Positions 1-64,000 of a stretch of DNA of 64,000 nt are shown here, in pieces. Made by a program: the position numbers and the translations under genes. Position 1 is the stretch's first letter. The number at the start of each line of letters is the position of its first letter. The stretch covers positions 186,001 to 250,000 of the forward strand of contig JAVDKL010000003.1 of NCBI GenBank assembly GCA_030849965.1. Direction: 5' to 3'. The DNA is from Schauerella fraxinea. GTDB taxonomy: Bacteria; Pseudomonadota; Gammaproteobacteria; Burkholderiales; Burkholderiaceae_B. The notes below the pieces were generated by a model. It worked only from the letters and a program-made list of their open reading frames with translations, had not been told where the DNA came from and did not search any database.

Positions 1-305
1 GGCCCGGCGTCCTTGATCGCCTGCACGAGTTCGTCGGCGATGCGATCGAACGCATCTTGCGTCACATGGGCCGAGGGGCTGGCGTGGGCCCACAGCGTGG
101 GGACGATCTCCCAGGCTTGCGCTTCGGGCGATTCCACGAAGCCCGCGATGCCGTTATTGGTGCCACGCGTAAGCGTAATCACGTCTTCGCCGCGCATGAT
201 GGGCCGGCCCCCGCCGCCGTCGAACGCCGCAAAATCCGCGCGGGTGGGCGCAAACGTATTGGTTTCGTGCATGAAGCCGCCTACGGCAATACGGGGGCGA
301 GACAT
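1..305 (-). CDS. M81 family metallopeptidase (MlrC-like), N-terminal part
   Basis: The reading frame starts at an ATG at 305 and runs off the left edge, so only about 101 residues are visible. The N-terminus reads MSRPRIAVGGFMHETNTFAP, and the GGF-HETNTF motif is the hallmark of the DUF1485/MlrC family (peptidase family M81), whose named member opens linearised microcystin. The zinc-binding residues of this family lie further downstream and cannot be checked here. The ATG lies only 2 bases after the stop of the peptide-transport ATPase, so it is almost surely the last gene seen of the operon that starts at 5624. The context suggests hydrolysis of an imported peptide or amide-like compound; the substrate is unknown. 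Confidence 0.8.
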   Translation of the reverse strand, partial: MSRPRIAVGGFMHETNTFAPTRADFAAFDGGGGRPIMRGEDVITLTRGTNNGIAGFVESPEAQAWEIVPTLWAHASPSAHVTQDAFDRIADELVQAIKDAG

Positions 306-307
306 AA

Positions 308-1957
308 TCAAAGTCCTGTTGGTTGTTGGGAGAGGGGGCGAAAATTGGCGAAATCCCAGTGGCGTCCGGGCGCGGCGTCGATCAATGCGCGGGTGTACGC
401 CATCCGTGGCGACATCAACACCTCCTGCGCCGTGCCGGCCTCTACGATACGCCCATGCTGCATCACCGCCACATCGTCGCAGATCTGCGCGGCCACCCGC
501 AGATCGTGCGTGATGAAGAGAATGGCCACGCCAAGGCGCTCTTGCAGTTCGCCCAGCAGATCGAGCACCTGCGCCTGTACCGACACATCCAGCGCCGAGA
601 CGGCCTCGTCGGCCACCAGCACATCGGGTTCCATCGCCAACGCCCGCGCGATGGCGATCCGCTGCCGCTGGCCGCCCGAGAACTGATGCGGATAGCGGTC
701 GATGGCATCCTTCGGCAGGCCCACGACCTCGAGCAGCTCGGCTGCACGTGCCATGGCTTGTGCCAACGGCATGCCGTAATTGGTGGGGCCTTCGGTGATG
801 CTTTCGCCTACGGTCACGCGCGGGTTGAGCGATCGATAGGGATCCTGAAACACGATCTGGATGCGCTTGCGATGCGGCTGCAGTGCCGGCCGTTGCAGGT
901 CTGAGATGTCCGCGCCCTTGAGGCGGATGCTGCCGGAGGTGGGGTCGATCAGCCGCATGATGCAACGCGCGACTGTGGATTTGCCCGAGCCGCTTTCGCC
1001 CACGATGCCCAGCGTGCGGCCGTGGCGCAGCGTGAAATTCACATCGGCGGCGGCGTGGGTCTCGCGCGCGCGGCGCAGCCAGCTTTTGGTGCTGTAGGTT
1101 TTGTTGAGTTCGATCGCTTCGAGCACGATCTCCTGGCTCTTCATCGGCCGCGGGGGCCGCGCGGCCAGGCTCGGTACGGACGACAGCAATTTGCGCGTGT
1201 AGGCCGTGGTGGGGCGCTCGAGCAGATCGCCGATGGCGGCGGTTTCGACGATATCGCCGTGATGCATCACGCACACCCGATCGGCAATATCGGCCACCAC
1301 ACCCATATCGTGCGTGATGAAGAGCACCGATGTGCCGTGCTTGGTTTGCAGCTCTTTGATGAGTCGCAGGATTTCCTTTTGCGTGGTCACGTCCAGTGCC
1401 GTCGTGGGCTCATCCGCGATCAACAGCTTCGGCTCGAGCACGAGCGCCATGGCGATCATGATGCGCTGGCGTTGTCCGCCCGAAAGTTGATGCGGATACG
1501 ACGCATACACCCGTTCGATATCGGGCAAGTGCACCTGATCCAGCATGCGCAACACCTGCTTGCGTCGCTCGCGACCGCCTAGCGGCGTATGCGCTTGCAG
1601 CACCTCCTCGATCTGCCGGCCTACCGGCATCACCGGGTTCAACGCCGTCATGGGTTCCTGAAAGATCATCGCCATGCGGCTGGCGCGCAAGGCCTTGAGC
1701 TGGCTTTCGGATGCCTTCAGCAGATCCTTGCCTTCGAGCATGATGCTGCCCGAGCGCGCCATCAAGATGCCCTTGGGCAACAGCCCCATCGTGGCCAATG
1801 ACGTCACGGATTTGCCCGAGCCGCTTTCGCCCACCAGGCACAGCGTTTCGCCGGCGGCAATATCCAGCGAGATGCCGTTCAAAATCGGCGGTGCGCCTGC
1901 CATGGTGCCGGCAGTCACGACCAAATCGCGCACACTCAAAATCGTATCGTTGCTCAT
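308..1957 (-). CDS. Peptide/nickel-type ABC transporter, fused double ATP-binding protein
   Basis: A 549-residue protein with two complete ABC ATPase halves, the DppD-DppF type fusion also seen in GsiA. Each half has a Walker A GESGSGKS and a signature (LSGGQRQR in the first, FSGGQRQR in the second) followed by a Walker B with DEP or DEA. The first half covers roughly residues 5-260 and the second roughly 280-540. I chose the ATG at 1957 because it overlaps the stop of the permease gene by one base (TGATG); a longer upstream frame exists but reads through the permease. It powers the importer formed by the two upstream permeases and the binding protein. The substrate is inferred to be an oligopeptide or related compound. 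Confidence 0.93.
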   Translation of the reverse strand: MSNDTILSVRDLVVTAGTMAGAPPILNGISLDIAAGETLCLVGESGSGKSVTSLATMGLLPKGILMARSGSIMLEGKDLLKASESQLKALRASRMAMIFQEPMTALNPVMPVGRQIEEVLQAHTPLGGRERRKQVLRMLDQVHLPDIERVYASYPHQLSGGQRQRIMIAMALVLEPKLLIADEPTTALDVTTQKEILRLIKELQTKHGTSVLFITHDMGVVADIADRVCVMHHGDIVETAAIGDLLERPTTAYTRKLLSSVPSLAARPPRPMKSQEIVLEAIELNKTYSTKSWLRRARETHAAADVNFTLRHGRTLGIVGESGSGKSTVARCIMRLIDPTSGSIRLKGADISDLQRPALQPHRKRIQIVFQDPYRSLNPRVTVGESITEGPTNYGMPLAQAMARAAELLEVVGLPKDAIDRYPHQFSGGQRQRIAIARALAMEPDVLVADEAVSALDVSVQAQVLDLLGELQERLGVAILFITHDLRVAAQICDDVAVMQHGRIVEAGTAQEVLMSPRMAYTRALIDAAPGRHWDFANFRPLSQQPTGL

Positions 1958-2922
1958 CAGTGGCCACCCCGTTGCTTCATCTTGGGATCGAGCATGTCGC
2001 GGGCGGTGTCGCCCAGCAGGTTCACAGCCAGCACGCAAGCCGACAGCACCAGGCCCGGCCAGTAGATCAGCGAAGGCTTGAGCTGGAAGTACATGCGGCC
2101 CTCCGAGATGATGTTGCCCCACGACGGCGTTTCGGTACCGATGCCGGCACCCAGAAACGACAGGATCGCCTCAGTGAGGATGGCGGACGCGCAGATGTAG
2201 GTGCCTTGCACGATCAACGGCGCGATCGTGTTGGGCACCAGATGGCGGCGCAGAATACGCGGCAGGCTGCTACCGAGCGAAATCGCGGCTTCCACATAAA
2301 GCTCTTCACGTGCCGACAGCACCACCGAGCGCACCAGGCGCACCACGCGCGGGATCTCGGGAATGGTGATCGCAATGATCAGGCTCCACATGCTCGAGCC
2401 CGACACCGCCACCACGGCAATCGCCAACAGCACGCTGGGGATGGCCATCAGGCCATCCATCACGCGCATCAAGATGGCGTCGAGCGTTTTGAAAAAGCCC
2501 GACAGCAACCCCAACGGCAAGCCAATCAGAATGCTGACGATGGCGACGCCCAGCCCGATGGTGAGCGACACGCGTGCGCCGTAAATGATGCGCGACAGGA
2601 TGTCGCGCCCGAACGCATCGGTGCCCAGCAGGTACATATCGCTGGAGGGCTTCAACCGCATCGCGGGCGTCATCGCCAGGGGATCGTGCGGCGCCAGCAG
2701 CGGTGCGAAGATCGCCATCAGGATCAACGCGATCACAACGAACGCCGAGATGGCGGGTGCCGCCTTCATGCGCCGCAAGCCGCTCAGGCTGTTGTGCAGC
2801 GATAGCCGGGCGGCGGGGGCGACGGGGGCGGCGGAAGTGGATGCGGCAGCCGTATTGATTCCGGCCGGCGTCGCGCCCGGTTTGGCGGCGCTTTGGGGGA
2901 GGTTTTTCGTGGTGGCTGTCAT
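1957..2922 (-). CDS. Peptide ABC transporter permease, DppC type
   Basis: A 321-residue inner-membrane permease. After an unusual Ala/Pro-rich N-terminal tail of about 50 residues there is a first membrane helix (AISAFVVIALILMAIFAPLL), then the DppC/OppC hallmark GTDAFGRDILSR and the cytoplasmic EAA loop beginning EAAISLGSS, which contacts the ATPase. It pairs with the DppB-type permease immediately upstream; the two genes overlap by one base (TGATG), as does this one with the downstream ATPase, which indicates translational coupling. The family is clear; the low-complexity N-terminal tail is probably a cytoplasmic extension without known role. Confidence 0.93.
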   Translation of the reverse strand: MTATTKNLPQSAAKPGATPAGINTAAASTSAAPVAPAARLSLHNSLSGLRRMKAAPAISAFVVIALILMAIFAPLLAPHDPLAMTPAMRLKPSSDMYLLGTDAFGRDILSRIIYGARVSLTIGLGVAIVSILIGLPLGLLSGFFKTLDAILMRVMDGLMAIPSVLLAIAVVAVSGSSMWSLIIAITIPEIPRVVRLVRSVVLSAREELYVEAAISLGSSLPRILRRHLVPNTIAPLIVQGTYICASAILTEAILSFLGAGIGTETPSWGNIISEGRMYFQLKPSLIYWPGLVLSACVLAVNLLGDTARDMLDPKMKQRGGH

Positions 2923-3863
2923 CAGTAACGAATCCTCGGATCGAGCGCACTGTAGGAAAGGTCGATCACCAGATTGATCAGCACGTACACGCCGCTGGTG
3001 GTGAGGATCAACCCTTGAATCACGGGATAGTCGCGCGCCAGGATGGCATCCACCGTGAGCCGCCCGAGGCCGGGGATGTTGAACACGCTTTCAGTCACCA
3101 CCACGCCGGAAATCAGCAGCGCGAAGCCGGTGCCGATCACGGTAAGAATGGGCACGGCCGCATTGCGCAGCGCGTGGCGAAACAGCACGATGATTTCGCT
3201 CAGGCCCTTGGCCCGCGCGGTGCGGATGTAGTCTTCCCCCAATACGGTGAGCAGGCTGGCGCGCGTCATGCGTGCGATCAGCGCCACGTAGATCGAGGCC
3301 AAAGTGAACGCCGGCAGAATCGACCGCTGCAGGAACGGCCAGAAGCCTTGCGTCCAGCTGCGATAGCCTTGCACCGGCAACCAGCGCAATTCGAGAGCGA
3401 AGATCTGCACCAGTACATAGCCGATCACGAACACCGGTACCGAGAAGCCGAGTACCGACATCGACATCACGAGGTTGTCGACCCAGCTCTGATGCTTCCA
3501 GGCGGCCAGCACGCCCAGCGGCACGGCGATCACGACGGCCAGGATGGCGGTCATCACGGCCAGGCTCAGCGTGGGTTCGAGGCGTTGGCCGATCAGGGTG
3601 GTGACCGGCGTGCCGGAAATGAGCGAGGTGCCCAGGTCGCCCTTCAACACGGTGCCGATCCAGCTGAAGAATTGCGTGAGCAATGGCTCGTTCAGGCCCA
3701 GCGCGGCGCGGATCTTGGCCAGTTGCTCGGGGGTGGCCATATCGCCGGCGATGATCGCGGCGGGATCCCCGGGGGTCAGTCGAAGCAGTAGGAAGACGAA
3801 TACCGCGACCACACCCATTACGGGGATGACCGCCAATATCCGCTTCAGGAAATAAGCAGGCAT
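2922..3863 (-). CDS. Peptide ABC transporter permease, DppB type
   Basis: A 313-residue permease. The N-terminus MPAYFLKRILAVIPVMGVVA is the first membrane helix of the DppB/OppB family, followed by the conserved LRLTPGDPAA. An EAA-like loop (RTARAKGLSE) and the C-terminal IPGLGRLTVDAI and DPRIRY match the family, and the length is normal. The gene lies 141 bases after the stop of the binding-protein gene and overlaps the next permease by one base. The 141-base gap shows only weak short hairpins and no clear terminator. Confidence 0.93.
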   Translation of the reverse strand: MPAYFLKRILAVIPVMGVVAVFVFLLLRLTPGDPAAIIAGDMATPEQLAKIRAALGLNEPLLTQFFSWIGTVLKGDLGTSLISGTPVTTLIGQRLEPTLSLAVMTAILAVVIAVPLGVLAAWKHQSWVDNLVMSMSVLGFSVPVFVIGYVLVQIFALELRWLPVQGYRSWTQGFWPFLQRSILPAFTLASIYVALIARMTRASLLTVLGEDYIRTARAKGLSEIIVLFRHALRNAAVPILTVIGTGFALLISGVVVTESVFNIPGLGRLTVDAILARDYPVIQGLILTTSGVYVLINLVIDLSYSALDPRIRY

Positions 3864-4004
3864 GTTGACTCTCGCTCAAACGGCGCGCGGAAGCTGAAGT
3901 GGGCCTGCGTGGCCCCGTTGCTCCCATGGGCGCGCGGTGGACCGGTTAAAGCATCTCGCCCGCGCCACGCACAACGTGCATGAGGCGGGCGGGGTGAAGA
4001 AGCC

Positions 4005-5624
4005 TTAATCGGCTTTGGACATGTTCCAGAACAACGGCACCGGTGCCTTGACGAGGCCGGTCAGCTTCTTGCTCATGGCCGCAGGCGCTTTGTAGGAGCC
4101 GAGCGGAATGTAGATGACCTGTTCCATCGCCTGCTGATGCACGGCAGCCGCGGCCGCTTTGCGATCTTCAGGCGTCTTGGCCGTGGTGAAGGCGGTGCGC
4201 AATTCTTCCAGCTTGGGATCCGTCGGCCAGCCGAACCAGCCTTCCTTGCCGCGGCCATTGACCATCGGATTGACCATCGGCGTCCACACCTCCGGAATCA
4301 CCCAGTTGGTGAAGAACATATTCCAGCCGCCATTGGCCGGGGCGTTAGTGCTCGCACGCCGGCTGACGAGCGTTTGCCAGTCCATCGGCTGCAGATCGAC
4401 CGTGAACCCGGCCTTACGCAGGAGCTGGGCTGCGATCACAGGCTGAGAGCTCACCGTGCTCACGTCGGTGGGATGCATGATCACGATGGGCTTGCCGTCG
4501 TAGCCGGCTTCTTTCAGCAACGCACGCGCCTTCTCCGGCTCTGCGCCCTTGGTGAGCGATGGGGGCGCACCGGCTGCGGTCTCAAACGGCACGCCGCAAC
4601 CGTACATCGAGGCACAAGGCGTGTAGTAGTCCTTGTTGCCGATGTAGGCTTGCAGAATGCTTTCCTGGTCGAGTGCCAGCATGGCGGCCTGACGGATCTT
4701 CAGGTTGTCGAAGGGCGGGTACAGAAAGTTCATGCGGCCCATCGTCTGGCTGCCCAGCTCGTTGAACACCGTGATCTGCAAGTCGTCGTTGTTCTGCAGG
4801 ATCGGCAAGAGATCGAGCGGGGGCGATTCGATGTAGTCGATTTCGTTCGAGTTCAACGCGCTCACCGCAGTTTGCGCATCGGGCATCGTCACCCATTCCA
4901 CGCGATCCACTTTGACCACCTTGCCGCCTGCCAAGAAATCCGCGGGTTCCTTGCGCGGCACGTAATCGGTGAACTTCTCATACACCGTCTTCACGCCAGG
5001 CACGTATTCCTTCTGCACGAATTTGAACGGGCCGGAGCCGATGTTTTCCTTGATCGCTTCCGACGACGGCGTGGCGGCCACGCGAGCCGGCATCATGAAT
5101 GCCGGTACCGCCGAGGGTTTGGCGATCATGTCCAGCGTATCGGCAAAAGGCGCTTTCAGCTTCAACTCGAACGTGCGCGCGTCCACAGCGGTGAGGCTGG
5201 CCGTGCGGTCCATCAGCATCTGTCCGCCCGCATCGCGCGAACCCCAACGCTTCAGTGATGCGATGCAGTCTTCGGACGTCACGGCCGCGCCGTCATGCCA
5301 CTTCAGGCCGTCGCGCAACGTGAACGTGTAGGTCAGGCCATCATCCGAGATCTTGTACTCGGCCATCTGCGGCGTGGGCTGGTACTTCGAATCCATCGAC
5401 AGCAGCGTGTCGTAAATCATGTACCCATGATTACGCACGATGTGCGCTGTGGTGATGATGGGATCGAGGATGCGGATGGGCGAGTGCATCACTGCCGTGA
5501 TCGTCTTGGCTTGCGCATCGCTTACCGGCAGCGCCGAGAAGGCGGCCGCGGCGGAGGCCAGAAGTGCGAGCGACAGGGCGCTGCGCACGAATCGGTTGAG
5601 GCGTAGGGGAGAGCGTGTGTGCAT
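4005..5624 (-). CDS. Peptide ABC transporter periplasmic binding protein (SBP family 5)
   Basis: A 539-residue solute-binding protein of the DppA/OppA family (SBP_bac_5). The chosen ATG at 5624 is preceded by AAGAGGA at ribosome-binding distance and opens a normal Sec signal peptide: basic start, hydrophobic stretch, then a likely cleavage after DAQA. The mature part begins with TITAVMHSPIRILDP and contains the family stretch YTFTLRDGLKWHDGAAVTSED. It captures the substrate in the periplasm and passes it to the two permeases downstream. As first gene of the operon it has its own upstream region, which is divergent from the amide operon. Confidence 0.92.
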   Translation of the reverse strand: MHTRSPLRLNRFVRSALSLALLASAAAAFSALPVSDAQAKTITAVMHSPIRILDPIITTAHIVRNHGYMIYDTLLSMDSKYQPTPQMAEYKISDDGLTYTFTLRDGLKWHDGAAVTSEDCIASLKRWGSRDAGGQMLMDRTASLTAVDARTFELKLKAPFADTLDMIAKPSAVPAFMMPARVAATPSSEAIKENIGSGPFKFVQKEYVPGVKTVYEKFTDYVPRKEPADFLAGGKVVKVDRVEWVTMPDAQTAVSALNSNEIDYIESPPLDLLPILQNNDDLQITVFNELGSQTMGRMNFLYPPFDNLKIRQAAMLALDQESILQAYIGNKDYYTPCASMYGCGVPFETAAGAPPSLTKGAEPEKARALLKEAGYDGKPIVIMHPTDVSTVSSQPVIAAQLLRKAGFTVDLQPMDWQTLVSRRASTNAPANGGWNMFFTNWVIPEVWTPMVNPMVNGRGKEGWFGWPTDPKLEELRTAFTTAKTPEDRKAAAAAVHQQAMEQVIYIPLGSYKAPAAMSKKLTGLVKAPVPLFWNMSKAD

Positions 5625-5988
5625 GCGCTGGAATCCTCTTGATGCGATGGTTGAGTCTGACGACTGAGTATGTCGAATTGCCGATGAAAAATCGAAGCTG
5701 TGAGTCAGCCTGAAGCCATTGAGAAGAGGCCGATTCTGCTTGGCGAAATTTGGCGGCGCAAGACCTTTCTCGATTGTTTTCAGTGCGTGCACGGAAGCGT
5801 GCAACGCGTCGTAGGGACGCTGTTTTTTGAACCAAATGAGTGCGTTAAAAATCACCGATGAGGTGCATGATTTGCGGCGTTGAAATGTGCGTGTTGTGTG
5901 GCATGCCTCGCCATGGGCTTGTTCATCATGTGCAAGCCAAATGTATGTTGCATGCGGGTATGTCCCTAGCACGCATCGATTGACACGC
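5625..5988. other. Divergent intergenic region between peptide and amide operons
   Basis: About 360 bases without a credible gene. It must hold the promoter of the peptide-binding protein (leftward) and of the amide operon leader (rightward). A weak sigma-70-like pair is visible rightward: TTGTTC at 5919-5924 and TGTATG at 5942-5947 with a 17-base spacer. The -10 is poor, so this is only a candidate. The frame of the binding protein stays open up to 5972 but has no signal-peptide logic or ribosome site there. Confidence 0.4.
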
Positions 5989-6061
5989 TATCGGCGCAGT
6001 TCCGATAATCGAGTCTCGGTGTGCGGACAACAGCGTCCCCGCCACGCAGCAACATTGCTGC
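5989..6061 (+). promoter_or_regulatory. Leader RNA hairpins upstream of the amide operon terminator (possible ANTAR target)
   Basis: Three small hairpins precede the terminator. TATCGG pairs with CCGATA (5989-5994 with 6002-6007, 7-base loop). GGAC pairs with GTCC (6025-6028 with 6035-6038) around hexaloop AACAGC. GCAGC pairs with GCTGC (6046-6050 with 6057-6061) around hexaloop AACATT. Two neighbouring hexaloop hairpins just before a terminator is the architecture known for ANTAR-protein targets, and an ANTAR protein is encoded at the end of this operon. The known consensus has A at loop position 1 and G at position 4. Here A1 is present in both loops but position 4 is A, so the match is partial. 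Confidence 0.5.
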
Positions 6062-6072
6062 CCTACCTATCC

Positions 6073-6125
6073 GGCTATATGAGCCCTCGAAACGTGCCTA
6101 GTGCGCGCTCGAGGGCTTTTTGTTT
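6073..6125 (+). terminator. Intrinsic terminator (attenuator) in the amide operon leader, with a competing hairpin
   Basis: AGCCCTCGA (6082-6090) pairs perfectly with TCGAGGGCT (6109-6117) around an 18-base loop, followed by TTTTTGTTTTC: an intrinsic terminator. It ends only about 14 bases before the nitrilase ATG, and no gene on this strand lies upstream to be terminated. That placement fits an attenuator controlling the operon. GGCT (6073-6076) can instead pair with AGCC (6082-6085), which uses part of the terminator's left arm and would exclude full terminator formation. Antitermination by the AmiR-like protein is inferred. Confidence 0.8.
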
Positions 6126-6138
6126 TCTTGGAGCATTC

Positions 6139-7029
6139 ATGTCTTCACCAACGCCAGCGGCGGAAGATTTTCCAGACGTCATCGTGGCGGCGATCCAGAT
6201 GGATTGCCGCGTGGGTCAGAAAGCCGATAACGTGGCGCGCTCGATCGTGCACATCGAAGCGGCGGCCGCGCAGGGCGCGCGCATCGTCGTGCTGCCGGAG
6301 CTGGCCAATACGGGGTACGTGTTCGCCAGCCGCGCCGAGGCGTTCAGCCTCGCCGAGCCGGTGCCGGCCGGCCCCACCAGCCAGGCCTGGATCGCCGCAG
6401 CCGCACGGCTGGGCATCTACATCGTGGCGGGCATCACCGAGCAGGATGGTCAACGGCTCTACAACGCGGCGGTGGTGATCGGGCCGCAAGGGTATCTGGG
6501 CACGTTTCGCAAGCTGCATCTGTGGGGCGACGAGCATCTGTTCTTCGAGGCGGGCGATCGTGGCTTGCCGGTGTTCGACACCGAATACGGCAAGCTCGGC
6601 GTCATCATCTGCTACGACGGGTGGTTTCCCGAGGTGTATCGCCTCATGGCCATGCAGGGGGTAGACATCGTGTGCATGCCCACCAACTGGGTGCCCATGC
6701 CCGCGCAGGATGCCCGTCATCCCACGATGGCCAACACGCTGGCGATGGCCAGCGCCCACAGCAATGGGCTGAACATCGTGTGCGCCGATCGCGTCGGTGT
6801 CGAGCGCGGCCAACCCTTTCTCGGCCAGAGCCTGATCGTCAGCTCGCAAGGCTGGCCACTGGCCGGCCCGGCCAGCGATGACGCCGAAGAGATTCTGTAT
6901 GCCCCCATCAACCTCAAACAGTCGCGCGGCGCGCGGCATCTCAATGCCTTCAACGTCGTCATGCGCGACCGCCGCGACGACGTGTACGACCCCATGCTCG
7001 GCACCGGCTGGCCGTTGCCCCGCAACTGA
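6139..7029 (+). CDS. Nitrilase-superfamily amidohydrolase
   Basis: A 296-residue carbon-nitrogen hydrolase. The catalytic triad is visible: Glu54 in VLPELANTGY, Lys125 in FRKLHLWG and Cys158 in VIICYDGWFPE. Start at ATG 6139 preceded by TTGGAG; a longer frame runs upstream through the leader terminator and is not credible. Such enzymes hydrolyse nitriles, aliphatic amides or N-carbamoyl compounds. Because the same operon encodes an AmiC-like amide sensor and a short-chain amide/urea type importer, a small amide or carbamoyl compound is the likely substrate. It takes the position that amidase (amiE) has in the Pseudomonas operon, but it is a shorter protein and the exact substrate cannot be read from sequence. 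Confidence 0.88.
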   Translation: MSSPTPAAEDFPDVIVAAIQMDCRVGQKADNVARSIVHIEAAAAQGARIVVLPELANTGYVFASRAEAFSLAEPVPAGPTSQAWIAAAARLGIYIVAGITEQDGQRLYNAAVVIGPQGYLGTFRKLHLWGDEHLFFEAGDRGLPVFDTEYGKLGVIICYDGWFPEVYRLMAMQGVDIVCMPTNWVPMPAQDARHPTMANTLAMASAHSNGLNIVCADRVGVERGQPFLGQSLIVSSQGWPLAGPASDDAEEILYAPINLKQSRGARHLNAFNVVMRDRRDDVYDPMLGTGWPLPRN

Positions 7030-7068
7030 GCGATCACGCTCGAGCTCATCTCCCTCACAGGAAGCATC

Positions 7069-8232
7069 ATGAACAATCCCTTTTCTTCGTTTCGTTTGAG
7101 TGCGTTGGCGGCCGCCAGTCTGTTGGCGGTGTCCGTGCAGGCGGCAGAGCCGATCAAGATCGGCGTGCCCGTCGGGCTATCGGGGGCCAATAGCGTGGTG
7201 GCACCCGCCGTAGTGCAGTCGTCCCAGCTTGCCGTCGACGAGATCAATGCCGCAGGCGGCATCCTCGGCCATCAGGTACAGCTGGAAATCGCTGACGATG
7301 GCTCGGGTGCGGTGGGCGCGCAAAAGGCGTTCGACACGCTGGTCTTCCAGAAGAAGGTGGACGCCGTCATCGGCATGGAAACGAGCGCCGCCCGAAGCGC
7401 GGCCCTGCCCATCGTGGCACGCGGCAAGACGCCGTATATCTACACCTCGTTTTACGAGGGCCGCTCGTGCAGCAAGTGGATGTATGTGAACGGTTGGGTG
7501 CCGGAGCAGCAGGTGGCACCCGTGGTGGATTACTTCACCAAGGAAAAGAAGGCCAAGACGTTTTTCCTGATCGGCAGCGATTACTCGTTCGGCCGCGGCA
7601 TGTTGTCGTTTACCAAGAAGTACATCGAGCAAACCGGCGGCAAGGTGGTGGGCGAAGAGTACTTGCCCATGGACGGCAGCGACTGGACGGCGATCGTCTC
7701 GAAGATTCGCTCGGCCAACCCCGATGCGCTCATCAGCTCCACGGCGGGCGGTGCACCCAACGTGTCGTTGGCCAAGCAACTGCAGGGCGCAGGCTTGAAG
7801 CAACCCTACGGCAACCTGGCGATCGACGAAGGCACGGCGAAGACCATGGGCGCGGTGGCTACGGGCATGTATCTGTCGGCGTCGTATCTGACGAGTATCG
7901 ACACGCCTGAGAACAAGCGCTTCATCGCCGCGATGACCAAGAAATTCGGCAACGATCTGAAAACCCCGAACGAGTTGTCCGAGCCGCAGTACGAGGCGTT
8001 CTTCCTCTACAAGGCGGCGGTCGAAAAGGCCGGCAGCACGGATAGCGAGAAAGTCATCGCCGCGCTGGCGGAGGTGTCGTTCAAGGGCCCGCGCGGTGTG
8101 GTGCAGATGAACAAGAGCCGGCATGCGGCACTGGCCATGCAGTTGGGTGAAGTGCAGGCCGATGGCTCGATCAAGATCCTGCAAACGTTCCCGAGCGTGG
8201 ATCCGGGCCCCCAGTGCCCGAACATTAAGTAA
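7069..8232 (+). CDS. Amide/urea/branched-chain amino acid type ABC transporter binding protein
   Basis: A 387-residue periplasmic binding protein (Peripla_BP_5/6 type) with a clear Sec signal: MNNPFSSFRLSALAAASLLA, cleavage near VQAAEPIKIG. Sequence features include IKIGVPVGLSG, DEINAAGGILGHQV and FFLIGSDYSFGRGM. It is a recognisable paralogue of the cytosolic AmiC-like protein at 11652 (compare SFYEG and FLIGSDY in both). It would deliver the substrate to the LivH/LivM-G/F importer encoded next. GGAAG lies before the ATG, 39 bases after the nitrilase stop. Confidence 0.9.
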   Translation: MNNPFSSFRLSALAAASLLAVSVQAAEPIKIGVPVGLSGANSVVAPAVVQSSQLAVDEINAAGGILGHQVQLEIADDGSGAVGAQKAFDTLVFQKKVDAVIGMETSAARSAALPIVARGKTPYIYTSFYEGRSCSKWMYVNGWVPEQQVAPVVDYFTKEKKAKTFFLIGSDYSFGRGMLSFTKKYIEQTGGKVVGEEYLPMDGSDWTAIVSKIRSANPDALISSTAGGAPNVSLAKQLQGAGLKQPYGNLAIDEGTAKTMGAVATGMYLSASYLTSIDTPENKRFIAAMTKKFGNDLKTPNELSEPQYEAFFLYKAAVEKAGSTDSEKVIAALAEVSFKGPRGVVQMNKSRHAALAMQLGEVQADGSIKILQTFPSVDPGPQCPNIK

Positions 8233-8258
8233 GACCCGCGGGCTATCGGAGAACGATT

Positions 8259-9092
8259 ATGGCTTTACTACTGGATGTGCTCACCACCGCGGCGATGTTG
8301 TTCATCGTCACGGCCGGGCTGATGATGATCTTCGGCGTGATGAAGATCGTCAACTTCGCGCACGGTGCACTGCTCACGATGGGCGGCTACGTCAGCTACG
8401 TGGTCACGCATCTCAAACTCGATCCCTGGCTGAGCTGGCCGCTGGCCTTTGTGTGCGGCATGGTGGCGGGCTTGATCATCGAGTATCTGGTAGTGAGGCC
8501 GTTGTACAAGCGGCCGCTGGACGCGATCCTGGCCACCTGGGGCCTGGGCATCATCATCGGGCAACTGATCGTGATCGCGTTCGGCCGCGAAGTGCAGTTC
8601 ACCAATACGCCGCTGGACGGCATGTGGACGCTCGCCGGTACCGGCTACTCGGCCTATCGGCTGCTGCTGATTCCGGTGGCGGTAGTGCTGTGCGTGGTGC
8701 TCACGGCCCTGCTCAACGGCACGCGCTTCGGTGTGAACACGCGTGCCGTCATCATGAATGAAACCCTGGCGAGCGGGCTCGGCATCAATGCCGGCCGCAT
8801 TCGCTTCATCACCTTCAGCCTGGGCGCGGGCTTGGGCACCTTGGCCGGCACGCTGGTGTCGCCGTTGTCCAGTGTGGACCCCAACATGGGCGTGGGCTGG
8901 CTGGTCAGCGCGTTCATGCTTGTGATGGTGTCGGGCCATTCCATGGTCAGTTTGATGGCGACCTGCCTGGTGTTCGGCGCGGCGCAAGTGCTGGTCAGCA
9001 TCTACTTCAGCCCCGTGTTGGGCGGCCTGACGATCGCGGTGCTTGCGGCGCTCACCCTTCGTATTCGTCCTAAAGGATTCGCGCATGACTGA
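8259..9092 (+). CDS. ABC transporter permease, LivH/UrtB type
   Basis: A 277-residue inner-membrane permease of the LivH family (BPD_transp_2). The typical features are FGVMKIVNFAHGALLTMGGY near the start, several hydrophobic helices and RAVIMNETLASGLGIN, the cytoplasmic loop. It lies 26 bases after the binding-protein gene with GGAG upstream, and its last 8 bases overlap the start of the permease-ATPase fusion, indicating coupling. It forms the membrane pore with the LivM half of the next protein. Confidence 0.92.
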   Translation: MALLLDVLTTAAMLFIVTAGLMMIFGVMKIVNFAHGALLTMGGYVSYVVTHLKLDPWLSWPLAFVCGMVAGLIIEYLVVRPLYKRPLDAILATWGLGIIIGQLIVIAFGREVQFTNTPLDGMWTLAGTGYSAYRLLLIPVAVVLCVVLTALLNGTRFGVNTRAVIMNETLASGLGINAGRIRFITFSLGAGLGTLAGTLVSPLSSVDPNMGVGWLVSAFMLVMVSGHSMVSLMATCLVFGAAQVLVSIYFSPVLGGLTIAVLAALTLRIRPKGFAHD

Positions 9093-10923
9093 CGCTACTG
9101 TTGCCGCGCGGACCCCACGCAAACCGGTTTCGGTGGCCGGCTTGGCCGCCTTGGGCGGACTCGGCCTGGCCCTTGTGGTGGTGGGCCCGTATGTGTTCGA
9201 CACGTATCTGTTGAACATCCTGATCAAGGCATTCTTCTTTGCCATCGCTGCCATCACGGTAGATGTGCTGTGGGGCTACACCGGGTACCTCACCTTCGGT
9301 CAATCGGCCTTCTTCGGTGTGGGCGCGTATGCGGCCGGGCTGATCTTTACGCATTACGGATTCTCGGCCGCCACGGTGGCGGCGGCGGTTGGGGCGGCGA
9401 TCGTCTGCACCGGGCTTCTGGCCGCGCTCGTGGGCTGGCTGTCGTTCTATCGCGGGGCCTCGCCGTTTTTCGCCACCGTGATTTCGCTCGTCGTGCCGAT
9501 CGTCCTTTCGCAGTTGCTGCTGTCGGGCGGGGAATGGACGGGTTCGAGCTCCGGGCTCACCGGCTACGAAACCTTCGACTGGTCGCTCGAGGCGTGGTTT
9601 TGGGTGTCGGGCGGCGCGTTGCTCGTGGTGGGCACGATCGCCTGGCTCGCCATGCGCAGTGACGGTGGACGGGTGCTCACCGCTATCCGCGACAACGAAT
9701 CGCGCTGCGAGTATCTGGGCATCCGCGTCTCGCGCGTGAAAATCATGCTGTTGATCGCCATGGGTATCGTGGCGGGCCTGGCTGGCTTCGGCTATGGCGC
9801 TTTCAGCGGCGTGGTCGCGCCCGAGCTCTCCGGTTTCGTGCTCGGCACCGAACTCATCATCTGGGTGGCCCTGGGCGGACGCGGCACCTTGTGGGGGCCA
9901 TTGATCGGCGCGGTGCTCATCAACGTCGCCAGCGCCTACCTGAGCGGCAGCATGCCGTTTGCCTGGCAACTTATCCTGGGCAGCGCGTTCGTAGCGGTGA
10001 TCGTGCTGTTGCCGCAAGGGCTGATTCCCTTGCTGCTGCGCCCGTTTGGGTTTGGACGGCATACTGCGACGACGCCGGATTTGATCGAGCGCCCCTTGCC
10101 GCCGGTCGACACCGCCGATACGTCGCCGGCCTTGGTCATGCAAGACGTCACACGCCGCTTCGGGTCGCTGCACGTGCTGCAGGGCATCTCGTTCTCAGCG
10201 CATGCCGGCGAACTGGTGGGGCTGATCGGGCCCAACGGTGCGGGCAAGACCACGCTGATGCGCTGCATGAGCGATGGGGCAGACCGCACCAGTGGCAATG
10301 TGGCCTTGTGCGGCAACGATATCGGCCGCCTGTCGCCGCAGGCCTGCGTGCGCTTCGGTCTCGGCCGCAAGTTCCAAAATGCCAACGTGTTCGAGAGCCT
10401 CACGGTAGGCGAAAGCCTGCGTATCGCGGGTACCTTGCTGGAGCGGCCATCGCTCTGGCGCCGCTCGCAGGTATTAGCGTTGCCCGCCTATGCCCTCGAC
10501 GTGGTGCGCACCACCGGGCTCGACCACAAGCTCGATGCCGTGGCGCGCGATCTCTCGCATGGCGAGCAGCAAGCGCTTGAACTGGCCATGGTGCTCGCCC
10601 TGGCGCCGCGCATCGTGTTGCTGGACGAGCCGACTGCGGGTTTGAGCAAGCATGAACGCACACAGATCGGGGAGATCCTCAGCGCCTTGGCGCACCGCTA
10701 CGGCTTGTGCTGCCTGCTGGTGGAACACGATCTCGACTTCGTCGAGCAGATCGCCACCCGCATCGTGGTGCTGCATCAGGGCAAGCTGGTGATGGAAGGC
10801 AGCTTCCAGGACGTGGTCAATTCGGAGCTCGTGCGCAACATCTATGCGGGTACGGCGCAACCGGTGCCGGATGCGCCGAAAGAAGATCCACCCCGATCCG
10901 ATACCTCGAAGGAGTCGACATGA
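9085..10923 (+). CDS. Fused LivM permease and LivG ATPase of ABC transporter
   Basis: A 612-residue fusion. Residues about 25-320 are a LivM/UrtC-type permease (VDVLWGYTGYLTFGQSAFFG, AIRDNESRCEYLGIRVS). Residues about 350-595 are a LivG/UrtD-type ATPase with Walker A GPNGAGKTT, signature LSHGEQQ and Walker B IVLLDEPTAG, ending with a short Pro/charged tail. In most genomes these are two separate genes. The ATG at 9085 (MTDATVAA) overlaps the livH stop by 8 bases; an earlier in-frame ATG at 9043 lies inside livH and is less likely. The start of the LivF gene overlaps its stop (ATGA). Confidence 0.92.
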   Translation: MTDATVAARTPRKPVSVAGLAALGGLGLALVVVGPYVFDTYLLNILIKAFFFAIAAITVDVLWGYTGYLTFGQSAFFGVGAYAAGLIFTHYGFSAATVAAAVGAAIVCTGLLAALVGWLSFYRGASPFFATVISLVVPIVLSQLLLSGGEWTGSSSGLTGYETFDWSLEAWFWVSGGALLVVGTIAWLAMRSDGGRVLTAIRDNESRCEYLGIRVSRVKIMLLIAMGIVAGLAGFGYGAFSGVVAPELSGFVLGTELIIWVALGGRGTLWGPLIGAVLINVASAYLSGSMPFAWQLILGSAFVAVIVLLPQGLIPLLLRPFGFGRHTATTPDLIERPLPPVDTADTSPALVMQDVTRRFGSLHVLQGISFSAHAGELVGLIGPNGAGKTTLMRCMSDGADRTSGNVALCGNDIGRLSPQACVRFGLGRKFQNANVFESLTVGESLRIAGTLLERPSLWRRSQVLALPAYALDVVRTTGLDHKLDAVARDLSHGEQQALELAMVLALAPRIVLLDEPTAGLSKHERTQIGEILSALAHRYGLCCLLVEHDLDFVEQIATRIVVLHQGKLVMEGSFQDVVNSELVRNIYAGTAQPVPDAPKEDPPRSDTSKEST

Positions 10924-11621
10924 GCAGCTTGCAACTCCAGGGCGTGAGCAGCGGCTATAAAGCCTCGGTGGTGCTGCGCGATCTGTCGCTCGATATCGCT
11001 GCGGGCGAAGCCGTGGCGCTTTTGGGCAAGAACGGCATGGGCAAGAGCACGCTGCTCAAAACCATCATGGGCTATCTGCCCAAGCACAGCGGCCACGTGC
11101 GGCTCGACGGCACCGACATCACCCGTACCGCGCCGCACCGCGTGGCACGCATGGGCGTGGCCTATGCCGCGCAAGAGCAGGCCATCTTCGCCGACCTCAG
11201 CATCCGCGACAACCTGCGCATCGGGCTGGCGCGCGAAGGCGATTTCGCGGCGCGGTTCGACGCCATCGAGCCGATCTTTCCGGTGTTCAAGACGCGGCTC
11301 AAGCAATACGCCGGCACGCTCTCGGGCGGCGAACAGAAAATGCTGCTTGTGGCCCGTGCGCTGATGATGCGGCCATCCGTTATTCTCTTGGACGAAATCA
11401 CCGAAGGCTTGCAGCCCTCGGTCATCGACCGGTTGGCGCAAGCGTTACTCTGGGAACGGAAGACGCACGGCACCACCATGCTGGTGATCGAGCAAAACGT
11501 GGCGTTCGCCCTGCAGGTAGCCGATCGTTTCGTGGTGCTCAAGCAAGGCGAGATCGTCGAACAGGGCAATGCACGCGACACAACCGCCGCTGAAACCGTC
11601 TTCGCCTACTTGCGCGTGTGA
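10920..11621 (+). CDS. ABC transporter ATP-binding protein, LivF/UrtE type
   Basis: A 233-residue ATPase with Walker A GKNGMGKST, a signature region LSGGEQKMLLVARALM and Walker B VILLDEITEGLQP, all typical of LivF/UrtE. The ATG at 10920 overlaps the stop of the permease-ATPase gene (ATGA) with GGAGT upstream. It completes the importer as the second nucleotide-binding subunit, giving a full five-domain transporter encoded by four genes. Confidence 0.93.
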   Translation: MSSLQLQGVSSGYKASVVLRDLSLDIAAGEAVALLGKNGMGKSTLLKTIMGYLPKHSGHVRLDGTDITRTAPHRVARMGVAYAAQEQAIFADLSIRDNLRIGLAREGDFAARFDAIEPIFPVFKTRLKQYAGTLSGGEQKMLLVARALMMRPSVILLDEITEGLQPSVIDRLAQALLWERKTHGTTMLVIEQNVAFALQVADRFVVLKQGEIVEQGNARDTTAAETVFAYLRV

Positions 11622-11651
11622 CGGGCATCAACGGCCGATAAAGGTAAACAC

Positions 11652-12794
11652 ATGGCGGCTCTCAAGCCCGCATCGTCGGATTGGCCCATCGGTATTCTGT
11701 TCTCGCGCACCGGCGTGACCGGCGTGACGGGAAACGAACACTTCCTGGGCACCGCATTGGCCATCGAGGAAATCAACGCGCAAGGCGGCGTACTCGATCG
11801 GCTGTTGGCGCCGGTGGTGTACGACCCCAAGAGCGACCCCGAAGAGTATCGACGGCTCGCCACGCGCCTCATGACTGAAGATGACGTCAACGTGATCTTC
11901 GGCTGCAGCACGTCGTCCAGCCGCAAGGCCGTGCTGCCGGTGATCGAGCGCAACAACGGCCTGCTCTGGTATTGCTCGTTCTACGAGGGCTTCGAGTACT
12001 CGCCCAACGTGATCTACACCGGTGCCGTGCTCAACCAGAACAGCATGCAACTGGCGGCGTACCTGCTGCAAAACAAAGGCTCGCGGTTTTTCCTTGTGGG
12101 GTCGGACTACATCTACCCGCGCGAATCCAATCGCGTCATGCGCGATATGGTCGAGCAGCATGGCGGCGAGATCCTGGACGAGGTGTATCTACCGCTGTCG
12201 GCCGGCCCTGATGACGTGGCCGAGGTGATCCGCGACATCCAGGCCGCGCAGCCCGAGGTGGTGTTTTCGACCGTGGTGGGTGATTCGGCCCGCACGCTTT
12301 ACACGCAGTACGCGCAGAGCGGCATGGATCCCAAGCAGGTGCCCATCGCCAGCCTCTCGATGGCCGAGGAAGAGATCCGCCTGATCGGGCCGGAACTGTG
12401 CGTGGGCCACATCACCGCCGCCACCTATTTCAACTCACTCGACAACGATAGCAATCGCCGCTTTACCGCGCTGTGGCGCAGCCGCTATGGCGATCGGCCT
12501 ACTAGCACCTGGTCGGAAACGGCGTACAACCAGGTGCACCTTTTCGCGCGTGCGCTGGAGCGCAACGGCAGCCTGGACACCGCCAAACTCGTGCGCACGG
12601 CGCATTCGGTGCGCTACGACTCGCCCGAAGGCCAGCTCGAGATCGACGCGGAAAATAATCACTGCCTGCTCACCCCGCGCATCGGCATGTGCAACGCAGC
12701 TGGTCAATTCGACGTGATCTGGCAAGGCTCCGCGCCCGTCAAACCCGATCCTTACCTGAGCAGTTTCGGCTTGGCCGAATTCTGGCTGGCCTAG
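11652..12794 (+). CDS. AmiC-like cytosolic amide sensor / negative regulator
   Basis: A 380-residue protein of the Peripla_BP_5 fold without any signal peptide: it starts MAALKPASSDWPIGILFSRT. The family includes AmiC of Pseudomonas, which holds AmiR inactive until a small amide binds. AmiC-like stretches include AIEEINAQGGVLDR, STSSSRKAVLPV and FFLVGSDYIYPRESN. Immediately downstream (4 bases) is an ANTAR-domain gene, the same amiC-amiR order. Lack of a signal peptide distinguishes it from the operon's own transport binding protein, of which it is a paralogue. It most likely senses the imported amide and releases AmiR. Alternative: a cytosol-retained transport protein, less likely given the neighbour. 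Confidence 0.88.
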   Translation: MAALKPASSDWPIGILFSRTGVTGVTGNEHFLGTALAIEEINAQGGVLDRLLAPVVYDPKSDPEEYRRLATRLMTEDDVNVIFGCSTSSSRKAVLPVIERNNGLLWYCSFYEGFEYSPNVIYTGAVLNQNSMQLAAYLLQNKGSRFFLVGSDYIYPRESNRVMRDMVEQHGGEILDEVYLPLSAGPDDVAEVIRDIQAAQPEVVFSTVVGDSARTLYTQYAQSGMDPKQVPIASLSMAEEEIRLIGPELCVGHITAATYFNSLDNDSNRRFTALWRSRYGDRPTSTWSETAYNQVHLFARALERNGSLDTAKLVRTAHSVRYDSPEGQLEIDAENNHCLLTPRIGMCNAAGQFDVIWQGSAPVKPDPYLSSFGLAEFWLA

Positions 12795-12798
12795 CGCG

Positions 12799-13413
12799 AT
12801 GAGCAGCATCCGCCGACTTTATGAAGACCTGCGCAGCATTTGCGTGGCCGTCGTGCATCCCCCAGGCGAAGATCGCGACCTGCTGATCGAGCAGCTCAAG
12901 CGCATCGGTTGCCGCCTGCAGATCGTATGGCCGTTTCCCACCGAGATTCCGGCAGGGGCCGATGTGATCTTCTTTCACGTGTCGCAAGATCTACCGGGCG
13001 GCGGCATCTGGTGCGCAAGCTCTTGCGACGCCACATTGATCGCGCTGTCCGACTACGAAAGCCCCACCACGCTGAAGTTGCTGCTCGATACCAGCGCACA
13101 CGGCGTGCTGACCAAGCCGTTTCGGTCATCCGGCGTGCTGAGCACCCTGGTGCTGGCCCGTTCCGCGCAAGGCTTTCAGCAGCGGCAGCAAGCCAAGATC
13201 AGGAAGCTTGAAGAAACGATCAAGTCGCGCCGCATGATCGACAAGGCCATCAAAGTGCTGGTGGACAACCAAGGCATGAACGACGTGCAAGCCTACGAAC
13301 ACATGCGCGCACGGGCGACTAGCCTGCGCATCACCGTGGCCGAAGTGGCAGCCATGGCGATCGATGCGCAGGAAGCGATGGAGAAGTTGGGATTGGGGAA
13401 GGCGGGGCGGTGA
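12799..13413 (+). CDS. AmiR-like ANTAR-domain antiterminator
   Basis: A 204-residue protein with an N-terminal pseudo-receiver region (about 10-130; no clear phospho-Asp setting), a coiled-coil stretch around QRQQAKIRKLEETIKSRR and a C-terminal ANTAR domain (MIDKAIKVLVDNQGMNDVQA, then ITVAEVAAMAIDAQ). ANTAR proteins bind paired hairpins in leader RNA and prevent terminator formation. Its natural target would be the terminator-bearing leader at 5989-6125 in front of the nitrilase. The AmiC-like gene is 4 bases upstream. The family assignment is strong; the RNA target is inferred. Confidence 0.88.
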   Translation: MSSIRRLYEDLRSICVAVVHPPGEDRDLLIEQLKRIGCRLQIVWPFPTEIPAGADVIFFHVSQDLPGGGIWCASSCDATLIALSDYESPTTLKLLLDTSAHGVLTKPFRSSGVLSTLVLARSAQGFQQRQQAKIRKLEETIKSRRMIDKAIKVLVDNQGMNDVQAYEHMRARATSLRITVAEVAAMAIDAQEAMEKLGLGKAGR

Positions 13414-13432
13414 CGCGGGCGGGGCGGTGACG
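13401..13432. repeat. 15-base direct repeat at the end of the AmiR-like gene
   Basis: GGCGGGGCGGTGACG occurs at 13401-13415 and again at 13418-13432. The first copy contains the stop codon of the antiterminator gene. It is probably a replication-slippage duplication; no function is suggested. The remaining bases up to 13622 show no gene or terminator that I can support. Confidence 0.7.
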
Positions 13433-13622
13433 GAGGTAAGTGCGCATCACGAGGCGCGCCGACGTTACGAATACCTGATGAATCGCAGTCGGCGCATCGT
13501 CATGCCCGCCAAAGAATATTCTTCGCCGAGGACCACGCTAATTACCCGGCCTTGTGACAATAAGCTGGTCGTTCGGGCGAGCGCGCTTGAGCACCGATTC
13601 GCGACCGGCGTCCCATCGCGCG

Positions 13623-15911
13623 CTAGCGTGGCGGTTTGGCCAACCAGTTCTCGAACGGCGTCACGTCCATATTGCCGGGCACGTACCAAACCTTGCGCGT
13701 CTTGTCCCACTGCGCGCCCATCGCCTTGACGATGTCCTTGTCGGCATACGCCACCCGCAGGTCGCGGCGGCTCTGCGTGGCTTGCGGCAAAGCCGTATTG
13801 CGGCGTACGGCCGTGTCGGCTCGACCGCGGGTGGCGCCCAACTGCATCTGGGCGATAAAGCTGCTCCGCGCGACCGGGTCCGCCGGTGCAATCAATGTAA
13901 GCCTTGTCTTAGGGCGCGTCGCTGCCACGTAAAACAAATTCTCTTCTTCCTTGAATGCCCGCAGCGGATTGGGAAACTCGCTCGCCGCCATATAAGGCAG
14001 GATCACGTGATCGAATTCCTTGCCCTTGGCATGCGCCACACAATCCAGTGCCACTAGATCCCGCGCCTTGCGTGTGCCGGCAAACGCGTCGGCCTGACCG
14101 ATCCAGTCCGCAAAGTCGCGCACGTTCTTGCCGGAAGCCCGCGCGGCTTCGATAAAACCCGCCACCGACTTCGCAATCACCGATGCATCGTACGGATGCA
14201 CATACACACGACGCGCGAGGGCTTCCATGCCAATCCGTTCGCAGATCTCGGTGAGCGCCACGTGGGCAGGCGTATCCGCTTCCAGCGCCTGCACATACGC
14301 CACCGCCTGGGCGATGCGCGCACTGGCCGCAGCCGCGCCCACACGTTGAATCTGGCCTTCGAAGAAATACTTGAGCGTGCCGGGGTCGCGCGCGATCGTG
14401 GTCTTGGCTTCTTCCAACGCGGCCGGCGTCATCGGCACCTCGCCAAACATCGACAGCGATTCCACAATCGCCTCGCGACTTGCAGGCGAGGCGACCTTCT
14501 CGAGATTATTCAGCGCGATCGCAAACATGCCGCGCAAAAACAAGATCTCTTCCCGCTGCAGATAGCTGTTCATCGTCAACGTGCGATAGCCGATATCGGC
14601 CTGCATCAACGCGTTCTCGATCTCGATGGACTGATGGCTATCGCGCAGCAAGATGGCACATCCATCCAGCGGCTTGCGGTCGCGGCGCCATTTGGCGATG
14701 GCTTCGACGACGCGGGTGGCGCATGTGATGGCGTTAGCCGATGCGGGACGCACTAAAGCGTCTTGCGATTGGGTCGCCACATCACCGGAGGCCGCGGCAC
14801 CGGACGCCTCTCCCGTCTCGCGGCTGGCGCGGTCGGTGTGCTCGACAGCCTCGTGTGATGCCCCATCGCCAGCGTTCGCCGGCCCGTAGAACACCACGTT
14901 GATCTCGGTCTTCATCGGCAGCTTCGAGTCCACCGGCTTGCGCTTGAACGCCTCCATCGCATAGGCCAGGTGCGGCCCGTGGCGATACGTCATCGTCAAC
15001 GGATAATGCGCACACTGTGGAAACACGGCCGAAAAGCGTTGATTCAAATACGCCTCGTCCGCACCCATCTGCGAATAGATCACCTGATCGCGATCGCCTA
15101 CGCCCACGAAGTAGAGCTTATCCATCTTCAGCAGCGCTTCGAGGATGCGAAACGACGCCTCGTTCAGATCGTGCAGCTCATCGCCCACCACCAGGCGGTA
15201 AGCCGGGAAGGCCTCGATCGTTTCGGGATCGTCGCGCAGCGCCCGCGCCAGATCGTAGGTGGCATCGAAAAAACCGCGTGACGGCACTTCGCCAAACGTG
15301 CCCAGCCGGTGCTTCTCGTATTCGATCGACCACAGATAATCGGTCAGCGGCACGCCCAAGTCTTCAGCGATGTATTCCAGGTCGAGCCCTTCGTCCACGC
15401 TATCGAACGCCATCGTGGCTTTCATGCGCAGCAGCGCTTCCAGAAACTGGCTCACCGCCAGATTGTGCGTGCGGATCTCGAGCTGTTCCGATTTGCTCGG
15501 ATAGTTGCTGCTCACGTCTTCGAGCGCCGCCAGGGCATGCACCTTCTGCTCGCGTGCCGATTGCATCGCCAGCGGCTTGGCGTCTTCCAGATTGCCCAGC
15601 ACGCGCGCAGCAAACTCATCCATCGTCTGCACGCGGATCTTCCTGGCGGTGTTGTAGGCGATGCCCACTTCCACCAGCCGCGTCTGCATCACTTGCTTGG
15701 CCTCGGGCGTGAACGTGAGCGCCAGGATGTCTTCCGGGGGAAGCCCGCGGGTAAGCGCTTCACCGATACGCAAGGCGAGTGTGGTGGTTTTTGCTGCACC
15801 TGCGTTGGCCGCGACCAGGGTCACGCGACTGCGCGAAAGCTGAATGGCACGCTGCTCGTCGGTCGGGACAAAACCGGCGGGGATGAACTGCACAGGGGAG
15901 GGTTGGGTCAT
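13623..15911 (-). CDS. UvrD/Rep-like superfamily 1 helicase with C-terminal DUF5710 domain
   Basis: A 762-residue protein. Motif I is AANAGAAKTTT (about 34-44), motif II reads VVGDELHD in place of the usual DEAQD, motif III VGDRDQVIYSQ, and motif VI ENLFYVAATRPKTRL, which together mark a UvrD/PcrA-type ATPase. A low-complexity insert rich in Ala, Glu and Ser lies around residues 365-405. The last 45 or so residues (VAYADKDIVKAMGAQWDKTR then WYVP) match the DUF5710 module often found on plasmid primases and other DNA enzymes. Start ATG 15911 is chosen because the family N-terminus (FVPTDEQRAIQL) follows shortly. It stands alone, convergent with the amide operon. Confidence 0.85.
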   Translation of the reverse strand: MTQPSPVQFIPAGFVPTDEQRAIQLSRSRVTLVAANAGAAKTTTLALRIGEALTRGLPPEDILALTFTPEAKQVMQTRLVEVGIAYNTARKIRVQTMDEFAARVLGNLEDAKPLAMQSAREQKVHALAALEDVSSNYPSKSEQLEIRTHNLAVSQFLEALLRMKATMAFDSVDEGLDLEYIAEDLGVPLTDYLWSIEYEKHRLGTFGEVPSRGFFDATYDLARALRDDPETIEAFPAYRLVVGDELHDLNEASFRILEALLKMDKLYFVGVGDRDQVIYSQMGADEAYLNQRFSAVFPQCAHYPLTMTYRHGPHLAYAMEAFKRKPVDSKLPMKTEINVVFYGPANAGDGASHEAVEHTDRASRETGEASGAAASGDVATQSQDALVRPASANAITCATRVVEAIAKWRRDRKPLDGCAILLRDSHQSIEIENALMQADIGYRTLTMNSYLQREEILFLRGMFAIALNNLEKVASPASREAIVESLSMFGEVPMTPAALEEAKTTIARDPGTLKYFFEGQIQRVGAAAASARIAQAVAYVQALEADTPAHVALTEICERIGMEALARRVYVHPYDASVIAKSVAGFIEAARASGKNVRDFADWIGQADAFAGTRKARDLVALDCVAHAKGKEFDHVILPYMAASEFPNPLRAFKEEENLFYVAATRPKTRLTLIAPADPVARSSFIAQMQLGATRGRADTAVRRNTALPQATQSRRDLRVAYADKDIVKAMGAQWDKTRKVWYVPGNMDVTPFENWLAKPPR

Positions 15912-16145
15912 TGCTGAAGACGGGAAGTATGGCGAATCGTGCCCGCCGATAGTACGCGATATGGGGGGAGTGGCCGCAGGCACGCATGAGGTGTTTAGTG
16001 CGGCAACCTAGGGAAATCGCTTCCCGTGCAAACCCTGATTGCCGGGTTTTGTTGCAGCGCACACAATCGATCGCAGAAGGTGTTTTGGATTTGTGTATCC
16101 ACTTTTAAGTGTGACGAAACGAATGCCCATTGCTCCCTGTTCGCT

Positions 16146-16826
16146 ATGAGTGCCGCACCCGAACTCGAACCTTTTGCCCTCACGGCGGAAGCCGAGGCCT
16201 ATCGCTATATCCACGCCGCGATCCGCACGGGCGTGTATCCGCCGGGCTTTCGGCTCATTCCCGAGGACATCGCCGCAAGCATCGGCACCAGTCGCATGCC
16301 CGTGCGCGAAGCCTTCCGCCGCCTGGCCTCCGAGGGGCTGGTCACCATCCGCCCCAATCGTGGCGCCATGGTGACGGGATTGAGCCTGGACGAGATGCAG
16401 GAGGTGTTCGAGATGCGTGCCGCGCTCGAAGGCATGGCTGTTCGACTGGCCGCGCCGCACATGACGCCCGCCAACCTCGCGGTCATGGAGCGGATGCTGA
16501 ACGATATGGACGGGCATCTCGATAACCTTTCCGATTGGGCGCACGCCCACCAGAACCTGCATGCCTACTTGTGTGGATTGAGCCAGCGGCCGCGGCTCAC
16601 GCGCCACATCGCCGCACTCCATACGCTGATCGAGCCTTATATGCGGCTCTGGATCAAGGCGCTCGACCGGCCTTTTGGCGCGCGTGAGCACCACATCGAA
16701 TTGCTGAATGCCTTACGCAGCCGCGACCCCGATATCGCCGAGGCTGCCATGCGTCATCACGTGCAGGCCACCGTGCCTGAGCTTATGCAGTTCCTTGCGT
16801 CTCGCGCCCAAACCGCCTCATCCTGA
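16146..16826 (+). CDS. GntR-family transcriptional regulator (FCD subfamily)
   Basis: A 226-residue regulator: winged helix at about 15-80 (IHAAIRTGVYPPGFRL, SRMPVREAFRRLASEGLV) and a helical FCD ligand-binding domain to about 215 (EMQEVFEMRAALEGMAVRLA, and a C-terminal His-rich HHIELLNALRSRD). It lies 12 bases before a peptide-type transporter operon on the same strand and probably controls it. A small dyad GTGTATCCAC at 16093-16102 upstream could be an operator, but this is weak. Start chosen at ATG 16146, since the frame upstream is Cys-rich and unlike any GntR N-terminus. Confidence 0.9.
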   Translation: MSAAPELEPFALTAEAEAYRYIHAAIRTGVYPPGFRLIPEDIAASIGTSRMPVREAFRRLASEGLVTIRPNRGAMVTGLSLDEMQEVFEMRAALEGMAVRLAAPHMTPANLAVMERMLNDMDGHLDNLSDWAHAHQNLHAYLCGLSQRPRLTRHIAALHTLIEPYMRLWIKALDRPFGAREHHIELLNALRSRDPDIAEAAMRHHVQATVPELMQFLASRAQTASS

Positions 16827-16838
16827 AGGAAATTTGAA

Positions 16839-18464
16839 ATGACGATCGATCACAAGGCCTTGTTGGCCGAGCGACTTGCTGCGGGCTTCGGACGCCGGCA
16901 GTTTCTGAAGACGGCGGCTGCAGGCGCCGGATTGATGGCCGCGTCCACGGTGGGCCTGCCGGCCCTGGCGCAAGGCACGCCCAAGCGCGGCGGCACCATC
17001 AAGCTCGCGTGGGTGGAAGCCATCGACACGCTCGATCCGCATTTCACGGCGTCCTCGGGATCGATCAAAGTCATCAACAATGTTTTCAACGGCCTGCTCA
17101 AAGTGTCGTACGACGGCAAGCGCGTGAGTTTCGTGCCCGATCTCGCCACAAGCTGGGACATGCCGGATGAGAAAACGCACATCTTCAAGCTGCGCCCCGG
17201 CGTGAAGTTTCACAATGGCGACGTGTGCGATGCCGAAGCGGTGAAGTGGAGCCTGGAACGCGTCAAGGACCCCGCCGTGAAGTCGCCGCACGGTTGGAAG
17301 TTCGCGCAGTTGGCGAGTGTGGAGGTGGTCGACGCGCAAACCGTCAAACTGAACTTCAACAAACCCTACGCCTTCTTGCCCGTGGCGTTGACCGGCAGCA
17401 CCGGGCGCGCCGGCACCATCGTCTGCAAGAGCGCGATCGAGAAAGATCCCAAGGCGTATGGCCGCGCACCCGTGGGCACCGGCCCCTTCCGCCTCGTGGC
17501 CTGGCGCGAAAATCAAGGCATCGAACTCGCCCGCAATCCCGATTACTTCGAAGCCGGCAAGCCGTTGCTCGATGCCGTGCAGATTCAGTTGATCAAAGAA
17601 CCTAGCGCAGCAGTGGCCGCCATGATGTCGGGCCAGGTCGACGGTATGTCGGTCTGCCCGTTCCAGTTCATCCCGCAACTGCGCAAGAGCCCCAACGTAT
17701 CGGTGTACGGCCAGGTGGAAGGCAACTACGCTTTCGTGGGCATGAACAACAAACGCGGCCCATTCGCCGATCCCATGTTGCGCCGCGCCGTGGCCTTCGC
17801 CATCAACCGCAAAACCATCGTCGAGCAAAGTTACTTCGGCGAAGCCATCCCCGCTTACAGCTGCATTTCGCCGCCGATGTCCGATTTCTACGATCCCAAG
17901 ATTGCCGAGTCGGGGCGTGGGCAGTTCTTCGATCTCGAAAAAGCCAAGGCATTTCGCGCGAAAGCCCAAACGCAAGGTGAGGTCAATCCCGTGTTCATCG
18001 TGACCGACGGCTTTACCGGCTCGGGCGGCATGGGCACCCGCAACGCACAGCTCATCGCGCCCATGTTGGCCGAAATCGGCATCAAGCCCAAGATCGAACT
18101 CGTCGATCGCGCGGTGTGGACCAGCCGTCGCAACGCCGGTGACTTCGATATGTATGACGAAGCCTGGGTCGCCGATCTGGACCCCGATGAAACAATCTAT
18201 CCCGAATGGGCCACCGGCAAACCGTGGAACTTCGTGGGCTACAGCAATCCCGATTTCGACAATGCCTGCATGGCCGCGCAAGACATCATCGACCCCGCCA
18301 AGCGCCGCGGGCTCTACGTCAAGGCCGAAGACGTCTTGATGGCCGATGCGCCGCTGGCCGTGCTCGCGCACATGAAGGTGTTCAAGATTCTGTCGAAGAA
18401 AGTGCAGGGTTATGAGTACGTGCCGGCCGATTTGCTGGACCTGCACAACGTGTGGTTGTCGTAA
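16839..18464 (+). CDS. ABC transporter periplasmic binding protein, SBP family 5
   Basis: A 541-residue binding protein with a twin-arginine-like signal (GRRQFLKTAAAGAGLMAAS, then LPALAQG). The mature part shows RGGTIKLAWVEAIDTLDPH, THIFKLRPGVKFHNGDV and GTGPFRLVAW, all typical of the DppA/OppA group. GAAGGA lies upstream of the ATG. First gene of a complete five-gene importer (binding protein, two permeases, two ATPases) behind a GntR regulator. Use of a Tat-type rather than Sec signal, if real, would differ from the first peptide importer in this window. Confidence 0.92.
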   Translation: MTIDHKALLAERLAAGFGRRQFLKTAAAGAGLMAASTVGLPALAQGTPKRGGTIKLAWVEAIDTLDPHFTASSGSIKVINNVFNGLLKVSYDGKRVSFVPDLATSWDMPDEKTHIFKLRPGVKFHNGDVCDAEAVKWSLERVKDPAVKSPHGWKFAQLASVEVVDAQTVKLNFNKPYAFLPVALTGSTGRAGTIVCKSAIEKDPKAYGRAPVGTGPFRLVAWRENQGIELARNPDYFEAGKPLLDAVQIQLIKEPSAAVAAMMSGQVDGMSVCPFQFIPQLRKSPNVSVYGQVEGNYAFVGMNNKRGPFADPMLRRAVAFAINRKTIVEQSYFGEAIPAYSCISPPMSDFYDPKIAESGRGQFFDLEKAKAFRAKAQTQGEVNPVFIVTDGFTGSGGMGTRNAQLIAPMLAEIGIKPKIELVDRAVWTSRRNAGDFDMYDEAWVADLDPDETIYPEWATGKPWNFVGYSNPDFDNACMAAQDIIDPAKRRGLYVKAEDVLMADAPLAVLAHMKVFKILSKKVQGYEYVPADLLDLHNVWLS

Positions 18465-18465
18465 C

Positions 18466-19422
18466 GTGCTGGGCCGCCGACTCCTGGGCGCGGCCAGCCA
18501 GACCCTGCTGGTGCTGCTGGTCGTCTCGGTCGTGAGCTTTGGATTTTTGAAGCTTGCGCCGGGCGATCCCGTGGCGTTGATGCTGGGGTCGGACTACTCG
18601 CGCGATTCGTACGACAAGCTCTACAACGATCTTGGGCTGAACCAGCCGTTGCCGGTGCAATATGCCGACTGGCTGGTGCGCTTCGTGCAAGGCGATTGGG
18701 GCACGTCGTATGTGAGCCACCAGAACATCTTCGAGCAGGCGGTGCTGCAGGCGCTGCCGGTTACGCTCACGCTGGCGGCCTTCTCGCTGCTGATTGCGCT
18801 GGCGGTGGGGATTCCGCTGGGCGTGGTGGCAGCCGTGCGGCGCAATAGCTGGGTTGATATGCTCGCCAGCACCCTGGCCATCGGCGGCAATGCGTTTCCC
18901 AGCTTCTATCTCGGTGTGGTGTTCATCTGGATTTTCGGGGTGTCGCTGGGCTGGTTTCCCACCATGGGTTTCGTCGCGCCCTGGGACGACCTCGGACAAG
19001 GCCTGTGGCATCTCACCTTGCCCGCGATCACGTTGGGCGCCTGGTACGTGGGGCTGATCGCAACGGTGACCCGATCCAGTCTGCTCGACGTGCTGGCGCA
19101 ACCCTATATGGCGGCCGCCAGAGCGCGCGGTGAGCCTGGCTGGCGCGTGATCTGGGTGCATGGCATGCGCAACGTGCTCATGCCGCTCATCACCGTGATC
19201 GGCCTGCAACTGGGCGGCATGCTGCGCGGCGCCGTGATGACTGAAGTCGTGTTCACCTTGCCCGGGCTGGGCATGATGATCACCACCGCCGTGCAAAGCC
19301 GCGAATACATCGTCGTGCAAGCCGGCATCATGATCACCGCCTTGCTCTTCATCGTCGTCAATTTCCTGGTCGATCAAACCTACGTGTTCCTCGATCCAAG
19401 GCTGAGAAAACATGGCCGTTGA
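18466..19422 (+). CDS. ABC transporter permease, DppB type
   Basis: A 318-residue permease. I place the start at GTG 18466, one base after the binding-protein stop, because it gives the normal N-terminus (LGRRLLGAASQTLLVLLVVS) directly ahead of the first helix; an ATG at 18412 would lie inside the upstream gene. Family features are FLKLAPGDPVALML, the EAA-like loop ARARGEPGWRVIWVHGMRN and FTLPGLGMMI. The last 11 bases overlap the next permease gene. Confidence 0.9.
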   Translation: MLGRRLLGAASQTLLVLLVVSVVSFGFLKLAPGDPVALMLGSDYSRDSYDKLYNDLGLNQPLPVQYADWLVRFVQGDWGTSYVSHQNIFEQAVLQALPVTLTLAAFSLLIALAVGIPLGVVAAVRRNSWVDMLASTLAIGGNAFPSFYLGVVFIWIFGVSLGWFPTMGFVAPWDDLGQGLWHLTLPAITLGAWYVGLIATVTRSSLLDVLAQPYMAAARARGEPGWRVIWVHGMRNVLMPLITVIGLQLGGMLRGAVMTEVVFTLPGLGMMITTAVQSREYIVVQAGIMITALLFIVVNFLVDQTYVFLDPRLRKHGR

Positions 19423-20287
19423 ACTCTCGCCCCGCGCGACGCGGCCCGCCCGCGTGGGTAGGCTGTGGAAAAAGCTGAGCGCGCAACGCAAAGCGATGGT
19501 GGGCTTCATCATCGTGATGGTGTTCGTGCTTGCCGCGGTCTTTGCCCCGGTGCTCTCGCCTTACGGTCCCACCGAGCAGATTTTCATGGACGCCATGCAG
19601 CCGCCCTCGGCCACGCATTGGTTGGGCACCGATTCGTTCGGCCAGGATCTCTACACCCGGCTGTTGTACGGTGCGCGATCAGCGTTATGGATCGGCTTCG
19701 CTTCGGTCGCCGTTGGCTTGGTGGGCGGGGTGGCCCTCGGGCTACTAGCCGGTTTGCGCGGCGGACGCACCGAATGGGCCATCATGCGCGTGGTCGACGG
19801 CCTGCTCGCCTTTCCAGAACTCATCATGGCCATGGCCTTCATGGCGATTTTTGGATTGGGGCTATCGAACATCGTTTGGGCGCTCGGCCTTTCGTTCGTC
19901 GGCCCCTTCGCACGCATGGTGCGCGCCGATGTACTCCAGGTGAAAGAGCGCCCCTTCGTCGAAGCCGCGCGCCTCATGGGCGTGCCGCCGCGCGACATCG
20001 TCATGCGCCACATCCTGCCCAATATCGCGTCGCCCATTCTTATCCAGGCCGGCATGCGCGTGTCCATTGCCATCTTGTTGGGCTCCGGACTGTCATTCCT
20101 GGGCCTGGGCGTGGTGCCGCCGATGCCCGACTGGGGGCTCATGATCTCGGAAGGCCGCGGCTTCATCACCATGGCACCGTGGATGTCCGGCGTACCCGGC
20201 CTGGCGCTCGCCATCTTGCTGGTCGGGCTCAATCTTTTTGCGGAAGGCTTGCGCGATGCGCTCGATCCCCGCATCCGCCCGGAGTGA
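19412..20287 (+). CDS. ABC transporter permease, DppC type
   Basis: A 291-residue permease with the DppC hallmark GTDSFGQDLYTRLLYGARSA, the EAA loop EAARLMGVPPRDIVMRHILP and LDPRIRPE at the end. It begins inside the tail of the DppB-type gene (11-base overlap). It forms the second half of the pore of this importer. Confidence 0.93.
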   Translation: MAVELSPRATRPARVGRLWKKLSAQRKAMVGFIIVMVFVLAAVFAPVLSPYGPTEQIFMDAMQPPSATHWLGTDSFGQDLYTRLLYGARSALWIGFASVAVGLVGGVALGLLAGLRGGRTEWAIMRVVDGLLAFPELIMAMAFMAIFGLGLSNIVWALGLSFVGPFARMVRADVLQVKERPFVEAARLMGVPPRDIVMRHILPNIASPILIQAGMRVSIAILLGSGLSFLGLGVVPPMPDWGLMISEGRGFITMAPWMSGVPGLALAILLVGLNLFAEGLRDALDPRIRPE

Positions 20288-20330
20288 TGGCGATGCACAT
20301 GCTCAGTCTCAAAGCCGAAGGCCGTTTCGC

Positions 20331-21272
20331 ATGATGCCGACGCCGATGCTCACCATTGAAAACCTCACGCTGAAACGTCGCGGCGTGGCCGTGCTTGATG
20401 ACGTGTCGATCACACTCGCGCGGGGCCGGTCGTTGGCGCTCATCGGCGAATCCGGCGCCGGTAAATCCACGTTGGCATTCGCCATCATGGGATTGCTGCG
20501 TCCGCCCGAAGTCGCGCTGCAAGGCCGCCTCTTGGTGGGCGACGCCGATGTCGCCTTGCTTTCCGAGCGGCAACTGCGGCCGTTGCGCGGCTCGCGCATG
20601 GGGCTGATATTTCAGGACGCCACCGCCGCGCTCAATCCCTGTTTTACGGTGCTGCAGCATGTGTCGGAGCCGCTGCGCCGGCATCGCAGGATGAGCGCGT
20701 CACAGTGCCAGCAGCGCGCAATTGAGCTGCTCGACAGCGTGGGCATCGCCGATCCGGAACGTCGTCTCAAGGCGTTCCCGCATGAGCTCTCCGGCGGCAT
20801 GCAACAGCGCGTGATGATCGCCATTGCGCTTGCGTGCGAACCCGAATTGCTGCTTGCCGATGAACCCACCAGTGCGCTGGACGTGACGATTCAGGCGCAG
20901 ATCATGACGTTGATTCTGGAGCGGGTGCGTGCGTTGAATGCCTCGGTGATTTTTGTATTGCACGACCTGGCATTGGCCTCGCAAGCGGCCGACGACGTGG
21001 CGGTCATGTATGCCGGGCAGATCGTCGAGACCGGGCCTGCCGCGGAAGTGCTCAATGCCCCGCAGCATCCGTATACGCAAGGTCTGCGCGCCAGCGCCAT
21101 CGAACTGGGGGCTGCACGGCTCAAACCCATAGCGGGCGTGGTGCCGTCGTTGTCAAGCATGCCGGGCGGGTGCCGCTTCGCACCGCGCTGCGTGCGCGCC
21201 ACTGAACAATGCGCCACCCGCCCGGCATTGACGCCACGTGGCACGCGCGCCATTGCGTGCTGGCATGCCTAG
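20331..21272 (+). CDS. ABC transporter ATP-binding protein, DppD type
   Basis: A 313-residue ATPase: Walker A GESGAGKST, signature LSGGMQQRVMIAIALA, Walker B LLLADEPTSALD. The C-terminal part carries the Cys-containing oligopeptide-ATPase extension (GGCRFAPRCVRATEQC), which in DppD/OppD relatives can hold an iron-sulfur cluster. Two adjacent ATGs (20331, 20334) are possible starts; nothing decides between them. A frame beginning further upstream overlaps the permease and is not needed. Confidence 0.9.
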   Translation: MMPTPMLTIENLTLKRRGVAVLDDVSITLARGRSLALIGESGAGKSTLAFAIMGLLRPPEVALQGRLLVGDADVALLSERQLRPLRGSRMGLIFQDATAALNPCFTVLQHVSEPLRRHRRMSASQCQQRAIELLDSVGIADPERRLKAFPHELSGGMQQRVMIAIALACEPELLLADEPTSALDVTIQAQIMTLILERVRALNASVIFVLHDLALASQAADDVAVMYAGQIVETGPAAEVLNAPQHPYTQGLRASAIELGAARLKPIAGVVPSLSSMPGGCRFAPRCVRATEQCATRPALTPRGTRAIACWHA

Positions 21273-21279
21273 GATGGCT

Positions 21280-22440
21280 ATGGAAAACATGAAACGCGAT
21301 CCTGTGCCGGCGACACCTGAAGTGGCCAACCTCGATACGGAAATGCGCGGTGCGCCTATGGGCGACGACAGCGTGAGTGATGTGCCCGCGAGCGTGCTGC
21401 GGAACGCACCAACACACGTGCCCACCCCTGCACCCACCCCCGAAAAAGCTAGCACCCAGGTGCCTGACGTTGGCGCCAAAGCGAAACCGGCATTGCCGCT
21501 GTTCGCCTTGCTTGACGTCGAAAAGTCCTACCCCGTGGAGAACGGCAAGCGTCACCTCAAAGCGCTGGATGGCGTGCGCATGACATTGCATGACGGCGAG
21601 TCGCTGGCCCTGGTGGGCGAAAGCGGATCCGGAAAGTCCACGCTCGTACGCGTTATGCTCGGGCTGGAAACGGCCACCAATGGCCGTGTGCTTTACGGTG
21701 CTTATGAACTCGCGCAAATGGACGCCGAGGCGCGCCGCAAGCATGCGCGCGAAGTGGCCTACATCTATCAGGATGCACGCGGCTCGCTCAACCCGCGCAT
21801 GGACGTGGGCGCGCTATTGGCCGAACCCATCCGCCTGCATCGGTTGCGCGACGAGCGCGAGATTCCGGCTCGCGTGCATGAGCTGTTGGCTCAGGTCGGC
21901 TTGCCGGCGGAAACCTATCACTTCTTTCCCTCTGAATTATCGGGCGGCCAGGTGCGCCGCGTGGCCGTGGCCCGGGCACTTGCCTGCGAGCCCCGGGTGA
22001 TCGTGGCCGACGAATCGGTGGCGGGGCTCGACGTATCGGTGCAAGCGCAACTGCTCAACCTGCTGCGCGACCTGCAACGCGATAGCGGCATTGCGATGGT
22101 CTTCGTCACGCACGACTTGGGCGTGGCGGCGTACCTGTGCGAACGCGTGGCCGTGATGTATCTCGGGCGGATCGTGGAGCAAGGGCGCACAAGCGAGATA
22201 TTGACGGACCCGCGCCACCCGTACACGCACGGTCTGATGCAGTCGTTTCCGCGCTTCAACATGCCGTTGTCGACGCCACTGTCGGGCGAGATCCCCAGCC
22301 CGATCGATCTGCCGCCAGGGTGCCGATTTCAGTCGCGCTGCCCGCGTGCGCAGGACGCCTGTACGCAAACCGATCCCGCGCTGGTGCGCGATGGCAATCG
22401 GGAGGCGGCGTGCTTGTTTCCGATTCGGGCGGAGCTATGA
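21280..22440 (+). CDS. ABC transporter ATP-binding protein, DppF type, with long N-terminal extension
   Basis: A 386-residue ATPase: Walker A GESGSGKST, signature LSGGQVRRVAVARALA, Walker B VIVADESVAGLD and the C-terminal GCRFQSRCPRAQDAC extension of the oligopeptide ATPases. About 75 residues precede the ABC domain and are low-complexity with a Pro/Thr run (PTHVPTPAPTPEK), unusual for DppF. The start at 21280 follows AGGA at the right distance; in-frame ATGs at 21265 and 21274 are possible. It completes the second peptide-type importer. Confidence 0.88.
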   Translation: MENMKRDPVPATPEVANLDTEMRGAPMGDDSVSDVPASVLRNAPTHVPTPAPTPEKASTQVPDVGAKAKPALPLFALLDVEKSYPVENGKRHLKALDGVRMTLHDGESLALVGESGSGKSTLVRVMLGLETATNGRVLYGAYELAQMDAEARRKHAREVAYIYQDARGSLNPRMDVGALLAEPIRLHRLRDEREIPARVHELLAQVGLPAETYHFFPSELSGGQVRRVAVARALACEPRVIVADESVAGLDVSVQAQLLNLLRDLQRDSGIAMVFVTHDLGVAAYLCERVAVMYLGRIVEQGRTSEILTDPRHPYTHGLMQSFPRFNMPLSTPLSGEIPSPIDLPPGCRFQSRCPRAQDACTQTDPALVRDGNREAACLFPIRAEL

Positions 22441-22527
22441 ATATCGAAGCGGATTAATCACATCGGTAAATTCGATAGCAGTAGGAGAACTAATTAGTTA
22501 CAAACGGTCTGAACAGATGATAAGGTC

Positions 22528-23664
22528 GTGGATACGACAACCACGAACCTTGCACTGATGTCACCTGAACAAATTAGCGAGTACGTATCTCGAGTATTCC
22601 CGACACTTGAAAAAAGACCGCGCGTTGATGGCTTCTCGTTTTATACCTCTGGAGAAAATCAAACTCGTGTGTTCAGGGCACTAGCGCGCCGCGAAGGCTC
22701 TGAGGTGAAGCTTGCCGTAACCGCTCTGGTAGAAAAGGGGGCGTCGAGCACCTTTCGCTTTATTGGAGCGGAACAAGATCTTTATTTGCTCATTGAGCGC
22801 GAACTTAGCTTGTTGCCTCGATTAGCAAACGACCCACCATTGCCGTCTTTCATTGTGGGCCAGATTTATGATCGCCGAGAGGACTTACATGAGCCATTTG
22901 GCGGAAGCCGTCAAAGTGGTATCTCACCATCGGGAGTAGTGCCGGCGATTTTTATTTTTACCGGTGGCTCGGGCGAGCGTTATGGCTATGGCGATAGATT
23001 CTCCGACGACGGTGCCGTCTTTTATTACAGCGGAGAGGGACAGCGCGGTGACATGACATTTAGTCGAGGCAATCTTGCGCTGCGTGATCATTCGTCGACC
23101 GGTAAGGCACTACACCTGTTTAAGATTCTGGAGAGCAGGAAAGGGCAGGAGTACTTGGGAGAGTTTGTCTACAGGAATTTTGCGATCAAAGAGTCGCTGG
23201 ATGTCGACGGAAATAGACGTAACGCTATTATTTTTGAACTGGTTCCAGTTGCATTGCTGGAGCGCGAAGAATTAGCGCCCCCAATCGCGGAGCCTATTTC
23301 TGAATCATTGGAGGAGGCGCAGTTGCGCGCTATCGAAGCGTCAAAAACCGATGGACGTATAGGGAGCCTCGAGAGTGTGCGTACGATCTACCAGCGAAGC
23401 GCTGACGTTCGGAATTATGTGCTGCGCCGCGCTAACGGAATATGTGAATGCTGCAAAATGCCCGCCCCATTTCGACGCCCCGATGGAAGCGCCTATTTGG
23501 AACCGCATCACACGACGAAGGTTTCAGACGGCGGGCCCGACCATCCGAAATTCGTAGCAGCTCTATGCCCAGCCTGTCATAGAGAGGTGCACTACGGCGA
23601 AGCAGCGTCGGACAAAAACAGCGCCCTACAGGAGCGCCTGCTGCTCATAGAAGCAGCCGGGTGA
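22528..23664 (+). CDS. Putative modification-dependent HNH endonuclease (SRA-like domain plus HNH)
   Basis: A 378-residue protein. The middle part (about residues 110-225) has the pattern of SRA/YDG-like domains found in type IV restriction enzymes: GQIYDRREDLHEPFGG, then GEGQRGDM near 169-176. The C-terminus is a zinc-bound HNH nuclease: Cys306/Cys309 and Cys347/Cys350, with a His pair at 327-328. Such enzymes cut DNA carrying modified bases; that role is inferred from the domain pair. The start is GTG 22528 (AAGG just upstream) or ATG 22558. Base composition is clearly lower in GC than both neighbours, and it stands alone, which suggests horizontal gain. Confidence 0.78.
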   Translation: MDTTTTNLALMSPEQISEYVSRVFPTLEKRPRVDGFSFYTSGENQTRVFRALARREGSEVKLAVTALVEKGASSTFRFIGAEQDLYLLIERELSLLPRLANDPPLPSFIVGQIYDRREDLHEPFGGSRQSGISPSGVVPAIFIFTGGSGERYGYGDRFSDDGAVFYYSGEGQRGDMTFSRGNLALRDHSSTGKALHLFKILESRKGQEYLGEFVYRNFAIKESLDVDGNRRNAIIFELVPVALLEREELAPPIAEPISESLEEAQLRAIEASKTDGRIGSLESVRTIYQRSADVRNYVLRRANGICECCKMPAPFRRPDGSAYLEPHHTTKVSDGGPDHPKFVAALCPACHREVHYGEAASDKNSALQERLLLIEAAG

Positions 23665-23696
23665 TCTGCTTGCAAGTTTAGAGAGTGTTGATTGTT

Positions 23697-23734
23697 GGGC
23701 AAGCCACAGAATAAGTCCTCCTTGCCCTTTTTTT
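23697..23734 (+). terminator. Intrinsic terminator after the HNH nuclease gene
   Basis: GGGCAAG (23697-23703) pairs with CTTGCCC (23721-23727) around a 17-base loop and is followed by seven T. It lies 32 bases after the nuclease stop and right before the end of the convergent membrane-protein gene. Confidence 0.8.
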
Positions 23735-23738
23735 AGCC

Positions 23739-24383
23739 CTACCGATCCAGCTTGCGGTCCAGCCAGATAAACGCCGAGCCCACCAGGAAATACCCAATCG
23801 CGATCGCGACCGCATTAAACGCCGTCTGCCCCCAACCCAGCTCCGCCACATTGATAAACGGATACGCATACTGCCCATCCGCCTCACCGCGGATCATCGC
23901 GTAGGCAAAATACCCCAGCGGGTAGAGCGCCCAGATCAACGGGTCGTGCCATCTGAAATTGCCCTTCGGCACCAACGCCAGCCAAAACAGGGGCACAAGA
24001 ATCGGCGTGACCCGGTGAAGCAGCACATCGGCCACATACATGCCACCCGTGAACTGATAGAGCCCGCTCAACAGCGCCGCGTACACCACGCCCACCAGCA
24101 CGATCGACAGCACCGCGCAGCCCATCCACTTGGGCGCGAGGCTCGCACGCCCCGCCACCGCAATGGCGACAAACAGCACGGCGACCATCAGGTTGGTCGT
24201 AATCGTGAAGTAGCGCAGCAGCGTCCATACGGCAGACACCGCCGTGGGCGCAGATTCGAACAGCGCAAGGAAATTCAGCGTGAGACCGGCCAGCGCCACC
24301 AAGGCAATCAGGGCTGCGGTGCCCCGGATCATTCCTGTTGGATGGCGCTCAAGAAGGGGTGTACTCGCGAGGGGATCATTCAT
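23739..24383 (-). CDS. Pr6Pr-type (FAR-17a/AIG1-like) integral membrane protein
   Basis: A 214-residue protein with about six hydrophobic helices. Family-like features are YFTITTNLMVA, YQFTGGMYVADVLLHRVTPI and PLIWALYPLGYFAYAMIRG. This bacterial group is annotated as Pr6Pr or FAR-17a/AIG1-like; its function is unknown, although eukaryotic relatives hydrolyse fatty-acid esters of hydroxy fatty acids. It is a stand-alone gene convergent with the HNH nuclease. Confidence 0.75.
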   Translation of the reverse strand: MNDPLASTPLLERHPTGMIRGTAALIALVALAGLTLNFLALFESAPTAVSAVWTLLRYFTITTNLMVAVLFVAIAVAGRASLAPKWMGCAVLSIVLVGVVYAALLSGLYQFTGGMYVADVLLHRVTPILVPLFWLALVPKGNFRWHDPLIWALYPLGYFAYAMIRGEADGQYAYPFINVAELGWGQTAFNAVAIAIGYFLVGSAFIWLDRKLDR

Positions 24384-25938
<1,555 letters not shown>

Positions 25939-25940
25939 CC

Positions 25941-27011
25941 ATGTCTGCACATGAAAAAGAAGGTCAGGCCATTGCGCCAATGACCGAAGGTCAGGCCACC
26001 AAGCCCATGACCATGATTCAAGCGTTGCGTTCGGCGATGGATGTGATGCTCGAACGCGACAACAACGTGGTCGTGTTTGGCCAGGACGTGGGCTACTTCG
26101 GCGGCGTGTTTCGCTGCACGGAAGGCCTGCAAACGAAATATGGCAGCTCGCGTGTGTTCGACACGCCGATCTCTGAAGGCGGCATTGTTGGCGTCGCGGT
26201 CGGCATGGGTGCCTATGGCTTGCGCCCCGTTTGCGAAATCCAGTTCGCCGATTACTTCTATCCCGCGTCGGACCAGATCGTGTCGGAAGCTGCGCGCCTG
26301 CGTTATCGCTCGGCCGGCGAATTCGAAGCGCCGATGACGATCCGCATGCCTTGCGGCGGCGGCATCTACGGTGGGCAAACGCATAGCCAAAGCCCGGAGG
26401 CGATGTTTACGCAAGTGTGCGGACTGCGCACGGTGATGCCGTCCAATCCCTATGACGCAAAGGGCCTGTTGATCTCGTGCATCGAGAACGACGATCCCGT
26501 CATCTTTCTCGAACCCAAGCGCCTTTACAACGGCCCCTTCGACGGCCATCACGACCGGCCCGTCACGCCATGGAGCAAGCACCCCTTGAGCCAGGTGCCC
26601 GAGGGTTACTACACCGTGCCGTTGGACAAGGCCACGATCGTGCGCCCGGGCGAAGCGGTCACCGTGCTCACGTATGGCACCACGGTGTATGTGGCATTGG
26701 CTGCCGCAGAAGAAACCGGCATCGATGCCGAAGTGATCGATCTACGCAGCCTCTGGCCGCTCGATCTCGACGCCATCGTGACGTCGGTAAAGAAGACCGG
26801 CCGATGCGTGGTGGTGCACGAAGCCACGCGCACGTGCGGCTTCGGTGCGGAGTTGATCTCGTTGGTGCAGGAGCACTGCTTTTATTCGTTGGAAGCGCCG
26901 GTCGAGCGCGTGACGGGATGGGACACCCCCTACCCGCATGCGCAAGAGTGGGCGTACTTCCCTGGCCCGCGTCGAGTGGGTGATGCATTACGACGCGTGA
27001 TGGAGGTTTGA
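25941..27011 (+). CDS. bkdA2: Branched-chain 2-oxoacid dehydrogenase E1 component, beta subunit
   Basis: A 356-residue transketolase-like subunit. Features include FGQDVGYFGGVFRCTEGL, FDTPISEGGIVGVAVGMG, MPCGGGIYGGQTHSQSPEA and VIDLRSLWPLDLD. The ATG at 25941 follows GGAGGG. It forms the alpha2beta2 E1 with the product of the upstream gene. About 18 residues at the N-terminus, MSAHEKEGQAIAPMTEGQ, precede the conserved start and contain a short near-repeat (EGQA twice). Confidence 0.93.
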   Translation: MSAHEKEGQAIAPMTEGQATKPMTMIQALRSAMDVMLERDNNVVVFGQDVGYFGGVFRCTEGLQTKYGSSRVFDTPISEGGIVGVAVGMGAYGLRPVCEIQFADYFYPASDQIVSEAARLRYRSAGEFEAPMTIRMPCGGGIYGGQTHSQSPEAMFTQVCGLRTVMPSNPYDAKGLLISCIENDDPVIFLEPKRLYNGPFDGHHDRPVTPWSKHPLSQVPEGYYTVPLDKATIVRPGEAVTVLTYGTTVYVALAAAEETGIDAEVIDLRSLWPLDLDAIVTSVKKTGRCVVVHEATRTCGFGAELISLVQEHCFYSLEAPVERVTGWDTPYPHAQEWAYFPGPRRVGDALRRVMEV

Positions 27012-27012
27012 C

Positions 27013-28815
27013 ATGGGCATTCATATCATCAAGATGCCGGATATCGGCGAAGGCATTGCCGAGGTCGAACTCGCGGGCTGGCATGTGAAGGTTGGAGACG
27101 TGGTGGCTGAAGATCAGCCGCTGGCGGATGTGATGACGGATAAGGCCACGGTGGAGATTCCTTCGCCGGTGGTGGGCACTGTCGTGTCGCTAGGCGGTCA
27201 GGAAGGCGACGTGATGGCCGTGGGCGGTGAGTTGATCCGCCTGGAGGTTGAAGGGGCTGGGAATCAGAAGGGTGGGGCGACTGCGGCGGGTGGTGGGTCT
27301 GCTCATGCAGGGTCTGCCGATGCTGGATCGCAAGGCGCTGGAGCAGGCAAGCAGGCGGGTGCTGCGGGCGGTGCAACGTCGCGCGCTTCAGCATCCAGCT
27401 CGGGCAACCGTGCGACGGCATCCGACGACGAGGGCGATGCCGATCACATGGCGACCAATGCGCCGGTAGATGTGCCTGCAGCCGATAGCGTGGCAGCCGA
27501 TGGCATCGTTGCAGAAGGCGCGACCTCCAATGGTGGCGCGGTGAAGGGCGGCAGTGCCAAAAGTGCGAAGGCGGCGGCTGCTTCTTCTGCATCGGGTTCG
27601 TCCTCGACATCGTCTTCGCGGGCCGATTCGTCCGCCTCGGCACCGCATACGTCTTCATCCGCATCGCACGCGGCTTTATCGGCAGCATCGGCTTCAAGCG
27701 CGAAGCCGGTCGAACGACACGCGCCTGCGGACGTGCACGCCCTTAACGCGAAGTCCGCAGCATCGCCTGCGGTACGCAAACGAGCGCGTGATCTGGGCAT
27801 CGATCTGCCGGACATCCAGGGCTCTGGCCCTGCTGGGCGGATTCAGCACGAGGATCTCGACGCGCATTTGCTTGCTGCACGGGAAACCCAAGCGGCGTCG
27901 GCAAGTGGTTCGTCGAGTGACCGGATCGGTTCGAGTTCAAGCAATGCCGGCCCTGGCAGCACAGGCCGTAGTCAAGCGGGTCAGTCCGCTGCCGCAAGTG
28001 GTAGTGCTGGCGCCAGCACCCGGGGGAACACTGGCAGCTCCTCGGCACCTCGCTCAACCGCCGAAGTGCGCTCCTACGCCGACGAAGACTTCATGCACGA
28101 TCGCTACGAGCAACGCCACGACGAACACCAGGTTCCGGTGATCGGCTTGCGTCGCAAGATCGCGCAGAAGATGGTCGAGTCCAAGACCCGCATCCCGCAT
28201 TACAGCTACGTGGAAGAGATCGACGTCACCGATCTTGAAACCTTGCGCGCGCAGCTCAACCAGAAATGGGGCGAGAAGCGCGGCAAGCTCACCATCCTGC
28301 CGTTCCTCATTCGTGCCATCGTGATGGCGTTGCCGGACTTCCCGCAGATCAACGCGCGGTTTGACGACGACGCTGGCGTGGTCACGCGCTTCGGTGCCGT
28401 GCATCTGGGGGTAGCCGCGCAAAGTGATGCGGGATTGATGGTGCCGGTGATTCGACATGCCGAATCGCGTGACATGTGGTCATTGGCGTCCGAGATCACG
28501 CGCTTGGCGCAGGCTGTGCGCAGTGGGTCGGTACGACGAGAAGAGATGTCCGGATCTACGATCACGGTAACGAGTCTCGGTGCGCTGGGTGGCATTGTCA
28601 CCACGCCCGTTATCAATCATCCCGAGGTTGGGATTGTGGGCGTGAATCGAATCGTCGAGCGGCCGATGTATCGCCATGGCGTGGTGGTGCCGAGGAAGCT
28701 GATGAACCTGTCGTCCTCCTTCGATCATCGCGTGGTGGACGGCATGGATGCGGCGGAGTTTATTCAAGCGGTGCGGGCGTTGCTTGAGCAGCCGGCGATG
28801 TTGTTTGTGGATTAA
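27013..28815 (+). CDS. bkdB: Branched-chain 2-oxoacid dehydrogenase E2 (lipoamide acyltransferase) with long linker
   Basis: A 600-residue E2 enzyme. Residues 1-80 form one lipoyl domain with the modified lysine at Lys44 (MTDKATVEIPSP). Residues about 85-245 are a very long Ala/Ser/Gly-rich linker. About 247-287 is the peripheral-subunit-binding domain (SPAVRKRARDLGIDL). About 290-360 is a second linker, and the rest is the catalytic acyltransferase with the HRVVDG active-site motif near residue 572. The family is usually about 420-450 residues, so the excess lies in the linkers. GGAGG precedes the ATG. No E3 (dihydrolipoamide dehydrogenase) gene follows, so E3 must be supplied elsewhere. Confidence 0.92.
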   Translation: MGIHIIKMPDIGEGIAEVELAGWHVKVGDVVAEDQPLADVMTDKATVEIPSPVVGTVVSLGGQEGDVMAVGGELIRLEVEGAGNQKGGATAAGGGSAHAGSADAGSQGAGAGKQAGAAGGATSRASASSSGNRATASDDEGDADHMATNAPVDVPAADSVAADGIVAEGATSNGGAVKGGSAKSAKAAAASSASGSSSTSSSRADSSASAPHTSSSASHAALSAASASSAKPVERHAPADVHALNAKSAASPAVRKRARDLGIDLPDIQGSGPAGRIQHEDLDAHLLAARETQAASASGSSSDRIGSSSSNAGPGSTGRSQAGQSAAASGSAGASTRGNTGSSSAPRSTAEVRSYADEDFMHDRYEQRHDEHQVPVIGLRRKIAQKMVESKTRIPHYSYVEEIDVTDLETLRAQLNQKWGEKRGKLTILPFLIRAIVMALPDFPQINARFDDDAGVVTRFGAVHLGVAAQSDAGLMVPVIRHAESRDMWSLASEITRLAQAVRSGSVRREEMSGSTITVTSLGALGGIVTTPVINHPEVGIVGVNRIVERPMYRHGVVVPRKLMNLSSSFDHRVVDGMDAAEFIQAVRALLEQPAMLFVD

Positions 28816-28823
28816 GCGTAGTG

Positions 28824-28845
28824 GGCCGCCAGTGAAATGGCGGCC
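28824..28845 (+). other. Stem-loop just after bkdB
   Basis: GGCCGCCA (28824-28831) pairs perfectly with TGGCGGCC (28838-28845) around a six-base loop, 9 bases after the bkdB stop. There is no T-run, so it is not a terminator by itself; it may protect the mRNA end or add to the terminator downstream. Confidence 0.6.
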
Positions 28846-28919
28846 TGAATGCGTCGTGCCTCGTTCACCTAATGACGACGCTGCGCCATGGCATCACAAA
28901 GTCGTTTGATGGAATGAAG

Positions 28920-28956
28920 ACGCGGAATGCAGTGTTATGCATTCCGCGTTTTTTTT
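28920..28956 (+). terminator. Strong intrinsic terminator of the bkd operon
   Basis: ACGCGGAATGCA (28920-28931) pairs perfectly with TGCATTCCGCGT (28938-28949) around loop GTGTTA, followed by eight T (28949-28956). This is the clearest terminator of the window and ends the rightward bkd operon ahead of the convergent Bug-receptor gene. Confidence 0.92.
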
Positions 28957-29036
28957 CGTGACTGTCATCTGCAAACGATGGGAGGGCGCGCCCTATCGAG
29001 TCGCGCAATATCAAATAATGATGCTGCTTGTGCGCG

Positions 29037-30020
29037 TTACTCGATTCGAATATCCACCGCCTGCACCACATCCGCCCAGCGCGTCAGTTCTGCATTCACA
29101 AACCTGCCCAATTCCTCAGGGCTACTGGCACCTGCCGTCGCACCTTCGCCCTTGAAGCGTTGTTGCAGCGTGGGCGCTTGCAGTGCCCGCGCAATCGCTT
29201 CGTTCAGGATCTTGACCCTGTCGGGCGGTGTGCCGGCAGGCGCCATCAACCCGTTCCAGGTATTGATGTCGTAGTCCTTGAACATCGCAATTTCGCTCAA
29301 CGCCGGCACATCCGGCAATTCGGACGATCGCGTCTTCGTGGTCACCGCCAGCGCACGCAGCTTGTCCGCCTTCACCTGCGGCAAAGCAGCAGGCAGCGTC
29401 GCAAAGCTCAGTTGGGTTTCGCCGCTCATTACCGACGTATTGGCCAATGCGCCGCCGCGATAGGGCACATGCTGCAGATTTACCTTCGCTTCCTGCGCAA
29501 ACATGGCCGCAGCCAGATGTACCGGAGAGCCATTACCGCTCGATGAATAATTCAACTCACCCGGCTTGCTCTTGGCCAGCGCAACCAGCTCGTCCACGCT
29601 TTTTGCAGGCAAGTTAGGCGTGGTCACGAGCACCAAGGGGATCGACGCAATCATGCTCACCGGTGTGAAGCCGCCCACGGGATCGTAGCCCAATGATTTC
29701 TTGTATACGGCGGGATTGATGCCGTGGCTCGACACCGTCGCCATGAACAACGTGTAGCCATCGGGAGACGCTTGCTGAACATACGACGCGGCCAGGTTGC
29801 CCGCAGCGCCGGCCTTGTTCTCGATGATCACGGGTTGCTTTAGCTCTTTGCCCAACTGCTCGCCCAGCGCGCGAGCCAGGATATCGGTGGTGCCGCCGGC
29901 GGCATAGCCCACCACGATGCGCAGCGGTTGATTGGGAAACGTCGATTGCGCCACGGATGCGCCAGACGTGCACAGGCCTGCGGCCACGGCGAGCGCCGTG
30001 CCAACTTGTCTAACTTTCAT
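29037..30020 (-). CDS. Tripartite tricarboxylate transporter (Bug/TctC) binding protein
   Basis: A 327-residue periplasmic Bug-family receptor. Signal peptide MKVRQVGTALAVAAGLCTSG with cleavage near SVAQS; mature features QPLRIVVGYAAGGTTDILAR, VIIENKAGAAGNLA and SPDGYTL. The ATG at 30020 follows GGAG. It is the last gene of a cluster with a CoA-transferase and an enoyl-CoA hydratase, so it may bind the carboxylate later activated by that cluster. No TctA/TctB membrane partners are adjacent, as is common for Bug receptors of Burkholderiales. Confidence 0.92.
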   Translation of the reverse strand: MKVRQVGTALAVAAGLCTSGASVAQSTFPNQPLRIVVGYAAGGTTDILARALGEQLGKELKQPVIIENKAGAAGNLAASYVQQASPDGYTLFMATVSSHGINPAVYKKSLGYDPVGGFTPVSMIASIPLVLVTTPNLPAKSVDELVALAKSKPGELNYSSSGNGSPVHLAAAMFAQEAKVNLQHVPYRGGALANTSVMSGETQLSFATLPAALPQVKADKLRALAVTTKTRSSELPDVPALSEIAMFKDYDINTWNGLMAPAGTPPDRVKILNEAIARALQAPTLQQRFKGEGATAGASSPEELGRFVNAELTRWADVVQAVDIRIE

Positions 30021-30037
30021 TTGTTTTGTCTCCGGAT

Positions 30038-30062
30038 GGGTCACGCTTTTTTGCGTGATCCC
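30038..30062 (-). other. Intercistronic stem-loop between enoyl-CoA hydratase and Bug genes
   Basis: GGGTCACGC (30038-30046) can pair with GCGTGATCC (30053-30061) with one G-T pair and a six-T loop. It lies in the 58-base gap between the two genes and could tune relative expression. No T-run suitable for termination follows on the transcribed strand. Confidence 0.5.
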
Positions 30063-30078
30063 GGTACTGCGTGGGGGA

Positions 30079-30894
30079 TTAGCGCCCTTTGAACACAGGC
30101 GCCCGCTTCTCTGCAAAAGCTTTTTTGCCCTCTGCGTAGTCTTCACTCGCAAAGCAATCCAACACCATCTGCTGCATGGCCTTCACGTCGACCTGCGGCC
30201 CGAGCTGCTGCATCTGGCGAATCATTTTCTTGCCCGCTTTCAAGGTGAGCGGCGCATTGGCCCGGATCTTCTCCAGATAACTTTCTAGTGCGGCATCCAG
30301 CTCGCCTTGGGCAGACACGCGTTGAATCAAGCCCAGCGCCTTCGCCTCGTCGGCCTTGTAGCGCGCGGCAGACAGGAAAATCTCAAGGGCATTGGCCGGC
30401 CCCACCACGGTGACCAGGTTGCGGATGGCCGTCAGCCGATAACCGAGGCCCAAGCGGCCTGCGGGGATGGCAAAGGAGCTATCGGGCGAGGCCACACGAA
30501 TGTCGCAGCACAACGCGATATTCAACCCGCCGCCGATGCAATAGCCCTGGATGCGCGCGAGCGTTGGCTTTTCGAAGTCGTACAGCGCCAGCTGCGCCGC
30601 TTCCGCCACCACTTCATACGCTTTCACGGCGTCTTCACCAGAACGCAGATTATCGAACTGCGAAATATTGGCGCCGCTCACAAACGATTTCGTTCCGGCA
30701 CCGGTGAGTACCACCGCACGAATATCGCTGTCTTCGCGAAAGGCGTTCAACACGATCGGCACTGCTTCCCACATCGCAAACGACACGGCGTTGTGACGCT
30801 CGGCATCGTTGAATGTGAGCCAACCGATGGCGCCGCGCTTCTCGGCGATGATGTTGTCGGTAATCTCGCCTTGAAGAATGCGTTCACTGCTCAT
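30079..30894 (-). CDS. Enoyl-CoA hydratase/isomerase family protein (crotonase)
   Basis: A 271-residue crotonase-fold protein: IGWLTFNDAERHNAVSFAMW, the oxyanion-hole segment SFVSGANISQF, and ARIQGYCIGGGLNIALCCDI. The usual hydratase glutamates at the second active-site segment are not evident in this reading (AIPAGRLGLGYRL), so it may be an isomerase or another crotonase activity rather than a true hydratase. Its start overlaps the GntR gene stop (ATGA), indicating coupling. With the CaiB-type CoA-transferase it suggests degradation of a CoA-activated organic acid. Confidence 0.87.
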   Translation of the reverse strand: MSSERILQGEITDNIIAEKRGAIGWLTFNDAERHNAVSFAMWEAVPIVLNAFREDSDIRAVVLTGAGTKSFVSGANISQFDNLRSGEDAVKAYEVVAEAAQLALYDFEKPTLARIQGYCIGGGLNIALCCDIRVASPDSSFAIPAGRLGLGYRLTAIRNLVTVVGPANALEIFLSAARYKADEAKALGLIQRVSAQGELDAALESYLEKIRANAPLTLKAGKKMIRQMQQLGPQVDVKAMQQMVLDCFASEDYAEGKKAFAEKRAPVFKGR

Positions 30895-31634
30895 GGTGTC
30901 GTCCTCGTATCCGCAGCCTTGTAGCGCTGCATCCCGTTAGTCAGATGGGTGCGCATCGCCAGCCGTGCGGCGTCGCTGTCACCCGATTCGATGGCATTGA
31001 AAATAAGATGATGTTCGCGCTCGATCTGCTCGATGCGCTCGGTGCCCGCGCTGCGATAACGCAACGTGCGCACAGCACCGCGAATCACGTGACTCAAATG
31101 CGTCATCAGTTGCACGAAGTAGGGGTTGTTCGTCGCCACGCCCACCGCCATATGGAAATCCAAAGCAGTCGCGGCCCCTTGCTCCCAGTCGTCGCCCGAG
31201 GCATCCACCTGGCGCAATGCCGACGCCAGCTGCGCCAACTGCTCCGGCGTGCGATGCTGTGCGGCGATTGCGGCGGCACCCGCCTCGATCTCCACCCGCA
31301 GCGAAAACACATGCTCCAACGTATCCGCCTGAAGCAGATCCTCAGGTGCGATCTCGAAGCGGCGCGAGCCCATGTCTTGCGCCACGAACGTTCCCACACC
31401 GCGCCGCGTATCCACATAGCCCGCGAGCTTGAGACGCGCGATCGCCTCACGCACCACATTGCGGCTGACTGCAAACATCTCCGCCAGTTCGTATTCCGTC
31501 GGCAAGCGTTCGCCCGGAGCGAACTCACCGTTCATGATCCGCTGGCGAACCTGCTGCGCGATTTCGTCAGGCAGGTTATCGGGCCGGCCAAGGCTGGCGA
31601 ATACCTGCTGCGGGGGCGATTGCGTCACGGTCAT
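30891..31634 (-). CDS. GntR-family transcriptional regulator (FCD/FadR type)
   Basis: A 247-residue regulator: helix-turn-helix around residues 20-85 (IMNGEFAPGERLPTEYELAE, SRNVVREAIARLKLAGYVDT, RGVGTFV) and an FCD ligand domain. The chosen ATG at 31634 avoids a Pro-rich 14-residue extension. It sits inside the CaiB/crotonase/Bug cluster, between the first and third genes, and probably controls it. A GATGT-TGG-ACATC dyad in front of the cluster is a candidate operator. Confidence 0.9.
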   Translation of the reverse strand: MTVTQSPPQQVFASLGRPDNLPDEIAQQVRQRIMNGEFAPGERLPTEYELAEMFAVSRNVVREAIARLKLAGYVDTRRGVGTFVAQDMGSRRFEIAPEDLLQADTLEHVFSLRVEIEAGAAAIAAQHRTPEQLAQLASALRQVDASGDDWEQGAATALDFHMAVGVATNNPYFVQLMTHLSHVIRGAVRTLRYRSAGTERIEQIEREHHLIFNAIESGDSDAARLAMRTHLTNGMQRYKAADTRTTP

Positions 31635-31700
31635 GGTGGGGTCAGCTCCTGGGGCGTTGCGTAAATGTTGCGGCAATGCCGGCGATAGTAGCCGTCTCGC

Positions 31701-32882
31701 TCAGATCACACCCGCCTCGACCAACCGATCGAGCCGCGCCGGTTCAATGCCCAACATGTCTCCATAGACCTGCGCATTATGCTGCCCCCGATCGGGCGCC
31801 GGCTTCATATCGCCCAAACCGGTGCGGCTCAGGATCACGGCCTGGCCCACTACCGGGATCGCGCCCAGCTTCGGATGCTCAAGATCGCGGCTCATCCCCA
31901 AGTGCTGCACTTGCGGATCGGCGAAGGTCTCGTCCATCCCCAGAATCGGCCCGCACGGCACGCCCGCAGCGTTCATCAGATCGATCCACTGCGTGGTGGT
32001 CTTGCGCTGCGTCTGCTCGCCGATCAAGGCGTTGAGTGCCGGACGATTGCGGCCCCGCAACGGCACCGTCAGGAAGCGCTCGTCTTCCACGATCTCCGGG
32101 ATCTCCAGCACCCGGCAGAGACGCGCAAAGATGTCGTTCCCCATCGCAGCGATGTTCATGTAGCCGTCTTGCGTGGGGAACACGCCCGTCGGGCTGCTGG
32201 TGGGATGGTCGTTGCCGCTTTGCGCGGGCACTTCCTTGTTGAGCAGCCACCGCATCGCCTGGAAATCCATCATCCACACTTGCGATTGCAACAGCGAGGT
32301 TTGCACCCACTGGCCCTTGCCCGACACTTCGCGTTCGAGCAGCGCGATAAAGATGCCGATCGCGCAGAAGAGGCCAGCCGTAAGATCCGCGATCGGAATA
32401 CCGGCGCGCATCGGACCGCGGCCGGGCTCGCCCGTGACGGACATCAACCCGCCAATGCCCTGTGCGATCTGATCGAGCCCTGGGCGCGTCGCGTAGGGCC
32501 CATCCTGGCCAAAGCCGGACACACTCGCCAACACGATGGCCGGGTTCACCTTGCGCAGCGACTCGTAATCGATGCCCAACTTGAACTTCACGTTTGGACG
32601 ATAGTTTTCCACCACCACATCGGCCTTCTTTACCAGATCCATGAAGAGCGCGAGGCCTTCCGGATGCTTCAGATTGAGCGTGATGCTGCGCTTGTTGCGA
32701 TGGGTGTTTTGATAGTCGGCAAACTGGGCCGAGCCGCCAGGCTTGTCGTCCTGCTCCGGGCCGGGCTCCTCGATCTTGATCACCGTGGCGCCCCAATCGG
32801 CAAACTGGCGTACAGCAGCGGGGCCCGAGCGCACCCGCGTCAGATCGAGCACGGTAAAGCGGCCTAACGGCTTGTTGTCCAT
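31701..32882 (-). CDS. CaiB/BaiF family (type III) CoA-transferase
   Basis: A 393-residue type III CoA-transferase: FTVLDLTRVRSGPAAVRQFA, GATVIKIEEPG, RNKRSITLNLKHPEG, VSGFGQDGPYATRPG and RAGIPIADLTAGLFCAIG, the last carrying the family's catalytic aspartate. Such enzymes move CoA between carboxylic acids (formyl-CoA, carnitine, benzylsuccinate and others); the acceptor here is unknown. First gene of the leftward cluster CaiB, GntR, crotonase, Bug receptor. Confidence 0.9.
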   Translation of the reverse strand: MDNKPLGRFTVLDLTRVRSGPAAVRQFADWGATVIKIEEPGPEQDDKPGGSAQFADYQNTHRNKRSITLNLKHPEGLALFMDLVKKADVVVENYRPNVKFKLGIDYESLRKVNPAIVLASVSGFGQDGPYATRPGLDQIAQGIGGLMSVTGEPGRGPMRAGIPIADLTAGLFCAIGIFIALLEREVSGKGQWVQTSLLQSQVWMMDFQAMRWLLNKEVPAQSGNDHPTSSPTGVFPTQDGYMNIAAMGNDIFARLCRVLEIPEIVEDERFLTVPLRGRNRPALNALIGEQTQRKTTTQWIDLMNAAGVPCGPILGMDETFADPQVQHLGMSRDLEHPKLGAIPVVGQAVILSRTGLGDMKPAPDRGQHNAQVYGDMLGIEPARLDRLVEAGVI

Positions 32883-32957
32883 CTCTTGTCTCCACGCTTT
32901 TATGAACCTGAGCGGCTTCGCGGTCAGACGACCAACGAGCAGCTCGGTTACTTATAG

Positions 32958-32970
32958 GATGTTGGACATC
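32958..32970 (-). promoter_or_regulatory. Candidate GntR operator before the CoA-transferase gene
   Basis: Inverted repeat GATGT-TGG-ACATC, 76 bases upstream of the CoA-transferase ATG. FCD-type GntR regulators often bind short dyads with a small spacer in their own operon promoter, and such a regulator is the second gene of this operon. Assignment is inference. Confidence 0.4.
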
Positions 32971-33138
32971 TTACAGGCGGGATTTTTGGGAGGCAATTGT
33001 TTTTTGCGGCCTGACAGTAGAAGCAGGTCGCGCGCGGGGCGTTTGTACGTCGGCGCGGAGCGAGGCTGTCGGAATCGAGCTGAACGGCGTAGGTAGCCCG
33101 GCTGGCAGGACTGCACGCATCGAATGCGCAGCCTCGAC

Positions 33139-33156
33139 AATCAAAACGTTTTGATT
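33139..33156. repeat. Perfect 18-base palindrome with central CG
   Basis: AATCAAAACGTTTTGATT reads the same on both strands and is followed by four further T. The central CG with A/T arms resembles LacI/GalR-type operators, but no such regulator is encoded nearby. It also could form a short hairpin. It lies 123 bases after (on the minus strand) the end of the MFS gene. Confidence 0.6.
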
Positions 33157-33278
33157 TTTTGCGCTAGAGATCGCTTGTGCGAGATGCTCGCCACGTTCAG
33201 GTGTGGTGCAGCACTTCGGAAGCCCACCGCGTTCGCCACAGTAAGAGGTCACAGAAACGGTTGTCAGTCCGAAAACCG

Positions 33279-34460
33279 CTAGTTTGAAACCCTGCGCGGC
33301 AACCACTTCCAGAACACGACCGCAGCTACGCACCCCAGCAGGCCACTAGCGACGACAGCCGCGCTCAACGACGCCACCGCGGTGATCCCGGCCAATAGCA
33401 CTGGCCCGCCGCACGCGCCCATATCCGCCATCAACCGCCACAACCCAAGGAACGACGGCCGTTGCCCCGGCGGTGCGGAGTCTGCGCCCAACGTCATCAC
33501 GATGCCTGAGCCAATGCCGTTGCCGAACCCCAGAATCAGCGCCACCAGCGTAAAGCTGATCAGCCCACCCGTGAGCGGCATCGACATCAAGCTCAATCCC
33601 ATCAACAACGTGCAAGGAATCGCCACCCAAATGCGACCGCGCTCGTCCATGATCTTGCCGGCAGGGTAGAACACCGCCATGTCGATCGCGGCAACCAAGC
33701 CATAAATGACCGACGTCACCGCCGGCTCCAGCCCCAATTGCTCTGCCCACAACGGGATCACCACCTGCCGGGATGCGCGCAACGCGCTCACCAGCAGCAC
33801 CCCCACACCCAACGTGAGAAATACGCGCGCATGCGTGCGCGCAATCTCCCGGATACGCATGCGTGGTGCGGGCTTGCCCTCCTGCTTGGAGATCACCTGA
33901 AGCTCCGGCGCAAACAACGCAATCGCGCCCGCGCCCACCATCGCACCGATCGCCACCCAATACGCGCCAGTAATGCCAAAACTATGAATCAACGCCGCAC
34001 CCGCAAACGGCCCAATGAACGCGCCGATACGTGTGGTGCCCCCTAATGTGGACAGCGCGCGCGCCCGCATCTGCAGCGGCACCGCCTCGGTGAGATATGT
34101 CTGCCGTGCCAGCACGAACACCGACGACGCCATCCCCACCATCAGCATCGAGAGCGCCAACACCCAGATCGTGGGCGCAAAAATCGCCAGCAAGAACGCC
34201 AGCATGCTGAACACCGCCGCCCCGATGATCGATCGCCGCTCACCCATGCTCGAAATGATCATCGACGCCGGGATGTTGCTCATCAGCGACCCCACACCGA
34301 TCAGCGCCGCAATCAGGCCAGACATCGCCAGCGATGCGCCCAATTCGCGGGCAGTGAGCGCGATCACGGGAAGCGTGGCGCCATTGCTTACGCCGTAAAG
34401 CAACGACGGGCCGAACGCCGGCACGGCGATCTTTTTCAAGCTGAACGAGGGATCGGACAT
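33279..34460 (-). CDS. Major facilitator superfamily transporter
   Basis: A 393-residue MFS protein with about twelve hydrophobic segments. Between helices 2 and 3 the loop reads MGERRSIIGA, a variant of the MFS G-x-x-x-D-R motif. Features such as VFVLARQTYLTEAVP and LSTLGGTTRIGAFIGPFAGA match drug/metabolite exporters of this superfamily; the substrate cannot be told. ATG 34460 is chosen; the upstream extension is not membrane-like. Divergent from the sugar dehydrogenase gene. Confidence 0.85.
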   Translation of the reverse strand: MSDPSFSLKKIAVPAFGPSLLYGVSNGATLPVIALTARELGASLAMSGLIAALIGVGSLMSNIPASMIISSMGERRSIIGAAVFSMLAFLLAIFAPTIWVLALSMLMVGMASSVFVLARQTYLTEAVPLQMRARALSTLGGTTRIGAFIGPFAGAALIHSFGITGAYWVAIGAMVGAGAIALFAPELQVISKQEGKPAPRMRIREIARTHARVFLTLGVGVLLVSALRASRQVVIPLWAEQLGLEPAVTSVIYGLVAAIDMAVFYPAGKIMDERGRIWVAIPCTLLMGLSLMSMPLTGGLISFTLVALILGFGNGIGSGIVMTLGADSAPPGQRPSFLGLWRLMADMGACGGPVLLAGITAVASLSAAVVASGLLGCVAAVVFWKWLPRRVSN

Positions 34461-34745
34461 CGGTAGGCGTCGGCGCGGGCCAGACGGTGCGGCAAGGGTG
34501 AGAAGAGCGGAAGGGGCGAATCGCCAATGAGGGCGATTGAGGCTCATTGTAGCGATCACGCATTGGCTGGCGCGGGGCCCGCCTAACTGCGGGATGCACG
34601 CGCCCATGCGAAACGCCACCTCCCGGGGCGATCAGCTTCTGCTGTGCACTTGGCTGGCAGCAACCTGAACGCGGCGCGGCGTTTGCTACTGGGCGCTCAC
34701 TCTCGCTTCTCTTTAAGCGCAAATCCTCGTTATCGAGACAAACAC

Positions 34746-36092
34746 ATGAACAAACCCCTGACCGTCATCGCCGTGGCCGTCGCCCTGGTCGTGGTCGCCG
34801 CTGGCGGCACCTACTGGTCGATTAACCGCACCAATGCGCAGCTCGACAACACCGCCAGCACGGGTCCCAACCCCACGCTGCCGGAACAGCAGCAACGCAT
34901 GCTGCCCACCGTGTACATCGCGCCGGCGCAGCCCTGGACAGGCAACGCCACCCCCACCGGTGTGGCCGGTACCAAGGTCGTGAAGTTCGCCGCCGAGCTC
35001 AACCACCCGCGCTGGCTTTACGTGCTGCCCAACGGCGACGTTCTGGTGGCCGAGACCAACGCGCCCGAGCCCGTCGGCAACGAGTCGTACAAAGGCTCCA
35101 AAGTGAAGGCCTTCGTGCAAGACGCCGTCATGGCACGTGCCGGTGCCAAAGAGCCGAGTGCCAATCGCATCACCTTGCTGCGTGACGCCGATGGCGATGG
35201 CGTAGCCGAAGTCAAAAACGTTTTCTTGAAAGATCTGACGTCCCCCTACGGCATGGTGCTCGTGGGCAACGAACTCTTCGTGGCCAACGCCAACGGCATC
35301 GTCAAATTCGCCTACAAGGAAGGCGACACCAGCATCTCCGCGCCCGCAACCAAGGTCACGGACCTGCCTGGCGGCTTGAACCACCACTGGACCAAGAACG
35401 TCGTCGCCAGCAAAGACGGTACGAAGCTCTACGCCACAGTGGGCTCGAACAGCAACGTGGGCGAGAACGGCATCGAAATCGAAGAAGGCCGCGCCGCCAT
35501 CTGGGAAATCGACCGCGCAACGGGCAACAAACGCCTCTTCGCGACTGGTTTGCGCAATCCCAATGGCATGGGCTGGGAACCATCGACCGGTGCCTTGTGG
35601 ACTGTGGTCAATGAGCGCGACGAACTCGGCGGCGATTTGGTGCCGGATTATCTGACATCAGTGCAGGACGGTGGCTTCTATGGCTGGCCCTACAGCTACT
35701 TCGGCCAGAACGTGGATAACCGCATCCAGCCGCAAAAGCCAGAGCTCGTAGCGAAGGCCATCAAGCCTGACTATGCGCTTGGCACGCACGTGGCACCGCT
35801 TGGGATGACGTTTGCTGAGGGCAATACGTTGCCGCAGCAGTTTGCCAATGGGGCATTCGTGGGCTTGCATGGTTCGTGGAACCGCAAACCGCGATCGGGG
35901 TATGGCGTGATTTTTGTGCCGTTTGCCAATGGCAAGCCCAGCGGACAGCCGATTGACGTGTTGACGGACTTCGTGAACGCCAATGGGGATGCGAATGGTC
36001 GTCCTGTGGGCGTGACGATCGACAAGAAGGGTGGACTGCTTGTGGCTGACGATGTGGGCAATGTGGTGTGGCGCGTGGCGGGTACGCGCTAA
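34746..36092 (+). CDS. PQQ-dependent sugar/sorbosone dehydrogenase-like beta-propeller protein
   Basis: A 448-residue exported protein. The N-terminus MNKPLTVIAVAVALVVVAAG is a signal anchor or signal peptide. The rest follows the soluble glucose/sorbosone dehydrogenase beta-propeller: FAAELNHPRWLYVLPNGDVLVAE-type blades, GLRNPNGMGWEP, PDYLTSVQDGGFYGWPYSYF and FVGLHGSWNRKPRSGYGVI. The family oxidises aldoses or sorbosone in the periplasm with PQQ. Whether this organism makes PQQ is not visible here. Monocistronic, closed by a UUCG-capped terminator. Confidence 0.88.
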   Translation: MNKPLTVIAVAVALVVVAAGGTYWSINRTNAQLDNTASTGPNPTLPEQQQRMLPTVYIAPAQPWTGNATPTGVAGTKVVKFAAELNHPRWLYVLPNGDVLVAETNAPEPVGNESYKGSKVKAFVQDAVMARAGAKEPSANRITLLRDADGDGVAEVKNVFLKDLTSPYGMVLVGNELFVANANGIVKFAYKEGDTSISAPATKVTDLPGGLNHHWTKNVVASKDGTKLYATVGSNSNVGENGIEIEEGRAAIWEIDRATGNKRLFATGLRNPNGMGWEPSTGALWTVVNERDELGGDLVPDYLTSVQDGGFYGWPYSYFGQNVDNRIQPQKPELVAKAIKPDYALGTHVAPLGMTFAEGNTLPQQFANGAFVGLHGSWNRKPRSGYGVIFVPFANGKPSGQPIDVLTDFVNANGDANGRPVGVTIDKKGGLLVADDVGNVVWRVAGTR

Positions 36093-36116
36093 GCTGGTAT
36101 TGCACTGCGCATGGAC

Positions 36117-36145
36117 AAAAGACCGCTTCGGCGGTCTTTTGTTTT
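36117..36145. terminator. Bidirectional intrinsic terminator with TTCG loop
   Basis: AAAAGACCGC (36117-36126) pairs with GCGGTCTTTT (36131-36140) around a TTCG tetraloop and is followed by GTTTT. The A-run on the left arm lets it work for leftward transcripts from the defence genes as well as for the dehydrogenase gene. Confidence 0.9.
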
Positions 36146-36280
36146 GCACGGTTGACTATTAGCTAGTGCATCGCAGTGTTTGTGCTCTGCGGGGGCGCGC
36201 CTGTTATATGGAGGATCGATTGCTGGATGCTGTGCATCACGCTTGGAAAGACGCAGCTTGGCGCGTGTACACGTCGTGCA

Positions 36281-37483
36281 TCATCCTGTTGTGAATGCAG
36301 TGGTGTCCGAACTTATGTCGTTCGCTCCATCTGAGCGGAATCGCTCGATAATTCGTTGGTTGTGATCATCCAGGTAGCCCTGCAGGTCACGGCGGCCAAT
36401 CAGCCGAACCGCTGCGGCTTCGGCGAGCTCTATCGCCGATCTTGTAAAACTGGAGTTTGTGACAACCATGGCCTCGTCGCAGCCGTAGAAGCTCTTGGCA
36501 GCGATAGCTTCTTGAACGGCGGCGTTGCCGACGGTTCCTGAATAGTTTTTTGCTTGTATTACGATCTTCTTTCCAAACTTGCTCACGAAAAGATCGGCAC
36601 CTTGATCGCCACTTAATTTTGTCTCCTCAACGTCATAGCCAGCAGTTTGGAAGACGTCCACTAAGAACCTCTCGAAGTCGTATCCGTTCATCGCATCGAC
36701 GTGGTACATCGTGACAAATCGGCTAGGGTCGAAGTGCTCTAGCTTGGTTGCCAAACGCTGTACGAGGATGTCGAAATGGATCTGCTCGCAGGTGTTTAGC
36801 CAGGTTTGAATAGTGGTCCATGTCAGAAGTGGAATACCAAAGTTCGATGGAGCCTCCTCGCTATACTCAAGCTCCGTGTACTGAATGTCGTTTTCCCAAA
36901 GAAAATAGAAAAAGAGGCTGAGATCGTCTCGAAATGTAGTGCCAGCCTCTTCAATCCACGACCTCAAGCTAGCATGTAACGATGCTTGAATGTGCCTCGA
37001 TATTTCGTTGGAAAAGCCAAGGTACGCTGCGTTGAATCCTGTCGTGAGCAATAGTTTATCGAGCAGATATGGAAGCTCTTCTAGTTCAGTGAACCCCTTA
37101 CGGATCAGTACCTCGCGAAATAACTCTCGATTTGTGTAAGACCCATTCGCCCGTGCACCCGGCGTCGCGGCGTCGTCGAGCTCCATGCCCTGATGATTAA
37201 TGGTGTGAAAGAAGTTGGCGAAATAAGGTTTCTTGAGTTCCGAGTATTTGCGCAACACGCTTCGGAGAAGGCCATTGAGCTGCGCTTGTTCCTTCTTCTT
37301 TCCTATCAAGTCTTTTAAAAAGCCTTTGGTCTGATATTGGAATTCTGGGTAGAACGAAGGGTCAAGAGGCACCTGCTGTGCCGTTGCTAATTTCTGATCG
37401 AGATCCCCTGTTGGGGCGGGCGCACAACAAGGGCACGCGGTCTGGAATGAGGTTCTATTGCAAGAGCTGCACTTATAGATCAC
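36281..37483 (-). CDS. Mrr-like restriction endonuclease domain protein with N-terminal zinc ribbon
   Basis: A 400-residue protein. The N-terminus has a CxxC...CPCC zinc ribbon (MIYKCSSCNRTSF). The C-terminal third (about 265-375) is an Mrr_cat-type nuclease: MNGYDFERFLVDVF, then Asp297 in DQGADLFVS and Gln310-Ala-Lys312 in VIQAK. This D-QxK signature is the Mrr active site. The 230-residue middle region is helical by appearance and unrecognised. The start is GTG 37483 with GGAG upstream. GC is markedly lower than the flanks. Mrr enzymes cut modified DNA; target and trigger of this one are unknown. Confidence 0.82.
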   Translation of the reverse strand: MIYKCSSCNRTSFQTACPCCAPAPTGDLDQKLATAQQVPLDPSFYPEFQYQTKGFLKDLIGKKKEQAQLNGLLRSVLRKYSELKKPYFANFFHTINHQGMELDDAATPGARANGSYTNRELFREVLIRKGFTELEELPYLLDKLLLTTGFNAAYLGFSNEISRHIQASLHASLRSWIEEAGTTFRDDLSLFFYFLWENDIQYTELEYSEEAPSNFGIPLLTWTTIQTWLNTCEQIHFDILVQRLATKLEHFDPSRFVTMYHVDAMNGYDFERFLVDVFQTAGYDVEETKLSGDQGADLFVSKFGKKIVIQAKNYSGTVGNAAVQEAIAAKSFYGCDEAMVVTNSSFTRSAIELAEAAAVRLIGRRDLQGYLDDHNQRIIERFRSDGANDISSDTTAFTTG

Positions 37484-37587
37484 AACTTATCTCCGTGACG
37501 AAAGGGCTAAGAATTTCCACTAGGGAAGATTGCCCTGTGATGGCGCGCAAGTCCGCTGACGGTCATAAGTAAGCGTGTTGTCGTTGC

Positions 37588-39492
37588 CTAATTAACCGTA
37601 CTGCTACTTGTGAGCGCAGGCTCTATTGTCTGCATGCCGGAAATACTTGACCGAAAGTATTCGGCAGTTTCATCATCGGTGCAATACACATAACAACCTT
37701 TCATCCCGCGAGTCATTAGGGTTCTGTACGTATTCTTGATTATTAAATCAACTTCAGATTTTATTTTATCGGGGTCTATTTTTAGTCGGTTTTTATATCC
37801 ACGAATTGATCTGTCATGTCGATCCCGTTTCTCGGGTGCAGTTATAATTTTTCTGTCACGCACAATAAGATCTGGTCCGATAATGACGCCGATGTAATCC
37901 ACCTCAAGGCCTTGGCAGGTATGAATGCAGCCAACTTGCTCAACGGAATTCGGCGCAATGATCCAAAGGCTCCCGTCTTTATCTAGATTCCATTGCCGCC
38001 GGTATTGGTCGCCGATGACGATGTCGGATGCGCTACAGTCCTTTTTACTTAGCCATGGCCAGCAATAGCCTGCAACCACGCGTGCTTTGTTGGTAGTGTT
38101 CTTGGCCTTTATCGCTCCATGGAGTGCTTGCGGTGAGTCAAACACACGGAATTCATAGCCAGACACGTCAAGTGTTTGGTTTGCCGTCGGGCGAATATCA
38201 AGCACATGATCCAGCCAAGCTAAATATCCATCCGACCCGCTGCATCGGAACTGCGAAGCGATTTCATATTCTTCGATCGTTGCACCTTTTGCTGCCGCGA
38301 AGTTACGTATTGCTGTTTTTGTACCGATATCACTCAGAGTTACGCGTTGGTCTTCATCTATAAAGAAAACGGTGCATGCAGAAGAGTTAATTAGCTCTTT
38401 AACTTGATTTTCGCCCAAGTTGCCATATAAGCCGCTTTTTTCGTTTAAACGGTGGGCCTCGTCCACTATCAGGAAGTCATAGGTGTTCGCTTCCACGTCA
38501 AAAAAGCGGCCCGATCCTGAAAACATACTTGAAAACTTGGTGCGTGTGATGGTTCCCACGAGTCTGGATTGGTAGACATCACGCGGAGCTGCGTTTTTCG
38601 AAACATATTGGCCGAATAGACCTGCACTGGTCAGTTGAACCAGTAAGTTGATGGCCAGTACTGTCTTGCCCGTGCCAGGTCCACCTTCAATAATCACGAC
38701 CTTTGGCGCACTTGCTGAAGCCTTACGCGCTGACGCTAACGTTGATTCATACACCTCTTTCTGATCATCGATCAGGACAAACTCTGGCTTTGCCGTAAGA
38801 AGGCCTTTGAGAGCGTCGGCTAGCGCTTTGGATGGCCGGATGCGACCGTTGGCAAGTTCGTAAAGCACTTGTTTAGAATCGCCGTATTTGACATGCCTTT
38901 TTATAAAGTCTCGAAGCTGCTCGCGCTCCTTGGGACCTTTAAGAAATAGCGGGGCTTTTTGTGTATAGCCTTCATAGTGGGCCGCATCGATCACTCCGTC
39001 TCGGTTGTAGTTATGTAGATAAGCACACGGTTTGATGGATATACCGCCGTCGTACACCGCCTCATTAAAGCCTTCGAGCAACGAAGCGTATGACCATGCT
39101 TGGTAGGAGGGGTGGACAACCTCTCTAAGTCCCTTACCCAAGTAGGTAACCACAATGCCGTCTTTTTCAGTTGCATTAGCGGTTTCCCATTGCTTGAGCT
39201 CAATGACGATCGCATTCTTGTTTCCGGTGGCATCCCTGCCGGTTAGGGTGACATCGATCCTTTTGGAGGATTGCGGAAGATGCAGCTCGACTGCGATACC
39301 CATCGCGTCAGGGATTTCGTCATCGCGCAGTACGCTGGCAACGTAGCCAAGGGACTCCTTCCATGATCGAATCTCAGAATTATTAACTCGTCTTCCTGTC
39401 GTGGCTTTGAAGCTCGCAAGGATGACATTTTCAATGTCATCATGGTCGCTGTGATAAAGAAACTGCTTCTTATCTGCTTCATAAACGATCAT
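37588..39492 (-). CDS. DUF2075 helicase with N-terminal PD-(D/E)XK-like nuclease domain
   Basis: A 634-residue protein. Residues about 75-100 carry RIDVTLTGRD and VIELKQW, the D...ExK pattern of PD-(D/E)XK nucleases. A DUF2075-type superfamily 1 ATPase follows: Walker A GGPGTGKT near 265-272, Walker B FLIVDEAHRLN, and VGCIHTCQGLEVDYIGVIIG as motif V. The C-terminus NTYRTLMTRGMKGCYVYC is typical of DUF2075/Schlafen-like helicases. The MazG gene sits 27 bases upstream on the same strand. Chosen start ATG 39492 with AGGGA upstream. A defence role is inferred from domain content and island context. Confidence 0.85.
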   Translation of the reverse strand: MIVYEADKKQFLYHSDHDDIENVILASFKATTGRRVNNSEIRSWKESLGYVASVLRDDEIPDAMGIAVELHLPQSSKRIDVTLTGRDATGNKNAIVIELKQWETANATEKDGIVVTYLGKGLREVVHPSYQAWSYASLLEGFNEAVYDGGISIKPCAYLHNYNRDGVIDAAHYEGYTQKAPLFLKGPKEREQLRDFIKRHVKYGDSKQVLYELANGRIRPSKALADALKGLLTAKPEFVLIDDQKEVYESTLASARKASASAPKVVIIEGGPGTGKTVLAINLLVQLTSAGLFGQYVSKNAAPRDVYQSRLVGTITRTKFSSMFSGSGRFFDVEANTYDFLIVDEAHRLNEKSGLYGNLGENQVKELINSSACTVFFIDEDQRVTLSDIGTKTAIRNFAAAKGATIEEYEIASQFRCSGSDGYLAWLDHVLDIRPTANQTLDVSGYEFRVFDSPQALHGAIKAKNTTNKARVVAGYCWPWLSKKDCSASDIVIGDQYRRQWNLDKDGSLWIIAPNSVEQVGCIHTCQGLEVDYIGVIIGPDLIVRDRKIITAPEKRDRHDRSIRGYKNRLKIDPDKIKSEVDLIIKNTYRTLMTRGMKGCYVYCTDDETAEYFRSSISGMQTIEPALTSSSTVN

Positions 39493-39519
39493 TGCCGCGT
39501 CCCTTGCGAATGGCAAATC

Positions 39520-39909
39520 TTAGAGCTCGGTGTACTTCTTACTCGAACCTTTGGCCTTCTCGGCAGGATATTTTTCGGCGTTTTTTTGAAGCTTGTCGTG
39601 AACAGCTTCGTTCAGGTCGATCCCCAGTACAGATGCTAAGCGGACAAGGTAGAGTTGTACGTCGGCCAACTCATCCTTTACTGCTTGTGATGTGCCAGGA
39701 TTGGTACCAGCCGCTAGAGATTGCGCTTCGGTCATCCATTGGAAGATTTCCGTGAGTTCGCCGACCTCTCCAGTAAGCGCCATCACCAAATTTTTTGGAG
39801 AGTGAAACTTGGCCCAATCGCGATCATTAGCGAATTGCTCCAATGCGCGGCTCAACGGAGCCACATCGATCAGGGGCTGAGTTTGCGGAACGTCTTTGTA
39901 TTTGGTCAC
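39520..39909 (-). CDS. MazG-family nucleotide pyrophosphohydrolase
   Basis: A 129-residue all-alpha NTP pyrophosphatase. The metal-binding pattern is intact: Glu48-xx-Glu51 (GEVGELTEIFQW) and Glu80-xx-Asp83 (DELADVQLYL). Such small MazG/RS21-C6-type enzymes hydrolyse (deoxy)nucleoside triphosphates to monophosphates. It begins the transcription unit with the nuclease-helicase, 21 or so bases after a good sigma-70-like promoter. The pairing suggests nucleotide control during phage attack, or house-cleaning; the choice is open. Confidence 0.88.
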   Translation of the reverse strand: MTKYKDVPQTQPLIDVAPLSRALEQFANDRDWAKFHSPKNLVMALTGEVGELTEIFQWMTEAQSLAAGTNPGTSQAVKDELADVQLYLVRLASVLGIDLNEAVHDKLQKNAEKYPAEKAKGSSKKYTEL

Positions 39910-39936
39910 GGATGCCTTCCAGTCTGCGTATTACTA

Positions 39937-39965
39937 CTTATACTTTATGTTATACGGCTGGACAA
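39937..39965 (-). promoter_or_regulatory. Sigma-70-type promoter of the MazG/helicase operon
   Basis: On the minus strand TTGTCC (39960-39965) and TATAAG (39937-39942) are separated by exactly 17 bases, about 28 bases ahead of the MazG ATG. Confidence 0.6.
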
Positions 39966-40159
39966 ATATTTGGCCACATCCAGTCGACGACTGGCTTTTC
40001 ATCAAGGGTTCAGTTAGCGCGACATGGTCCGTGCAGCGCTTTTGCGAAGTGAATTGACTATCGAGAGTATTCGCCGCTTTTCGTGCGGTGTGTATAAGCG
40101 TTCTACCGTAATCTCCACTAGGGTGGTGGGCTCTTATCTATTTTCCAGAAATTTTTACA

Positions 40160-40425
40160 TTAACAGCACTTTTTCTCGATGAAGCTCGAGGAACTTGCGT
40201 TGTCCGCTAGAAACTCAATCGACGTTTTGGGGGGCTTTGGATCTAGGCCCGTGTGAGCCAAAGACTCTTGATGGGCTAAAGGAGAGGCAATAGTTTGACC
40301 GTTGTCATCAAAACCAATAAGCCCACGATCAAACAGATGGTCCATGCTAGTTGTCAAAAGCAAGCTGTTTTCATGCTCCTGCCGCTCTTCGTTACTAGCG
40401 TCACGCCAAGGGCGAGACCGACTTA
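40160..40425 (-). pseudogene. Remnant of an HNH endonuclease (C-terminal part)
   Basis: The leftward frame contains RPWRDASNEERQEHENSLLL and TSMDHLFDRGLIGFDDNG, which match the C-terminal half of HNH nucleases of the restriction type (the usual pattern is xPWRxxxNxERL...DHLFDRGxIxFxDxG). The first half, with the zinc-binding and catalytic start of the HNH domain, is missing, and upstream sequence in the same frame belongs to a helicase tail. A gene fragment, not a functional gene. Confidence 0.7.
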
Positions 40426-40479
40426 GATTGCTACGACGGCCTCTGAACAGGGCCGTCGTCATAGCTCCCCGCCAATATT

Positions 40480-40935
40480 CCCGGATCGGATGGCCCGCAA
40501 ACCATTCCGACAGGGGGCGCCATAGCGTCAGGATCAAGCGGATGGGTGGGACATTAGCGCCAACCGCCTCTTCGACCGAGAGACCGCGACATAAAATAGG
40601 TTGCGGTAATGCTCGTAAGCCGCCGTTCGAGTGCCGATTAGTCCAGAATTTCCGGCCATCTTTAGATAGAGATCAAGGTCGTACTCGTTCCAGCCGCGCC
40701 CGAACACGACGAGGACATTTCGAACTTCTCACCCTTCACCCCATGCTTGGTTTCAAACGGCGATTGACCGTCGAGATATTCGCAAAGCGCAACGATCTTT
40801 GTAGGATACTGTGTGAAGTGCATAGAGCTTTTTGACGCGTCCGGTCAACGGCTCGCCGCCCGCAAGCACCTCAGCAATCGCTCTCTCCTGACGCACGACC
40901 GCCGGGGTTCCAGTGTTTATCGATAGCGAGGATTA
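40480..40935 (-). pseudogene. Frameshifted remnant of a UvrD-like helicase (C-terminal part)
   Basis: Reading leftward across at least three frames gives a coherent UvrD tail: AVVRQERAIAEVLAGGEPL and VKKLYALHTVSYKD; then CEYLDGQSPFETKHGVKG; then VLVVFGRGWNEYD and HYRNLFYVAVSRSKRRLALM (motif VI); then PLSEWFAGHPIRE. KHGVKG is motif V. The frames are joined by single-base shifts near 40790, 40717 and 40540. The N-terminal ATPase half is absent, so this is a decayed fragment. Confidence 0.75.
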
Positions 40936-40956
40936 GGGGGCTTTGTTCTTCTTGAT

Positions 40957-41235
40957 TTAGGTGCCGATTGCAGCCCGAACCCGGCGCGTGTCTCGAAATT
41001 GTCCAACGATCCAGTGGTTGAGAGCGGCAAGCGAGTATTTGCCAAGATGTCGGAGTAGGACTTGTGCCCTTTTGCGCTCACCGACCTGGGTGGAGGCGCG
41101 TTTGGTCGGCGTGACTCCTGTCAGGTAGCGCTTGAGCGGTGCTTCAACGGTCATGCGTTCAGCCGACGCGCGGTGGATGTACACACCATGTACGATCTCA
41201 TCTTCCGTGCGGCGCGCAATCTTCGGCGTCCCGCT
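40957..41235 (-). pseudogene. Truncated tyrosine-type integrase (N-terminal part)
   Basis: The frame reads KIARRTEDEIVHGVYIHRAS, then APLKRYLTGVTPTKRASTQV, GERKRAQVLLRHLGKYSLAA and LNHWIVGQFRDTR, which matches the SAM-like core-binding domain of phage/island integrases (T-P-x-K-[RK]-A-S and LGKYSLAAL are typical). It stops after RRVRAAIGT, before any catalytic R...HxRY residue. Its position next to the 3' end of a tRNA-Leu gene is where an island integrase is expected. The upper boundary of the remnant is approximate. Confidence 0.75.
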
Positions 41236-41459
41236 TAGTGCGAAATGTTTTGGCCGTTGTGGGCCAACTAGTCTTACGAATCAGCGCTTTCCAAGTGTTC
41301 GAGGGGTCTTAACATCGGTAGCCATGCATGCTCCGGAATTTGGCTCGCGCCGATCACTGTACCGAAACAGTACTTGACTACAACTCTAAGAAAATCCGCC
41401 AGTCTTAGGAGTCAGCAGTAAATCGCACTAGAGCCTAATAAACACTAGGAACTTGTAGC

Positions 41460-41544
41460 TGGTGCCCGGGGCCGGAATCGAACCGGCACGCCTTGCGGCG
41501 GGGGATTTTGAGTCCCCTGCGTCTACCAATTTCACCACCCGGGC
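41460..41544 (-). tRNA. tRNA-Leu (anticodon CAA)
   Basis: On the minus strand a complete class II tRNA reads from GCCCGGG at 41544 to CCCGGGC followed by encoded ACCA ending at 41460. The acceptor arms pair perfectly, the anticodon stem GGGGA/TCCCC holds the loop CTCAAAA with anticodon CAA, a variable arm follows, and the T arm GCCGG-TTCGATT-CCGGC is intact. Its 3' end borders the truncated integrase, so it is the likely attachment site of the defence island to its left. Confidence 0.97.
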
Positions 41545-41618
41545 ATAGGAGGTCGCGTATTCCTTGGGCCGTTGCAGCGAAAGGTCAGCGTGGTGTCGAG
41601 CCAATAATTATATCGGAT

Positions 41619-41644
41619 ATTGAAAATTTGTGGAATGCCCCCAT
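41619..41644 (+). promoter_or_regulatory. Sigma-32 (heat-shock) type promoter of htpG
   Basis: TTGAAA at 41620-41625 and CCCCAT at 41639-41644 are separated by 13 bases, matching the sigma-32 consensus (CTTGAAA, 11-16 bases, CCCCATnT). It lies about 58 bases before the htpG start codon. Confidence 0.75.
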
Positions 41645-41702
41645 AATTTATCGGTCTGGGGGCCTGGCGCCCCTTGCTTCAACCCACTTTTTCTAGTCGA
41701 TC

Positions 41703-43628
41703 ATGAGCCAAACTGACACTTCCACCGCATCCGCCGGCGCGAACGGCGCCGAGACGCTCGGCTTCCAAGCCGAAGTGAAGCAGCTGCTTCACCTGATGAT
41801 CCACTCGCTGTACAGCAACAAGGAAATCTTCCTTCGTGAGCTGATCTCCAACGCTTCCGACGCTTGCGACAAGCTGCGTTTTGAGGCCATCGATAACCCT
41901 GAGCTGCTGGAAGGCGGCGCCGGTCTGGGCTTGCATGTCGATTACGACAAGGCGGCTCGCACGATCACCATTACCGATAACGGCATTGGCCTGTCGCGTG
42001 ATGAGGCGATTGCCAACCTGGGCACGATCGCAAAGTCGGGCACGCGCGAGTTCTTCTCGAAGCTTACCGGCGATAAGCAAAAAGACGCGCAACTGATTGG
42101 TCAGTTTGGCGTGGGCTTTTATTCGTCGTTCATCGTGGCGGACAAGGTCACGGTGCTGAGCCGTCGCGCTGGGTTGCCCGCGAGCGAAGGCGTGCAGTGG
42201 ATTTCGGACGGTCAGGGCGAGTTCTCGATTGCCCAGGTTGAGCGCGAAGCGCGCGGCACGAGCGTCACGCTGCATTTGCGTGAAGACGAAGAAGAGCTGC
42301 TCAATGGTTGGAAGCTGCGCGATATTCTGCGTCGCTATTCCGATCACATTTCGCTGCCGATCCGCATGGCCAAGGAAGATTGGGATGCGGAGAAGGGCGA
42401 GCAAGTGAAGGGCGAGGAGCTCGAGACGGTCAATCAGGCGAATGCGTTGTGGACGCGTTCGAAGTCTGAGGTGACGGACGAGCAGTACCAAGAGTTCTAC
42501 AAGCACATCACGCACGATTTCGCCGAGCCGTTGGCGTGGACGCACAATCGTGTGGAAGGCCGCAGCGAGTACACGCAGCTGTTGTTCATCCCCAAGCATG
42601 CACCGATGGATTTGTGGGATCGCGATGGCAAGCGCGGCGTGAAGTTGTATGTGAAGCGCGTTTTCATCATGGACGATGCCGAGCAACTGCTGCCGTCGTA
42701 TCTGCGCTTTGTGCGCGGCGTGATCGATTCGGCGGATCTGCCGCTTAACGTGTCGCGCGAGATTCTGCAAGAGAGCCGCGATGTGCGTGCGATCCGTGAA
42801 GGGTCGTCGAAGCGCATTTTGTCGCTCTTGGAAGATATGGCCGAGAACAAGGCCGAAGACTACGCCGCATTCTGGACGGAGTTTGGCCAGGTGCTGAAAG
42901 AAGGCACGGGCGAAGACGCGGCCAATCTGGAGCGCATTTCGAAGCTGCTGCGTTTTGCGTCGACGCATTCGGGCGATGAGTCGCAAACCGTGTCGTTGGC
43001 CGATTATGTGGGCCGCATGAAGGAAGGTCAGGACAAGATTTACTACGTGACGGCCGATTCGTTTGCTGCGGCAAGCAACAGCCCGCACTTGGAGATCTTC
43101 CGCAAGAAGGGCATCGAAGTGCTGCTGCTCACGGAGCGTGTGGACGAGTGGATGATGTCGCACCTGCGTGAGTTCGACGGCAAGTCGTTGACGTCGGTGG
43201 CGAAGGGCGGTCTGGATCTGGACAAGCTGTCGGACGAAGCCGAGAAGAAGCATCAGGAAGAAGTGGCCGAGCAGTTCAAGCCGCTGGTGGAGCGTTTGCA
43301 AGCGTCCTTGGCCGACAAGGTGAAGGAAGTACGCGTGACGTCGCGTCTGGTGGATTCGCCGGCGTGCGTGGTGGTGGGCGAGAACGAATTGAGCCCGCAT
43401 CTGCTGCGTATGTTGAAGTCGGCGGGTCAGGAAGCGCCGGTGGTGAAGCCTGTGCTGGAAATCAATCCCGAGCACGCGTTGGTGGGCCGTATCGAGAAGG
43501 CCAGCGACGAAGAGTTTGGCGATTGGGCGCAGCTGTTGTTGGATCAAGCGATGCTCGCCGAAGGCGCGCAAATCGCCGATCCGGCCGCTTTTGTGAAGCG
43601 CTTGAACCAGTTGCTGTTGAAGGCATAA
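41703..43628 (+). CDS. htpG: Molecular chaperone HtpG (Hsp90)
   Basis: A 641-residue Hsp90. The N-terminal GHKL ATPase region shows [20 protein letters not shown]-type sequence (here [16 protein letters not shown]), [19 protein letters not shown] and [17 protein letters not shown]; the middle domain has [20 protein letters not shown]. Length is normal. It follows a heat-shock-type promoter. A beta-lactamase-like gene starts only 2 bases after its stop, so the two are probably cotranscribed. Confidence 0.97.
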
Positions 43629-43630
43629 GC

Positions 43631-44956
43631 ATGACGGCGCGTGTGCGGCAGCAGTTGGGCACGCACGCGCGCCGTAGTGGGACCGCCGCCGTCGTGGGTT
43701 TTTGCGCCTTGACGGCGGTTTGCTATTTGAGTCTCGGCCTCGCCGCTCCCATGAGCGTCGGGGCCGAGTTACCTTCCAGCGCCGATATCAAGAACGAGCT
43801 GGTGATGGCGATGGGAGAGAAGCCGCCTATCGGCGTAGTGGTGGGCGTGATCGACGACAACGGGATGCGCGTGATCAGTCACGGGCAGTTCGATCGCGAC
43901 GATAAGCGGCCGGTTGATGGCGATACGATTTTTGAGATCGGGTCGGTGTCGAAGGTGTTTACGACGCTGTTGCTGGGCGAGATGGTGGCGCGTGGCGAGG
44001 TGACGCTCGACGATCGGGTGGACAGGTATTTGCCTGAAGGCGTGACCACGCCGAAGCGAGCGGGTAAGTCGATTAGGTTGGTGGATTTGGCGACGCATAC
44101 GTCGGGGCTGCCGCGGTTGCCGGCCAATTTGAAGCCTGCGGACTTATCGGATCCTTATGCGGATTACACGCCGGATAAGCTGTATGGGTTTTTGTCGTCC
44201 TACCAACTGCCGCGGGATATTGGCGCGACGTATGAGTATTCGAATCTGGGCACGGGGCTGCTGGGCGATGCGCTCGCGCGACGTGTTGCTGTTGGCTTGA
44301 AAGCTAACAACGCGAATGCCGAGGCCGTCGTCAGCGCCAAGGGCGCTGCTGGTGCCGACGCCAGTGTTAATACTACGGAGAGTGCTAAGGCCAAAGCAGC
44401 GATCGGTGCAGATGGGAAGGCTAAAGCGCCTGTTGACGCACAGGCAGATTCAACTCCGGCGTATGACGCCGCACTGCGTGATCGGATAACGGGCCCGCTA
44501 GGCATGGCGGACACCTCCGTGGCGCTGTCCCCTTCAATGCAGGCGCGACTTGCCCCTGGTCATGATGGCGATCTCATGCGCGTGCCGGGATGGCATATGG
44601 GTGCATTGCCGGGGGCGGGTGCATTGCACTCGTCGGCCAAGGATCTGCTCAAGTTGATGAAGACGGCGATGGGCGATCCGTCGTCGCCGCTCGCCCGCGC
44701 GATGACGATTACGCTGGCTACGGAGCGCGATATCGCGGACTCCGAAGGGCAGATTGCGCTGGGATGGAACGTGGATCCTGAGTCGCGCGGCGGGATGGTG
44801 TGGCACAACGGGTCCACGGGCGGGTATAGCGCGTTTATTGGGTTCTTGCCCTTCACGCGCACAGGCGTGGTGGTGCTGGCAAATGTGCGGCCGGTGATTG
44901 GCGTGGACGACATTGGAAGACGGCTGCTGATGTCGGGGATGATGTCTGCGCGATGA
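43631..44956 (+). CDS. Serine beta-lactamase-like hydrolase (class C/penicillin-binding fold)
   Basis: A 441-residue exported serine hydrolase. After a signal segment (FCALTAVCYLSLGLAAPMSV) come the active-site motifs: Ser105-x-x-Lys108 (GSVSKVF), Tyr203-Ser-Asn (YEYSNLG) and HNGSTGG, which replaces KTG. This set is found in AmpC-like enzymes, esterase EstB and D-aminopeptidases. Residues about 221-277 are an Ala/Lys/Asp-rich low-complexity insert not seen in the family. Activity against beta-lactams cannot be assumed. It begins 2 bases after htpG. Confidence 0.88.
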   Translation: MTARVRQQLGTHARRSGTAAVVGFCALTAVCYLSLGLAAPMSVGAELPSSADIKNELVMAMGEKPPIGVVVGVIDDNGMRVISHGQFDRDDKRPVDGDTIFEIGSVSKVFTTLLLGEMVARGEVTLDDRVDRYLPEGVTTPKRAGKSIRLVDLATHTSGLPRLPANLKPADLSDPYADYTPDKLYGFLSSYQLPRDIGATYEYSNLGTGLLGDALARRVAVGLKANNANAEAVVSAKGAAGADASVNTTESAKAKAAIGADGKAKAPVDAQADSTPAYDAALRDRITGPLGMADTSVALSPSMQARLAPGHDGDLMRVPGWHMGALPGAGALHSSAKDLLKLMKTAMGDPSSPLARAMTITLATERDIADSEGQIALGWNVDPESRGGMVWHNGSTGGYSAFIGFLPFTRTGVVVLANVRPVIGVDDIGRRLLMSGMMSAR

Positions 44957-45084
44957 CGCGCTGAGTTGATCCGCATTGATGCGTCAGCCAAGGCGCTAAC
45001 AATGTCATCTTCTCGCGGACCCTCGAGTCTAAGTTCTGATAACTTGTCGGCTGGACGACGATCGTCAAACGTGCAGACCAGAAA

Positions 45085-45567
45085 ATGAAAAACTTAGGTG
45101 AGTTGCCGCCTGTGTCCTACCTGCCAGTTTGGTTAGTCGATTTCGCCTCGATAGCGTCAGTCGTCGGACTTGCGCTCACGTTGTATGTCACCTATTCGAT
45201 ATGGGGGATCCGTCGGCGATACGCCCGGAAGGGTCGTATACCTCAGATTGTGGACGAACTGCGCAGGGCGTCGAGCGAACTGTTGGCGTTTTTGAACGAG
45301 GTTGCGGTCGATCAGCCAGTCGACAGGAATGCTGCCTACACAGTCATGCAGACTTTGAAGCCGCATATACACGACGCGAGGGAGCATTCGACCGGTGAAA
45401 CCAAGAACTGTGCAAAACTCTTGTATAGGCGCTTAGGCAAACTCAGCCGAAAGCAGTGGAGCGACAGAGAGCTTGACGTGCATGAACTCTGGTATTGCTA
45501 TCGCTCAAGCATTGAGGTGGCTACGATGCTGGAGTCAACACTGCTCAACGACGCGTGGAGCGCATAG
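45085..45567 (+). CDS. Hypothetical single-pass membrane protein
   Basis: A 160-residue protein I do not recognise. One hydrophobic helix near residues 17-42 (DFASIASVVGLALTLYVTYS) is followed by a basic stretch (RRRYARKGR) and a helical, charged cytoplasmic part of about 110 residues. This layout suits a membrane-anchored sensor or effector subunit. It lies 2 bases before a second unknown gene and base composition is lower in GC than htpG and the LysR gene. Confidence 0.6.
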   Translation: MKNLGELPPVSYLPVWLVDFASIASVVGLALTLYVTYSIWGIRRRYARKGRIPQIVDELRRASSELLAFLNEVAVDQPVDRNAAYTVMQTLKPHIHDAREHSTGETKNCAKLLYRRLGKLSRKQWSDRELDVHELWYCYRSSIEVATMLESTLLNDAWSA

Positions 45568-45569
45568 AT

Positions 45570-46007
45570 ATGCTACGAGCACCTAAACTGAAAGAAACGA
45601 GACTGGCGGGCGAACTTACGGAGCTCACGTCGCGAGGTCAGTTGCGCTGGACGCTCAAAACACCTGCGGCGCTGTCTTTCAATATTCCTTCGCTTCCAAG
45701 GCACCTTGATTATTGCTATGAGGCCCGTCTCGGCAACAAATTTCTTGTGTTGTATGACTCGCCTTCGGACATTCTGAACGCTATGCCCGGACGCGGGTCT
45801 CTCTCTCAGATCGGCGAGCGATATTTTCTTTCCGTCGTTGATGTTGGCAGTCGCGCCGAGGCGCTTTTGATTTTCGGTCGTGTGCTAGACGATCTTTACC
45901 AAACTGTGCGTGCTCGGACCGGTGACACAGATAGCATTCTCGATGATTTGCTACGCACTACCAGCAGCTTGAACAGCTCTTTATCGACGGGCAGGCAGCA
46001 GAATTGA
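45570..46007 (+). CDS. Hypothetical soluble protein
   Basis: A 145-residue protein without recognised family. It has no signal or membrane helix; the C-terminus is Ser/Thr/Leu-rich (DDLLRTTSSLNSSLSTGRQQ). ATG 45570, two bases after the stop of the membrane protein; a GTG at 45555 is a possible alternative. The tight spacing suggests the two products act together. Confidence 0.55.
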   Translation: MLRAPKLKETRLAGELTELTSRGQLRWTLKTPAALSFNIPSLPRHLDYCYEARLGNKFLVLYDSPSDILNAMPGRGSLSQIGERYFLSVVDVGSRAEALLIFGRVLDDLYQTVRARTGDTDSILDDLLRTTSSLNSSLSTGRQQN

Positions 46008-46009
46008 AG

Positions 46010-46038
46010 CGGCCTGCATTTGGTTGATCTGCAGGCCG
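46010..46038 (+). terminator. Stem-loop after the hypothetical gene pair
   Basis: CGGCCTGCA (46010-46018) pairs perfectly with TGCAGGCCG (46030-46038) around an 11-base loop, starting 3 bases after the stop. Only a weak T-run (TGATTTCTC) follows, so termination strength is uncertain. Confidence 0.55.
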
Positions 46039-46090
46039 TGATTTCTCAAACACGCATCATCGTTAGCGCGACGATCGGGTCGGCGGGTAG

Positions 46091-46507
46091 TTAAGCAATT
46101 TTTTCTTTCGGCAATTGCGCAATCACCTTGATCTCAAAATCAAACCCCGCTAACCAGGTCACACCAGGCACGGTCACGTTCGGGTAGGGGGCTTCTCCCC
46201 AAAACTCGGCAACTGCGGCCCAGGCTTTCTCGAAGTTCTTCTCGGGATCGACGATGAATACGGTCACGTCGACCACATCATCAAACGTGCAGCCGGCAGC
46301 CTCGAGAATCCCGTTGAGATTCGTGAAGGCGCGCCGCACCTGTGCTTCGAGGTCCGGTTCCGGTGAGCCGTCTTCACGGCTGCCCACCTGGCCCGAAACA
46401 AACAACAGCCCATTGGATCGCACCGCCGGCGAATAACGATAGCGCTCGTACAACGCCTGGCGACCGGCCGGGAAAACAACATCGCGGGTGGATGTGGAAG
46501 TCGTCAT
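46091..46507 (-). CDS. RidA family protein
   Basis: A 138-residue YjgF/YER057c/UK114-type protein: SNGLLFVSGQVG, LNGILEAAGCTFDDVVDVTV and FEIKVIAQLP. RidA proteins hydrolyse reactive enamine/imine intermediates, but many subgroup members act as deaminases in catabolic pathways; this one lacks enough context to choose. It is divergent from a LysR gene with 143 bases between, so the LysR protein may control it. Confidence 0.88.
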   Translation of the reverse strand: MTTSTSTRDVVFPAGRQALYERYRYSPAVRSNGLLFVSGQVGSREDGSPEPDLEAQVRRAFTNLNGILEAAGCTFDDVVDVTVFIVDPEKNFEKAWAAVAEFWGEAPYPNVTVPGVTWLAGFDFEIKVIAQLPKEKIA

Positions 46508-46650
46508 CAAGAATCTCCTGGATAGGGCCGCTGCGGGCCCGGTGTGTTCGATGAACCTACTGTATGCCCCTACGCGTCGCCGATAAACGCCCACATCTAT
46601 CCATCACTGTTTGTAGAATCCAAACAATCCCCTGAATGTTTGGAGCACCC

Positions 46651-47607
46651 ATGGACCGGTTCGATGCAATGCAGGCCTTCGCTCGAGTGGTAGAAGCGGG
46701 CAGTTTTACCAAGGCGGCCGAGACGCTGCACATGAGTAAGACCACGGTGACCCAGCTGGTGCAGCAACTGGAAGCGCGGTTGCGCGTGAAGTTGTTGAAT
46801 CGCACCACGCGCCGGGTAAATCTCACGGCCGATGGGGCGGCGTATTACGAGCGCGTGTTGCGGCTGCTCGCCGACGTGGACGACGCGGAGACGAGCCTGT
46901 CGAGTGCGTCGGCGTTGCCACGAGGCCGTTTACGGGTGGACGTGCCGGCCCCATTTGCGCGCATGATTCTGGTGCCGGCACTGCCGGCGTTTTATGCGCG
47001 CTACCCGGATATCCAGCTTGACATGGGTGTGAGCGATCGCATCGTGGACGTGATCGGCGACAACGTGGATTGCGTGGTGCGCGGGGGCGAGATCAGGGAT
47101 GAGTCGCTTGTGGCGCGGCACATTGGCGATCTGCAGCTAGGTGTGTTCGCGGCGCCCAGCTATCTGGCGCAAGCGGGCCGGCCTCTGCATCCCAACGAGC
47201 TTGAGAACACGCATCATCGCATTGTGGGTTTTCTGTGGTCGCGCACGCGCAAGGCGTTGCCGTATGCGATGCATCACGGGGACGAGAGCGTGAATGTGCA
47301 CGGGCGTCACGCGTTATCGGTGGACGATGGCAATGCGTATCTTGCGGCAGGCTTGGCGGGGCTGGGTGTGCTGTGGTTGCCGGACTATATGTCGCGTGGG
47401 CATCTGGCGAGTGGTGAGCTTGTGCAGTTGTTCGAAGAGTGGCAGCTTGAGTCGATGCCGATGTATATCGCGTTTCCGCCTAATCGGCATGTGAGTGCAA
47501 AGCTGCGTGTATTTATTGATTGGGTGATCGAGTTGATGGCCGAACATGCGCCGCGCTCAACGCTTGCGTCGATGCGCCACGGCGATCACCAGCCCACCGG
47601 CCAATAA
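46651..47607 (+). CDS. LysR-family transcriptional regulator
   Basis: A 318-residue LysR regulator: N-terminal helix-turn-helix (MDRFDAMQAFARVVEAGSFT, KAAETLHMSKTTVTQLVQQL) and a C-terminal substrate domain. GGAG precedes the ATG at 46651; an ATG at 46636 is an alternative. The last 51 bases overlap the end of the convergent BenE-type gene. Divergent from RidA, its probable target. Confidence 0.9.
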   Translation: MDRFDAMQAFARVVEAGSFTKAAETLHMSKTTVTQLVQQLEARLRVKLLNRTTRRVNLTADGAAYYERVLRLLADVDDAETSLSSASALPRGRLRVDVPAPFARMILVPALPAFYARYPDIQLDMGVSDRIVDVIGDNVDCVVRGGEIRDESLVARHIGDLQLGVFAAPSYLAQAGRPLHPNELENTHHRIVGFLWSRTRKALPYAMHHGDESVNVHGRHALSVDDGNAYLAAGLAGLGVLWLPDYMSRGHLASGELVQLFEEWQLESMPMYIAFPPNRHVSAKLRVFIDWVIELMAEHAPRSTLASMRHGDHQPTGQ

Positions 47608-48750
47608 TCCCCACACCGGGCTGCTGATCGACATCAAGTTCAAGTTCGATGCCGTCACCAGAAACGTGATCAACGCGGCTTCGCGGTGCGTGGGCGTGAG
47701 CAAGGCATCGCTCAGGCTCGCGCCCAAGGTACCGAGCAACGCAATGCCGGCGATGGCCGCCACGATAACGGGCGGCAGCACGGCGAAGAGCGTGACGATG
47801 GCCGCACCGGCCAGCCCGGCAAACAGATAGAACACACCCGCAGCAACTGACGCCGTATAGCGCCGCGCGGGATCTTCGTGCGCTTCGGGACCCGCGCAAA
47901 TAGCCGCGGTGATCGCCGCCAGGTTGACGGCAAACACGCCGAAGGGCGCGAGCACGAGCGTGACGAGGCCGCTTGCAGTGATGAGCGGTGACACGGGCGT
48001 TTGATAATGGTTTTGCCGCAGCACGGCGATGCCAGGCAGATTTTGCGAGGCGATGGTCACGATGAACAATGGCAAGCCAATGCTCACGATTGCTGGAAGC
48101 GAAAAGTGCGGTGTGACCCACTCGAGTGCCGGCAGTGCAAAAGAAAGCTGCGCCATCTCGGCTTGACCGGAGAACAGCCAGATCGCAATGCCGATGGCCA
48201 GTGCGGCCAACACCCCGTATCGGGGCGCCACGCGTTTTGTGACGAGGTAGCCCACCAACATGCCCAGCACGATAGCGAGGTGCGCTTGGGCCGACGCGAA
48301 TAACGTAAGACCAAACCGCACGAGCACGCCCGCCAACATGGCGGCTGCAAGCTCACGCGGGATAGCGCGCGCGACGCGATCGAAGAGGCCCGTCACGCCG
48401 CAAAGCGTCATGAGTGCCGCCGCGAACATGAAGCCGGCCACGGCTTCGTTCATGCCGGTGCCGGGCGGCAGCAAGCCGATCAATGCCGCGCCGGGGGTGG
48501 ACCAGGCGAAGAGCACCGGCGCACGGTAGTAGATGGAGATGGCAATGCACAGCACGCCAGTCGCCAAGCCCAACGTCATCAGCCAGGACTGCGCCTGTGC
48601 CGGCGTGGCGCCGACGGCATATGCGGCTTGCAGCACGATGGCCGCAGAACTCGAGTAGCCGATCAAGACGGCGGTGAAGCCGGCGACGACCGAAGCGATG
48701 GAGAAGTCACGGCGCAGGCTGCGTGGTTGAGGCGAGGTGGAGGTCGTCAT
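47557..48750 (-). CDS. BenE family benzoate/H+ symporter-like transporter
   Basis: A 397-residue membrane protein with about twelve helices: DFSIASVVAGFTAVLIGYSS, YYRAPVLFAWSTPGAALI, and IASQNLPGIAVLRQNHYQTP, which are BenE-family features. The family is named for benzoate:proton symport; no benzoate-degrading genes are adjacent, so the substrate is open. Its stop lies inside the convergent LysR gene (51-base overlap). Confidence 0.88.
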   Translation of the reverse strand: MTTSTSPQPRSLRRDFSIASVVAGFTAVLIGYSSSAAIVLQAAYAVGATPAQAQSWLMTLGLATGVLCIAISIYYRAPVLFAWSTPGAALIGLLPPGTGMNEAVAGFMFAAALMTLCGVTGLFDRVARAIPRELAAAMLAGVLVRFGLTLFASAQAHLAIVLGMLVGYLVTKRVAPRYGVLAALAIGIAIWLFSGQAEMAQLSFALPALEWVTPHFSLPAIVSIGLPLFIVTIASQNLPGIAVLRQNHYQTPVSPLITASGLVTLVLAPFGVFAVNLAAITAAICAGPEAHEDPARRYTASVAAGVFYLFAGLAGAAIVTLFAVLPPVIVAAIAGIALLGTLGASLSDALLTPTHREAALITFLVTASNLNLMSISSPVWGLLAGGLVIAVAHRRKR

Positions 48751-48917
48751 GGTCGGCAGGAGAAAAGCGAAGGCAAGGGGGGATACACATCGTGGGCATC
48801 ACTGTGCGTTATAGCGCACAATCTACGAGTACGGGTCTGCAAGATGGATGTCCCGCTTCGATTCCCGAACGCCTCAGCGTGTGGACGCGTTGGTTACTTC
48901 ACCTGTATCGATGAAGG

Positions 48918-49823
48918 TCAACGCGACCTCGCCGCCGCCGCGAACCTAGCCAACAGCGAATTAAAGCGCTCCGTCTCCTCAATAAACGGCGCGTGCCCCG
49001 AGTTCGCAAACACCTCACCCCGCACTTCCGGATTCAACACCTGTGCTCGCGCCAGCGACGGCTTGGCATGCACCAACGCATCCTGCTTTCCATAAACCAT
49101 CAACATCGGCACGCGTGCTTCACTCAGCCCCTCCGATGCAATAGTCATCGATTGCACGGCCTTTTGCATGGTCCACGACGCCATCGCGGCGTTGGCGTAC
49201 AGGCGCATGAAGGTGGCCGAGTCAGGCGGCGTCTGAAAGCACAGGCTCAAAAAATCGCGCACGGCGTCGAGGTGCGTTTTGAGATCGGGCGAGACAAGAT
49301 CGCGGTAGATGGCTGGGTGCGACACGATTTGATCTGCATTGAGCTCAATCACACCGCCCACATACATTGCACCGGCAATGCGATCGTCGCCAAATGCCGC
49401 CAGATAGTTTGTGATGACGGCACCGCCTAATGACCAGCCCACCAGTACGGGACGAGATGCGTTGGATCCGGCGATGACTGTGTTCAAGTCTTCCGCCCAT
49501 CGTTTGCCATCGCTATAAGCGCTAGCCACCGCGGGTTTGCTGGATAGGCCGTGCCCACGCATGTCGTACGTGATCAAGCGATAGCGCTGCAGTTGAGGGC
49601 TGGTGAGCTGTTTCTCCCAATTCAAGTGGCTGCCGAGCAAACCGTGAACAAAGATAATCGCAGGGCCATTAGGATCGCCAGCTTCTTGCACAGCCAGTTC
49701 GACGCCGTCCGGCGAGGTCACGGTATAGGTTTTGGTGGCTGCCGAGGCGGTGGCGGCGGTGAGGGTGAGAGCAACGGCGATGAGGAACGCCTGCATGGCG
49801 CGCCGATAGGCAAGGGTAAACAT
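48918..49823 (-). CDS. Exported alpha/beta hydrolase
   Basis: A 301-residue alpha/beta hydrolase with a signal peptide (MQAFLIAVALTLTAATASAA). Core features: IIFVHGLLGSHLNWEKQL (oxyanion region), nucleophile Ser131 in VLVGWSLGGAV, an acid in VYGKQDALV and the catalytic His in NSGHAPF. Start at ATG 49823 with GGAG upstream. It faces a MerR-family gene, and the region between holds a MerR-type promoter reading into this gene, so it is probably induced by that regulator. Substrate unknown. Confidence 0.87.
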   Translation of the reverse strand: MFTLAYRRAMQAFLIAVALTLTAATASAATKTYTVTSPDGVELAVQEAGDPNGPAIIFVHGLLGSHLNWEKQLTSPQLQRYRLITYDMRGHGLSSKPAVASAYSDGKRWAEDLNTVIAGSNASRPVLVGWSLGGAVITNYLAAFGDDRIAGAMYVGGVIELNADQIVSHPAIYRDLVSPDLKTHLDAVRDFLSLCFQTPPDSATFMRLYANAAMASWTMQKAVQSMTIASEGLSEARVPMLMVYGKQDALVHAKPSLARAQVLNPEVRGEVFANSGHAPFIEETERFNSLLARFAAAARSR

Positions 49824-49853
49824 GTGCGGTACTCCGATAAGATCGAACGCACA

Positions 49854-49884
49854 GTCTCAACCCTGCCATAGGTGTGAGGGTCAA
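49854..49884 (-). promoter_or_regulatory. MerR-type promoter/operator for the alpha/beta hydrolase
   Basis: Leftward -35 TTGACC (49879-49884) and -10 TGAGAC (49854-49859) are separated by 19 bases, the over-long spacer typical of MerR-controlled promoters. A 22-base dyad with arms ACCCT and AGGGT (49860-49881) fills the spacer, exactly where MerR-family dimers bind and twist the DNA. The regulator gene starts 28 bases away on the other strand. Confidence 0.75.
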
Positions 49885-49911
49885 GCGGTTTGAACATGCT
49901 ATCTTTTCCGA

Positions 49912-50301
49912 ATGGAAAACGACCATCCGCCCCAGCAACTGTCGATCGGTAAGCTCGCCGAAGCGACTGGCGCCAGCGTGCGCTCGATTCGCCACTACGA
50001 CGACCAGGGGTTGCTGCGATCGAGCCGATCAAGTAATGGCTATCGCACGTTTCCCGCCGAGGCGATCACGCAGGTCAAACAGATCCAGCGGATGATTGCC
50101 ACCGGTTTTAGCCTGGCGGATATTCAGGCGTTTCCGGATTGCATGCGATTGATCGAAGGGGCCACGTCGTGCACGGAGGCTTCTGAGGTGCAGCGCAAGC
50201 GTCTGCTATCCATCGAGCGCCAGATCGCGGATCTGGAAAAGCGCCGGGTTCGACTCATCAAAACGTTATCCGAAGGGGTTATCCCTGCGGTAGATGAGTG
50301 A
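49912..50301 (+). CDS. MerR-family transcriptional regulator
   Basis: A 129-residue regulator: winged helix (LSIGKLAEATGASVRSIRHY, DDQGLLRSSRSSNGYRTF) and a C-terminal coiled coil (RKRLLSIERQIADLEKRRVR). It has two Cys in the linker region (DCMRLIEGATSCTE), not in a known metal-site arrangement. It is divergent from an alpha/beta hydrolase and sits beside a textbook MerR operator. Likely an activator of that hydrolase. Confidence 0.9.
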   Translation: MENDHPPQQLSIGKLAEATGASVRSIRHYDDQGLLRSSRSSNGYRTFPAEAITQVKQIQRMIATGFSLADIQAFPDCMRLIEGATSCTEASEVQRKRLLSIERQIADLEKRRVRLIKTLSEGVIPAVDE

Positions 50302-50303
50302 CA

Positions 50304-50753
50304 TTAATTCTGGCTGCGCGCGGCATGGCGCAGATGGATCAATGGGTAGGGGCGCCCCTGTGCGTCCATTTCAGAATGGCCGGTGCGCTCGAATCCCATT
50401 CGCTCGTAGAAGCCCACCGCTTGCTGGTTTTGAGCATTCACGTCGGTAGTGAGATCGGCATGCATGCGCAGGGCGTGCTGCACGAGCGCCTTGCCCACGC
50501 CGGTGCCTCGGGCTTCTGGCGCCACGAAGAGCGCTTCCATTTTTCTCCCATCCAACAGCATGAACGCAAGGACGTGGTCGTTTGCGTCGACGGCTAACCA
50601 CAATGGTGCGGTAGGTAGGAACGCCGCCAGTTCCGCTTCGATAGCGGCGCGGTCGTCGAGACGCAAAAAGTCGTGTGTGGCGTCGACTGCACTTCGCCAG
50701 ATTGCCATCACGCGAAGGCCGTCTTTCGGGGTGGATCTTCGAAGGCAAATCAT
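50304..50753 (-). CDS. GNAT family N-acetyltransferase
   Basis: A 149-residue acetyltransferase: the acetyl-CoA loop VAPEARGTGVGKALVQHAL and the C-terminal NAQNQQAVGFYERMGFERTG are GNAT motifs. Overall similarity in layout is to the YjaB group. Its stop is 2 bases from the stop of the convergent MerR gene. Acceptor substrate unknown. Confidence 0.9.
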   Translation of the reverse strand: MICLRRSTPKDGLRVMAIWRSAVDATHDFLRLDDRAAIEAELAAFLPTAPLWLAVDANDHVLAFMLLDGRKMEALFVAPEARGTGVGKALVQHALRMHADLTTDVNAQNQQAVGFYERMGFERTGHSEMDAQGRPYPLIHLRHAARSQN

Positions 50754-51134
50754 GGCTGGGCGGCTGCTTGAACTGGGTTGCTGTAGATATAAAAGAGCGG
50801 CAGGTCTCGCCGACTGGCATGCCGGTCGTGCGTGATTGCCTGTTGGCGGTTGGGTAGGAAAACTTGGAGCCCAAGTCTCGCAATCTTGCGAATGAACCAG
50901 GAATTATTCCATTCGAGCTCGTACCAAATGTGAGTTCACTACATGGCATGGCACGGCATGGCACGGCATGTGTCGTCGCAGCGGCAAACGCACAAAGCGT
51001 CGGGCGGCAATCACTTCCAAATTGCAAATCACACGGTGCGCGGCGGTTGGCCGTCAGGAGCATTCGATTATATCGATGGCCGCGTGCGCATCGTCGGCTG
51101 CGTGCCGATGTGGGCAGCAACGCTGGCCGGAGCC
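50754..51134. other. Intergenic region with a small tandem repeat
   Basis: About 380 bases between two leftward genes. It contains the tandem repeat at 50945-50970. A rightward frame from 50943 is open through the RidA gene in the opposite strand but shows no family features. No terminator was recognised. Confidence 0.4.
50945..50970. repeat. Tandem repeat of a 10-base unit
   Basis: GGCATGGCAC occurs twice in direct succession (50945-50954, 50955-50964) followed by a partial third copy GGCATG to 50970. It is probably a slippage product. Confidence 0.8.
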
Positions 51135-51551
51135 TTAGCCAGGGTGGTTCATCACGGCGGTGCGCGCCACCGCAATGCACTTGATCTCCACCAACAATCC
51201 CGGGTGCGCCAATTCGGTGACGCCGATACACGTCCAGGCGCTGATGCCGCGGGGAAACAGCCTGTCCTTCACGTGGCGAAACACAGGCATGTGGCGGTTC
51301 ATGTCGACGTGATACGTGGTCATCTCGACCACATCGTCGAACGTGCATCCGCCGGCCTCAAGCACCGTTCGCACATTCTCCCAGCAGGCCACAAACTGCG
51401 CTTCGGGGTCGTGGATCACTTCCATGTTGGCCGTGCGGCCCACTTGCCCGGAGCAGTACAGGGTGGCACCCACTTTGACGGCAGGCGCGTAGCCTGCGCG
51501 CTCGACGATGTTGCGCATGGAGGCGGGGATGATGACTTCGCGGTCGGTCAT
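51135..51551 (-). CDS. RidA family protein
   Basis: A 138-residue RidA-type protein: VGATLYCSGQVGR, VRTVLEAGGCTFDDVVEMTT and LVEIKCIAVAR. The start at ATG 51551 overlaps the stop of the upstream MBL-fold gene (ATGA), so the two are translationally coupled. It differs clearly from the other RidA at 46091. A role alongside the MBL hydrolase is inferred from this coupling. Confidence 0.87.
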   Translation of the reverse strand: MTDREVIIPASMRNIVERAGYAPAVKVGATLYCSGQVGRTANMEVIHDPEAQFVACWENVRTVLEAGGCTFDDVVEMTTYHVDMNRHMPVFRHVKDRLFPRGISAWTCIGVTELAHPGLLVEIKCIAVARTAVMNHPG

Positions 51552-52585
51552 GATAGCCCCACCCACCACCGTTGCCCTTCGTGCGGCGCGTCGAGCGCCA
51601 GGCGCTCACCCATCATCGGCGTCGCCAGCTTTACGCCGGCCTTGTCGGCCAACGCCAGAATGCGATCCATCGGCTCCTGCCACGGATGCATGGCCAGATC
51701 GAATGTGCCGTTATGCACCGGCATCAGCCACTCGCCACGCAGGTCCAGAAAGGCTTGCAACGTTTCTTCGGGCTGCATATGCACATCGGGCCATTGGTCG
51801 TTGTAGGCACCGTTTTCCACCATCGCCACATCGAATGGGCCATAGCGGTCGCCGATGGCTTTGAAGTGCGTGTGATAGCCGGAGTCGCCACTGAAGAACA
51901 ACCGCAGGTCGCCCGCGAGGATCACCCACGATGCCCACAGGGCGCGATCGGTATCGCGGATGCCGCGTCCTGAAAAATGCTGCGCGGGCGTGGCTGCCAA
52001 GGTGACGCCGTCGATCGTGGTTTCTTGCCACCAGTCGAGTTGCCGCACCTTGGCCGCGTCTACGCCCCAAGAGATGAGGCGATCGCCCACACCCAGCGGC
52101 GTCACGATCACGTCGACCTTGGGCGCGAGCCGCATGATGGCGGCGTAGTCGAGGTGGTCGTAGTGATCGTGGGAGAAGATGATGCCTTTGATGGGCGGCA
52201 GATCATCGAGCGCGATCGGTGGCGGATGAAAGCGTTTGGGGCCCATCCATTGAAACGGCGAGGCGCGTTGGGCGAAGACGGGGTCGGTGAGCCAGAACGC
52301 GCCGTCCAGCTTGAGCAGGAGCGTGGAGTGGCCGAGACGGAAGAGGCTGGCATTGGGGGCGGCTAACAACTGCTCGGCGGTTAATGCTTGCACGGGCAGG
52401 GGAGAAGCCGGGCGCGTGTCGGGACGCTTTTGCGTCAACACGCGCCACATGATTTTCATCGTCTTGGCGAAGCCCATGGGCTCACGGGGGACGACGTTGC
52501 GGTATTTACCGTTGTGCTGCTGCGAGGGCGCTGCCACGGCGGCGCGGTCGGGCGGTGAGGGCAAGCCCGGCGATAAGAGAGACAT
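51548..52585 (-). CDS. MBL-fold metallo-hydrolase (NAPE-PLD/UlaG-like)
   Basis: A 345-residue metallo-beta-lactamase-fold enzyme. The metal motif HDHYDHLD is present, with LGHSTLLLKLDGAFWLTDPV before it, ATPAQHFSGRG, and FSGDSGYH and PVHNGTFDL after it. This pattern is of the group that includes N-acyl-phosphatidylethanolamine phospholipase D and L-ascorbate-6-phosphate lactonase. ATG 52585 is chosen because the frame upstream overlaps the AraC gene's end region. A RidA gene follows, coupled by overlap. Confidence 0.87.
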   Translation of the reverse strand: MSLLSPGLPSPPDRAAVAAPSQQHNGKYRNVVPREPMGFAKTMKIMWRVLTQKRPDTRPASPLPVQALTAEQLLAAPNASLFRLGHSTLLLKLDGAFWLTDPVFAQRASPFQWMGPKRFHPPPIALDDLPPIKGIIFSHDHYDHLDYAAIMRLAPKVDVIVTPLGVGDRLISWGVDAAKVRQLDWWQETTIDGVTLAATPAQHFSGRGIRDTDRALWASWVILAGDLRLFFSGDSGYHTHFKAIGDRYGPFDVAMVENGAYNDQWPDVHMQPEETLQAFLDLRGEWLMPVHNGTFDLAMHPWQEPMDRILALADKAGVKLATPMMGERLALDAPHEGQRWWVGLS

Positions 52586-52625
52586 GGTGGGGGTGCTTGA
52601 GAGCAGATCGAAAATGAAACGCGCG

Positions 52626-53564
52626 TTAAACCGCCGTGGCGCGAATGGCTTTGATATCTTGCAACGGTGGCGCGCCAAAAAGTCGCCGATATTCGCGGCT
52701 GAACTGCGTGGCGCTTTCATAACCCACCTGCATCGCTGCGGTGCCTGCCGCCACGTTTTCAGCCAGCATCAAGCGCCGCGCTTCATGCAGGCGCAGGTGT
52801 TTCTGATACTGCAGCGGGCTCATGGCAGTCATCGCGCGAAAGTGATGATGCAAGGTCGATACGCCCATGTTTGAGATATCGGCCAGGTCTTCCACGCTGA
52901 TCGTTTGCGCAAAGTTCTCGCGCAGCCACGCGATGGCACGGGCCGTGAGGTTGCTTTGCGTGCCGGCGAGCGCAATCTGGCGCAGGCGTCCGCCAATCGA
53001 ACTGTTGAGCACCCGGTAGAGAATTTCTCTTTGCAGCAAGTTACTCATCACGGGGATGTCGCGCGGGGTGTCGATCAAGCTGACCAATCGATTAAGTGCG
53101 TCCAACAGCTCCGGCGTCATCGGTCCGAAGGCCAGACCGGTGGAGGGACTGGCGGGTGCAACGGCTTCGGCCTCGGTGGCTGCGGCCACCTCGCGCACCA
53201 TTTCCAGATCGATCTTCAGCACCATCGACAGAAAGTCCTTGAGGCCGCCCGCGTCCATCACCGCCGAGGTGACTGGCAGGTCGATGGCCGCAAGCATGAA
53301 GCCGGTTTCGTCGTACTCGTGCACGTGGCCGGCAAGCTCGATACGTTTGCGGCCGCGCACGATCACACCCAGGCAGGGCTCGTAAATCGCGGTCACGGAC
53401 TTGGTCGCCTTGCCGCAGCGATAGAAATTCAGGCCCGGGACGGCGGTTTCGCACGCCGTGTCTTCACCCATGTGGCGAGAGATCGTCTCGGCAAGCAGGG
53501 CACGCGTCTCGGCCTCGCGGTCGCTGAAGGTGAGATTCAAGTCGTCGTTGGCGGCCAATCGCAT
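52626..53564 (-). CDS. AraC-family transcriptional regulator
   Basis: A 312-residue regulator with an N-terminal cupin-like AraC_N domain (IYEPCLGVIVRGRKRIELAG) and two C-terminal helix-turn-helix units (ISVEDLADISNMGVSTLHHH, then AAMQVGYESATQFSREYRRL). This is the YqhC-like group that often controls reductases. It is divergent from a short-chain dehydrogenase with 158 bases between, its probable target. Confidence 0.9.
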   Translation of the reverse strand: MRLAANDDLNLTFSDREAETRALLAETISRHMGEDTACETAVPGLNFYRCGKATKSVTAIYEPCLGVIVRGRKRIELAGHVHEYDETGFMLAAIDLPVTSAVMDAGGLKDFLSMVLKIDLEMVREVAAATEAEAVAPASPSTGLAFGPMTPELLDALNRLVSLIDTPRDIPVMSNLLQREILYRVLNSSIGGRLRQIALAGTQSNLTARAIAWLRENFAQTISVEDLADISNMGVSTLHHHFRAMTAMSPLQYQKHLRLHEARRLMLAENVAAGTAAMQVGYESATQFSREYRRLFGAPPLQDIKAIRATAV

Positions 53565-53722
53565 ACGGTTTCCGGGTCGAAATGATTCGATGGCCCAGTG
53601 TATGTGTTTGAATTTACAGCGCAAGGCGTGCCAGAGGATTAGGCAAGAACAAGGAAGGTTTGGGCTAACGCTGCACCGCAACACGGCCCTAGACTCTCGC
53701 CTTCAACATAGGGAGAAGTGCG

Positions 53723-54700
53723 ATGACGTTGATTGCCACACAATTCAATGCGCTGAGTACCGCTGATGATGTCGTACGCGACGTTGATCTTACCGGCGTG
53801 CGTGCGCTGGTAACGGGCGCCAGTTCGGGCATCGGTGTTGAAACGGCCAAGGCGCTGGCGCGTGCGGGCGCCGAAGTGGTGCTGGCCGTGCGCGACGAGC
53901 GGGCCGGTTGGGGGGCGCTGGCCGAGATCGTGAGCGAAACCGGAAGCCATCGCGTGCGCGGCGTGCATCTCGATCTGGCCGATCGGGGCACGATCGGTCG
54001 CCTGGTCGACGGGTGGCGCGGCCCGCTGCACCTGCTCATCAATAACGCCGGCGTGATGGCCTGCCCATTGGCGCGCACGCCGGAAGGGTGGGAGCGGCAC
54101 TTCGCCACCAATCACCTGGGTCATTTTGAACTGGCGCTAGGCTTGCATGAGGCGCTGTGTCGGGGGGCCGACGCGCGCGGCGAGGCCCGGATCGTAAGTG
54201 TGAGTTCCGGGGCGCATGCACTGTCGCCCGTCAATTTCGAGGATCCGCACTTCGAGCGGCGGCGGTACGACCCGTGGACCGCCTACGCGCAATCGAAGAC
54301 GGCGACGGCCTTGTTTGCGGTGGAAGCGAGTGCACGCTGGGCCCACGACGGCATCGTGGCACATGCGGTCAATCCGGGATTCGCCGCGACGCGCTTGCAA
54401 CGGTACGTGCCGCCAGACACCAAGAAAGCGTGGGATGAGATGGAACGCCGCGGGCTGCTGAGGCGCAAAACCGTGCGGCAAGGCGCTGCGACCACGCTGG
54501 TCGCAGCGCTCACGCGTGAGTTTGCGCGCAAAGGTGGGCGATACCTATCGGACTGCAATGAGGCCGCGCCGATGGCCGATAGCAGTGATGCGGCCTTTGA
54601 ACCGAACAGCGTGCGCGAATGGGCGCGAGATCCGCAAGCCAGCAGCCTCTTGTGGGAGATGTCGCTGGATATGGTGGGCGCGTCGGTAATGTCGAATTGA
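53723..54700 (+). CDS. Short-chain dehydrogenase/reductase
   Basis: A 325-residue SDR of the retinol dehydrogenase/oxidoreductase-like group: cofactor motif TGASSGIG (around 32-39), NNAGV, active site Ser (VSVSSGAHAL) and YAQSK. Longer than the classical 250-residue form, with a C-terminal tail. GGGAG precedes the ATG. Divergent AraC regulator upstream. Substrate unknown. Confidence 0.9.
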   Translation: MTLIATQFNALSTADDVVRDVDLTGVRALVTGASSGIGVETAKALARAGAEVVLAVRDERAGWGALAEIVSETGSHRVRGVHLDLADRGTIGRLVDGWRGPLHLLINNAGVMACPLARTPEGWERHFATNHLGHFELALGLHEALCRGADARGEARIVSVSSGAHALSPVNFEDPHFERRRYDPWTAYAQSKTATALFAVEASARWAHDGIVAHAVNPGFAATRLQRYVPPDTKKAWDEMERRGLLRRKTVRQGAATTLVAALTREFARKGGRYLSDCNEAAPMADSSDAAFEPNSVREWARDPQASSLLWEMSLDMVGASVMSN

Positions 54701-54709
54701 GTATCGGCC

Positions 54710-55738
54710 TCAAGCCTTGAACGTTTTATTCCACATCTCCAGCATCTGCGCCTGATTGGCCTGCAGATAACCGTAGTCGAGCTGCAGCAGGTTTTCCTGC
54801 TGTTTTTCGGTAAACGCGATCGCGCGGTTGAGGTCGTCCGGCAGCTTGGCGTCTTTTACGGTGGGCAAATAACCCATGCGTTGGGCAAATGCCAACTGTG
54901 CTTGCGGCTCGAGCATCGCGTTCACGTACTTCAAACCCGCATCCTTGTTGCGCGCGTTTTTGGGAACGGCCGCTTCGTAAAGCGTGGGAAAACCGCCTTC
55001 GGATGGAAACGCGTGCGCCACGGGTAACCCGGCCTGATTCCACATGAAGGCCCGTGCGGCAGCAATCACCGTGATCCAGATATCGCCCGATTTCAAGGCG
55101 GTGGCGAGCGATTCGGTGGACGGCAGGATCTTCACATCGAGATCGCGCAGCTCGGCGAGTTTGCCGGCCGCGGGCTCGAAATTCGTGGGCGAGCCGCCGC
55201 CGACGATGGCTGCGATGGTGGTGTTGGTGGTGAACAGGAAATCGGTAAGGCCAACCTTGCCGCGATACTTCGGATCCCAGAGATCGGCAAACGCGGCCGG
55301 CGGCGTTTTGATTTTCTCGGTGTTGTACACGATGACATGCGCCGAGTAGATATGCGGGATCGAGTGCGTCTTTTTCAGAAACGGCAGCACTTGCGCGGTG
55401 CGCGGCACGTTGGCGGTGGTGATCTCTTCAAGCACGCCCATTTGCTGCGCAGCGTAGATATCGAAATCGGCCAGGCAAGCCACGTCCATGCTGCCGCGGC
55501 GCGCATTGCGTTCGGCCAGCAGTTTGGTGCGGCGCTGCATGGGGGCACCCACGTCTTGAACCACCGTCATGCCCATGGGCGTGATGAGGGGCTCGTCGAC
55601 GCCCGCGCGCAGGATGTTGCCGAAGTCGCCGCCCCACGTGCCGACGACGACTTGCTCCTCGGCGGCGAATGCCATGTTGGGCAACAGCAGTCCGGCGGCA
55701 GCGCCTTGCAGCAAATGGCGGCGAGTCAGGTTGGTCAT
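54710..55738 (-). CDS. ABC transporter binding protein, PotD/SBP family 1-8 type
   Basis: A 342-residue periplasmic binding protein with a twin-arginine-type signal (TRRHLLQGAAAGLLLPNMAF). Mature features: VVVGTWGGDFGNILRAGVDE, SIPHIYSAHVIVYNTEKIK and DLWDPKYRGKVGLTDF, as in spermidine/putrescine and related receptors. It is the downstream partner of a CocE-type hydrolase gene 25 bases upstream; no permease or ATPase genes are adjacent, so the transporter is incomplete here. Confidence 0.88.
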   Translation of the reverse strand: MTNLTRRHLLQGAAAGLLLPNMAFAAEEQVVVGTWGGDFGNILRAGVDEPLITPMGMTVVQDVGAPMQRRTKLLAERNARRGSMDVACLADFDIYAAQQMGVLEEITTANVPRTAQVLPFLKKTHSIPHIYSAHVIVYNTEKIKTPPAAFADLWDPKYRGKVGLTDFLFTTNTTIAAIVGGGSPTNFEPAAGKLAELRDLDVKILPSTESLATALKSGDIWITVIAAARAFMWNQAGLPVAHAFPSEGGFPTLYEAAVPKNARNKDAGLKYVNAMLEPQAQLAFAQRMGYLPTVKDAKLPDDLNRAIAFTEKQQENLLQLDYGYLQANQAQMLEMWNKTFKA

Positions 55739-55763
55739 GGGGCTTTCCTATCAGGTGGAAGGG

Positions 55764-57656
55764 TTATGCGGAAACGGCGCGCATGGGCAGTGCGATGCGC
55801 GAGGCGCGGTCTGCGCCGCGAGCAAACGTGAGCGCGGGTGGTCGGCCATGCGGCACTTGGCCGCAATGGTCGGCATCCGCGCCCGCAACGGATACACGGA
55901 TGCGGCTGCCGGCCGCGAATTGCCAAGCCACGGGCAGCAGCCCCAGGCGGATGTGCTCGATGTGGCCGGGTACGAGAGGCGCGGCATCCTGGCGGCTGAA
56001 GGTGCGAAACGGCCACGTGGTGCGGTAGGTATCGGGGCAGGGCGTTTCCTTGCGATGCAAGGCGCGCAGCAGGCCTTCGGTAACGTAGCGCTCGGTGCCG
56101 TCGGCTTCGATTTCGGTTACGTAAACGAAAAGCGCGGCATCCGGCTCGCTTGCGGCAAACCACAGATCGGCAATGCAGTGACCGGCTAGTTCGGCGGGCG
56201 CAGTCAAAGGCTCGGACGTGAAGCTCAGCATGCGATCGGTTCGCCCCTGCCAATCGGGGTAGTACTCGGTGCTGTTGATGGCGGCAATGCGCTCGTAGCG
56301 CGTGCCGGCGCCCGTGCCCAGGCTGAAGTCGACGTGGTAAGTGTCTTCGCCGGCTGCGCCGGGCTGCGCGGTGAGGGCACCGTCTGCGGCAAAGTGCAGC
56401 GTGGTTTGCGCGGACTCCGGCGGCCATTGCGCAGCCGACTTCCAGGCTTGCGCATGCAATGAGAAGTAGTGAATCGGCGCTTCGTTGGTGAGGCCGGTGT
56501 TCAGGCCCATCAAGTAGTGGTCGAAGAAACGCAGCACTTCGGCCAGCCACGGAAAGTCGGCCATGGTGCTGGTGCGCCAGGGCGAGATGTCGATGCGCGC
56601 GCCGTGATCCCAAGGCCCAAGCACGAGGTGACGGGGGTTTTTATCCAGCGTGAGAAAGCGCGAGATCGCAGCGTTCGAATAGCCGGCGCCGTCCATCCAG
56701 CCCGACATCGAAAGGATTGCCACGTCTTCACGCACGCCGGCCGACTTCGAATACGGACTGAACGATGCGGAACTGAAAGCCGGATCGTAGGGCAACGCCT
56801 CTTCGCGAAACCTGAATTCGGGCATGAATTCCGTCTGGCGGAAGTTACCCAGATGTTCCGAAATCGCCTGCTTCAGCAATGCGCCGTCGGGATCCTCGTC
56901 CACCGGCTGAGGGCCTTCGTAAGCCGGGTTCGCGTAGTACACGAAGCGATGCAGCATGTGGCGCTGATCGTGATCGAGCGCCACCATCAGATCGTCGTAG
57001 CTCTGCGTGAGCGCCTTGAGCTGGATGCCGCCGGGGAAGTAGTTGTCGGTGTAGGTGTCCCACACCGCGAACAGCGGTGCGATGGCTTTGACGGCCGGGT
57101 GGCCGGTGCTGGCGAGGAAGTCCGACGCGGCGCCGGGATAGGAGATGCCGGTGGCGCCCACTTTGCCGTCAGACCACGGCTGCGCCACGATCCAGTCCAC
57201 CACTTCGCTGCTGTCGTCACGCTCTTTCGGCGAACGAAAGCTATCGCGCGTGCCAAAGCTGGCACCGGTGCCACGCACGTCGATCACCACCACCACATAC
57301 CCGCGCGGCACAAAGTAGTCGCGAAACTTGGCCGTGTTCGGACCGCGATCGCCTTCGGCATCGGCCGCCATCTTGAAGCGGCGATAGTAGGGGGTGAAGA
57401 GCGTGAGCGTGGGGTGCTGGGCGTTGCCGTTGCTCGCTGCGTTGCTGGCGCTGCTACCGGCGCTGCTGTCGCTCTTGCCGTCGTCCAGCGGCTCGGGCAC
57501 GTACACGTCGATCGCCAGACGACACCCGTCGCGCATGGTGAGGTAGCGCGACATCGGCACATCCGGCAACCGGTATTCGACGGGGCGGTGCGCCTCGTAG
57601 TCGTGCGGAGGGATGGACCAGGCGTCGGTATACGAGGTTTGAATCGGTGTGGTCAT
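55764..57656 (-). CDS. CocE/NonD family serine hydrolase (peptidase S15-like)
   Basis: A 630-residue alpha/beta hydrolase of the cocaine esterase/X-Pro dipeptidyl peptidase family: MRDGCRLAIDVYVPEP, DVRGTGASFGTRDSF, the nucleophile in VGATGISYPGAASD, and a C-terminal jelly-roll domain (HIEHIRLGLLPVAWQFAAGS). A Ser/Ala/Asn-rich insert of about 25 residues follows the first strand (SDSSAGSSASNAASNG). It starts the leftward unit with the PotD-type binding protein and is divergent from a LysR gene. Confidence 0.88.
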   Translation of the reverse strand: MTTPIQTSYTDAWSIPPHDYEAHRPVEYRLPDVPMSRYLTMRDGCRLAIDVYVPEPLDDGKSDSSAGSSASNAASNGNAQHPTLTLFTPYYRRFKMAADAEGDRGPNTAKFRDYFVPRGYVVVVIDVRGTGASFGTRDSFRSPKERDDSSEVVDWIVAQPWSDGKVGATGISYPGAASDFLASTGHPAVKAIAPLFAVWDTYTDNYFPGGIQLKALTQSYDDLMVALDHDQRHMLHRFVYYANPAYEGPQPVDEDPDGALLKQAISEHLGNFRQTEFMPEFRFREEALPYDPAFSSASFSPYSKSAGVREDVAILSMSGWMDGAGYSNAAISRFLTLDKNPRHLVLGPWDHGARIDISPWRTSTMADFPWLAEVLRFFDHYLMGLNTGLTNEAPIHYFSLHAQAWKSAAQWPPESAQTTLHFAADGALTAQPGAAGEDTYHVDFSLGTGAGTRYERIAAINSTEYYPDWQGRTDRMLSFTSEPLTAPAELAGHCIADLWFAASEPDAALFVYVTEIEADGTERYVTEGLLRALHRKETPCPDTYRTTWPFRTFSRQDAAPLVPGHIEHIRLGLLPVAWQFAAGSRIRVSVAGADADHCGQVPHGRPPALTFARGADRASRIALPMRAVSA

Positions 57657-57870
57657 GTTTGCGATTTTGGGTGCGGCCTTGGGTGCGGCTTTTTGGGTGC
57701 TGCGATCGGCGGTGATGAAAATCGACGTTCATCTTAGGAATGCCCGGCGCTCATCCACAAATACGGATTGCCGATAGTCACATTGGCAAAACCTATCTCC
57801 CTGGCGTCGCGCTAAATATGGGCCATTCTCATAGGGGTAATCGCTAGTATGGCGAGACGCTTGAGATCAG

Positions 57871-57896
57871 CCGGATAGGCCATTATTCGTTTATCC
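57871..57896 (+). promoter_or_regulatory. Inverted repeat upstream of the LysR gene
   Basis: CGGATA (57871-57876) and TATCCG (57891-57896) form a perfect dyad with 14 bases between, 28 bases before the LysR start codon. LysR proteins commonly bind dyads in the divergent intergenic region to repress themselves and activate the facing gene (here the CocE-type hydrolase). Confidence 0.5.
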
Positions 57897-57924
57897 GATA
57901 ACTTCATCCTATGTGGCACAAGGC

Positions 57925-58851
57925 ATGGACATCCGCCAGTTGCGCTACTTCACGCGCATCGTCGAGCTTGAGAGCATTACGGCAGCCGCCGATGCGCTGC
58001 ATATCGCCCAGCCGTCGTTGAGCCAACAGGTGGCGAAGCTCGAAAGCGAGCTCGACACGAAGCTGCTGGTGCGCGGACCCGCGGGGGTGCAGCCCACCCA
58101 CACAGGCAGCATCCTGTATCGGCACGCCAAGATGGTGATTCGCCAGATGGACGAAGCGCGCGCGGCCGTGGAGCACGGTCGCGATATTCCGTCGGGGCAC
58201 GTGAGCATTGGCTTGCCCACCAGCACCTCGCGGGTACTGGCGTTGCCGTTGATCGAGGCCGTGGCGCAGCACCTGCCGCAGGTGACATTCGAGTTGGTCG
58301 AAGGGTCGAGTTTGGGGCTGGCCGAGTCGGTGGCCACGCAGCGGTTGGAGTTGGCGATCGCCATGAACGTGCAGCCGCAACCGCGCATGCAAGTCGTGCC
58401 GCTGCTCGAAGAGCAATTGATGCTGGTGGGGCAGGCGCTTCCCGGTCAGGACGCGGTCACGCTGGCCGAAGTGGCCGCGCTGCCGCTGTTGCTGCCCAGC
58501 TTTCCGAACTCGGTGCGCGTGACCGTGGACCGCGCGTTTGCGGATGCGGCCTTGCCGCTGCGGCTGGTGGCCGAAACCAGTGCGGTGTCGATCCTGCTGT
58601 CTTCAGTGCAGCGCGGTCACGGCTGGACCATCCTGCCGTGGTCGGCACTGGCGGGTGCAGAGCACTTGAATCCGCCGATCGTTGGAACGCCGATTGCCGA
58701 TCGCGAACTCAAACGCCGCATCTCGCTGTGCATGTCCACCTCGGCGCAGAGCAGTCTCGCCTGCATGGCCGTGCAGCGGTTGACGTTCGAACTCGTGCGC
58801 GACATGGCACAGGATGGACGATGGAAAGGCGTGACGTGGCTGGGCGGATGA
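57925..58851 (+). CDS. LysR-family transcriptional regulator
   Basis: A 308-residue LysR regulator: MDIRQLRYFTRIVELESITA, AADALHIAQPSLSQQVAKLE and an effector domain with MNVQPQPRMQVVPLLEEQLM. It resembles the nitrogen-assimilation/Cbl-like and aromatic-pathway LysR group only in general layout. The ATG at 57925 is chosen; a GTG at 57913 is possible. It is divergent from the CocE hydrolase and begins a row of three regulator genes. Confidence 0.9.
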   Translation: MDIRQLRYFTRIVELESITAAADALHIAQPSLSQQVAKLESELDTKLLVRGPAGVQPTHTGSILYRHAKMVIRQMDEARAAVEHGRDIPSGHVSIGLPTSTSRVLALPLIEAVAQHLPQVTFELVEGSSLGLAESVATQRLELAIAMNVQPQPRMQVVPLLEEQLMLVGQALPGQDAVTLAEVAALPLLLPSFPNSVRVTVDRAFADAALPLRLVAETSAVSILLSSVQRGHGWTILPWSALAGAEHLNPPIVGTPIADRELKRRISLCMSTSAQSSLACMAVQRLTFELVRDMAQDGRWKGVTWLGG

Positions 58852-58869
58852 CGCGTTAAGCTCTCGCCT

Positions 58870-59424
58870 ATGAACGACCCGTCGCTTTCCATCGCCCACA
58901 CCCTCAAGCAGTTTCGCAAAGATCGAGGCTGGAGTCTGGACGCCTGTGCTGCGGCGACCGGTGTGAGCAAAGCCATGTTGGGCCAGATCGAAAGGGGTGA
59001 ATCGAGTCCTACGATGGGCACGATGTGGAAGTTGGCGACTGGGCTCAATATCCCGTTTTCGGCGTTTTGGGACACCGCGGCACGGCTGGCGCCAGGCAGC
59101 GCGGCACCGGTTTATTCCGCCGATCCCGAAGCCCGCATGAAGGCCACGCTGATTCAGCCCTTCGATGCGCGTACCGGCGTGGAGATGCTGGAGGTCGAAC
59201 TGGCGGTGGGCTGCGAACGCCTGGCGCAGGGGCACCAAGCGGGCATGTTTGAGTACGTGGTCGTCATCGCCGGCACGATGTCGGTACTGCGCGACGGCCA
59301 GTGGATGTTGCTGGCCGAAGGGGCATCAATCATGTTTGCCGCCGACGCGCCACATGGCTATCGCAACGAGAGCGAGCAACCCGCACGGTTTTTAAATGTG
59401 ATCATTCGGAAAGGTCAGGGCTGA
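58870..59424 (+). CDS. XRE-family regulator with C-terminal cupin domain
   Basis: A 184-residue protein: an XRE helix-turn-helix at about 10-62 (LKQFRKDRGWSLDACAAATG, QIERGESSPTMGTMWKLATG) and a cupin sensor at about 105-180 (FEYVVVIAGTMSVLRDG, ADAPHGYRNES). Such regulators often sense small metabolites. It lies 18 bases after one LysR gene and 8 bases before another. Confidence 0.9.
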   Translation: MNDPSLSIAHTLKQFRKDRGWSLDACAAATGVSKAMLGQIERGESSPTMGTMWKLATGLNIPFSAFWDTAARLAPGSAAPVYSADPEARMKATLIQPFDARTGVEMLEVELAVGCERLAQGHQAGMFEYVVVIAGTMSVLRDGQWMLLAEGASIMFAADAPHGYRNESEQPARFLNVIIRKGQG

Positions 59425-59432
59425 CCAGAGTT

Positions 59433-60335
59433 ATGTCGAAAATCAATATCCTGCATCTTCAAACGTTGTGTCAGATTGCGCAGCTAGGGAGTTATCAAGC
59501 TGCCGCCGATCATCTCTACACCACACAACCGACGGTTTCCGCGCGTATGAGGGAACTGGAGATCAGGCTCGGTTTTCCGGTGTTCCAGAAGCGTGGCCGT
59601 CGAATGGATCTGACAACTCAGGGCCGGGAGCTCGTGCAGCAGGTAAAGCCCTTGCTCGCCTCGTTGGAAGACGTGATCTACGCGTTGGACGATGCGTCTC
59701 ACGCCTCCGGGCTGATTCGATTGGGAATCGCTGGCTTGATCGCACAGACTTGGTTCCCTCAGTTCATCACTGCTGCCAGAGCGGCAATGCCGCAGTTGAG
59801 TTTCGATGTGGGTGTGGGCCAGACCGCGCTGAGCGTCAGCAAACTGGAGTCAGGTCACCTGGACCTGGTTTTCATGGCAACCCCATCGCTGACCTCGGAT
59901 CGCTTTCATGTCGAATCGATCGGTGTTGCCGATGTACGGCTGGTGGGAGCACCCTCGCTCGTCGGATGTGAAAACGAGCAGTCCCAGGTCGAATGGCTGG
60001 AGCTTCTCCAGACGCAGCCTATCTGGTCGCTGTCCAGTGAGTCGCCCATGCACGCCATCTTGAAGGGTGTACTTCGAGAGCAAAATATTCGAAAGAAGGT
60101 CGACATCTGCAATGATGTGCTGACGCTGAAGAAGCTGATTTGCGGTGGCACGGGAGTCGGGCTCATGACTCATGCCTTGATCGAGCAAGAGTTGAAGCGG
60201 GGCGAACTCGTCGTACTGAAGAATGCGCCGCCCCTGCCGCAAATCAACTTCAATGCGGCATGGGGCATCGATCAAAGTCAGACGGTCATTCGGCGACTGG
60301 TCAAGCTCGCCAAGGCGATGTCAACCTTTCGCTGA
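59433..60335 (+). CDS. LysR-family transcriptional regulator
   Basis: A 300-residue LysR regulator: ILHLQTLCQIAQLGSYQAAA, DHLYTTQPTVSARMRELEIR and FPVFQKRGRRMDLTTQG, then the effector domain. ATG 59433 lies 8 bases after the XRE-cupin stop. It ends 54 bases before the convergent Bug receptor gene, so it may control the GMC-aldehyde dehydrogenase-Bug operon, but that is only proximity. Confidence 0.9.
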   Translation: MSKINILHLQTLCQIAQLGSYQAAADHLYTTQPTVSARMRELEIRLGFPVFQKRGRRMDLTTQGRELVQQVKPLLASLEDVIYALDDASHASGLIRLGIAGLIAQTWFPQFITAARAAMPQLSFDVGVGQTALSVSKLESGHLDLVFMATPSLTSDRFHVESIGVADVRLVGAPSLVGCENEQSQVEWLELLQTQPIWSLSSESPMHAILKGVLREQNIRKKVDICNDVLTLKKLICGGTGVGLMTHALIEQELKRGELVVLKNAPPLPQINFNAAWGIDQSQTVIRRLVKLAKAMSTFR

Positions 60336-60389
60336 CGAGACGACCGTTCGACACAATCCGTCGAGATCGGCACATTGTTCAATATCACG

Positions 60390-61400
60390 TCATTCGGGCT
60401 TCACGCCTGCATCGCCAAGCAGCTTGTGCCATTTCGCAACCTCATCGACCAGAAGCGCCTGGGCGCCATCCAGACTGCGGTGTGCTGCGGTCGGCACGAC
60501 GACACCTGTTTGTGCATAGCGCTCTTTGAGATCGGGGTCGGTAAGCGCTTTGTTGATCGCCGCATTGAGCTTGCTGGTGATTTCAGGCGGCGTGCCGCTC
60601 CTCACCATCACCATGTTCCAGATCGTGAAGTCCAGAGATTTGAACGCGCTCTCACTGGTCGAGGGCACGTCAGGCAACACACTCGCGCGGTTGGGGCCCA
60701 GCACCGCCAGACCTTTGATCTTTCCGCCGGCGATGGAGCTTACTGCGGTACTGATGCTTTCGACGGTGTAATCGATCAGACCAGCCATGACATCGGAGTT
60801 GGCTTGGGCAGCGCCGCGATAGTGAACCGGTGTGACGTTGATTCCCAGCGCGGCATTGAGCAGTACGCCGCCCAGGAAAGCGCCAGATCCGATGCCCGCA
60901 TCACCGAAGTTCATTGTTGCGTCATTGGCCTTCGCGTATTTGGCGAATTCGTCGAGATTGGACGCCGGGAAATTGGCCCGCACTGACAGCACCTGAGGCG
61001 TATCGCCTACAGAAGCGATTGCGGTGAAATCCTTGAGGATGTCATAAGGCAGGTTCTTATACACCGAGGGATTAGCCGCGAGCGTCCCGACATTCCCCAA
61101 AAGAATGGTGTATCCATCTGCGGCGGCTCGAGCCACTTTGGACTGTCCTATGGTGCCGCCTGCGCCCGGCAGATTCTCCACAATGACGGGCTGCTTAAGT
61201 TCCTTGGAAAGACTTACGCCAATCGTTCTTGCCAAGACATCGGTGGCCCCGCCAGCCGTGTACGGCACAACCAAGCTGATGGGGCGTTCCGGATAGCCGG
61301 CCGCCTGAGCACTTGCCGTCATCGCAAAACCCATTACGCTTGCAATAGCGAGAGCGGATATGCCTCTTTTTGGGGCGAGTGCGCCCGTGTTGGTGTTCAT
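60390..61400 (-). CDS. Tripartite tricarboxylate transporter (Bug/TctC) binding protein
   Basis: A 336-residue Bug-family receptor with a signal peptide (ALAIASVMGFAMTASAQAAG). Mature features: YPERPISLVVPYTAGGATDV, VIVENLPGAGGTIGQSKVAR and ADGYTILLG. The ATG at 61400 follows GGAG. It is last in the leftward unit of GMC oxidoreductase and aldehyde dehydrogenase, and may capture the acid or a related substrate of that pathway. A 186-base gap separates it from the dehydrogenase gene. Confidence 0.92.
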   Translation of the reverse strand: MNTNTGALAPKRGISALAIASVMGFAMTASAQAAGYPERPISLVVPYTAGGATDVLARTIGVSLSKELKQPVIVENLPGAGGTIGQSKVARAAADGYTILLGNVGTLAANPSVYKNLPYDILKDFTAIASVGDTPQVLSVRANFPASNLDEFAKYAKANDATMNFGDAGIGSGAFLGGVLLNAALGINVTPVHYRGAAQANSDVMAGLIDYTVESISTAVSSIAGGKIKGLAVLGPNRASVLPDVPSTSESAFKSLDFTIWNMVMVRSGTPPEITSKLNAAINKALTDPDLKERYAQTGVVVPTAAHRSLDGAQALLVDEVAKWHKLLGDAGVKPE

Positions 61401-61586
61401 GTTGTCTCCAATGTTTTTAGAATCGCTTCATGATCGAGCGGAACTACTCAGCGCGTACTACTTACCGTTGTCTTCAAAATCGAGTTGATGACGTGCGAAC
61501 GGATACCCCCAGCGCGCTCGAATGCAAGCAGGCTCGGTGTTTTCAAATATGGGTTGGTGTGCCCTCGCTTTGGAGGGCACTGGCAA

Positions 61587-63047
61587 TTACGCCACGGGAT
61601 CTCGCAGCGCGATCGTCACGACTTTTTCATCTGTCATGTCGCGGATGGCGTACTTCGGTCCCTCCACGCCGTAGCCACTATCTTTCACTCCTCCGTAGGG
61701 CATGCCATCGTTGCGCGAACTCGACGTCTCATTGACGTGCAGGCCCCCGACTCGAAGATTGCGCGCCAGGTAAAACGCAGTATTCAAATCGTTGGTAAAG
61801 ACGCCCGTGGCCAATCCGTAAGGTGTGGCGTTGATACCGTCGACCGCCTCTGTTATGGCGTCGAACGGGATGAGGGTGACGACAGGCGCAAATATTTCGA
61901 GGTCGAACACTTTCATTCCTGCGCGTACGTCAGAAAGAATCGTTGGCGCGAGAACCGACTTTTCGCGTTGACCACCGTGGACCAGACGTGCACCCATGCT
62001 TACTGCTTCCGCCACCCATGATTCGGCACGCACCGCTTCTTTCTCGGCAATCATGGGACCGACGTCAGTATCGGATCCCTGAGGGTTTCCGGTTTTGAGT
62101 GCGCTTGTTGCCTGCGCCAGCTTGGCGGTGAATTCGTCGATACGCGAGCGAGCCACATACAGCCGCTGAATGGACGTGCAAACCTGCCCGGCTTTGCGAA
62201 ACGTGGCGCGCATGATCCGTGGCAACGCCATATCGATGTCGGCATCATCGCAAACGACCGTGCAGGCGATGCTGCCCAGTTCGAGTTGGGTACGGCGGCG
62301 GCCAGCCTTCTGCTGAATGATGCGCCCAACGCGCGTGCTGCCAGTGAAGGTATAGAAGTCGATATCCTGTTCATCAAGCAGGTATTCGCCTGCTTCAGCG
62401 CCTTCTCCATGCACAAGCGACAGAAGCTCAGCTGGCCAACCGGCTTCGAGCAACGCGTCGCAGATCATGCTGGCTGTGAGGGGCGTGAAGCCAGACGGCT
62501 TCAAAATGACAGCGTTGCCCGCGGCGATGGCCGGCGCAATTTTGTGCAGCAATGCATTGAATGGCGCATTGAACGGTGTGATCGCACACACGATGCCAAC
62601 TGGCATCCGGATGGTGAACGCGATGCGATCTTTTTGCCCTGGATTGCCGTCCATAGGGATCATTTCGCCACAGATACGCTTCGATTCCTCCGCAGCGATC
62701 TCAAGCGTATCCAGGCCGCGGGCAATTTCGTTGCCAGCTTCAGCCTGGGTGAAGCCGGCCTCCAGTGTCATGATGTCGACGAACTGAGACTTTTTGGCAT
62801 TGATGATGTCGCCAGCTTTACGCAAGATGCGTGAACGTTCGTAGCCGTCGGGCACGTTTTTCAGATGACGCCGGGCACCTGAAACGGCTTGCTGAATATG
62901 TTCTTTCGATGTTCGGTCGACATGCGCGATCACCTCATGAGAGAACCGGTTGAGCACGGCGAATGTGGTGCCGCTCTCAACACGTTTTCCATTGATCAAG
63001 CTCAAGGTCGAGACTGATTTCAGCGTTTCGAAAATCTGATTGGACAT
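61587..63047 (-). CDS. NAD(P)-dependent aldehyde dehydrogenase
   Basis: A 486-residue aldehyde dehydrogenase. The nucleophile is Cys290 (FRKAGQVCTSIQR) and the general base Glu256 (TQLELGS). Cofactor region: ITPFNAPFNALLHKIAPAIA, GNAVILKPSGFTPLTAS and FTGSTRVGRIIQ. It follows the GMC oxidoreductase with a 22-base gap and GGAG at its start. It would oxidise the aldehyde made by that enzyme to an acid. Substrate unknown. Confidence 0.92.
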   Translation of the reverse strand: MSNQIFETLKSVSTLSLINGKRVESGTTFAVLNRFSHEVIAHVDRTSKEHIQQAVSGARRHLKNVPDGYERSRILRKAGDIINAKKSQFVDIMTLEAGFTQAEAGNEIARGLDTLEIAAEESKRICGEMIPMDGNPGQKDRIAFTIRMPVGIVCAITPFNAPFNALLHKIAPAIAAGNAVILKPSGFTPLTASMICDALLEAGWPAELLSLVHGEGAEAGEYLLDEQDIDFYTFTGSTRVGRIIQQKAGRRRTQLELGSIACTVVCDDADIDMALPRIMRATFRKAGQVCTSIQRLYVARSRIDEFTAKLAQATSALKTGNPQGSDTDVGPMIAEKEAVRAESWVAEAVSMGARLVHGGQREKSVLAPTILSDVRAGMKVFDLEIFAPVVTLIPFDAITEAVDGINATPYGLATGVFTNDLNTAFYLARNLRVGGLHVNETSSSRNDGMPYGGVKDSGYGVEGPKYAIRDMTDEKVVTIALRDPVA

Positions 63048-63069
63048 CGCTCTATCTCCGTAAAATGTA

Positions 63070-64000
63070 TTACGCCGCCGCCAGGATCATGTCGGCGGCT
63101 TTTTCCCCAATCATCAAGCTGGCCGCCAAGGTGTTGGCGGAGGGCACTTGGGGCATGATGGAAGCGTCGGCCACGCGCAGGTTCGAGATGCCGTGCACAC
63201 GTAGCTGAGCATCGACGACGGCCATGGGGTCACTATGCGGCCCCATCTTGCAGGTACCCACCATGTGATAGCCCGACGTGCCCCTTGATCGCGCGTAGTC
63301 AAGCCATTCGTCGTCGGTTGAAACGTTTCTTCCCGGCAGCAGCTCAGTGTCCAGATAGCGGGACATTGCCGGAGACGACATCAGTTGCCGCGCGATTTTC
63401 AACGCTTCGACGATGGTGCGCTGATCGAGTTCGTGAGAGAGGAAGTTGGGCTGAACCGTTGGCGCCTCGTGGTAGTCATGCGATTGAATCCGCACATACC
63501 CACTGCTCTCGGGGCGTTGTTGTCGTGCCCCTGTGCTCATGCCCGGTGAGTCATCAAGCACATAATTGCTGCCTGCCTTGTAGCTGGCAGGCGTGAACAG
63601 TATTTGGATGTCGCCTCGCATCGGGCTCAGTTTGGTATTCCAGAACACATGTACCAGCGACGGACTGAGACTCAGAATGCTTGGCTTGCCGGCAAACCAT
63701 TTCAAGATCTCATTGCCGAGCCGCCAGCCTTTGGACAACTCGTTCAGCGTAATTACGGATTTCGCTCTTGCGATGCTTCGTACCGTGTAGTGATCGCGAA
63801 AATTCGCGCCTACACCGGGTAGCCCCTTGCGCAGGGGAATGCCGTGGCGCGCCAAGAGTTCGGCCGGCCCGAGGCCAGATAGCTGAAGAATCTTTGGCGA
63901 GTTGACTGCGCCTGCGTTGATGATCACCTCGCGGCGTGCGTAGAGCCGATAGGTATTGCCAGCTTTGTTGTAGACGACACCAATGGCGCGATGGCCGTCG
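63070..64000 (-). CDS. GMC family oxidoreductase (choline/alcohol dehydrogenase-like), C-terminal part
   Basis: The gene is cut by the right edge; about 309 residues of the C-terminal part are visible, and the frame stays open to 64000 (reading GHRAIGVVYNKAGNTYRLYA there). The GMC signature GAVNSPKILQLSGLGPAELL and the C-terminal active site YHMVGTCKMG with SANTLAASLMIGEKAADMIL are present; the second catalytic position is Asn (SANT), as in choline dehydrogenase-like enzymes. FAD-binding residues at the N-terminus are outside the window. Likely first step of alcohol oxidation before the aldehyde dehydrogenase. Confidence 0.9.
   Translation of the reverse strand, partial: DGHRAIGVVYNKAGNTYRLYARREVIINAGAVNSPKILQLSGLGPAELLARHGIPLRKGLPGVGANFRDHYTVRSIARAKSVITLNELSKGWRLGNEILKWFAGKPSILSLSPSLVHVFWNTKLSPMRGDIQILFTPASYKAGSNYVLDDSPGMSTGARQQRPESSGYVRIQSHDYHEAPTVQPNFLSHELDQRTIVEALKIARQLMSSPAMSRYLDTELLPGRNVSTDDEWLDYARSRGTSGYHMVGTCKMGPHSDPMAVVDAQLRVHGISNLRVADASIMPQVPSANTLAASLMIGEKAADMILAAA

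Follow-up and report, generated by a model that had tools for sequence, protein, structure and literature searches.

What do an AmiC-like sensor and an AmiR-like ANTAR protein control when they are encoded behind a hydrolase and a complete ABC importer, and to which compound do they respond? A seven-gene locus in the window (the whole 64,000-nucleotide stretch of DNA analysed here) raises these questions. In the amidase operon of P. aeruginosa, AmiE is encoded together with AmiC and AmiR, and the regulator genes lie downstream of the enzyme gene. The AmiC-AmiR mechanism of that organism is ligand-controlled antitermination, as far as the available text of PMC3369931 describes it. We conclude that the locus in the window is very probably an operon of the AmiC-AmiR kind that is induced by a ligand, regulates itself, and serves uptake and hydrolysis. 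What it presents is a known control principle on a widespread, uncharacterised module.

The operon and its leader RNA

Seven plus-strand genes run in one direction from 6139 to 13413, in the order hydrolase, importer, AmiC-like protein, and AmiR-like protein, with successive intergenic gaps of 39, 26, -8, -4, 30, and 4 nt. This agrees with the initial annotation, which had listed a nitrilase, a full Liv/Urt-type importer, an AmiC-like protein, and an ANTAR protein encoded co-directionally. The first gene (6139-7029) encodes the nitrilase-superfamily hydrolase P0001 (PF00795, 184.8 bits), in which the E-K-C triad of the superfamily is found, by motif, at the putative catalytic residues E54, K125, and C158. 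Among proteins of solved structure, PH0642 and the P. abyssi nitrilase are closest to it. Against the aliphatic amidase (AmiE) model it scored only 59.9 bits, the cut-off for an AmiE enzyme being 427, and P0001 reached the cut-off of none of the NCBIfam models. Next come a periplasmic substrate-binding protein, P0002 (7069-8232), with a signal peptide recognized by eye, and three proteins identified by profile matches: a UrtB/LivH-like permease, P0003 (8259-9092), a UrtC-UrtD (LivM-LivG) permease-ATPase fusion, P0004 (9085-10923), and a UrtE/LivF-like ATPase, P0005 (10920-11621). P0004 is a single 612-aa protein in which the permease is fused to the ATPase, a fusion that was absent from the initial annotation. 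The curated Urt cut-offs were not reached by the UrtA (254 against 492.75 bits), UrtB (187.6 against 250.3 bits), or UrtE (229.4 against 285.8 bits) counterparts. The AmiC-like ligand sensor P0006 (11652-12794) has no signal peptide by eye and is presumably cytoplasmic, in keeping with the cytosolic location previously proposed for it; an AmiC-like protein of this kind adjoining AmiR is a feature of AmiC-AmiR operons. The AmiR-like antiterminator P0007 (12799-13413) combines AmiR_N (126.7 bits) and ANTAR (38.8 bits) domains, both above the Pfam cut-offs, and matches the AmiR of 1qo0 with an E value of 2.1e-25. P0006 matches the AmiC of 1pea with an E value of 3.1e-89, on par with the receptor 8tg1 (1e-89), and the homology of P0006 to AmiC and of P0007 to AmiR spans nearly their full length. 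Oligopeptide-type ABC transporter genes lie on both flanks, at 2922-5621 on the minus strand and 16839-22437 on the plus strand, as judged from PF00496, BPD_transp_1, and oligo_HPY matches, with the minus-strand permease at 2922-3863 recognized by eye.

AmiC/AmiR-type control of the operon itself had been proposed from a stretch in which it could not be seen, the leader that supports it lying outside that stretch, at 5980-6130 on the plus strand. The leader begins with a sigma70-like promoter, TTGACA-18-GATAAT (5980-6009), which has 11 of 12 consensus matches; a search of 8.4 kb found two such sites against 2.0 expected. Next come an upstream hairpin, P0 (ggacAACAGCgtcc; 6025-6038), which is not alike in all relatives, and the hexaloop hairpin P1 (gcagc-AACATT-gctgc; 6046-6061), the presumed AmiR site, with A at loop positions 1 and 4. 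Hairpin P2 (GGC-TATATGA-GCC; 6073-6085), the presumed antiterminator, has a 7-nt loop and overlaps the 5' arm of an intrinsic terminator (6081-6129; arms 6081-6090 and 6109-6118, with a U-rich tract to 6129). Since P2 and the terminator both use 6081-6085, they should be mutually exclusive. A GGAG sequence and the ATG of the hydrolase gene follow the terminator.

Published ANTAR targets, in the available text of PMC3369931, have two hairpins with hexaloops carrying A1 and G4, the second overlapping a terminator. The P1 loop in the window has A at position 4 in place of the canonical G, and the P2 loop has 7 nt, so the strict consensus of two such hexaloops is absent; judged by its sequence, the leader is related in kind to ANTAR target RNAs while not matching that consensus. 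A search of the window at Rfam gathering thresholds returned one tRNA and nothing else, and thus no curated family reached threshold at the leader. P0 and P1 were considered as a classical hairpin pair and rejected; in the relatives it is P2, overlapping the terminator, that is the constant partner. P0 lies just 5' of P1 in many leaders, and in L076 to L078 its loop resembles the P1 loop. The covariance model R1, for which the window supplied one of 37 training rows, matched 6046-6121 with an E value of 2.5e-9 and nothing else clearly in the window's own genome (next best E, 0.88), 150 of 3533 first-look candidates having been scored. Antitermination of the operon by its own AmiC/AmiR pair, as first proposed, thereby gains sequence-level support.

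Conservation of the module and its leader

Relatives were taken from an AmiR alignment, as the best 80 of 105 confirmed loci, among which the closest named AmiR relative is Achromobacter aestuarii (99%). The gene-order comparison suggested by the initial annotation found the full set of seven genes in co-linear arrangement in 76 of 88 related records, a tally in which L019 and L039, like L020 and L083, are the same places and L087 falls below the script's score filter. Such co-linearity is more than chance. The 76 complete loci comprise 43 in the window's order and 33 with AmiC-AmiR first; of the 12 incomplete records, eight run into contig ends, L021 is limited by the extent retrieved, and L033, L053, and L070 are uncut. 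One seven-gene module has thus spread over many alpha- and betaproteobacteria. The AmiR alignment (E <=1e-12) had matches in 53 of 397 genomes at the phylum level and in 10 of 370 at the class level, a considerable share of these matches being confined to the C-terminal half, and an AmiE-type alignment (E <=1e-25) had matches in 25 of 399 genomes of the order. Tandem double-nitrilase proteins of about 560 to 615 aa are encoded within 10 kb of AmiC-AmiR genes in L156, L158, L146, and L120; the L158 protein has two PF00795 stretches, and the second domains in this group seemingly lack the catalytic Cys (by eye). In L030, L032, and L035, nitrilase homologues without AmiC-AmiR nearby lie beside genes annotated as amidohydrolases or amidotransferases.

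The initial annotation had set the nitrilase against AmiE and presented the complete ABC importer as the partner in place of AmiS. That contrast was overstated, because AmiE itself belongs to the nitrilase superfamily and the combination of an AmiC-AmiR operon with an ABC importer has already been published: the available part of PMC13209695 describes a Klebsiella plasmid amiE-amiC-amiR operon with four ABC genes. Such operons also occur among the relatives, where AmiC-AmiR, AmiE, and an ABC importer are encoded in one direction in L119, L135, and L136, and the AmiE-type loci with an importer L022 and L025 have divergent AmiC-AmiR regulators. What is new is the non-AmiE enzyme lineage in an AmiC-AmiR setting, the leader, and the leader's spread; a literature search that scarcely covered subscription journals found no description of the nitrilase module or of the residue-loop code discussed below.

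Among 87 operon starts examined, P2 and the terminator were present at 83 of the 83 linked to AmiR (at most 81 distinct places, given the two repeats noted above) and at none of the four without AmiR in the stretch (L030, L032, L035, and L036). L036 carries an importer, so its AmiR may lie elsewhere. Of the 83, 78 have a P1 hexaloop whose stem reaches 4 pairs or more, and five lack P1 by the script's measure; among the four Paracoccus loci, three are without a P1 stem of 4. At loop positions 1 and 4, the 78 have A and G in 53, A and A in 14, C and T in 8, G and C in 2, and C and G in 1. Under a stricter leader criterion 72 of 83 qualified and eleven failed, against a mean of 0.2 of 83 and a maximum of 1 over 20 sets of shuffles that were meant to preserve dinucleotides, plain shuffles being used where the dinucleotide method failed. 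A promoter-like site stands at a similar place in 47 of the 83 leaders (4% expected in letter shuffles). In a 37-row alignment, 94.6% of the cells of P1 and the terminator are paired, and the covariation score is 0.389. Shuffles gave 0.203, none of 500 reaching the observed score, and slid versions gave no more than 0.149. P1 is 100% paired, and both partners have changed in 3 of its 5 pairs; the terminator is 91.9% paired, and the same holds for 6 of its 10. At P2 the rows of the window and of Variovorax are shifted by one base in this alignment, and the shift weighs against the structure. The 3 pairs of P2, which hardly vary, show no covariation by themselves. The leader moves with the operon start: where AmiC-AmiR come first it sits between amiR and the nitrilase gene, and it precedes the binding-protein gene where that gene opens the operon (L021, L033, and L117; also L184 and L186). 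Across 61 relatives R1 gave ten matches with E <0.01, four of them at known AmiR operons (2.5e-9 or better); the other six are weak (5.6e-4 or worse) and probably due to chance. L135 and L136, both AmiE-type, each have three leader-model matches, two of them closely spaced near the binding-protein gene.

By analogy with the AmiC-AmiR system of P. aeruginosa and with EutV, transcription would start near 6016 and, with no ligand present, would stop at the terminator (6081-6129) because AmiC would keep AmiR inactive. The importer would take up a small amide-like nitrogen compound, which AmiC would bind in the cytoplasm, releasing AmiR. AmiR would then grip P1 and favour P2, and, the 3' arm of P2 being part of the 5' arm of the terminator, RNA polymerase would read into all seven genes, including those for AmiC and AmiR themselves. 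The hydrolase would cleave the compound with release of ammonia or an amine, and amide scavenging, the role originally suggested, is what we infer for the operon. The leader could alternatively be an attenuator read by some other factor, with AmiC-AmiR acting elsewhere, given that binding of AmiR to the leader is presumed from sequence and that the genome holds a second ANTAR gene. We consider this highly improbable, since the leader accompanies AmiR (83/83 against 0/4) and persists when the gene order changes, since no further clear model match was found among the 150 of 3533 candidates scored in the genome, and since the second ANTAR protein differs, by eye, in its N-terminal part, which is longer. 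That second gene lies at C3:23289-23447 (L001), and the long N-terminal part of its product looks, we presume, NasR-like.

AmiR residue 162 and the fourth base of the P1 loop

The A4 loop in the window raises the question of how an ANTAR protein chooses its RNA. In EutV, according to the available text of PMC8934654, Glu160 hydrogen-bonds G4 of P2 and the E160A change costs 60-fold in affinity. Through an aligned Tyr this residue corresponds to AmiR residue 162, with an inferred two-residue offset to that paper's numbering, and P0007 has Asp there. In a thinned set of 65 rows, in which L040 represents Variovorax, P1 loops starting with A have G4 in 43 Glu162 rows and A4 in 3 (L040, L127, and L130), against A4 in 11 of 11 non-Glu rows and G4 in none; this count leaves out the Glu rows whose P1 loop does not start with A (L084, L085, L086, L089, L099, and L113), one with G4 and five without it. 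L127 and L130, which run against the rule, are among loci added after the link was first seen. Twenty further loci gave 18 readable P1 hairpins (none in L180 or L182), with G4 in 13 of 13 Glu rows and A4 in 3 of 3 non-Glu rows, two of the 18 being repeats (L185 of L117 and L188 of L076). In L181 some 2.5 kb separate the leader from the binding-protein gene downstream, which makes the assignment of this leader less sure, and in L121, L178, and L181 a mismatch adjoins the closing pair of P1. Six distant loci with Asp162 AmiR proteins (L137, L142, L145, L148, L152, and L154) showed no credible leader and were counted neither way. The relation of residue 162 to P2 position 4 is weaker in the thinned set (Glu, 45 G4 and 7 not; non-Glu, 1 G4 and 9 not).

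The tree requires at least 5 changes of residue 162. There are 4 independent pairs on supported branches, of which 3.4 on average go in the same direction and none in the opposite one (median p, 0.25), too few for significance. Residue 160 of EutV also lies at the dimer interface (PMC8934654, available text), which gives it another reason to vary, and an alanine at E359 of NasR, in the same region and perhaps at the equivalent position, leaves binding near normal (PMC7496416, available text). Variovorax, the sister clade of the window, combines A4 with Glu, so base 4 may have changed before residue 162. A one-residue/one-base code, in which Glu162 AmiR proteins mostly go with G4 and proteins that have lost Glu (to Asp, Ile, Ala, Arg, or Lys) go with A4 loops of the form AACA--, the window being of the A4 type, is a tentative proposal, which we think nearly as likely to be right as wrong. 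If it is true, ANTAR specificity would be predictable, and distinct switches could operate in parallel within the same cell.

Ligand of the module and comparison with known systems

The contacts of UrtA with urea include W120, S122, Q144, Y190, and N246 in the available text of PMC10392092. P0002 has E, S, F, Y, and G at those positions and hence lacks the urea pocket, and the same five residues recur in 81 of 86 rows of binding proteins from nitrilase modules (UrtA numbering; rows include repeats); of the five deviating rows, three (L156, L158, and L085) look like other binding proteins. The AmiC-like proteins have S at position 120 in 75 of 85 rows printed, repeats included, and the AmiC proteins of AmiE modules have Y in 10 of 10. 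Elsewhere in the window's own genome a separate UrtA-like protein is encoded that, by eye, does have the urea residues. From these pocket residues and the separate UrtA-like protein, our best reading is that the module would share a single ligand, which would not be urea and probably not acetamide.

The locus could instead be an ordinary AmiE-like acetamide/formamide or urea system, with the same ligands and a different hydrolase, as might be thought from the closeness of P0002 to UrtA and of P0006 to AmiC and from the urease genes that adjoin the module in some relatives. The replacement of W120, Q144, and N246 by E, F, and G in the 81 module binding proteins, the contrast between Ser and Tyr at AmiC position 120, the separate UrtA-like protein, and the unmet Urt model cut-offs all speak against this, and we judge it unlikely. 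Somewhat less unlikely, although still doubtful, is a substrate with two hydrolysable nitrogens (a diamide or ureide): P0001-type enzymes would remove the first, and the other would fall to a second amidohydrolase encoded within the operon or outside it. Unrelated amidohydrolases do occupy the position next to the module: an amidase-signature protein at 24 of 43 loci of one gene order and 11 of 33 of the other, urease at 4 of 33 loci of the latter order, and, inside the module in three loci (L045, L047, and L054), an asparaginase-family gene at the place of the amidase-signature gene in other Paraburkholderia-group loci. The L035 nitrilase homologue outside the module likewise adjoins an annotated asparaginase. 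However, by this count 37 of the 76 complete loci, including the window's nearest relative, L039, have neither amidase nor urease (the three asparaginase loci fall within the 37), and urease and amidases act on different compounds, so that the neighbours may serve other imported amides. Biuret and urea were also considered as substrates on account of the urease and amidase neighbours, and nothing singles either out.

With the single shared ligand as the preferred reading, a single ligand screen could, given the conserved pocket of the binding proteins, identify the substrate of the entire family. A guessed regulator pair has become a defined RNA switch with a likely target, and a testable rule for the choice of RNA by ANTAR proteins is offered.

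P0001 keeps the E-K-C motif of PH0642 and the P. abyssi nitrilase and differs from them in its longer ends and in extra residues after the catalytic Cys region. The importer has the kinds of transport subunits found in the urea importer UrtABCDE, but with a permease-ATPase fusion and with the urea-contact residues replaced. Like the EutV target RNA, as described in the available texts of PMC3369931 and PMC8934654, the leader has A1 in the P1 loop and a pair of small hairpins, of which the second overlaps an intrinsic terminator; it differs in A4 of P1, the 7-nt P2 loop, and the extra hairpin P0 upstream. The Klebsiella plasmid operon likewise unites AmiC and AmiR with an enzyme of the amidase type and an ABC importer, but its enzyme is AmiE and the available part of PMC13209695, on which this comparison is based, describes no leader. 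The amidase operon of P. aeruginosa shares with the window the AmiC sensor, an AmiR composed of pseudoreceiver and ANTAR domains, a leader terminator, and regulators downstream of the enzyme, whereas the window has a non-AmiE enzyme, a complete ABC importer, a different sensor pocket, and an A4 loop.
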